A DNA stretch of 25,891 nucleotides. It comes from a virus. The notes under the pieces are model-generated. The model worked only from the letters and a program-made list of their open reading frames with translations, searched no databases and was not told the origin of the DNA. Of the stretch, positions 1 to 25,891 are shown piece after piece (position 1 is the stretch's first letter; each line of letters opens with the position of its first letter). The stretch lies in the IMG/VR virus record IMGVR_UViG_3300038548_000239, positions 1-25,891 of that record; one strand, written 5' to 3'. The position numbers and the translations under genes were made by a program.

Positions 1-255
1 GCCGCGAGCTCTCCGGTGAAGACCAGCGCCCCCGCGCCTGGGAACTCTCGCTCCGCTGTGAGCCGTGTCGGGGCTAGGCCTCCGAAGACCAGCGCCCCTG
101 AACCCGGGAACGCGTTGACCTCAACGAGCGCGACGGTCGCATCCCCACCCCACACCAACGCGCCAACGCCTGGGCGGCGGAAGATATTCTCGCTCGCAAC
201 CGGAGCCTGACCGGCGAACACCAGCGCCCCGACGCCGGGGTCTCGAGTAACAGCA
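1..255 (-). repeat. 66-bp tandem repeats in fibre-like gene
   Basis: Four units of about 66 bases encode PGxGALVFxG plus a 12-residue variable linker. The nucleotide core GGCGCGGGGGCGCTGGTCTT varies mainly at third positions. The array runs into the left edge, so its full copy number is unknown. Confidence 0.7.
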
Positions 256-890
256 ACCGAGCCTGCGGGGTGGCAGACGATGGTCGCCGCCATCCATTCA
301 TCGTTCGACGCGATGCCAAACGCGCTGGGGTCTTGTGCTACCGACGTCGTCAGGAGACGCACCGCGGTCGCTGTGGATGACCCGTTCGCGCCCGTGCTCT
401 GCGCTCGCTGGAGGGTTCCGTAGTCGGTCGGCGTGGTGGTATCGAAGGTGCGCCTGTCGCAGCCACCGATGGCGATGAAGAGGTATTCCTTCTCCCCATC
501 GTTGGGCAACATCGACGGCGGGTTGGGTGAGGTATCGCCGCTTCCGTTGGTGATGGTCTGCTGGACCGCAACGCCGACGCCTTCGTCCTGTTCCCACCCG
601 GAGATGCGATAGACAACCGCCGACGACTGCTGATTGTTCCCCGCCTCGATCTCAAGCGTGTCGGAGCCGTCAGCGATCTTGAAGCCGTTTTTCATCGTGA
701 CGGCCCCACCAGACCCACCGCTAACTAGCTCCACCCAGTCAGCGGGGTAGACAGACGTGTCGTTCCCGTCTTGCGTGTAGAGGCAGAGGAGGAGATCCCC
801 CGCGACGATGCCGGTTGGCATCGTGATCGGTTGGGCGGTTTGGTTGGCTACATTGACGGTGGTGGCGACGTCCTCAATAACCAGAGCCAT
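1..890 (-). CDS. Fibre-like protein with 22-aa repeats (3' end beyond window)
   Basis: The frame opens at ATG 890 (MALVIEDVATTVNVANQTAQ) and stays open to the left edge (296 codons), so the C-terminus is missing. The first 210 residues look like a beta-rich phage domain (PTGIVAGDLLLCLYTQDGND; EYLFIAIGGCDRRTFDTTTP). The visible end carries at least four units of PGxGALVFxG, spaced exactly 22 residues apart, with variants PGVGALVFAG, PGVGALVWGG, PGSGALVFGG and PGAGALVFTG. Such PGaGaL...G repeats are common in phage tail-fibre and adhesin proteins. Probably a receptor-contact or tail surface protein. Confidence 0.72.
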   Translation of the reverse strand, partial: MALVIEDVATTVNVANQTAQPITMPTGIVAGDLLLCLYTQDGNDTSVYPADWVELVSGGSGGAVTMKNGFKIADGSDTLEIEAGNNQQSSAVVYRISGWEQDEGVGVAVQQTITNGSGDTSPNPPSMLPNDGEKEYLFIAIGGCDRRTFDTTTPTDYGTLQRAQSTGANGSSTATAVRLLTTSVAQDPSAFGIASNDEWMAATIVCHPAGSVAVTRDPGVGALVFAGQAPVASENIFRRPGVGALVWGGDATVALVEVNAFPGSGALVFGGLAPTRLTAEREFPGAGALVFTGELA

Positions 891-894
891 GGGT

Positions 895-1062
895 CTAGAC
901 CGGTGGTCCTGTCGGAGGGTTGGAGCGAACGATCTCGAGCACGAACTTCGGCGTCGGTTGCAGACCCCAGAAGCGGCGTGGACGTGGCGGCTTCACACGT
1001 CGGCGCTTCACGCGTCGGATGACAACGCCCAGTGCAGGAGCACTCTCTTCAAACGTGAGCAT
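895..1062 (-). CDS. Small basic protein, 55 aa
   Basis: It starts MLTFEESAPALGVVIRRVKR, 2 bases after the previous stop; the longer frame reported by simple ORF finding runs back through the upstream gene and is a shadow. Very basic centre (VKRRRVKPPRPRRFWG) and Pro-rich end. No family recognised. It may be an assembly or DNA-binding micro-protein; the short distance to both neighbours supports translation in the tail operon. Confidence 0.5.
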   Translation of the reverse strand: MLTFEESAPALGVVIRRVKRRRVKPPRPRRFWGLQPTPKFVLEIVRSNPPTGPPV

Positions 1063-1064
1063 GG

Positions 1065-1451
1065 TTAGACTTCGAGCTTGCCGCCAGGCACCGCGCCCAT
1101 CGTCGCGGGGGGAGGCACAAGCAGCACCGGCTTCTTGACGACGACCGGCGGGAGGTGGTCGAGGCGCTTGCCCTCGACCAACCACACACTCTTGAACGTC
1201 CAGTAGAACTTGGCCGTCGAGCCGACCTTGTCCTGTGGAATATCCATCGGCCCAGTAGCCAACGGCTCGGTGCGGACCACGTCGAGGTCGCACCAATGAA
1301 TGTGAATGTGGTGCGCGATACCCGGAGCCACGATGTCGATCTCCGAGACCTCGGCCTTGAACGAGCCACCGACACCGCGGAGGTGCTCCTCGCACCACCC
1401 GAGCATCTTTCCGTCCTTGTCCATCAGACGGATAACGAACTTCTGTGTCAT
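1065..1451 (-). CDS. Hypothetical protein, 128 aa
   Basis: It starts MTQKFVIRLMDKDGKMLGWC with an AGGAGGGG site, though 9-10 bases away. Beta-rich throughout (FKAEVSEIDIVAPG, HHIHIHWCDLDVV, AKFYWTFKSVWLVEG), ending in a Pro/Val-rich tail (PPVVVKKPVLLVPPP). Probably a small virion or tail protein given its neighbours. The 96 bases between it and the gene upstream contain nothing I can name. No family recognised. Confidence 0.6.
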   Translation of the reverse strand: MTQKFVIRLMDKDGKMLGWCEEHLRGVGGSFKAEVSEIDIVAPGIAHHIHIHWCDLDVVRTEPLATGPMDIPQDKVGSTAKFYWTFKSVWLVEGKRLDHLPPVVVKKPVLLVPPPATMGAVPGGKLEV

Positions 1452-1547
1452 GGGGTCCTGCCCCTCCTAGATGCCGGCACAGAGGACGGAGTGGGTAACG
1501 GGTCCCTCAACACGATCAACCACTCCACCCTCTGGCAAGCAAGCGTT

Positions 1548-1997
1548 CTACGTCAACGTGAGAATGCCGCTGGCGTTCATTTGGATCGTGAGCGTGTTAC
1601 CCGAGCTCAATGTGAACTCTGTGCTGGTGAGCGATGCCGCGCACAGGAGGTGCCGGTCAGTTGCGCCTGCAGCGGAAGCCACGATGACCGCGGCCTTGAT
1701 CGATGTGATGTTGCCGCCGGTCGCGGTCCAAACCACATCGGCCCCGTCGAACTTCATTTGCAGGGATGACGCACCAGTGAGCCACGAGGGAGTCCCCAAC
1801 ACCTTGCCCGATGTCGTGTAGCCAGACCCGTTGTCCACCTCGTTGGTGACCACCGACTCTGTTGACAGCGTGCTAAATGTCGCGAAGTTGCTCGAGCTCT
1901 TGTGAAGTTGAACCCGCCAGACGCCAGGGAACGAGATGGTCCCCGCACCCAGCTTGAACTTTGCCGTCCCGTAGACGGTCCATGCTTGTGCAGCCAT
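1548..1997 (-). CDS. Tail-associated structural protein, 149 aa
   Basis: It starts MAAQAWTVYGTAKFKLGAGT and has the layout of a protein very common in phage genomes: early short strands WRVQLHKSSSNFATF, then TESVVTNEVDNGSGYTTSGK, then VWTATGGNITSIKAAVIVAS. These proteins are thought to be tail or fibre-base virion components; no enzymatic role. The ATG overlaps the previous stop (TAATG). Assigned by pattern recall only. Confidence 0.65.
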   Translation of the reverse strand: MAAQAWTVYGTAKFKLGAGTISFPGVWRVQLHKSSSNFATFSTLSTESVVTNEVDNGSGYTTSGKVLGTPSWLTGASSLQMKFDGADVVWTATGGNITSIKAAVIVASAAGATDRHLLCAASLTSTEFTLSSGNTLTIQMNASGILTLT

Positions 1998-2941
1998 TAG
2001 GCCTCCTTGGTTCTCTCTTCGATAGCGACCTGCGCGTTAGTCCTCAACGAGTAGGCGAGCAGGCCCTCACCATGCACGTTGATCAGGAACTTGTTCCCAG
2101 CCGAGTGGAAGAACTTCAGGCAGTCCTCGAACTGTTTCAAGTGCCAGCGTGTCACTCTGAACTCGCGGGAGAGATCAGGGCGGTCGGTCGGCCCAACCGT
2201 CGCTACGCGGGTGGCTTCTTGGTTCTCTGGTTGCTCGTAGGCGTGATGCCTTTCTCCTAGAAAACAGGAGTCAACCCCGAAGAGATGGAACCGCATATAG
2301 CCTAAGCAGCGAAGGAGACCGAGAGCCCTGGTCGTTACCGTTGTCCCACCAGCTACGCCAACCCAGCGGGTGCGGTAATACGCGTCCAGAATGTTGCGAA
2401 AGTGATCCTCTTCTGCGTCCTGCTTTGGTGGTCCGACGCAGTGGAAGATCCCGATGAACTCGCGCCCCTCGACCGCGTCCCAGACATCTGGGTGTGCCTG
2501 TGATCCGATGTAATACCGGCACTTGGGCACGTCGGGGTCAGCGAACCGCGCATTGAATGATCTCGCGTCGATAATGATCTGCGCGGAGGGACGGATGTTC
2601 CGTTCGATGCACCAGCTGTAGGCACCGTTCACGGTGACCACTAACGAGCCCTCGAAGATGAGCTGGCGCAGTTCATCTTCGGTGTCGGTCAACGACGGGC
2701 CTCCGCCCACCAGACACACCACATCAGACTTGATCGATGATGGCTGCACCTGAGGATGCCCACGTCGGATCGACGAACGAATGTTCTCGATGATTTTTTC
2801 GTAGGGAGTGTTGAGCTTCCCCGTTGTCAGGTCGATGCCCTCGAGCACCTCGAGCGTCGTGATCGAGTGCGCCGAGTCTCCGTCGCCAGAGAGCTCGAAC
2901 GGCCCTGCCGCTTTCTCTTCTTCTACTTCAGGACTGGCCAT
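1997..2941 (-). CDS. DUF115 / MptE-like protein
   Basis: This family includes bacterial motility accessory factors that act on flagellin glycosylation and archaeal pterin diphosphokinases. The signature VVCLVGGGPSLTDTEDELRQ (74-93) and VTVNGAYSWCIERNIRPSAQ (101-120) fit, with IIIDARSFNARF following. GVAGGTTVTTRALGLLRCLGY and FHLFGVDSCF come later. At 314 residues it is shorter than the flagellar factors but normal for phage versions. It overlaps the methyltransferase by 14 bases, so the two probably act together, perhaps in glycan or nonulosonic acid transfer. Specific reaction unknown. Confidence 0.7.
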   Translation of the reverse strand: MASPEVEEEKAAGPFELSGDGDSAHSITTLEVLEGIDLTTGKLNTPYEKIIENIRSSIRRGHPQVQPSSIKSDVVCLVGGGPSLTDTEDELRQLIFEGSLVVTVNGAYSWCIERNIRPSAQIIIDARSFNARFADPDVPKCRYYIGSQAHPDVWDAVEGREFIGIFHCVGPPKQDAEEDHFRNILDAYYRTRWVGVAGGTTVTTRALGLLRCLGYMRFHLFGVDSCFLGERHHAYEQPENQEATRVATVGPTDRPDLSREFRVTRWHLKQFEDCLKFFHSAGNKFLINVHGEGLLAYSLRTNAQVAIEERTKEA

Positions 2942-3509
2942 TGGTCAGAAAGATCCCCTGCGTGAGGAAGTCACGCCGGTCGCGTAGCTTCGTGATGTCC
3001 TGCAGCCGGTCGCGCCACCAGACGTAGGGCTGCACCGTGACGTGCAACGGGGAACCGACATAGATGCCGAACTGGTCGGGCACGAGGTCGATGGAGAAGA
3101 ACACGCCCTTGCGAGCTCGAGCGCACAGACGCACCAGCGTCAGCATCACGAACTCGGTCTGAATGTGCTCCATGACGTCGGTGCAATAGATCCAGTCGTA
3201 TCGGGTCAGCGTGCCGAACGGGGACTCGTCCCACACCGGGGCCTTGATGAACTGGAACCCCTTGGCCTCTGGCAACACGCCGACGTCGGTGATGTCCTGC
3301 AGCGTGGGCTCGAGGCCGAGCTTGGCGAGCGCAATCGCACCCTTCCCACTGCAACAGCCGGCGTCGAGCACCGACTGACCCGCCTTCGCTCCGCTCATCT
3401 CCATGAAGAGCTCGGCGTAGAGCTCCCCACGGCTGGTCTCGAGATACTCGGGCATCCCGTTGATCAGCTCTTCGTAGCGGTCGGTCTCACGTTCGACAAG
3501 GTTCATCAT
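2928..3509 (-). CDS. SAM-dependent methyltransferase, class I
   Basis: It transfers a methyl group from SAM; the target is unknown. Motif I VLDAGCCSGKGAIAL (47-61) is the glycine-rich SAM loop. Motif II lies at LEPTLQDITD. YDWIYCTDVMEHIQ (104-117) is the post-motif IV region typical of the UbiE/Methyltransf_11/23 type. A C-terminal strand region has VFFSIDLVPDQFGIYVGSPL. The gene starts MMNLVERETDR, overlapping the short gp10-like gene by 4 bases. With the DUF115-like gene after it, it may modify a sugar or nucleotide. It could lie within a broken gp10 gene. Confidence 0.78.
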   Translation of the reverse strand: MMNLVERETDRYEELINGMPEYLETSRGELYAELFMEMSGAKAGQSVLDAGCCSGKGAIALAKLGLEPTLQDITDVGVLPEAKGFQFIKAPVWDESPFGTLTRYDWIYCTDVMEHIQTEFVMLTLVRLCARARKGVFFSIDLVPDQFGIYVGSPLHVTVQPYVWWRDRLQDITKLRDRRDFLTQGIFLTNGQS

Positions 3510-4654
3510 GGGCCGGGGAAGATCACCTCTTCATCAAAGAAGTTGAGGTTCATCTCGTAGAGCGCTCCGCTCTGCCGGTCGCCGACCAGGTTCTTCCCGA
3601 AGGCGAACGCGTGGTGACGAGACAGGTGCGGCACCCACTCGAGGTTGTCGGGATCCCACAAGGCACGCTCGTGCCACATGCCGGTGGCCACGTCGTAGCA
3701 CCAGTGGACGTGGTTGGCGAGCGAGAGCCGGGGGATGGTCAGCCCTGTCGGGAAGTAGAGGCAGTAGAACGCGTGGCCCTGCTGCTGATACACGTAGGCG
3801 ATGGCGTCCGTGATGTCATCGAGCTGACGGATGCCGTGCTCCATCGAGTGGTTGCTCACCCTCGACGGCGTGTAGCCCTGCGCTCGCATCACGATGCCGT
3901 GACCGCGCTCGTCGCCCTGGAGCCAGAAGACCGAGTTGTCGAGCTGCTGCACCGACCATGCAGCTATCGTGCCGTCTTCTATAAATGTGCCGATGATCGG
4001 TTGGAGAGGGAAGGATTCTGCCCCACTATTGAACCAGATTTCTGACCGTTGCTCTCCCAATAACCAGAGCTCCCGATGGTCAACGACCATGCTGTTGAGC
4101 GGGTCACCGGCGAACGTGCGCTGCGCTACATCGAAGCCGTCGTATAACAATCCGTCGCCGAGGTTGGAGAGCTTGAACAGGTTGTTGGGTCGGTCAAGCC
4201 AGATGAAGAAGCCGTCGAGATACTGCACCATCGACGCGTTCTCTACGAACTCGGGGTCGGTGATCTGGGTGAGCGTATTGGCCACCGTGTCGAAAATGTA
4301 GCCACTGCCTCCACTCGCAGCCGCGACCTGTCCAAACGAGATGCCATTCGAGACGATCTGCGCGGGGTCCGCGTCCACGGCCACGGTGCCGTAGCGCACC
4401 CAGCTGCCGTCGCTGTTGACCTCGTAGAAGCTGCCGCCGGCGACAATGAACAGCCGCCCGTTCTCCGAGAACATCGCACGGACAGGCGAGTCGTCCAGGT
4501 TGGCGAACAGCCGCAGCCCAGGCGTCGAGTAGAGCCCATACTGGTTGACCCCCGTCCCACTCTCGACCTGCTCCGGGTAGAGGTTGATGGAGTGCTCAGC
4601 GTCGAGGTTGGGCGACCGACTCTCGTAGGTCGCACCGATGAATCCGAACTTCAC
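3506..4654 (-). CDS. Tail hub / DNA stabilisation protein (P22 gp10-like), short
   Basis: It stabilises packaged DNA and forms the hub for the tail needle. MKFGFIGATYESRSPNLDAE, then SINLYPEQVESG, is the classic opening of this family. VRAMFSENGRLFIVAGGSFY, then LDGFFIWLD, SEIWFNSGA and HAFYCLYFPT follow, with beta-propeller-like repeats. It ends at residue 382 (DEEVIFPGP), right after DRQSGALYEMNLN. P22 gp10 has 472 residues, and relatives I know continue here with the RRFPH-type C-terminal domain. So about 90 residues appear absent or split off. GTG start overlapping the previous stop. Confidence 0.8.
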   Translation of the reverse strand: MKFGFIGATYESRSPNLDAEHSINLYPEQVESGTGVNQYGLYSTPGLRLFANLDDSPVRAMFSENGRLFIVAGGSFYEVNSDGSWVRYGTVAVDADPAQIVSNGISFGQVAAASGGSGYIFDTVANTLTQITDPEFVENASMVQYLDGFFIWLDRPNNLFKLSNLGDGLLYDGFDVAQRTFAGDPLNSMVVDHRELWLLGEQRSEIWFNSGAESFPLQPIIGTFIEDGTIAAWSVQQLDNSVFWLQGDERGHGIVMRAQGYTPSRVSNHSMEHGIRQLDDITDAIAYVYQQQGHAFYCLYFPTGLTIPRLSLANHVHWCYDVATGMWHERALWDPDNLEWVPHLSRHHAFAFGKNLVGDRQSGALYEMNLNFFDEEVIFPGP

Positions 4655-4797
4655 TCGAAGGCCTCACGCGCATCCCAGGCCTTATGCACCACAAGGAAGC
4701 GACCGGGCTCGACCTCCTCAACGCGAGGGTGGCACGGGCAGTCCGACCCCTCTCGATGAGGGCGCAGGTCATCGACGGGCAGAACGTGAATCGTCAC
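4651..4797 (-). CDS. Small CxC protein common in phages, 48 aa
   Basis: GTG start overlapping the gp4-like stop (GTGA); reads MTIHVLPVDDLRPHREGSDC, then PCHPRVEEVEPGRF and a tail VVHKAWDAREAFE. The pattern HvlP..DLr.H....dC.C.P.ve......vvH...DgRe is a recurrent tiny phage protein of unknown role that I have seen next to structural genes. Two cysteines (CPC) and histidines could bind zinc. Its stop overlaps the GTG of the gp10-like gene. It would be missed by a usual length cut-off. Confidence 0.72.
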   Translation of the reverse strand: MTIHVLPVDDLRPHREGSDCPCHPRVEEVEPGRFLVVHKAWDAREAFE

Positions 4798-5522
4798 TCA
4801 GGGTCTCCCGTGCGCCAGTCGAAGACCTGGCCAGGCGTGAGCGCGGGGTCGATCTTCAACGTCTGTCCGTGGTTCGCGAGGTTGTTGCTCTTGATGATCG
4901 AGAAGGTCTTGTCCGCGAGCCCCGCGACACTCGGCGCGATAGGCCGTCCGAACTCAGGGCACAGGCGCACCGCCAGGTTGTAGCGGATAGCCTCGAGGTA
5001 ACCCGGAGGGAAGAACAGGTCCGTGTCGAGCAGCGGCCAGGGCGACAGCGAGAGCTCCGTGTAGACGACGACCTGCAGACCGCCCTTGTTGGGCAGTGGC
5101 CACAGGTGGAACGTCAGGTCCGGGTGCGTCCACTCGATGTAGACCTTCGTCGGGAGTGCACTGGTCACGTTCTTGACCGGCACCTCGTGCGCCCACATAT
5201 CCACGTTGAGGATGCGGAGCGGGTGCTCGATGGGCTGGTTGGGGTTGTTGTTCTGCAGCAAACCCATCTGCTTGATCCAGGTCGGGCGCTGCTGGACGAA
5301 GTCCCCCGTCGGCCCGAGCGTGTAGCTCTGCTTGCCAGACGTCAGCGTGTATTCGCTCCTCGAGATGGCGTAGGTGGCCAAGCGCTGCGCTGACCAGGTG
5401 TCCATCATCTCGTTGAGACGGTCGAGCGCGTCGTTCGCCTCGTCTGCCTCTGGCACCTCACCCGCAGCAGTCGCCTCGATGAGCCTGAGCGTGTCGGTGA
5501 TGAGCTTGCGTCCGGTCGCCAT
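4794..5522 (-). CDS. Neck / tail accessory protein (P22 gp4-like)
   Basis: It closes the portal after packaging and joins head to tail. The N-terminal MATGRKLITDTLRLIEATAA, then ANDALDRLNEMMDTWSAQRL, then ISRSEYTLTSGKQSYTLGP is the standard opening of the gp4-like head-completion family in P22-like phages. The middle (RILNVDMWA, WPLPNKGGLQVVVYTELSLS) and FFPPGYLEAIRYNLAVRL agree. At 242 residues it is longer than P22 gp4 (166) but normal for the wider group. It is followed directly by a 48-aa gene and gp10-like gene, matching the P22 tail-accessory order. Confidence 0.75.
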   Translation of the reverse strand: MATGRKLITDTLRLIEATAAGEVPEADEANDALDRLNEMMDTWSAQRLATYAISRSEYTLTSGKQSYTLGPTGDFVQQRPTWIKQMGLLQNNNPNQPIEHPLRILNVDMWAHEVPVKNVTSALPTKVYIEWTHPDLTFHLWPLPNKGGLQVVVYTELSLSPWPLLDTDLFFPPGYLEAIRYNLAVRLCPEFGRPIAPSVAGLADKTFSIIKSNNLANHGQTLKIDPALTPGQVFDWRTGDPE

Positions 5523-5526
5523 GGCT

Positions 5527-6459
5527 CTATGGGTTGACGATGTTTCCGGTCCCGTCGATGAACCGAGAGGTCAGGAACTTCCACTGATCGAAGGTGGACT
5601 CAGAGAGGCACGTCGCGGCCTCCACGCTCCTGTCCATGCAGTAGTCCTCGGTCCCGGCCCCCTCGATAACGAAGACGTGATACCAGGTGTTGGGGAGGAT
5701 GAAGCGCACCGTGTATTCGTCCGCATCGCCCACCTCATCCATCGGGAGGGTGTCGTTTGTGACGGAGACCACCATGTCCGTGCAATCGACAACCTCGTAG
5801 ATGCCGTCGTTGGTCGAGCCTTCGTTGATGAGGACGGTGCCCGTCTCAGACCCCCCGTCGTTGCAGAGGGTGAACGACGCCTCGTCAGACGTGATGGTGT
5901 CGGGATTGGCCGTCCTCGAGAACGTGAGGATGGCCGTCGCTCCCGCTTGGTCGGCTTCGCCCAGCATCCCATCCGCTGCGCCAAGCGCCCACGCCACGTC
6001 GAGCTGTTTGCCGGCGAGCGCGGCCGCGTTGATCTGATGCGTCCGGTCATCCGACTGGGCGAACCCGGCGGCGACGTTGATATCGTGAGCGGCGTCCGCG
6101 GCGGCGGTGACAGCAAACCCATACTTGAAGGATTCCGCCGCCTCAATCTGCGAGGCCTGGACCCCCATGTTGAAGTCCACTCGAGACACCGCGGTAGTCG
6201 TGTCGAAGGTGACGACGTTGGCGATGGTCTCCAGGTCGATGGTCAGGACCTCGTTGTTCACCACCCCCACTGACGCGATCTGGAGCGTCCCTGCGGCTGA
6301 CCGCGTCAGGCAGGTATCTTGGTTCGCGCCATCGAAGCAGACCGTATTCGGGTTGAACGTCACCGACCCACTGGCCGGAGCAGGGCCCTTAGGACCCACC
6401 TGACCGGCGGCCGACGTAGCCCACAGCACCATCGCGGCGACGAGACAGAACCGCCTCAT
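5527..6459 (-). CDS. Sec-secreted beta-rich protein, 310 aa
   Basis: It starts MRRFCLVAAMVLWATSAAGQ, a Sec signal peptide ending SAAG-Q; Cys5 is too early for a lipobox. The mature part begins GPKGPAPASGSVTFNPNTVC. Then come short repeats typical of fibre-like beta proteins (CLTRSAAGTLQIASVGVVNN) and a long Ala-rich stretch. The C-terminal domain is strand-rich (YTVRFILPNTWYHVFVIEGA). Six cysteines suggest disulfides and an extracytoplasmic home. Position between coat and gp4-like genes would suit a virion fibre, but the leader points to export. Function open. Confidence 0.66.
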   Translation of the reverse strand: MRRFCLVAAMVLWATSAAGQVGPKGPAPASGSVTFNPNTVCFDGANQDTCLTRSAAGTLQIASVGVVNNEVLTIDLETIANVVTFDTTTAVSRVDFNMGVQASQIEAAESFKYGFAVTAAADAAHDINVAAGFAQSDDRTHQINAAALAGKQLDVAWALGAADGMLGEADQAGATAILTFSRTANPDTITSDEASFTLCNDGGSETGTVLINEGSTNDGIYEVVDCTDMVVSVTNDTLPMDEVGDADEYTVRFILPNTWYHVFVIEGAGTEDYCMDRSVEAATCLSESTFDQWKFLTSRFIDGTGNIVNP

Positions 6460-6821
6460 GACGCTGCCTGTCTCCAGCAGTGACCCTTGAGCTCGCCGCT
6501 GACGCCGGTGTCTCGAATGAAGCGGATACGCCGAGCGTCCTCATGGCTCCCGATCTCCAGGGTCTGCCCAACCGAGAGCAGTTCGCCAACGGTCGCTGTG
6601 GGAGCCGTTCCGTCCCACCGGTAGCGGATAGCCGCCACCTCAAGCGTGAAGCTGCACCGGTTCGCCTGAGCGTTCGTGCCGGAGGGGTCCGTGGTCGCCG
6701 AGGCGATAGCGATACCACCCGCGGTAGCGTCCACCGTGATCGCCTCGAAGCGGACGAGGTCCGCAGCCGACACGGGGAGAGCGAGCAACAGAAACACGAG
6801 TGCTGTTGCGATGAGTTTCAT
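6456..6821 (-). CDS. Sec-secreted protein, 121 aa
   Basis: It starts MKLIATALVFLLLALPVSAA, a clear Sec signal peptide cleaved after VSA. The mature part (DLVRFEAITVDATAGGIAI...) is beta-rich with two cysteines (C55 and C115) that could form a disulfide. Its layout (T-ITVDATAGG.I.IA, then TLEVAAIRYRWDGTAPTATV and GQTLEIGSHEDARRIRFIRD) is like small phage beta proteins that decorate heads or fibres, yet it carries a leader. The 3' end overlaps the next secreted gene by ATGA. Secreted proteins inside the head/neck run are unusual. Confidence 0.72.
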   Translation of the reverse strand: MKLIATALVFLLLALPVSAADLVRFEAITVDATAGGIAIASATTDPSGTNAQANRCSFTLEVAAIRYRWDGTAPTATVGELLSVGQTLEIGSHEDARRIRFIRDTGVSGELKGHCWRQAAS

Positions 6822-6831
6822 GGACAGTCCT

Positions 6832-7218
6832 CTACGTAAGGGAGGCCTCTTTCTCCTCGAGAGCCTTGATCACCGCAGGGCGACCAGCCTCTTTGTGGGG
6901 GTTCGCGATCTCGACGGCGCGAAGCATCCTGAGCGCTTCGAGGTCATCGGTCGTCATCACGTCGATCTTGTCGATGACATCCGCCTGCTTCATCGCGTAG
7001 TAGGCCTCGTGGTTGTTGGGGTCGATCTTTGACTCGGGCTTGTCACTCTCGAAGTCGCCGGGGTTTTCCTTCCAGTCGTCTCCCAGTGCGAGCTCAACCG
7101 CTGGGCTCTTGATCACCAGGGGCTTCTGGGTCGCGTGATACATGAACTTCGGATACTCCTGATGAACGTAGGGCTCCTTCTCCTCTTCACCTTTCTTGCT
7201 CATCTTGACGAGTGCCAT
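6832..7218 (-). CDS. Small structural-type protein, 128 aa
   Basis: It starts MALVKMSKKGEEEKEPYVHQ with CAGGAGG 4 bases before the ATG. The stretch EYPKFMYHATQKPLVIKSPA followed by ALGDDW resembles a small protein widely found in phage genomes near coat genes (yPk..YH......v.....e.aLG..W). Its role is not known to me. The C-terminal half is charged and helical (MTTDDLEALRMLRAVEIAN). Probably a virion or assembly protein. Confidence 0.6.
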   Translation of the reverse strand: MALVKMSKKGEEEKEPYVHQEYPKFMYHATQKPLVIKSPAVELALGDDWKENPGDFESDKPESKIDPNNHEAYYAMKQADVIDKIDVMTTDDLEALRMLRAVEIANPHKEAGRPAVIKALEEKEASLT

Positions 7219-7288
7219 CGGTCCTCCTGAGGTGAGCGGGGGCGGCGATCACGGGGATTCGTCCTCGCCAGCCCCCTCTCGGGTCCTG

Positions 7289-7894
7289 CTATGCCATCGT
7301 GACGTTGAGGTCATCGACGATTCCATACACGAGGTCTGGTAGGACCACGAGTCGGATCCAGTCGCCGATAGCTCCTCCGAACGTCGCGGTGGTGTCGTCA
7401 GTCCCCGCGCTGTCGCCTCGCAAGAGGGTCGTCGCGGTGATGACGAACGCCGTCGCGGCGTTTGCCCAGATGATCATCTCCTTGCCGACGTCCTCAGCGG
7501 TGGGCGCTGCCAGCGTCATCGCTGTGCCAGCTCCCTCGAGGACATGGAGGCCAGGCTGAATACTGATAGCCCCGGCGGCGGTATACGTTTTGGCTCCACG
7601 GTTCTGAAGCCCTGCTCCCCGACCAGTGCCGTCTACTTGGCGCTGACCGAAGACCCCGAAGTCGGCTTGCTGACCGAAGTCAGCCGCCTCCCCGGTCGAG
7701 TGCGCCTGTGACGCCGTTCCCGCCATGCCTCGTTGCACCTTGGCCGTGCCGGCCGCTGGGATGCGGTTGACCTGCATGATCTCCTCACCGACGATGATTT
7801 GATCACCGGCCAACATCCCGGTTGTTGATGCGAGAGGAATGAAGCGCTCGTTGGCGTCGATAGCCGCACCGAGTGTGGTTCTGGTAATGGCCAT
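7289..7894 (-). CDS. Probable head decoration or fibre protein, 201 aa
   Basis: It starts MAITRTTLGAAIDANERFIP with an AAGGAGAG site. Residues 1-75 have the VQRGMAGTASQAHSTGEAAD pattern (RG..GT.A.AH..G), common in phage fibre and hub proteins. The second half (KTYTAAGAISIQPGLHVLEG ... MIIWANAATAFVITAT) is beta-rich with repeated short strands, like head-fibre or decoration proteins next to coat genes. It has no leader. The function is inferred from fold impression and position right after the coat gene. Confidence 0.55.
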   Translation of the reverse strand: MAITRTTLGAAIDANERFIPLASTTGMLAGDQIIVGEEIMQVNRIPAAGTAKVQRGMAGTASQAHSTGEAADFGQQADFGVFGQRQVDGTGRGAGLQNRGAKTYTAAGAISIQPGLHVLEGAGTAMTLAAPTAEDVGKEMIIWANAATAFVITATTLLRGDSAGTDDTTATFGGAIGDWIRLVVLPDLVYGIVDDLNVTMA

Positions 7895-7926
7895 GTTGGG
7901 GTTCTCTCCTTGTCGTGGCTATCGCG

Positions 7927-9147
7927 TTATGCAGCGATTCTGCAGGCCAGTTCAGGTCGCAGCGCGGCCCAGCCGTAGAGGATGTCCAACCTGCACGGGA
8001 ACTGGTCTTGGTTGATGTCGTAGGCTCGAACCATTCGTATGCTCAAACCCAGCTGCTTGTCGGCCACCCGCGCTGCCATGTCCACTCCGCGAGGGAGAGG
8101 AAGATCTGCGCTGGCGAGGGTAAACGCGTCCTTGTGGAACGCGAGACCCTGTGGTGTGACCGTGTTCTGCGTAGACGTCACCTCTCCGAACGTGAGGATC
8201 GCCGCCGCATTGGCCGGTGACGAGTCCACAGTCTGGAAGGCCCCGCTCGTGGTGATCGGCGGATCGATGTTGACGGTGCCGTCGCCGGACCCATCGCTAT
8301 CGAAGTTGCTGGTCACTACGAACTGCTGCAGCTGGCCGTTCGTCTGGCGAGACTGCGGGTTGACGTGCAGAACGTCCGCGAAGGTGATGACGTCTCCACG
8401 GTTCAGACGACGCGACGCAGAGGAGGTCCAAGCCTGGGTGATGATCGCGCTCCCAGTCTGACCAGCACCGTTGACCGTGGGTGTGCCACCCAGAGGGCCG
8501 ACAGTATGCGAGGTGACGTTCTGATCCATGTAAAATTCAAAACCCGCCGCGGTGCCCATCGCGCCCTTGCGATACTGAGCCGCGATCTCACTGGCCTGTT
8601 GGAACAGACCCTTGAGCGCATCGACCAGAGTCGCTTGCATCAATGGGGTGATAACGACGCACCGTGACCCGTCCATCGGGGTCGCGTCGTCGTCCAGCCG
8701 CACACCTGCCGTGAGGTAGACGAGAATCTCGACAGGAGTCGTGCCGGGTGCGCCGACGGTGTTCCAGACCTGCTGCGAGAGCAGCAGTCCATCGCGATCA
8801 ATCCTGTTACTGACGGTCGCTATGGCTGGCTTGATGAAGCGATCACGAAAGTCGTCGATGGACAAGGCCAGATCTTGCGAACTGAACTGGATGTCCACGC
8901 CGAATTGCGTGTCGAGCTCAACCGGAACCTGGGTTTCAGTCGAGTCCTCGATGGCCAGAGCCTGACCGACGCGCCCCACATACTGCGGTGGTTTGCGGAC
9001 GTTCAAGATCGTGCCGATCTTCGCTCCGTCAACAGCAAAGCGGTCGTCGTATTGGGTGTTGATCTGCTTGGTGAAGGTGAGGCTGTTCTCCAGAACCCTC
9101 AGCGCTTCTCGGGTGATGAGCCCGATGGTCAGCAGGGTATTAGCCAC
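7927..9147 (-). CDS. Major capsid (coat) protein, P22-like
   Basis: The main shell protein, HK97 fold. N-terminal SLTFTKQINTQYDDRFAVDG and GTILNVRKPPQYVGRVGQAL, the middle FSSQDLALSIDDFRDRFIKP, and LAFHKDAFTLASADLPLPRG near the end are typical of the P22 coat family; 406 residues against 430 in P22. The end (349-392) is the module echoed in RR-leader proteins 1 and 4. It starts at GTG with only a weak GTGAG before it, which is odd for such an abundant protein; A-rich sequence between scaffold stop and start (AAAAAAGTGAGCG) may help. Confidence 0.9.
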   Translation of the reverse strand: MANTLLTIGLITREALRVLENSLTFTKQINTQYDDRFAVDGAKIGTILNVRKPPQYVGRVGQALAIEDSTETQVPVELDTQFGVDIQFSSQDLALSIDDFRDRFIKPAIATVSNRIDRDGLLLSQQVWNTVGAPGTTPVEILVYLTAGVRLDDDATPMDGSRCVVITPLMQATLVDALKGLFQQASEIAAQYRKGAMGTAAGFEFYMDQNVTSHTVGPLGGTPTVNGAGQTGSAIITQAWTSSASRRLNRGDVITFADVLHVNPQSRQTNGQLQQFVVTSNFDSDGSGDGTVNIDPPITTSGAFQTVDSSPANAAAILTFGEVTSTQNTVTPQGLAFHKDAFTLASADLPLPRGVDMAARVADKQLGLSIRMVRAYDINQDQFPCRLDILYGWAALRPELACRIAA

Positions 9148-9164
9148 TTTTGACGCTCACTTTT

Positions 9165-10274
9165 TTACCGACTGACCTGGCCGAACTCACGGGCGTTCTC
9201 AATCCGTTTGTAGGTTTGATAGTCCGTCTTGTCGAGGTCCACCACTTCAGTCGTCGCTCCACCACCCACTGGCGTAATAGGCTCGGGAGTAGCGGAGACA
9301 GGAGTAGGTGATGCCGCAGGCTTCGGCGCTGTCACCTTCGCAGGCTCTGCAGCCGGCTTAGATTTGGGCGCGTCGTCCAACGACGCTTCCAAACGTCCCA
9401 TCGCCGCGAGCGCTCTCAACGGGGGAAGGCTGTGGATCTGCTCGGCCACCTCGATGTTCTTGGCCAACTCGTAGAGCAGCTTCGGCCCGACCGGAGAGTC
9501 CATCATGAAATCTCTCATGGGGGCGTTGATTGGAACGTCCTGAGACGCGTCGATAACCTCATCAAAGTCTGGAGTCGCGGGGTCTACAGCCTGCTTGTCT
9601 ACCGCAGCCTGCCAATCCCCTAGCTGTTGGGCCTCAGCCTCATCCGCTTCCGCTGTTGTCACTCGATCACGTTCTGCATTGAGACGGGTCTCGTGCCCGA
9701 GCCGCTCTTCCTTCAAGCGACTGTCGAGCTCTCCACTCATCTCAAACTTGGTGCGTGCGACGATAAAGTCCTCCACGTCCTCGAAGTCGTCGCGCTTCGG
9801 GGCCACGGCCTTCACGACCTTCGGCTCAACTGGTGCCTTTGCCGGTGCGGTAGCTCGAGGCCTGGGCGCCGTTGGGCCTGGCTCGTCCGCGGCCTCCTTC
9901 AGCGCCTTGTTCTCGGCTTCCGCCCGATACGCTCGGCGCATCGCATAGTTGATGCGTGCCTGGTTGGTGTAGCGACGTCGCTTCTTCTTCGGCTTCGCCT
10001 CTTCCCCGTCACCTTCTTTATCCGGGTCGTCTGCGTCTGGTTCGTCAGCTTCTCCCTTAGCGTCGAGCTCCGTGCCATCGGGCACCTCGCCCGAATGCTC
10101 GGTCACCTTGGGTTCGTCCTTACCCGACTCCGCTGGTTTTGCCTCAGGGGCTACGTTCAGCTTCTCGTCTGCCGGGTCCGTGCTCGCGATGGAGATGTTG
10201 GGGTCATAGTCCGGTGGCTTAGGCTTGTCGCCCTCGCTGCCGCTTGCGGTGCCCCCCTTTGGGTCGTCGGTCAT
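9165..10274 (-). CDS. Scaffold-like protein, 369 aa
   Basis: It is probably the internal assembly scaffold for the coat protein. The first 110 residues are low-complexity and very acidic (DDPDKEGDGEE). Then comes a basic block KPKKKRRRYTNQARINYAMR and a helical charged middle rich in Glu, Lys and Ala. The C-terminus is Ala/Pro/Thr-rich, then helical (VDLDKTDYQTYKRIENAREF). The position between portal and coat, the size and the composition are those of P22-like scaffolds; sequence itself is poorly conserved in this class. A good GAGAGG ribosome-binding site precedes the ATG. Confidence 0.68.
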   Translation of the reverse strand: MTDDPKGGTASGSEGDKPKPPDYDPNISIASTDPADEKLNVAPEAKPAESGKDEPKVTEHSGEVPDGTELDAKGEADEPDADDPDKEGDGEEAKPKKKRRRYTNQARINYAMRRAYRAEAENKALKEAADEPGPTAPRPRATAPAKAPVEPKVVKAVAPKRDDFEDVEDFIVARTKFEMSGELDSRLKEERLGHETRLNAERDRVTTAEADEAEAQQLGDWQAAVDKQAVDPATPDFDEVIDASQDVPINAPMRDFMMDSPVGPKLLYELAKNIEVAEQIHSLPPLRALAAMGRLEASLDDAPKSKPAAEPAKVTAPKPAASPTPVSATPEPITPVGGGATTEVVDLDKTDYQTYKRIENAREFGQVSR

Positions 10275-10295
10275 GGGTCCTCTCGATTAGTCGGA

Positions 10296-10577
10296 CTAAT
10301 GGATAAGCTGCGGCTGCATCCCACTGACGGTGATAGTCACGTCGGGGTCACAGTCGCAGTCGCGGTTGGGCTGAATGCACGCGCAGCTGGCCTCGTGTCG
10401 AATCGGCTGGAACTCCAGGTCACAGACGAACCCGACGGGTGTCTGCTCGTAGACCTCGGCCACGCACGCGGCGACCTTCTTGCCCAGCGCGGTATCAGGG
10501 TCGAAGCCATACTGGTGCTTCACCACGTCTTTGATGACCTGGTCGAGCTCGCCGCTGCGCTCATGAACGGTGGTCAT
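10296..10577 (-). CDS. Cys-rich small protein after portal, 93 aa
   Basis: It starts MTTVHERSGELDQVIKDVVK, coupled to portal by ATGA. A helical first half is followed by CDLEFQPIRHEASCACIQPN and RDCDCDPDVTITV. C52, C64, C66, C73 and C75 with H61 could bind zinc. No family is recognised. It lies between portal and scaffold, where small structural or assembly genes are common. Confidence 0.63.
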   Translation of the reverse strand: MTTVHERSGELDQVIKDVVKHQYGFDPDTALGKKVAACVAEVYEQTPVGFVCDLEFQPIRHEASCACIQPNRDCDCDPDVTITVSGMQPQLIH

Positions 10578-12850
10578 TTCTTCGCCGGCTTCGGCTTCTC
10601 CTTCGAGATGGCTCGCTTGTTGTCTTCAGTGAGTTGGGTCTGCTCAGCCGCCAGGTCGAGCTTCTCGCGGTCCACCTGGGCGCCGAGCTGCGCGATGAGG
10701 AGGTCCACCTTGGCCTCGAGCTTCGCGATGTCGAGTTGGTTGTCCTGTTCGTCCGCGGCGATGGACTGCGAGGTCACGTCCTTGCCGGCGGCGATGCGTT
10801 CGCGGGAGGCGTCCGATGCGGCCTTCGCACCAGCGTCGATCTCCTTGCCTTCGAGCTTCACGCGCTCCTTGTGCTCGTCGGTCTGGATCTGCTTGGCCAT
10901 CTCCTCCGCAGCCTGCTGGGCCTCTTGGAGCTGTGCCTCGAGCTGGTTGACCTTGGCCTGGGCCGCTGGCGGGAGCTCGCTCTCCTCCTGCATGGAGGGC
11001 GGCAGCTGGGTCTTCATGCGTGCCGCGAGCTGACGACCCCACGGGACGTCCATGTTCTCGACCAAAATATCCATGCCGAGCGCTGCAGCCTCGGGGAGCT
11101 TCTCAAACAGGCTGCTGATCGTGGCGACCGCTTCCTGCCGGCGGTTCTCGAACGAGCGGCCCACCATGACCGTCACGTCGAACACACCCACGTCGAGCCG
11201 GTAGATGCCACGAATGCCCGGCGGGAGGTTCTCTTCGTCCATCCCCGGGGGGGCGTTGCCCTCACCGGAGTAGACGGAGACCTGCATGGACTGCTCGTCC
11301 TCGCCGAGGATCCGCATGATGCGGTGCGTGTCATACACCTTCGGGATCAAGTCCACCAAGATCTCGCCGGTGTAGCGGATGGAGCGACCGAGGTTGTCGA
11401 GGTAGTTACTGGCGCCGAGCTCGGCCTGCTTCTGCAGCGCTTGGATCGCCTTGCCGCTGGTCTCCGATGGCGCGAGCTCACCGAGGCTCGACGCGTGGAA
11501 GCCGGTGACGTTCTTCAGGTTCTGGTCGGCGTGCATGGCCGCTTGGCTGATGGCCTGAATGGCCGGCTCAAACGTCTGCCGCGCTGGCGGCGGGAGCGGT
11601 TGCCCACCCTCCGCAGAAACATTGTTGTATTGCAGGTAGGGCCAGTTACGGACGTTCGCGCTGTCCCACTGCGCCTCGAAATTTTCTATCTGTCCCTTGG
11701 CGACAATAAAAGGTGCGCGGGGAGCGAGCGCGATAGCCTCGGTCAGTGCGCTCTCCCAGTAGTTGATCATCCGCTGGGGGTCACGCGCATCGCGGACGAG
11801 CCCTCGATAATCCTTCTGTCCGTTGATGTCGATCTCGTCGCCGACGACCTGCACGATGGGGATGTATTTGCCAGGCCAGTCACGACCCGCGGTGCGGTCC
11901 TTATTCCCGCTGAGGATGGCGCCGGCAGAGATGAGCGCCCACTTGACCTGCTTCTCGTTGAGCTTCCGACTCCCGACCTCGCGCCACATCGAGCTCGGTG
12001 TCTCGTTCTCGACGTGCCCCTGGCGGTTGAGCTCCTCCCACTCCGTGCGGAACATCTGCCGGGTTTCACCACCAGGCAATGCGAAGGTCACGAGCTCGCG
12101 CTTGATGTATTCGGTATAGAAATACTCGGCAACCCGAATCTTGCCTTCCGGCAACCAGTCCTGACCCTGGTCGCCCATCGTGGCAAACTCGGTCAGGCTG
12201 TCGAAGGTCGCGTGCGGCCACCGAATCTTGAACTCCTCCTTCGCGATGTCTTCGACAATGAACGCGAAGCGAGCGTCCGAGAGGTCGGCCTCGTTGCAGG
12301 CCACGTCCATGTAGACCGAGAAGGGGTTGATGATCCGCTTGATGCGAATCTGCTGCTTGTCCGATTTGTCGCTCTCGTATTCGGTGAGGATGCGCCAGTA
12401 GCCGCGCCCCATGGTCGTCTGGTGCTCGCCGGCCTGGGTGTAGGCGACGTCAGCGTTGCTCGTGTTCTCGATGTGCCGGATGAGCCCCTGGAAGACCTGC
12501 GCGGTGTCGATGTCCCCTGCGCTATCGACCGGGCTCACCTTCACCGCTGGTCGGTTCTGCCGCTGGGCGTTCGTCACTTGCCGGATGAACTCAGGCAAGC
12601 GGTTGATCGTGAGGCAGGGTCGGTTGTCCGTCTGACGGTTGTTCTTGACCGTGTCGGGCCACTGGTCGGAGGCGCGGAACCTGAGGTCCTCGAGCATCTC
12701 CTGCCGGTTGCCGGCCTCGGTCTCAGCGATGGTCCGCCACCGCTGCATGGCCAGCGCGAGGAACTGCCGGGTCGCCTCGGGTATCTCGGTGCGCTCGCCC
12801 TCTTGGAGCTCGAGGTTGACGTGCCTGACCGCCTGCAGGGCGTCAACCAT
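10574..12850 (-). CDS. Portal protein (P22-like)
   Basis: Twelve copies should form the ring at one capsid vertex through which DNA enters. The 758-residue length is close to the P22 portal (725). Early signatures include QWPDTVKNNRQTDNRPCLTI and LPEFIRQVTNAQRQNRPAVK, a pattern I associate with the P22 portal family. RIINPFSVYMDV and GLVRDARDPQRMINYWESAL follow, then the clip/stem region. The long C-terminal stretch is a charged coiled coil (from about residue 640: QLEAQLQEAQQAAEEMAKQI) resembling the P22 barrel. It ends KEKPKPAKK. No truncation is seen. Confidence 0.9.
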   Translation of the reverse strand: MVDALQAVRHVNLELQEGERTEIPEATRQFLALAMQRWRTIAETEAGNRQEMLEDLRFRASDQWPDTVKNNRQTDNRPCLTINRLPEFIRQVTNAQRQNRPAVKVSPVDSAGDIDTAQVFQGLIRHIENTSNADVAYTQAGEHQTTMGRGYWRILTEYESDKSDKQQIRIKRIINPFSVYMDVACNEADLSDARFAFIVEDIAKEEFKIRWPHATFDSLTEFATMGDQGQDWLPEGKIRVAEYFYTEYIKRELVTFALPGGETRQMFRTEWEELNRQGHVENETPSSMWREVGSRKLNEKQVKWALISAGAILSGNKDRTAGRDWPGKYIPIVQVVGDEIDINGQKDYRGLVRDARDPQRMINYWESALTEAIALAPRAPFIVAKGQIENFEAQWDSANVRNWPYLQYNNVSAEGGQPLPPPARQTFEPAIQAISQAAMHADQNLKNVTGFHASSLGELAPSETSGKAIQALQKQAELGASNYLDNLGRSIRYTGEILVDLIPKVYDTHRIMRILGEDEQSMQVSVYSGEGNAPPGMDEENLPPGIRGIYRLDVGVFDVTVMVGRSFENRRQEAVATISSLFEKLPEAAALGMDILVENMDVPWGRQLAARMKTQLPPSMQEESELPPAAQAKVNQLEAQLQEAQQAAEEMAKQIQTDEHKERVKLEGKEIDAGAKAASDASRERIAAGKDVTSQSIAADEQDNQLDIAKLEAKVDLLIAQLGAQVDREKLDLAAEQTQLTEDNKRAISKEKPKPAKK

Positions 12851-13244
12851 CGGTCAGCTCCACCTTGCGCTCGCCCTTGATCTGCGTGGTCGTGGTGTAG
12901 CGCGGACCCACCTTGCTGACGTCGCCGGTGTTCCTGGCGTTTTCTACCATCTCATCGATCTGGACCTCGCCGACGTTGAGCTCTGCGTGCTTCGCGTGCT
13001 CGGCAACCCGGTGCCGCATCGCGAAGAACATCTCGATGAAGTCCTCCTGCCGGAACCCCTGACCGCTGAACCCACGACGGGCGTTCTGCAGGAACTCGTC
13101 CTGCCCATTGGCGACGATGAGCTGGACGACGCGGATGTCCATGAAGCCGAAGATCTCGCTGGCCTTCTTGCGCCACGCAGGACGCGAGAGGTGGGCCATG
13201 AGCGCATCAGCGCCCTTGAGGTCTCGGGCTTCGGCGGTGCTCAC
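12843..13244 (-). CDS. Hypothetical protein upstream of portal, 133 aa
   Basis: GTG start overlapping the previous stop; reads MSTAEARDLKGADALMAHLS. Mostly helical (ASEIFGFMDIRVVQLIVANG, FRQEDFIEMFFAMRHRVAEH) with a polar tail ending QIKGERKVELTDG. Its end overlaps the portal start by 8 bases and carries that gene's GGTGGAG site. Its position directly before portal, as in several P22-like genomes with small conserved proteins there, suggests a packaging or head accessory role. No recognised family. Confidence 0.63.
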   Translation of the reverse strand: MSTAEARDLKGADALMAHLSRPAWRKKASEIFGFMDIRVVQLIVANGQDEFLQNARRGFSGQGFRQEDFIEMFFAMRHRVAEHAKHAELNVGEVQIDEMVENARNTGDVSKVGPRYTTTTQIKGERKVELTDG

Positions 13245-13543
13245 GAGGGGCGCCCTCCCATGGGGTCAGGGATGAGGGCCTGGACCTCGGGGAGCAGCTT
13301 CTTCCAGATGGCGAGCTTCACGGCATGGCGGATGTCGGGTCGAGCAGTCTTGACCATCGCGTTGAACTGCTCGAGGCTCACGATCTTGCGAGCCATGTAG
13401 CCGAGATATTCGGAGTCGGTCTCAGCCTTGACGCGGTCCTGGCGGTCCATCGCCGGGAGCTGTCCCGCAGCGGCGGAGACGGCAGTTGGGTTGGCACGAG
13501 CTTCTCGGCCCACGATGACCTCGAGAGGACCCATCAAAAGCAT
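13241..13543 (-). CDS. Hypothetical protein, 100 aa
   Basis: It starts MLLMGPLEVIVGREARANPT after the pyrimidine tract; the ribosome-binding site is weak (TAGG), and Met4 is an alternative. The middle and end are helical: SEYLGYMARKIVSLEQFNAM and DIRHAVKLAIWKKLLPEVQ. It ends in a Pro-rich tail, PDPMGGRPS. The stop overlaps the GTG of the next gene (GTGA). It heads the head-assembly run and may be a small packaging or portal-accessory protein. No family is recognised. Confidence 0.62.
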   Translation of the reverse strand: MLLMGPLEVIVGREARANPTAVSAAAGQLPAMDRQDRVKAETDSEYLGYMARKIVSLEQFNAMVKTARPDIRHAVKLAIWKKLLPEVQALIPDPMGGRPS

Positions 13544-13623
13544 GGAACGACCTACAAGTTGTGTTGGGAGACGAAGACAACAACAAAGAAGAAGACGGAG
13601 AAGAAGACGCTTGGTGCAGAGGG
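13544..13623. promoter_or_regulatory. Pyrimidine-rich leader before head genes
   Basis: On the minus strand this leader of the 100-aa gene is C/U-rich and G-poor. It contains a tandem 12-13-base repeat of CGTCTTCTTCTCC type (plus-strand 13585-13609) and then TTTGTTGTTGTCTTCG. Such tracts can bind Rho or ribosomal protein S1. No sigma-70-like promoter is convincing. Confidence 0.35.
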
Positions 13624-13696
13624 TGCGGGGGCCAGGAGTCCAACCTAGGACCCTGAGCCGGTATACCCGGCGTCAGGGACGCAGCGGCTCCCCCGT
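13624..13696 (-). other. tRNA-like fold (degenerate or coincidental)
   Basis: On the minus strand, 73 bases fold like part of a tRNA. The ends ACGGGGG and CCCCCGC pair in 6 of 7 positions. At exactly the tRNA position 49-65 lies a T-arm, CTAGG TTGGACT CCTGG (one wobble). The discriminator would be A73, followed by CCC. The centre is an 11-base-pair hairpin with one bulge (CCCTGA, GCCGG, loop GTATA) rather than D and anticodon arms. T54, T55 and A58 are present but C56 is G. It may be a decayed tRNA, a tRNA-like processing or packaging signal, or chance. Confidence 0.3.
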
Positions 13697-13700
13697 CAAG

Positions 13701-13874
13701 CTACGAGGTCTTGTAGCGGCCGACGGTGTTCTGTGGGGGACCAGCCCCGCTATCTACCTTGCCAGCCGCGAGGCTCTTCAAGGCCTTCATGTCCTGGCCT
13801 GCCTGCGGGTTGCTGGGCTTGTTGTAGGTCACCTTCGGGTTGTTCGCGCCGGTGCCACCATGGGAACCCTTCAT
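13701..13874 (-). CDS. Small Gly/Asn/Pro-rich protein, 57 aa
   Basis: A 57-codon frame starting MKGSHGGTGANNPKVTYNKP with a strong GGAGG site about 8 bases before the ATG. It has a flexible Gly/Asn/Pro N-terminus, a short helix (DMKALKSLAAGK) and a polar end GRYKTS. There is no leader or membrane segment. Small proteins of this kind often sit before portal genes and may be minor virion proteins, but I cannot name this one. It is the best supported gene in the control region. Confidence 0.62.
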   Translation of the reverse strand: MKGSHGGTGANNPKVTYNKPSNPQAGQDMKALKSLAAGKVDSGAGPPQNTVGRYKTS

Positions 13875-13916
13875 TGTCGTGCCTCCGTTCAGGAGTGAGG
13901 TAGTGCTCGTCGTCGT

Positions 13917-14012
13917 TCATAGTCGCCCATCGAGAGTCGTCAGGTCAACAGGATCGGCGGCATGGGCCCGGTGGGTGCCCCCAGCCAGCACACCCCCGCC
14001 GCTCGCGCTCAT
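13917..14012 (-). CDS. Possible micro-ORF, 31 aa
   Basis: A frame starting MSASGGGVLAGGTHRAHAAD with GAGGA 8 bases upstream and ending LTTLDGRL. It lies in the spacer between the phosphatase region and the 57-aa gene and overlaps one of the direct repeats, so it could be a leader peptide or nothing. Only the ribosome-binding site supports it. Confidence 0.25.
   Translation of the reverse strand: MSASGGGVLAGGTHRAHAADPVDLTTLDGRL
13943..13960. repeat. Direct repeat copy 1
   Basis: GGTCAACAGGATCGGCGG; matches the copy at 14090 in 16 of 18 positions. Possible protein-binding site or promoter element upstream of the 57-aa gene. Confidence 0.4.
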
Positions 14013-14089
14013 GGTCACGTTCCTCGAAGGCCATGGTGTATCGAGGGGCTTCTCCCGCAGCGGGTGCCACCGACCCTGCTCACCTGACG

Positions 14090-14107
14090 GGTCAACAGGA
14101 CCGACGG
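14090..14107. repeat. Direct repeat copy 2
   Basis: GGTCAACAGGACCGACGG; second copy, immediately downstream (minus strand) of the 79-aa gene and overlapping one arm of the inverted repeat at 14102-14164. Confidence 0.4.
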
Positions 14108-14171
14108 AGCCTGGCTCGTCGGGGAGGGAAGAAGACTAGAACCTCACCCGGCGGAACTCCGTCGATCCTGG

Positions 14172-14411
14172 TCACCCGATGTGGTTCTCCTCCAGCATCC
14201 GCTTGACCGTGTCGTCCTTCAGCTGCGCCATGACGTGCCCCCAGAGCTCCGTCGAGTAGTGCGTGTGGAGCTCAGACGCCGAGTATTCATGGATGTGCGC
14301 GTGGGGGATGAAGGTCTCGAACGACGCGATGGTGGTGTCCCACTGCATCCGCAAGGTGACGCGGATGTGGGTCCGGGGGCTGGGCTTCACGAAGGCCTCT
14401 GCCACCTTCAC
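14172..14411 (-). CDS. Hypothetical protein, 79 aa
   Basis: I choose the GTG at 14411, which overlaps the phosphatase stop (GTGA) and has an AAGGGGAAG site 5-6 bases upstream, over the ATG at 14441 buried in that gene. The protein reads MKVAEAFVKPSPRTHIRVTL. It is beta-rich at first, then His-rich (FIPHAHIHEYSASELHTHYS), then helical. The histidine pattern might bind metal. No family is recognised. It is the last gene before a regulatory-looking spacer. Confidence 0.6.
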   Translation of the reverse strand: MKVAEAFVKPSPRTHIRVTLRMQWDTTIASFETFIPHAHIHEYSASELHTHYSTELWGHVMAQLKDDTVKRMLEENHIG

Positions 14412-14860
14412 AGGGTCTTCCCCTTCCACCGGTGCCGACACCGGCGCATCAGGTCAAAGTCGGCCCCGAGCTCTTCATCTGCGATCAATAGCAGAAGTGG
14501 GTTGGGCTGGACCTCGGGGTTGTCCTCGAGGAACCGATTGACCGACGCCGGGTCACGCTTCCATAGCAGCGCACAGGCTAGCGCTGCGCTCCTCGATAGC
14601 CCATGCTGGCAGTGTATCAGGACCCGCGGCTCTTCGATCAAGAGGACGCTCCGCACCGCGTCCTTGTAGGCGCTCAGCTGGTTGAGGTAGATGTCCTTGC
14701 AGCCGGCCTTGAGCATCGGGACGTCGCCGAGCTCGACCCCCGGAGGGACGCAGGAGACCACCAGGTCAGGCTTGAAGTCCCGCAGCTTGTTCTCGAGGGC
14801 CACCAGCCCACAGACCTGGATGCCGTCGTCCACCGGGTTTCGCACCCAGTGACCGCTCAT
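14408..14860 (-). CDS. Protein tyrosine / dual-specificity phosphatase-like
   Basis: A Cys-dependent phosphatase fold. The signature loop HCQHGLSRS (83-91) fits H-C-x5-R-S/T exactly: nucleophile C84, phosphate-binding R90, and S91. Before it runs the usual strand PRVLI, and after it the helix AALACALLWKR. D46 or D56 could be the general acid, but I cannot place it with certainty. At 150 residues it is the size of compact dual-specificity phosphatases. The start MSGHWVRNPV is set by the ATGA overlap. It could dephosphorylate host proteins, nucleotides or RNA caps; inference only. Confidence 0.75.
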   Translation of the reverse strand: MSGHWVRNPVDDGIQVCGLVALENKLRDFKPDLVVSCVPPGVELGDVPMLKAGCKDIYLNQLSAYKDAVRSVLLIEEPRVLIHCQHGLSRSAALACALLWKRDPASVNRFLEDNPEVQPNPLLLLIADEELGADFDLMRRCRHRWKGKTL

Positions 14861-15066
14861 TTTTGGGTCCTCTCGAAGGCGAGGTCTCTGAACGCGTGCC
14901 ATGTCGCGTCCTTCGACATAGACTTGACGGTCTCGTATCCCACCTTGCCCAGGTCCCAGTGCATCGTGTTGCTCCCCACGACCTCGATCTTCGTCGCGAA
15001 GACGTTCTCAGGGTGGCCGTCCTCGGTCTCCGTGATATGCACAAGGACCTCCAGCGTCGTCCTCAT
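14857..15066 (-). CDS. Hypothetical protein, 69 aa
   Basis: It starts MRTTLEVLVHITETEDGHPE, chosen by the ATGA overlap with the nuclease half; a reading three codons longer exists. The layout is beta-rich: strand, acidic turn, strand VFATKIEVVG, then a helical end (SKDATWHAFRDLAFERTQK). No family is recognised. It overlaps the phosphatase-like gene by ATGA. Confidence 0.62.
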   Translation of the reverse strand: MRTTLEVLVHITETEDGHPENVFATKIEVVGSNTMHWDLGKVGYETVKSMSKDATWHAFRDLAFERTQK

Positions 15067-15839
15067 TGCATCCACTCCTGACCGGCTTGCCCCTGAGTCA
15101 CGTAGCGGGTGACCCGCTCACCCTCGACTGGTGTGGCCATGAGCCAGTTCGCATTGCCGATCAGCGCGAGCATGAAATACCTCGTCGCGTCCATCAGGTG
15201 GTCGTTGTCCTTGACCACCTTGCCATCGTCGTTCCGAGCGTAGACCCGATACTCCTCGAACCACGCATGGCACGACTCGAAGACCTTCAGCTTCCCCTTC
15301 GACAGCGCGGAGTAGATCGCGAGGATGCCGGCCTCGACGGCGTTGGGCGCCAGGTTCAGCTGCAGCCCGAGACCGGTGTAGATCGTCATCAACCGCTTGC
15401 CGTCAATCTGCGAGCGTCCGTTCGACGCCGGGTCGATGCGACCAGGGATCCACTTCCCAAGGGCCAGGATGGCCGACGCGTGCGAGGGGGGCTCACCATG
15501 CCCCCGTGAGTAGGCGTAGTAGAGATAGAGCGTGTCGCTCTGCCGGTCGTGCGCGAGGAACGCTGCGGCCGTCCTGTTCCAGCCGACGTCCATGCCGTAG
15601 CCCCGCGGCCAGCTTGTGGGGATATCAAAGTCTTTGACGACGATATCCTTCTCGCCGAACGGGTAGATGAGACCGCTCCCCAGGTAGGGGATGCCCTGTG
15701 TTCGTGCCTCCCGTTGAAACTCGGGGATGGACCGGAAGAGCTCACGTCGCTCGAGCTCGCTGAGGTGTGGTGCATCATCCCAAGTCGCCGAGAGCATCAA
15801 CCGGGTGGCGGGGTCGTCCTCACCAACGACCTGGGCCAT
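15063..15839 (-). CDS. terL: Terminase large subunit, nuclease half
   Basis: This is the RNase H-like domain that cuts the DNA concatemer. The first 60 residues are the usual TerL linker: SATWDDAPHLSELERRELFR, then GIPYLGSGLIYP. The nuclease core follows with MDVGW (Asp84, first metal ligand) and DNDHLMDATRY (211-221) with the late acidic residues. An ATG (15839) with AAGGGA 4 bases upstream starts the frame, and an in-frame stop lies 18 bases before it, so this is not a longer gene. The split falls exactly in the linker between the ATPase and nuclease domains. The two halves could assemble by non-covalent contact. The stop overlaps the next gene by ATGA. Confidence 0.87.
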   Translation of the reverse strand: MAQVVGEDDPATRLMLSATWDDAPHLSELERRELFRSIPEFQREARTQGIPYLGSGLIYPFGEKDIVVKDFDIPTSWPRGYGMDVGWNRTAAAFLAHDRQSDTLYLYYAYSRGHGEPPSHASAILALGKWIPGRIDPASNGRSQIDGKRLMTIYTGLGLQLNLAPNAVEAGILAIYSALSKGKLKVFESCHAWFEEYRVYARNDDGKVVKDNDHLMDATRYFMLALIGNANWLMATPVEGERVTRYVTQGQAGQEWMQ

Positions 15840-16371
15840 ACTGTCCCTTGGCGTCTATTGTCGCCAACCGAGTCCGCGTGGCAACGCGTGAGAGATCCGT
15901 GTAACTCCCTGCCCCCGCTCCACCTCCACGGTGACTAAGTCCGTGCTGCTTCTCGCAGCCAACTCGTGCATACGACGACAGCCGCTCGCCGAGCTCTGCC
16001 TCGAGGACCATGAGTCCCTCAGGCGAAAGCTGGATATTCTCCTCACGCTCGCGTCGTCCGTTTGCAGCGAGATGATGCCGGTCGGCGCGAAGAAGCTGCC
16101 AGCCCTGGTTGAAGTAAAGCGACGTGTGGCCAGCTTCGCCCAGCCGGTTGGACGCGACGTCGAGTCGATACCGCTCGCCCATTTGTTCCGGGTGTAGAAA
16201 CCTCTCCACCTCCGCAGACGTAGCGAGATGGACCTCCTTTGCTGGGAGGAAGATGGTCTTCCGACCTGGCACCCAGAGCAGCTTCTCCGGGTCGAGCTCC
16301 AACGCTGCGGCGGTTGCTGCGACGGTGGTGCCTAGCAGCCCGAGAAACCCTCGCCGTGACCACTCACCCAT
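15820..16371 (-). CDS. RR-leader protein 5, 183 aa
   Basis: It starts MGEWSRRGFLGLLGTTVAAT: SRRGFLG matches the Tat consensus best of the five. It has a clean hydrophobic core and a possible cleavage after ATAAA. The next segment LDPEKLLWVPGRKTIFLPAK is a strand-rich piece with WVPG. The C-terminal third is Arg/Gly-rich (HRGGGAGAGSYTDLSRVATR) and ends GQYGPGRW. The start overlaps the previous gene by 8 bases; the end overlaps the nuclease half of terminase by 20 bases and contains its AAGGGA site. Function unknown. Confidence 0.72.
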   Translation of the reverse strand: MGEWSRRGFLGLLGTTVAATAAALELDPEKLLWVPGRKTIFLPAKEVHLATSAEVERFLHPEQMGERYRLDVASNRLGEAGHTSLYFNQGWQLLRADRHHLAANGRREREENIQLSPEGLMVLEAELGERLSSYARVGCEKQHGLSHRGGGAGAGSYTDLSRVATRTRLATIDAKGQYGPGRW

Positions 16372-16987
16372 GTCGTAGTTCCTTCCCTAAGAACATCTCG
16401 AGACCCCGGCGGTCGATGTCATCCGCGAGGCCCTTCGACAGCCTCTTGATTTCCTTCTCGTAGTCGGCCCGTTGCTGCCCGATGAGTTGGTCAGGGGTCA
16501 CAACCAGGTCCGCCGGTATCTTCAGCTCGGGCACCTTCATCGTGATCGGGTTGACCTTATACGTGTGCGGGAACTCCACGATGTCCCCCACCTTGAGCGG
16601 CGGAGCGTCATCGAAGGACGCCGGGTCAATCCATTGCCCAGGCTTGAACGGGAACGGTGGAGCTGCCTCCCCCCACGCCCCGGGGTCGTGGAGCTCACTC
16701 AGCTGCAGCTCCCCCTCGGGGAGCTTGCCCCATCCGTAGAGAATGTCCATCTTGCTCGAGGGCCCAGGCGTCACCTCGTAGCTCTTGATGAACCTCATGC
16801 TGATGCCGGGGGCATACTGCCGCTCGAACTCCGCACGCGACATCGTCTCCTGCACCATGCACCAGCCCTGGTCCCAGAGCCGCTTGCTCTCGTGCCGCAT
16901 CCACGCGAGATTCATGTCGAAGAAGCTGACCGTCGAGACCGCGACCGCCGCCTTCGCTGCGCCGAAGATGAACGAGCGTCTATCCAT
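16364..16987 (-). CDS. RR-leader protein 4 with short coat-like motif
   Basis: The start is MDRRSFIFGAAKAAVAVSTV at the ATG inside the 8-base overlap with protein 3; a longer frame starting 46 codons upstream is a shadow. A Tat-type leader is followed by FFDMNLAWMRHESKRLWDQG. Residues 61-86 (GISMRFIKSYEV ... KMDILYGW) match coat-protein residues 367-393 (GLSIRMVRAYDI ... RLDILYGW) with a one-residue gap. Then comes a Pro-rich middle (GEAAPPFPFKPGQWIDPAS) and a charged helical end (KEIKRLSKGLADDIDRRG). The coat-like motif is thus internal here, unlike in protein 1. Role unknown. Confidence 0.74.
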   Translation of the reverse strand: MDRRSFIFGAAKAAVAVSTVSFFDMNLAWMRHESKRLWDQGWCMVQETMSRAEFERQYAPGISMRFIKSYEVTPGPSSKMDILYGWGKLPEGELQLSELHDPGAWGEAAPPFPFKPGQWIDPASFDDAPPLKVGDIVEFPHTYKVNPITMKVPELKIPADLVVTPDQLIGQQRADYEKEIKRLSKGLADDIDRRGLEMFLGKELRHG

Positions 16988-17468
16988 ACCAGTTTTCCAT
17001 CTTGGGATACATCCGCGCCCCGGCTTTGTATTGCGCGGCGAGCTTGCTCCAGAGCCTGGCGTCCGCGGGGTCTGCCCCGTGTCGCAGGCAGTAGTTCTCA
17101 TACTTCCTCTCGAGCGTCGGCCCATCCAATGCGTAGAACGCCTCGACCGCGGTGACGGACTGCTTCCGAGCGTCGATCACTTCCATTGTCTTGCGGTCGA
17201 GCTGGAGCAGCCCCTCGCTGTCCCACCGCACCAGGAGCTCGTCCTTGTCCATCAGCTCCGGGGCATTGCTCAGGTCCGCGGTCATGATGAGCTTGCCGTT
17301 CTGTCGGAGCTCAAGCGCGAGGGCTCGGTCGAGCAGCACCGCCGGCATGTTGAGCGGTGGCCAGACGAGGTTGTCACCGGCCAGCCGATAGGCCGCGCCA
17401 ATGTCGAAGAACGCGACCGTCGGGACGACCGCTACGCCGAGCGCTTGAAGGAACCGTCGCCTGTCCAT
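16980..17468 (-). CDS. RR-leader protein 3, 162 aa
   Basis: It starts MDRRRFLQALGVAVVPTVAF; DRRRFLQ is very close to the Tat consensus and the hydrophobic stretch runs to about residue 25. The segment VAFFDIGAAYRL resembles VSFFDMNLAWMR in protein 4, so these two leaders look paralogous. The mature part has a strand-rich stretch (LALELRQNGKLIMTADL) and a helical C-terminus (LWSKLAAQYKAGARMYPKM). The ribosome-binding site is weak (GAGG far upstream). The end overlaps the next ATG by 8 bases (ATGGATAG). No coat-like module seen. Function unknown. Confidence 0.72.
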   Translation of the reverse strand: MDRRRFLQALGVAVVPTVAFFDIGAAYRLAGDNLVWPPLNMPAVLLDRALALELRQNGKLIMTADLSNAPELMDKDELLVRWDSEGLLQLDRKTMEVIDARKQSVTAVEAFYALDGPTLERKYENYCLRHGADPADARLWSKLAAQYKAGARMYPKMENWYG

Positions 17469-17590
17469 GATGTATGGCCCGTTGCCTCTGACAGGTGGGC
17501 GAGACCTGTTTTCTCCTCAGACCCAGGATGTCCGCCAGGACTGAGGTCCAGAGTGGCCCTTGTTTCCACAGGTGGGCGTGGGCCTGTCAT
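17432..17590 (-). CDS. Possible small ORF overlapping RR-leader 3
   Basis: An open frame of 52 residues whose ATG overlaps the stop of the 52-aa gene (ATGA), as real joints do in this window. It reads MTGPRPPVETRATLDLSPGG and continues Gly/Ser/Thr-rich to a stop inside the next gene. It covers the intergenic repeat pair and runs 37 bases into RR-leader gene 3 in another frame. Composition and the lack of recognisable structure make it doubtful; the stretch may instead be a regulatory spacer. Confidence 0.2.
   Translation of the reverse strand: MTGPRPPVETRATLDLSPGGHPGSEEKTGLAHLSEATGHTSWTGDGSFKRSA
17491..17509. repeat. Inverted repeat, copy 1 (regulatory candidate)
   Basis: ACAGGTGGGCGAGACCTGT: perfect 6-base arms (ACAGGT / ACCTGT) around a 7-base centre. 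The first 11 bases are identical to copy 2 at 17568. It lies in the spacer ahead of RR-leader gene 3. On the plus strand it is followed by TTTTCTCC, but no plus-strand gene exists, so a terminator reading is unlikely. It could be an operator or an RNA hairpin. Confidence 0.4.
17568..17587. repeat. Inverted repeat, copy 2
   Basis: ACAGGTGGGCGTGGGCCTGT: 5-base arms (ACAGG / CCTGT), with 11 leading bases shared with the copy at 17491, centre-to-centre distance about 78. It touches the stop codon of the 52-aa gene. Two related dyads in a 118-base spacer within an otherwise overlapping operon suggest control of the downstream RR-leader genes. Confidence 0.4.
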
Positions 17591-17745
17591 CTGACCCCGC
17601 TGGGCCGGAACCCGAGTATCTCTGTGGCTTTCTCTTCAGCCTTTTCCCGTGTGAGGCCGTGGTCGTATTCCAAGATGGCGGCTCGCTCTTCCCACTCGAT
17701 ACGACGGTCGTCTTCGGTCCACGTTGATCGCAATGGCGAGACCAT
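17587..17745 (-). CDS. Small soluble protein, 52 aa
   Basis: A frame of 52 codons starting MVSPLRSTWTEDDRRIEW with a GGAGAAGG site 4-5 bases before the ATG. The segment EWEERAAILEYDHGL followed by TREKAEEKA is a pattern I have seen in small conserved bacterial, plasmid and phage proteins (E..A.ieYD.gl.reeAe..A); their role is unknown to me. It breaks the run of RR-leader genes and has no leader of its own. The pattern is strong evidence that this is a real gene. Confidence 0.65.
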   Translation of the reverse strand: MVSPLRSTWTEDDRRIEWEERAAILEYDHGLTREKAEEKATEILGFRPSGVR

Positions 17746-17780
17746 GCGCCTTCTCCAGGGAACGACGACTCACCGGCAGT

Positions 17781-18329
17781 CTAGCCAATCTCGGCGACAG
17801 GACGGCCACCACCCCACTCCAGTGTCAGCCGGTTGCCCGGGAGTATCCAGAAGGGGTCGTTGCCCCCGCTGTCCTGTGGCCTGAACGCCATACCGAACGC
17901 CACATCTTGGAACGCGCCCGACCCAAGGTCAACCTCGAACCGCAGGCCGGGGATAGCCAGCACCTCGCCGACACAGCGCACAACCCATAACTTCTCTTCG
18001 GTGTCGTTCTCGACGTAGACGTGGTCAACAAGCGGGAAGAACTTGCACCGTGGCCCCTGACCACTGATGGCCTTCATCGGGCTGAACGGCACCACCTCGA
18101 CGCGGGTCTTCATCAGCCACCGGTGGAGCACCTCGAGCGGAGCCGCCGCCCCATCGAGCGGGTCAGCGAAGTCGCCCTTGAGTCCGTAGAGCTCGAGCTG
18201 AAGGTGGGCGTGGTCCTCCTCGGGCGCCTCGACCGGCTTGCCCAGGAGCACCTTCTCGGAGACCTTGGTGAGGACGAACCCCGCCACTATCGGCGCGGAC
18301 GCGCCTTTGATGAACCCTCGTCTATCCAC
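17781..18329 (-). CDS. RR-leader protein 2, 182 aa
   Basis: A GTG start within the 8-base overlap GTGGATAG gives MDRRGFIKGASAPIVAGFVL, a Tat-type leader (DRRGFIKG then hydrophobic). The body has beta-rich segments, for example DHVYVENDTEEKLWVVRC and GLRFEVDLGSGAFQDVAFG, reminiscent of small beta-sandwich domains, and ends GGGRPVAEIG. I do not see the coat-like module that protein 1 carries. Its leader is closely similar to those of proteins 1, 3 and 4 while the bodies differ, as if one leader were shared by unrelated cargo domains. Function unknown. Confidence 0.72.
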   Translation of the reverse strand: MDRRGFIKGASAPIVAGFVLTKVSEKVLLGKPVEAPEEDHAHLQLELYGLKGDFADPLDGAAAPLEVLHRWLMKTRVEVVPFSPMKAISGQGPRCKFFPLVDHVYVENDTEEKLWVVRCVGEVLAIPGLRFEVDLGSGAFQDVAFGMAFRPQDSGGNDPFWILPGNRLTLEWGGGRPVAEIG

Positions 18330-18987
18330 AGAGCACGTCCCATCGAATCTTGTAGCCGTCCCAGCTGAGGTCGTAGGTGCTCACCGTCCTCATGCAGAGC
18401 CCGGTCTGCTCGCAAACGTAGTTGCCGACCCACAGGCACCCGTGCGGCAGCGGCAGCATCCCGCAGATCCGCTTGCCCTCAAGGAGCTTGGCAGCGTTGG
18501 GTGGGTGCTCCTTTGGGTCGAAGTGTTTGAAGTTGTCCTCTTTCACCCGGTAGTAGTCGAACTCCTCCAGCATCTGCCCATCCGTCCAGTGGCTGGTCCG
18601 GTCTATGAAGTCGTCATACTCGAACTCGGGCGGGTTATCCCCAGCCAGCGCGATGGGGAGGTCAACGTGGCAGTTCATCTGCCGGTCCATCGAGATCATC
18701 CGGTGGGACCGCGCCGTGACGCTCCCGACCTTGTCCACCTTGTCGTTGAGCCGGAAGACGTGATCACACGCCGCGGTGAGCCGCACAAACACGTTCTCCG
18801 ACAGCGACATCATCAGTCGGTCGCCAGCGTTCTCCGGGGGCCTGCTCAGCACCGTGATGGGGCCATGCTGTGCACGCTGAACGTGCGGGACGTCTCCGCC
18901 CAGTGCTACCGGACCAGCCGGCAGGACTGTCGGCACCAGCGCCAGTGGCACCGCCGCGCTCCCCTTCATGAACGACCGCCTATCCAT
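18322..18987 (-). CDS. RR-leader protein 1 with coat-protein-like C-terminus
   Basis: It begins MDRRSFMKGSAAVPLALVP: twin arginine, then F and K at the Tat-consensus spacing (S/T-RRxFLK, here D-RRSFMK), and a weakly hydrophobic segment. No clear Ala-X-Ala site follows, so it may stay membrane-anchored. The 221-residue body is Cys-containing. Its last 44 residues (178-221) align without a gap to residues 349-392 of the coat protein of this phage, sharing LPLPxG, G-L, R, V, YD, D, R, D, L and G (17 identities by eye). The role is unknown. The end of the gene overlaps the next start by 8 bases through the shared string TGGATAG. Confidence 0.75.
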   Translation of the reverse strand: MDRRSFMKGSAAVPLALVPTVLPAGPVALGGDVPHVQRAQHGPITVLSRPPENAGDRLMMSLSENVFVRLTAACDHVFRLNDKVDKVGSVTARSHRMISMDRQMNCHVDLPIALAGDNPPEFEYDDFIDRTSHWTDGQMLEEFDYYRVKEDNFKHFDPKEHPPNAAKLLEGKRICGMLPLPHGCLWVGNYVCEQTGLCMRTVSTYDLSWDGYKIRWDVLCG

Positions 18988-19187
18988 CAGACCCTGACCT
19001 TGGGGAACTTCGTGGTGATCTTCTCGAGGAGCGCGTTGTAGCGCTTCCCGGCTATTTGCTCCGCGTTGAGCCGGTCGCGGTCTTCCCGGCTCGAGACGGC
19101 GTGCCGTTCCTTCGCCTCGTCGAACGCACGCCAGGCCTCGCCGAGCTCCACCGCTAGCTCATCGAGCGTCTGGTCTACCTCCGTCAC
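18987..19187 (-). CDS. Short charged helical protein, 66 aa
   Basis: It starts MTEVDQTLDELAVELGEAW, coupled to tatA by ATGA, and ends FPKVRV with a TGATG joint to the first RR-leader gene. It is highly charged and predicted as one or two long helices. There is no leader and no membrane segment, so it should be cytoplasmic. Its position between tatA and the RR-leader genes suggests a chaperone-like or assembly role for the exported proteins (redox-enzyme chaperones are much larger, so it is not one of those). This is inference from context only. Confidence 0.6.
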   Translation of the reverse strand: MTEVDQTLDELAVELGEAWRAFDEAKERHAVSSREDRDRLNAEQIAGKRYNALLEKITTKFPKVRV

Positions 19188-19396
19188 TCGTTGACCGCTT
19201 TGTTGATGGCTCGGGTGGCGTCCTTGGCATCCTTGGTCACGTCGTCTACCTGACTCTCAAACGCCTTCTTCACACCCTTGAACTCGCGGATGGTCTCACC
19301 GATGGCCTTGCCCAGCTTCGGCAGTTGCCGCGGTCCAAACAACACCACACAGATCAGCGCGATGATCATGAGCTCCTGAACTCCAACCATTCCCAT
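19184..19396 (-). CDS. tatA: TatA-family twin-arginine translocase subunit
   Basis: TatA oligomerises in the inner membrane and lets TatBC move folded proteins across. The 70-residue protein has every TatA hallmark in order: a short periplasmic N-terminus, a transmembrane helix with polar E8 (QELMIIALICVVLF), the hinge FGPRQLPKL (20-28), the amphipathic helix GKAIGETIREFKGVKKAF, and a charged acidic/basic tail. Glu at position 8 occurs in TatB and in many TatA/E proteins outside the enterics; the short length favours TatA/E. The start has an AGGAG site 6 bases upstream. It lies directly before five genes with twin-arginine leaders, a context that strongly supports the assignment. Its presence in a phage is unexpected. 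Confidence 0.9.
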   Translation of the reverse strand: MGMVGVQELMIIALICVVLFGPRQLPKLGKAIGETIREFKGVKKAFESQVDDVTKDAKDATRAINKAVNE

Positions 19397-19459
19397 GTTG
19401 TTCTCCTCTTCAGAGACCTGGTAGCCAGCGCCAGAGCCAACGCCACCGGCCTCTTCTCC

Positions 19460-19885
19460 TTAGTTGCGAGTTATCACCAGACCCTGGGGGTCCGCCGGGG
19501 TTGCCACGTTTGAAAAAGGGTTGCTATCCGCGCTACCCCCTGACACTAGTAGTGGGTCGGCGACACTGATCGCCTTGGCGCGTCCGAAGTAGTCCCCGGG
19601 CAGGAACGGTCGCACGGTCTGCGTGATGTCGAACGAGCAGAGGTCGTCGTCCCCGTCGAGGTCCCAGTCATGCTGAAGGTGCGCGGTGCCGGGGTTCACG
19701 ACGTTGCCCGGGGGGATAGGAGGCAGCGGGGCGCCATCGACGCACGAGCCGTCGTCACCCAAGACGGAGCCCTGTTGGAACGGAGCGTTCGCCCCAACAA
19801 AATACCAGTCCATCTCGTAGCGGATGGTCTGCGCCATCACCGGCGAAGCGACGAGCACGATCAGGGCGGCTAGAAAGAGTCTCAT
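19460..19885 (-). CDS. Sec-secreted protein with Ca-binding-like loop, 141 aa
   Basis: The start MRLFLAALIVLVASPVMAQ is a textbook Sec signal peptide (basic n-region, hydrophobic core, A-Q cleavage after VMA); the longer frame upstream is not needed. The ATG overlaps the previous stop and has a GGAGAAGAAG site. The mature part begins TIRYEMDWYFVGANAPFQQG, has two cysteines (C49 and C83), and an acidic run DWDLDGDDD like the DxDxDG loop of EF-hand or dockerin calcium sites. It is probably periplasmic, secreted or outer-surface. No enzyme family is recognised. Finding a Sec protein immediately before tatA suggests this block is concerned with export. Confidence 0.7.
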   Translation of the reverse strand: MRLFLAALIVLVASPVMAQTIRYEMDWYFVGANAPFQQGSVLGDDGSCVDGAPLPPIPPGNVVNPGTAHLQHDWDLDGDDDLCSFDITQTVRPFLPGDYFGRAKAISVADPLLVSGGSADSNPFSNVATPADPQGLVITRN

Positions 19886-20259
19886 GTCTTCTTCTCCTTG
19901 ATTTTGATCCACGACCGCGAGGCCGTGAACTTCCTATCGAGCTCACCCATCGCCTCGCTGGTGTGTCGCTGCATCCCGCCCATTATCGTGTCGTAGATCG
20001 TTGCGAGCGCCTCGAGCTCGGTGTCCACGGCCAGCTTGAACGCTCGACGCATCCAATACTCGAGCTGGTCACCTGAAGCCCAACATTCATGGCCTTCCGG
20101 TGCGAACTTTGCCTCACTCACTAGCGCGTCGAGTGCGTCACTCTGGTCTGGCACGGTGCGGTCGGTCAGCAGCAGGGGACGCCCTCTGTCTCCACGAGCG
20201 TGGTGCATATCCACGAGCGCTTGGTGGTTCTCCTCGGCGGTCTTCTTCACCGTCCCCAT
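19882..20259 (-). CDS. Hypothetical helical protein, 125 aa
   Basis: It starts MGTVKKTAEENHQALVDMH with a GGGGAG site 4-5 bases upstream, overlapping the sulfotransferase end by 13 bases. It is mostly helical, with a middle segment CWASGDQLEYWMRRAFKLA and a lysine-rich C-terminus (IKIKEKK). Its last codons include a GGAGAAGAAG purine stretch that is the ribosome-binding site of the secreted protein that follows. No membrane segment or recognised family. Confidence 0.6.
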   Translation of the reverse strand: MGTVKKTAEENHQALVDMHHARGDRGRPLLLTDRTVPDQSDALDALVSEAKFAPEGHECWASGDQLEYWMRRAFKLAVDTELEALATIYDTIMGGMQRHTSEAMGELDRKFTASRSWIKIKEKKT

Positions 20260-20915
20260 GATACTCCCCAGCCCAGCGGCAGGCCGTCGTAGGTCACGTT
20301 CGCCACCCGCCTGTCCCAGAGCAGCCGGTAGAGCACGAAGTCCACGGCGTAGTGGCTGAAGAGGTGCTCCCGCGCTCGCGCCACGTTGCCGACCATCGGG
20401 TCGCGCCGGGTGAATTTGGACTCCTCGAGGGTGTTGCGATAAGCCGGTGGCGGCACATACGTCCAGCGCTTGAGCCGGCAGAGCGCGGCGAAGTCTTCCT
20501 CGATATGCTCGAGGTAGATCATGACGTGCGGCAGCAGCTTCCCATCGAGCATGAACTCCGCCGCCTGGGTGCGGACGTGCTGGTTGCTCCCCAGGTCCTT
20601 GCCCAGGTCACGCAGCCAGATCTCGAAGCTCACCTTGACGCCGCTGAACCCCCACATCGAGAGCGCCCTCGCGTAGGGCTCACGCATCAGGCCGACCACC
20701 AGCTGCTTGCTCCGGTCGATGTCCTTGAGCGCGATGTAGTCGAACCGACCCTGCGTCGAATGGATGTGGTAGTCGAGCTTCCGCTCCTTCGCCATGTTGT
20801 CAATCGGCACACCGAAGCGCGACAGCCAGACCATCAGCTTCAGCGTGGTATTGCCGGCGCGACACGGCATCAGGAACACGGTGTCCCCCAGGTTGACGTT
20901 GTTAGGTTCCGGCAC
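20247..20915 (-). CDS. Sulfotransferase-like protein
   Basis: It probably transfers sulfate from PAPS to a sugar or other acceptor, possibly on the host surface or a phage component. The N-terminal loop FLMPCRAGNTTLKLMVW (14-30) corresponds to the 5'-phosphosulfate-binding loop of the sulfotransferase fold, with T23/T24 in the expected place. GLMREPYARALSMWGF (75-90) matches the 3'-phosphate motif RdPy.R..S.y, with R78 and S86. The 222-residue length is normal for short Sulfotransfer families. The usual loop Lys of PKTGT is replaced by Arg, so activity is not certain. The GTG start has a GGAGGG site. It lies inside the terminase interruption, near the exported proteins. Confidence 0.7.
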   Translation of the reverse strand: MPEPNNVNLGDTVFLMPCRAGNTTLKLMVWLSRFGVPIDNMAKERKLDYHIHSTQGRFDYIALKDIDRSKQLVVGLMREPYARALSMWGFSGVKVSFEIWLRDLGKDLGSNQHVRTQAAEFMLDGKLLPHVMIYLEHIEEDFAALCRLKRWTYVPPPAYRNTLEESKFTRRDPMVGNVARAREHLFSHYAVDFVLYRLLWDRRVANVTYDGLPLGWGVSWGR

Positions 20916-21054
20916 GGGGATCCCTCCACCTCTCCGCGGGGCGGATGACCTCCACCTTCAGGACGGCCTTGAGCACCCGCTCGAGCTCCTTCACTCGATC
21001 CTCGATGGCCTTGCACCTCGTCTGCAGCTCCGCGATCCTCGCTTGCTCAATCAT
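20902..21054 (-). CDS. Short coiled-coil protein, 50 aa
   Basis: It starts MIEQARIAELQTRCKAIEDR, 8 bases after the previous stop, with the ATG inside a TGATGA string. It is almost one continuous charged helix with heptad leucines and isoleucines up to about residue 36, then a basic tail (RPAERWRDPRAGT). The 3' end overlaps the sulfotransferase gene by 14 bases and contains that gene's GGAGGG site. No function is assigned. Confidence 0.55.
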   Translation of the reverse strand: MIEQARIAELQTRCKAIEDRVKELERVLKAVLKVEVIRPAERWRDPRAGT

Positions 21055-21062
21055 CAGGAGGC

Positions 21063-21314
21063 CTAGGTGTCCAGGCACAGCACGCGCCACTCAGGCACCG
21101 GGAGCGGGAGACGCTGGAGCGCCGTGACGTAGCACTGCCCTCGAGGGGTCAGCTTGTAGGTGCGCTCTTCTTCGGGGGCGAGCTCGAGGAGCTCCTCATG
21201 CACGAGGAACATCTCGCGGGTCGCTGCCCAGATGGGTGGGTTCTGCGACACCACCCGGTGGTCCTCGGGGCTGACGGCGTAGTGGCAGAGGATGCCCATC
21301 TCGAACAGGGTCAT
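21063..21314 (-). CDS. Winged-helix-like small protein, 83 aa
   Basis: It starts MTLFEMGILCHYAVSPEDH, coupled by ATGA. The order is helix, helix with EMFLVHEELLELAPEEE, then strand-turn-strand in YKLTPRGQCYVTAL. This is the typical ending of small winged-helix or phage regulatory proteins, where LTxxG.xyv..L marks the wing. It could bind DNA or be a structural relic; the match is only general. Confidence 0.55.
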   Translation of the reverse strand: MTLFEMGILCHYAVSPEDHRVVSQNPPIWAATREMFLVHEELLELAPEEERTYKLTPRGQCYVTALQRLPLPVPEWRVLCLDT

Positions 21315-21598
21315 ACCTCGAGCTCGGTGATGACCTGCTGGATGTGGTTGGTCATGCTCGCAACCTTCCGCATCTGCTGCTCGATGTGGTGGAAGACCTT
21401 GCCCCCAACGGGTGGGTCAGGCGCGTTGTCGGCCTCGACCGGTCGCGCCTCACGGATAGGCTCGAGCTGGCTGAAGAGCTCCGACAGCTGGGCCCAGTGC
21501 TGGTCGAGGAGGGCGTCGAGGTTGTCGAGCTGCGAGGTGACCTGCTTCTGTCGTCCGGTGCTGGGCGGGTTGTTTGGGGCAATGGCTGGCATTGACAT
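21311..21598 (-). CDS. Hypothetical protein with helical core, 95 aa
   Basis: The first gene inside the terminase interruption. Its ATG overlaps the stop of the ATPase half (TAATG) and has a very strong GAGGAGG ribosome-binding site inside that gene. An N-terminal Pro/Asn-rich linker (MSMPAIAPNNPPSTGRQK) is followed by helices (LDNLDALLDQHWAQLSELF and HHIEQQMRKVASMTNHIQQ). This suggests a small oligomeric coiled-coil protein. No family is recognised. Confidence 0.65.
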   Translation of the reverse strand: MSMPAIAPNNPPSTGRQKQVTSQLDNLDALLDQHWAQLSELFSQLEPIREARPVEADNAPDPPVGGKVFHHIEQQMRKVASMTNHIQQVITELEV

Positions 21599-22464
21599 TA
21601 TTCCTCCTCTGGCTCGACGTAGATGTCGGGCCGGTCTGCGTTCTTCATCCACTCCTTGACCAGACCCGTGCGCCCCTTGAGCGGGGTGTAGGTCATCACG
21701 ATAATGCCGCCGGGGAAGTCCGACGTCCTGGCTGTCCTCAGCAGGCACTCGGTGTAGATGTCCATCGGTGGCTCTTCATCGAGCCAGATGCCGTGTTGCG
21801 CGGTGCCTTGGAAGGCCTCGCGTCGTTGGTCGTAGCTCTTGAGCTCGCAGTGGCTGATGCCGCCGCTGGCGTGCTTCACCCAGAAGGTTTCGTAGGCGTC
21901 TGGCACGCCGCTCTTCTTGGTCTTGTGGACGAGCAGATGCGCGGGGATGAAGCCGGTGCCGATGGCGGTCGGTGGACCGAGGAGCTTGAGCTGGATGATG
22001 TTCCTGGCCGTCTTGCCGGTGTCGCCGGCACACCACCAGCTGACCGCTTCGCTGAACCGACGACCGCGCCACCACGGAGGGTAGAGACCGGTCAGGTGGA
22101 GCGTGGCCTCATAGGCGCCGAGCTCGCTCTTGCCGATGCGGTTCGCCGCCATGATGCACCGCTCCCGGTATCGCGACCCGGCCTGCATCAGGTAGACGTG
22201 CTTCGGGTAGAGCGCTCGACAGTAGCGCTGCGTGCCGTCCAGGTTCTTGTGGTCCTCCTTCACCGGGCTCGGGATAGGCGAGCCCACCGGATACCAGGCG
22301 AGCGTGGCCACCGCGCCCTTGAGCTTCCTGAACGTCGCCCTCGAGACGTTCTTGCACTCGGTCGTGCAGTCGGGGAAGTAGAGCCCGAGCTTGTAGCCGC
22401 TGCGGTGTGATGTGTTCTGCTGGCCACGAGTCTCACGGCTGCGAGACATCTCTTTCCTACTCAT
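21598..22464 (-). CDS. terL: Terminase large subunit, ATPase half
   Basis: This is the DNA-packaging motor ATPase. Walker A is AANRIGKS at residues 106-113, Walker B with the catalytic Glu is GIWLDEE at 225-231, and the coupling motif MTYTPLKG is at 257-264. These match the large family of phage TerL proteins reading (A/G)GNRxGKT ... LDEE ... TPL.G. The protein ends at residue 288, just after that motif, where an intact TerL of about 500 residues would run on into the nuclease domain. That domain is encoded separately at 15063-15839. The start overlaps the previous gene; Met6 (22449), preceded by AGGAAAGAG, is an alternative. A strong GAGGAGG site at its 3' end serves the next gene. No intein-like ending is seen. 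Confidence 0.88.
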   Translation of the reverse strand: MSRKEMSRSRETRGQQNTSHRSGYKLGLYFPDCTTECKNVSRATFRKLKGAVATLAWYPVGSPIPSPVKEDHKNLDGTQRYCRALYPKHVYLMQAGSRYRERCIMAANRIGKSELGAYEATLHLTGLYPPWWRGRRFSEAVSWWCAGDTGKTARNIIQLKLLGPPTAIGTGFIPAHLLVHKTKKSGVPDAYETFWVKHASGGISHCELKSYDQRREAFQGTAQHGIWLDEEPPMDIYTECLLRTARTSDFPGGIIVMTYTPLKGRTGLVKEWMKNADRPDIYVEPEEE

Positions 22465-23032
22465 CGTCCATGCGCCCTTCGGCGATGATGGTGTTGAGCC
22501 TTAGCACCTGTTGCATGAGCTCGGTGACTCGGCTCTCGGCCTGCTGCAAGTCGTTGTAGATGTTCTCACGGTCCTGCATCATCCCGCCGTATTGGCGACC
22601 GACCCGGCCCAGTTGCTCCTTGAGCTCACCCACCTCGATGTGCAGCTGACCGACCTCGGTGGCTTTCGGCCCAAGCTCGTCCGACATCGCGCTATTCGCC
22701 CGAAGCTGCTTATCGTAGAGCCCCTCCCACTCACGCGCCTGTCGGTCAGCAAGTCGAGACATCCCGCTGAGCTGCGAGTAGTCGCTCTCGTGGCGGCGGC
22801 ACATCTCCGCCAGCTGCTTGAGCGCCTCGAGCGCGAGCTCCAAGCGCCGGGTGTCCGTCCGCCGACGTCCGTCCCTGATCTGCTGCAGCTGCTCCTGGTA
22901 GAGCTCACCAGGGGAGCGCTCTTCGATGACCTGGAGCGGGTTGTCCACCCACGGCGAGCTCCTGTGGCAGTTGCACTGCTCATCGCTCCCAGGTCGGAAC
23001 TTCGGACAGGTGGGTTGATGTCTAAGCGGCAT
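22457..23032 (-). CDS. Coiled-coil protein with N-terminal Cys cluster, 191 aa
   Basis: It starts MPLRHQPTCPKFRPG and overlaps the previous gene by 11 bases. The first 25 residues contain C9, C20, C22 and H23, a possible metal site. From about residue 40 to the end the sequence is almost entirely charged heptad-like helix (for example LELALEALKQLAEMCRRHE and GELKEQLGRVGRQYGGM), so a long coiled coil is expected. It sits directly before the terminase ATPase half and overlaps it by 8 bases. It could be an adaptor or scaffold for packaging, but there is no family match by eye. Confidence 0.65.
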   Translation of the reverse strand: MPLRHQPTCPKFRPGSDEQCNCHRSSPWVDNPLQVIEERSPGELYQEQLQQIRDGRRRTDTRRLELALEALKQLAEMCRRHESDYSQLSGMSRLADRQAREWEGLYDKQLRANSAMSDELGPKATEVGQLHIEVGELKEQLGRVGRQYGGMMQDRENIYNDLQQAESRVTELMQQVLRLNTIIAEGRMDDE

Positions 23033-23390
23033 TGGCTAACCAGAACCAGGTCCCGACCATCGTGCAATAGTGGATGCACTGGTCGCCCCCGACCACCACG
23101 AAGAAGTTGTGCCAGTCCGGTGATTCGTCTTGGGCGAAGTAGCGCGTGCCCTGCGAGGTCACGGCGTCGGTCAACCCATGGAGCCCTCCGTTCATCACCA
23201 CCCAGTAGAACGGGTGCTCCATCCCGGTCGGATCCGCGCCATACGCCCACACCCCCAGCACTACCGTGTAGACGGCGGTATGGAGCCCGAGCGCCAGCGG
23301 GTTGCGAGCCTTGTTGCTGGCCATCCAGTCCGACTGGAAGACGAAGTCGCCCAGGTAGTGAAACATGAACAGCAGCAGCCAGTCGGTCAC
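23022..23390 (-). CDS. DUF3307-like membrane protein
   Basis: A 122-residue integral membrane protein. The N-terminal segment HYLGDFVFQSDWMASNK (11-27) followed by LHTAVYTVVLGVWAYG matches my recollection of the DUF3307 family signature (H.lgDF.fQ.dwma.nK....l..H...Yt). Three hydrophobic stretches are visible, with conserved-looking His residues (H11, H37, H70) and a later GGDQCIHYCTMVGTWFW. The family has no firm biochemical role known to me; it occurs in bacteria and sometimes in phages. It lies in a cluster of membrane proteins just upstream of the terminase ATPase gene, so a lysis or envelope function is possible but unproven. Confidence 0.7.
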   Translation of the reverse strand: MTDWLLLFMFHYLGDFVFQSDWMASNKARNPLALGLHTAVYTVVLGVWAYGADPTGMEHPFYWVVMNGGLHGLTDAVTSQGTRYFAQDESPDWHNFFVVVGGDQCIHYCTMVGTWFWLANAA

Positions 23391-23605
23391 TTCACCACCT
23401 CCTCGAGCCAGTCCAGAACCTTCTGCTCCTCGAGACCAGGGTGATCACCCGATGGGCCATCACAGGCTCCAGTCAAGGTGAGGTCGAACCCTGAAAGCGT
23501 GAACAGGAACGTCAAGCGAGGGATGAGCTCGGGCTTGTCCTTGAGCTCAGACAGCAGCATCCGCAACACCGAGCGCTGCGCCGTCGGGGTGTTGAGCTTT
23601 ACCAT
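23387..23605 (-). CDS. Hypothetical protein, 72 aa
   Basis: It starts MVKLNTPTAQRSVLRMLL at the ATG overlapping the 42-aa gene. The longer frame upstream is a shadow of the two membrane micro-genes. It is helix-rich, has an LTFLFTLSGFDLTLTG strand segment in the middle, and is acidic at the end (LDWLEEVVK). No family is recognised and there is no clear membrane segment. It overlaps the next gene by ATGA. Confidence 0.6.
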   Translation of the reverse strand: MVKLNTPTAQRSVLRMLLSELKDKPELIPRLTFLFTLSGFDLTLTGACDGPSGDHPGLEEQKVLDWLEEVVK

Positions 23606-23727
23606 CCACCCTCTCTGTGGCTCGGGGGTCGCGCCTTCTTCCTCAGCCGGCGAGCGTTCGACATGAAGAGGAGCACCGCCCCACAGAGCAGCGCCCACCC
23701 GACAACGAAGTAGCCCCAAGCAGGCAT
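23599..23727 (-). CDS. Tiny membrane protein with basic tail, 42 aa
   Basis: It starts MPAWGYFVVGWALLC at an ATG overlapping the previous TGA. One transmembrane helix spans about residues 5-22. A strongly basic cytoplasmic-type tail follows (ARRLRKKARPP). The topology is therefore N-out/C-in by the positive-inside rule. The stop overlaps the next ATG region (GGATGGTAA). Together with the 35-aa protein just upstream it forms a pair of single-span proteins, which could be lysis or membrane-tether components; this is a guess. Confidence 0.55.
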   Translation of the reverse strand: MPAWGYFVVGWALLCGAVLLFMSNARRLRKKARPPSHREGGW

Positions 23728-23834
23728 CAGCGTAGCCCCCAGGCGAGAGTGACGAAGAAGCAGAGGGCCACGACCAAGCAGCCAACGGCGAGCACGACGC
23801 AGATCGAGTTAGTGAGCTTGTGTTTCCAGGTCAC
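23727..23834 (-). CDS. Tiny single-span membrane protein, 35 aa
   Basis: A GTG start overlaps the previous stop (GTGA). The protein begins MTWKHKLTNS, then has one long hydrophobic helix (about residues 11-33, ICVVLAVGCLVVALC onward) and ends WGLR. The stop overlaps the next ATG (TGATG). Short basic N-terminus plus one helix is the pattern of many phage membrane micro-proteins, including some holins and antiholins, but nothing specific proves that role. Tight overlaps on both sides support a real gene. Confidence 0.55.
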   Translation of the reverse strand: MTWKHKLTNSICVVLAVGCLVVALCFFVTLAWGLR

Positions 23835-24139
23835 AGTCGCTCCAGCATCATGTGGTGCAGGCTGCGGAGCTCGAGGATGATCGCGAACAGCAACAGCATC
23901 ACGCCGGTGATCGCCGACGCCCAGAAGATGAAGTAGGGCCAGTTGGGTCGCACGGTCTTCTTCCTTTCAAACGACGGCGGCAGTGGGACGTGGAGCCGTG
24001 TCACCATCCCGCTCCCATGACAGATGGGGCAGTCAACGGTCGGGGGGCCGGAATAGATGAGCCAGCCTCGACCCTTACACTTCGGGCAGGTAGTCCGCGT
24101 ATCGAAACCTGACCCAGCAGGGCCAGCAGACGAGTCCAT
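23831..24139 (-). CDS. Membrane protein with DnaJ-type zinc motif, ~102 aa
   Basis: The N-terminal cytoplasmic part has two CxxCxGxG repeats of the DnaJ zinc-centre kind: CPKCKGRG near residue 18 and CPICHGSG about 16 residues later. They are followed by a basic stretch (FERKKTVRPNW). A single strong transmembrane helix (YFIFWASAITGVMLLLFAII) precedes a short tail ending LERL. The start is uncertain: I chose the ATG at 24139 (MDSSAGPAG); ATG at 24169 and GTG at 24205 are in frame but overlap the preceding gene more. The function is unknown, possibly a membrane-anchored chaperone-like or regulatory zinc protein. The stop overlaps the next GTG as GTGA. Confidence 0.65.
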   Translation of the reverse strand: MDSSAGPAGSGFDTRTTCPKCKGRGWLIYSGPPTVDCPICHGSGMVTRLHVPLPPSFERKKTVRPNWPYFIFWASAITGVMLLLFAIILELRSLHHMMLERL

Positions 24140-24227
24140 CTCGAGTTTGACTAACCCCCCACCCCTCATAGACCAGCCGACTCTTGCCGATGATCCGATG
24201 TCCACAGTCCGAGCACCTACGCTTCAC
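24075..24227 (-). CDS. Small zinc-finger-like protein, 50 aa
   Basis: A 50-residue frame with a GTG start that overlaps the previous stop (GTGA). It reads MKRRCSDCGHRIIGKSRL and ends YADYLPEV. It has two Cys-X2-Cys pairs about 25 residues apart (CSDC at 5-8 and CWPC at 34-37), the layout of a four-cysteine zinc ribbon. No strong ribosome-binding site is visible, so translational coupling is likely. Its end overlaps the start of the next gene in another frame by about 65 bases if the ATG at 24139 is used, which is unusual for this window and lowers confidence slightly. Confidence 0.6.
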   Translation of the reverse strand: MKRRCSDCGHRIIGKSRLVYEGWGVSQTRDGLVCWPCWVRFRYADYLPEV

Positions 24228-24484
24228 ATCTGCGGCCCGACCGGCGAGTCGTCAGGCAGCACCTGACCGCATGACCCACAGAGCGGGGTGCGCTTGAGAT
24301 ACGTCACGAGCTGGGCATGGAGCGCCTCGGCCTCTTCGGTCGTCCGACAGACGAGGGCACATCCCACGAGCTTGGCCTTGAAGTCGCCGACGACTATCGG
24401 CTCTCCACCACTCGCGGCGATCATGGCTGAGCGCAGCACCTTCTCGGCCGTGCTGCGTGAGTGATAGTGGTGGTCCTCTGGCAT
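24224..24484 (-). CDS. Hypothetical protein with C-terminal CxxC, 86 aa
   Basis: An 86-residue protein starting MPEDHHYHSRSTAEKV, coupled to the gene before it by an ATGA overlap. A helical and strand-containing body is followed near the end by a single CGSCGQVLPDDSP motif. This looks like half of a zinc ribbon, with other metal ligands possibly supplied by Cys43, Cys47 and the N-terminal histidines. No family is recognised. Its TGA overlaps the GTG of the next small gene (GTGA). Confidence 0.62.
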   Translation of the reverse strand: MPEDHHYHSRSTAEKVLRSAMIAASGGEPIVVGDFKAKLVGCALVCRTTEEAEALHAQLVTYLKRTPLCGSCGQVLPDDSPVGPQM

Positions 24485-24774
24485 CAGTCCTCCTTGTAGT
24501 GCGAGGGCAGCAGGCCCATCGGGTCAGCCTTCTGGCGCCCAGCCTCGAGCACCTGAGCTCTGAACTGCACGAACGAGGCGTGCATCGCCTTCGCCCCAAG
24601 GAGGACGGTCGCTCGGTCCAACCTGAACCCGCACCCTCGGCAGAAGATCTCTCCACGCGCAGGGTCCTCGAGGAAGGCCTCGAGCGTCCCGCAGAAGCAG
24701 GGCGTGTTCAACGCCGGCTCGTGCATCTTGCTCGGCGTGGGTGAGGCCTTGGGGACGAGCGTGAGCTTAGCCAC
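24484..24774 (-). CDS. Zinc-ribbon-like small protein, 96 aa
   Basis: The start is the GTG at 24774, preceded by an AGGGGAG ribosome-binding site 5 bases upstream and overlapping the previous stop. Longer readings into the upstream gene are shadows; MHEPALN, 16 codons in, is an alternative start. Residues 26-48 hold a Cys-X-Cys pair and, about 17 residues on, a Cys-X2-Cys pair followed by Gly (CFCG ... FCRGCG), a plausible single zinc site. The C-terminal half is helical. The function is unknown. It is one of four Cys-rich proteins encoded side by side here, which suggests small zinc-binding regulators or adaptors, but that is inference. Confidence 0.65.
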   Translation of the reverse strand: MAKLTLVPKASPTPSKMHEPALNTPCFCGTLEAFLEDPARGEIFCRGCGFRLDRATVLLGAKAMHASFVQFRAQVLEAGRQKADPMGLLPSHYKED

Positions 24775-25048
24775 CGATGCTCCCCTGCGGCCAGGGCCCA
24801 CAGGTGGTGGTCTCCGTGACCTTGATCGTGGCCCCGTCAGGCCCAGTAGTGGCGAAGTAGACCCACCCGGCCTCGAGCATCCCCCGGGTGAGCTCCTCGC
24901 TCCCCTGTTTCTCCTCGAGCTGATCGGAGCGGTCGAGCTCTCGAGCTCGCATCTTGGCCTGCTCGAGAGCGGCCTCCCGGTCCATCCACACCCGAACGTG
25001 CACATCGAGGTGCGGGTCTTCGATGATAACGAGCCAGACTCTCATCAT
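24767..25048 (-). CDS. Hypothetical protein, 93 aa
   Basis: A 93-residue protein that starts with two adjacent methionines (MMRVWLVIIEDP). The first ATG overlaps the previous stop. The N-terminal part looks like beta strands (WLVIIEDPHLDVHVRVWMD), then an acidic and basic helix (REAALEQAKMRARELDR), then a strand-rich end with AGWVYFATTGPDGATIKV. This alpha/beta layout is common in small phage proteins, but I cannot name a family. Its stop (TAA) overlaps the GTG start of the next gene. Confidence 0.65.
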   Translation of the reverse strand: MMRVWLVIIEDPHLDVHVRVWMDREAALEQAKMRARELDRSDQLEEKQGSEELTRGMLEAGWVYFATTGPDGATIKVTETTTCGPWPQGSIGG

Positions 25049-25251
25049 GATTCAAACCCCCGTGCCTTCATTGCTCCGAGCTCCGTGCCCATCTCCAACA
25101 CGAGCGCGTTGTTGGCGATGGCGTCACGCAGCAGCTGTGTCACCTCGGCGAGCTCGCGGCGTATCTCAGCATCCTCGAGACCAACGAAGTCGATCTTGAC
25201 GGCCACCATGCAGCGACCGCTCACCGTCTTCTTGCTGACCGTGTGGCTCAT
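25045..25251 (-). CDS. Small hypothetical protein, 68 aa
   Basis: A 68-residue protein starting MSHTVSKKTV, chosen by the ATGA overlap with the gene before it. An in-frame ATG 14 codons later (MVAVKIDFVG) is a possible alternative. The C-terminal half (LEDAEIRRELAEVTQLLRD) is a strongly predicted amphipathic helix, possibly a short coiled coil. I recognise no family. It is sandwiched between other tiny genes with 4-nt overlaps, which supports its being real. Confidence 0.65.
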   Translation of the reverse strand: MSHTVSKKTVSGRCMVAVKIDFVGLEDAEIRRELAEVTQLLRDAIANNALVLEMGTELGAMKARGFES

Positions 25252-25376
25252 GCGCCCTTCACACACCTCGCCTTGAGCTCGGCATCGAGCTCGGCGAGGA
25301 ACTTGGTGTCCGCGATGCCAACCTCGATCCCCTTCTTCACGCAAGCTCGCATGACGACCAAGTCGATGTCGCTCAT
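25248..25376 (-). CDS. Small hypothetical protein, 42 aa
   Basis: A 42-residue protein starting MSDIDLVVMRACVKKG. The start is chosen because its ATG overlaps the terS stop as ATGA, and its stop in turn overlaps the next start in the same way. A longer reading of the frame would run 28 residues back into terS. It is mixed-charge and probably helical, with no membrane segment and no family I recognise. Tight coupling to terS suggests co-translation with the packaging genes. Confidence 0.65.
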   Translation of the reverse strand: MSDIDLVVMRACVKKGIEVGIADTKFLAELDAELKARCVKGA

Positions 25377-25891
25377 AGCGTCGAAGCGGGTAGCAAGCCG
25401 ACCACGTCTATCGTCGTCGGCGTCAGCAGGCGTTGGACCGTGGCGTTGGCTTGGTTCCATTCGATGAGCTCCTCGTCGCTAAACCTGTCGATAATCTCCG
25501 TCTCCTCGAGGGTGAGCTCGCTCGAGATCTCCAGCCGCAGCTGCTCCTTCAAGAGCCCGAAGTTTTGCATCAGGAGCTTGATAGCCGCCAGCCTGTTCTC
25601 CACCAGTATCTCGGTGACCACGCCGGTGTCCTTGTCCGCCTTGAACCCCCGGATGAGTGGCTCGATGTCGTCAGGGATGTTGTTGAGCTTGAGCAGGCGC
25701 CCCTTGTCGTCCACGAATCCGCGCACATCTCCGAAGGCGATGTTCTGCGCTCGAGCCAGCACGTCAGAGGCTTTGATGTCCGCGGCGACCAGCGCCCGGG
25801 TCACCCGCCTGGACAAAAGCTCGCGCAACCTCGGGTTCTTCAATAGCTCGTGCGCTTGCTGCCCTGCGCCACGCTTGCTGTAACCCGCTCT
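25373..25891 (-). CDS. terS: Terminase small subunit (5' end beyond window)
   Basis: This protein recognises phage DNA and hands it to the large terminase for packaging. The frame is open to the right edge, so the true start lies outside the window; the TTG at 25843 is only an internal codon. The edge-proximal residues read AGYSKRGAGQQA followed by HELLKNPRLREL. That is the hallmark N-terminal helix-turn-helix of the Terminase_2 family (AGYS..tA.qqg..LL.nP.v). The middle has the usual acidic and hydrophobic stretch and a helix around EILVENRLAAIKLLMQNFGL. At least 172 residues are visible, so only a short N-terminal piece should be missing. The stop overlaps the next start (ATGA), and it heads the packaging gene run. 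Family assignment rests on motif reading alone. Confidence 0.82.
   Translation of the reverse strand, partial: RAGYSKRGAGQQAHELLKNPRLRELLSRRVTRALVAADIKASDVLARAQNIAFGDVRGFVDDKGRLLKLNNIPDDIEPLIRGFKADKDTGVVTEILVENRLAAIKLLMQNFGLLKEQLRLEISSELTLEETEIIDRFSDEELIEWNQANATVQRLLTPTTIDVVGLLPASTL

Follow-up and report, generated by a model that had tools for sequence, protein, structure and literature searches.

The phage fragment analyzed here probably encodes a Tat module of its own, composed of a tatA gene and a set of twin-arginine (RR) leader cargos lodged in a gap that splits its TerL. We give this reading, in which the phage TatA would aid the host TatBC, a probability of roughly 0.6. The analyzed stretch, hereafter the window, is a 25.9-kb IMG/VR fragment from a phage that has been described as soil-type, and all of its features discussed below are encoded on the minus strand. 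Profile searches recover a P22-like portal protein (10574..12850; PF16510, 8e-165) and a P22/Sf6-type major coat protein (7927..9147; PF11651, 2e-39). The AF2 model of the latter (pLDDT 86) yields a fold match to the Sf6/P22 coat in Foldseek (TM 0.73), which applies to the product of the intact gene only.

The divided terminase and the genes at its junction

Both the ATPase and the RNase H-like nuclease domains of TerL are present in the window, as the products of two genes. The ATPase half (21598..22464) displays a Walker A motif, AANRIGKS, and a Walker B motif, GIWLDEEPP, and matches PF03237 (9e-13), phrog_31467 (6e-57) and phrog_2 (4e-15). The nuclease half (15063..15839), with the motifs GMDVGWN and KDNDHLMDA, matches PF17289 (5e-11) and phrog_5653 (1e-21). 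The two halves match neighboring, non-overlapping parts of the terminase models: the N half corresponds to positions 1-153 of Terminase_6N (9e-13) and the C half to positions 162-210 of the same model together with Terminase_6C (5e-11). Hence, TerL has been cut between positions 153 and 162, with little lost. The profile-confirmed halves are separated by 5,758 bp (5.76 kb), as the first-pass annotation had it with its block of about 5.8 kb, and neither an intein nor an intron was seen at the split upon reading the window sequence.

Among the 86 distinct relatives with both halves in view, TerL is specified by one fused gene in 59 and by two genes in 27, with the gap between the halves in the latter ranging from 0 to 8,313 bp. 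The shortest of these gaps could be sequencing frameshifts, but the long ones are not. RR-leader genes precede the nuclease half in two split-TerL relatives. In L084, whose coat protein is 65% identical to that of the window, the genes of the two TerL halves adjoin and overlap, and RR genes lie upstream of them. The halves are 3.9 kb apart in L006, an interval that includes an RR gene immediately before the nuclease half. At this junction L103/L169 possess 8.3 kb of cargo, comprising NeuB/NeuC/NeuA-like genes, genes of Sec-leader proteins and, directly before the nuclease half, two RR genes. These split-TerL relatives make it clear that the junction is a variable cargo site of the lineage and not an assembly artifact. 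The unusual gene order alone would speak for an assembly chimera at the terL breakpoints, a concern attached to the original claim, but the relatives rule this out and leave it a negligible probability: gene overlaps read continuously across both junctions of the window, G+C is even along it, and L006 and L169 repeat the order of TerN, then cargo and RR genes, then TerC.

The block itself begins with a small coiled-coil-like protein without a family match (21311..21598), whose start shares 1 base with the stop of TerL-N. It is followed by an 83-aa protein, likewise without a family match (21063..21314), and a 51-codon coiled-coil-like ORF (20902..21054). The next gene (20247..20915) was initially called sulfotransferase-like, a label that finds no support: it has no match in Pfam even at E 10, none in PHROGs or NCBIfam and no meaningful one in the PDB, and its P-loop-like MPCRAGNTTLK and LMREPYARALSMW are suggestive at most. 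Thereafter come a 125-aa protein (19882..20259) and a protein with a Sec-type signal peptide, MRLFLAALIVLVASPVMAQ, and no family match (19460..19885), which agrees with the earlier report of a Sec-secreted protein in the block. TatA (19184..19396) is next, and a gene for a 66-aa charged protein (18987..19187) is coupled to tatA on one side and to RR1 on the other. The coiled-coil, Sec-leader and charged-protein assignments, like the 52-aa ORF mentioned below, come from direct reading of the sequence.

The remainder of the block is occupied by the five RR-leader genes: RR1 (18322..18987), with the leader motif RRSF; RR2 (17781..18329), with RRGF; RR3 (16980..17468), with RRRF and then FFDIGAAY; RR4 (16364..16987), with RRSF; and RR5 (15820..16371), with RRGF, which overlaps the TerL-C start by 20 bases. 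RR1, RR2 and RR4 share the start sequence (A/G)TGGATAG(A/G)CG, so that the RR gene ahead of RR2, like the one ahead of RR4, ends with this TAG. The short overlaps that were said to couple all of the genes do link most of them; the exceptions are the 63 bp that precede TatA and the one larger gap of the cluster, about 310 bp separating RR2 from RR3, in which a 52-aa ORF (17587..17745) is found.

Recurrent pairing of tatA with RR-leader genes

The TatA of the window, with its short TM helix, FGP hinge and amphipathic helix, matches PF02416 with E=2.1e-15 and 56.1 bits against a curated cut-off of 21. The NCBIfam TatA/E subfamily models give E=7e-17 and 3e-14, slightly below both of their cut-offs. 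Judged by these matches, it is beyond doubt a genuine TatA/E family protein, as first proposed, and taken alone it has the sequence of an ordinary family member. An alignment of six phage TatAs keeps the motif FGPxQLPK, and the short TM helix, FG hinge and amphipathic helix are present. In a tree with 31 cellular TatAs, nearly all from Acidobacteriota, six phage TatAs cluster (support 0.90) and that of L269 stands separate, a topology whose meaning is restricted by the small alignment and the retrieval pattern.

A PF02416 search of 171 distinct related records, many of which are fragments, recovers TatA in one, L218, and in none of the other 170; hence, most RR-leader phages do without TatA. 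TatA is not a general trait of this lineage. L218 had been selected for its RR gene, and its tatA overlaps the end of an RR-DPER gene. Pattern scans for TatA only, across 2.9 million viral contigs, uncovered five further viruses (L263, which equals L264, L265, L266, L268 and L269), a number that undersamples phage TatA diversity, as the patterns were built from the TatAs of the window and L218. All five of these viruses encode an RR leader: the leader model recovers it in four (E<=6e-12), and in L269, which has a divergent TatA, the RR gene is of a non-DPER type. In three of them tatA and the RR gene adjoin or overlap, as they do in L218. In L263/L264 the RR gene lies immediately before tatA; in L265 tatA overlaps the RR gene and a portal follows; and in L269 tatA overlaps the non-DPER RR gene. 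The distance is 2.6 kb in L266, and in L268 the RR leader is found elsewhere in the contig.

Together with the window there are seven tatA viruses, and RR-leader genes are present in all of them; in this count the window and L218 are not independent, whereas the five others were chosen without regard to RR genes. Phage tatA and RR-leader genes co-occur repeatedly, and the pairs in six viruses other than the window strengthen the initial suggestion that the phage has a Tat component and Tat-type cargo. Single-protein scans with the window TatA or RR2 yielded no matches, and alignment queries were needed. The TatA matches in the Listeria and Staphylococcus records H1-H5 are suspected to be host DNA.

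RR leaders and the coat segments behind them

In all five window leaders RRxF(L/I/M) occurs near the N-terminus and is followed by a hydrophobic stretch. The claim of five Tat-type leaders holds to the extent that every one of the motifs is in place; with the curated Tat model TIGR01409 (cut-off 16.7 bits), RR1 (19.6) and RR5 (20.2) pass, RR2 (13.0) and RR3 (13.6) fall below the cut-off and RR4 has no match. RR5, with the leader LDPEKLLWVPGRKTIFLP of the DPERLLWVPG type (leader-model match 5e-20), represents a form found in other phages, in which RRxFL is followed by an Ala-rich stretch and (L)DPERLLWxPGxKTIFLP. The F of RRxF is present in 69 of 81 leaders across otherwise unrelated cargos. 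The distance from RR to DP is 15 in 44 of 79 and 11-12 in 21 of 79, and, with regard to an AxA cleavage site, small residues are common. A stretch of only 11-12 residues, as in many relatives, falls short of a usual Tat h-region, and a signal peptide would not normally contain the conserved DPERLLWxPG.

A scan with the leader pattern found 107 stretches in viral contigs, with 89 confirmed. The corresponding scan of cellular genome contigs (257 Gb) gave only six; the four clear ones are in MAGs of Acidobacteriota and Verrucomicrobiota, which makes these phyla candidate hosts. Against 50,697 phage records, tblastn with RR4 and RR5 returned no matches and the leader consensus only sub-significant ones, and a leader search of plasmids found none. 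The RR-leader proteins constitute a widespread and almost purely viral family, whose genes, where landmarks are visible on the same strand, mostly lie upstream of terminase or portal.

Behind the leader, the cargo is frequently a mosaic of segments from the coat-protein family to which the intact coat gene belongs. Of 21,418 ORFs searched with a profile of the coat C-terminus, nine distinct ones other than coat genes matched at E<0.1, RR1 and RR4 of the window among them, and each of the nine carries an RR leader. The full coat profile (iE<0.01) detects segments in 25 of 87 RR-DPER cargos, as against none of 1740 shuffles and nine of 1327 control ORFs. These nine comprise two truncated coat genes, four RR-leader proteins whose leader is of another type (L103, L089, L216 and L240), one ORF with the segment after a TM segment (L253) and two that lack a leader. 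The matches span segments of 20-65 residues only, with the complete HK97 fold absent, and derive from the N-helix and arm, the spine helix, the insertion-domain strands, the FHxDAF strands and the C-terminal strands. The C-terminus of RR1 corresponds to coat residues 350-393 (MCP HMM iE 1e-6). In RR4 a portal-like segment (portal HMM iE 7e-4; 0.006 in a larger set) is followed by coat residues 361-397 and then 251-272 (iE 1e-5 and 0.015), a permuted order in which the coat C-terminus precedes the middle. In L187 the N-helix is fused directly to the C-terminal strands, and portal-like pieces in L203 and L084 are weak by HMM.

The presence of coat-protein mosaics in many RR cargos is a point that the first-pass annotation missed. 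We considered whether the cargos are fresh copies of each phage's own coat gene and rejected this: the own coat ranks 2nd to 32nd of 81, with a median best identity of 42.5%. TerL pieces, suspected in L103, did no better than shuffles in an HMM test, and the same kind of test found no scaffold pieces in RR proteins. For L209/L213, the only pair close enough for such an estimate, dN/dS is about 0.07 in leader and cargo alike, implying purifying selection and, hence, that the mosaic of this pair is retained as a protein. The AF2 model of the L209 RR protein is of low confidence (pLDDT 48).

Proposed working and parallels in known systems

Tat targeting is the best reading of the RR leaders, because the pairing with tatA recurs and RRxF is kept over unrelated cargos. 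The leaders would be recognized by the host TatBC receptor; the phage TatA, from the same operon and presumably expressed late, would join or replace the host TatA pool; and the phage cargo would be translocated across, or inserted in, the inner membrane. Since a search of the whole window found no TatC, the established biology of Tat suggests that host TatBC would be needed.

The main rival to an export signal holds that the RR leader is an interaction domain, with an RRxFL helix and DPERLLWVPGxKTIFLP, by which capsid-like segments would be anchored to the head during its assembly or to the cytoplasmic membrane, TatA being a membrane partner or an accidental neighbor. It leads the alternatives because DPERLLWxPG is conserved, extending conservation past any cleavage site, and many of the hydrophobic stretches are short; the similarity of the cargos to pieces of coat and portal and the location of RR genes upstream of terminase or portal are likewise in its favor. 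Nevertheless, we consider it unlikely, given the recurrence of the tatA pairing in independent viruses, the window leaders RR1-RR4, which lack DPER yet keep RRxF, and the classical long leaders with an AxA site in several relatives (e.g., L006:15746 and the L216 protein).

As TatA combines a short TM helix with an amphipathic one and assembles in the membrane, the phage version might also be conceived as a holin-like permeabilizer for lysis, with the RR genes incidental or triggering its assembly. This is very unlikely, for the family-typical FGP hinge and amphipathic helix are kept, every one of the seven tatA viruses has RR-leader genes, and no endolysin or spanin was recognized beside tatA in the window. 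That the RR/coat mosaics are decaying, functionless recombination by-products of a mosaic late operon would fit their short coat segments, permuted in RR4 and differing between phages, and the variability of the terminase gap as a cargo site. However, a leader conserved across 89 proteins, the low dN/dS of L209/L213, and cargos that are only about 42% identical to the nearest coat with the reading frame still open make it highly improbable.

With the Tat module as the preferred reading, the purpose that we favor is capsid mimicry, a speculation of low probability. The coat- and portal-like segments may bind a partner that normally recognizes coat or portal, and Tat would then place the bound partner in the membrane or periplasm. 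In a bolder variant of low probability, the segments would bind a partner in the cytoplasm, for instance an immune sensor that detects coat or portal, and the folded complex would be exported or pinned to the membrane with the help of the phage TatA, which would disarm the sensor. It is possible that RR cargo tethers head assembly to the membrane, but export through Tat would leave the cargo in the periplasm-facing position. Both decoy and assembly roles are what we infer the RR cargos might have.

We know of no phage that brings its own Tat component along with dedicated Tat-type substrates, in line with what had been stated at the outset, and no description of a phage Tat component, of such RR cargos or of small leader-bearing proteins of shuffled coat segments was found in the open-licence literature. 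With no counterpart found, phage tatA, dedicated RR cargos and capsid mosaics would be a new combination. If confirmed, it would give phages a way of delivering folded proteins into the inner membrane or past it, put coat sequence to a new use outside the capsid, and offer a link between virion proteins and the host envelope or immunity that can be tested. The family also lends itself to searches and tests: its genes are short, its leader motif is plain, and the TatA is open to complementation assays.

Immune sensors such as CapRel and Avs recognize phage coat, portal and terminase, and phage decoys counter such sensing. By a speculative analogy, the RR cargos might be compared to these decoys, as they copy parts of the sensed proteins (coat and, weakly, portal). 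The segments in the RR cargos match the N-helix and arm, spine helix, insertion-domain strands and C-terminal strands of the P22/Sf6-type HK97-fold coat (PF11651), but the RR proteins have only pieces, sometimes permuted, behind an RR leader, and the genome has its intact coat gene at another locus. TerL coding sequences are also interrupted by inteins, as in cyanophage Mic1 (PMC7156551); in contrast, each half described here has its own gene, the two pointing the same way and flanking a block of several genes, and in close relatives the halves are adjacent or fused into one gene. With the bacterial Tat translocase (TatA/E, PF02416; TatBC) the proposed module shares a true TatA, RRxF leaders that fit the Tat consensus and the pairing of tatA with RR genes. 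It differs in being phage-encoded and without TatC, and in that its cargos are small capsid-like proteins rather than redox enzymes or hydrolases.

Leader starts and coat segments

The region of the MDRR start codons reads (A/G)TGGATAG(A/G)CG in three window genes with RRxF leaders (18322-18987, 17781-18329 and 16364-16987). In the latter two, the TAG inside this motif is the stop codon of the preceding RR gene, and hence the leader motif is also a coupling signal. In an Acidobacteria MAG contig (L250:1469-2527), three genes combining an RRxF leader with the conserved DPERLLWxPG motif (RR-DPER genes) occur in a row upstream of a P22-like portal, and respectively carry segments of the coat N-helix, middle and C-terminal regions. 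At L253:3839-4252, a coat spine-helix segment adjoining an RR-DPER gene follows an N-terminal non-RR membrane helix; hence, the common theme may be membrane anchoring rather than Tat alone.

TatA in other "phage" records

TatA is also present in five unannotated Listeria and Staphylococcus "phage" records (OR848130, OR846748, OR848119, OR846728 and OR849886), where the TatA-bearing sequence is possibly host DNA.

Glycan-related and other genes

The window further codes for a dual-specificity phosphatase-like protein (14408-14902; PF00782, just at the cut-off) between the terminase and portal, upstream of the terminase, a membrane protein of the DUF3307 family (23022-23390), and, at the contig end, a probable tail-associated protein (3-890) with imperfect PGxGALVFxGxAP repeats at its C-terminal end. 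In a related phage, the gap separating the TerL halves contains genes for NeuB, a NeuC-like UDP-GlcNAc 2-epimerase and a CMP-sugar synthetase-like protein (L169:1429-4725; G061, a 24-kb contig), which suggests phage-encoded nonulosonic acid synthesis. Amid the window's structural genes, an MptE-like protein (1997-2941; PF01973) and a neighboring methyltransferase (2928-3509) may be linked to glycan modification; the PF01973 family includes flagellin-glycosylation relatives.
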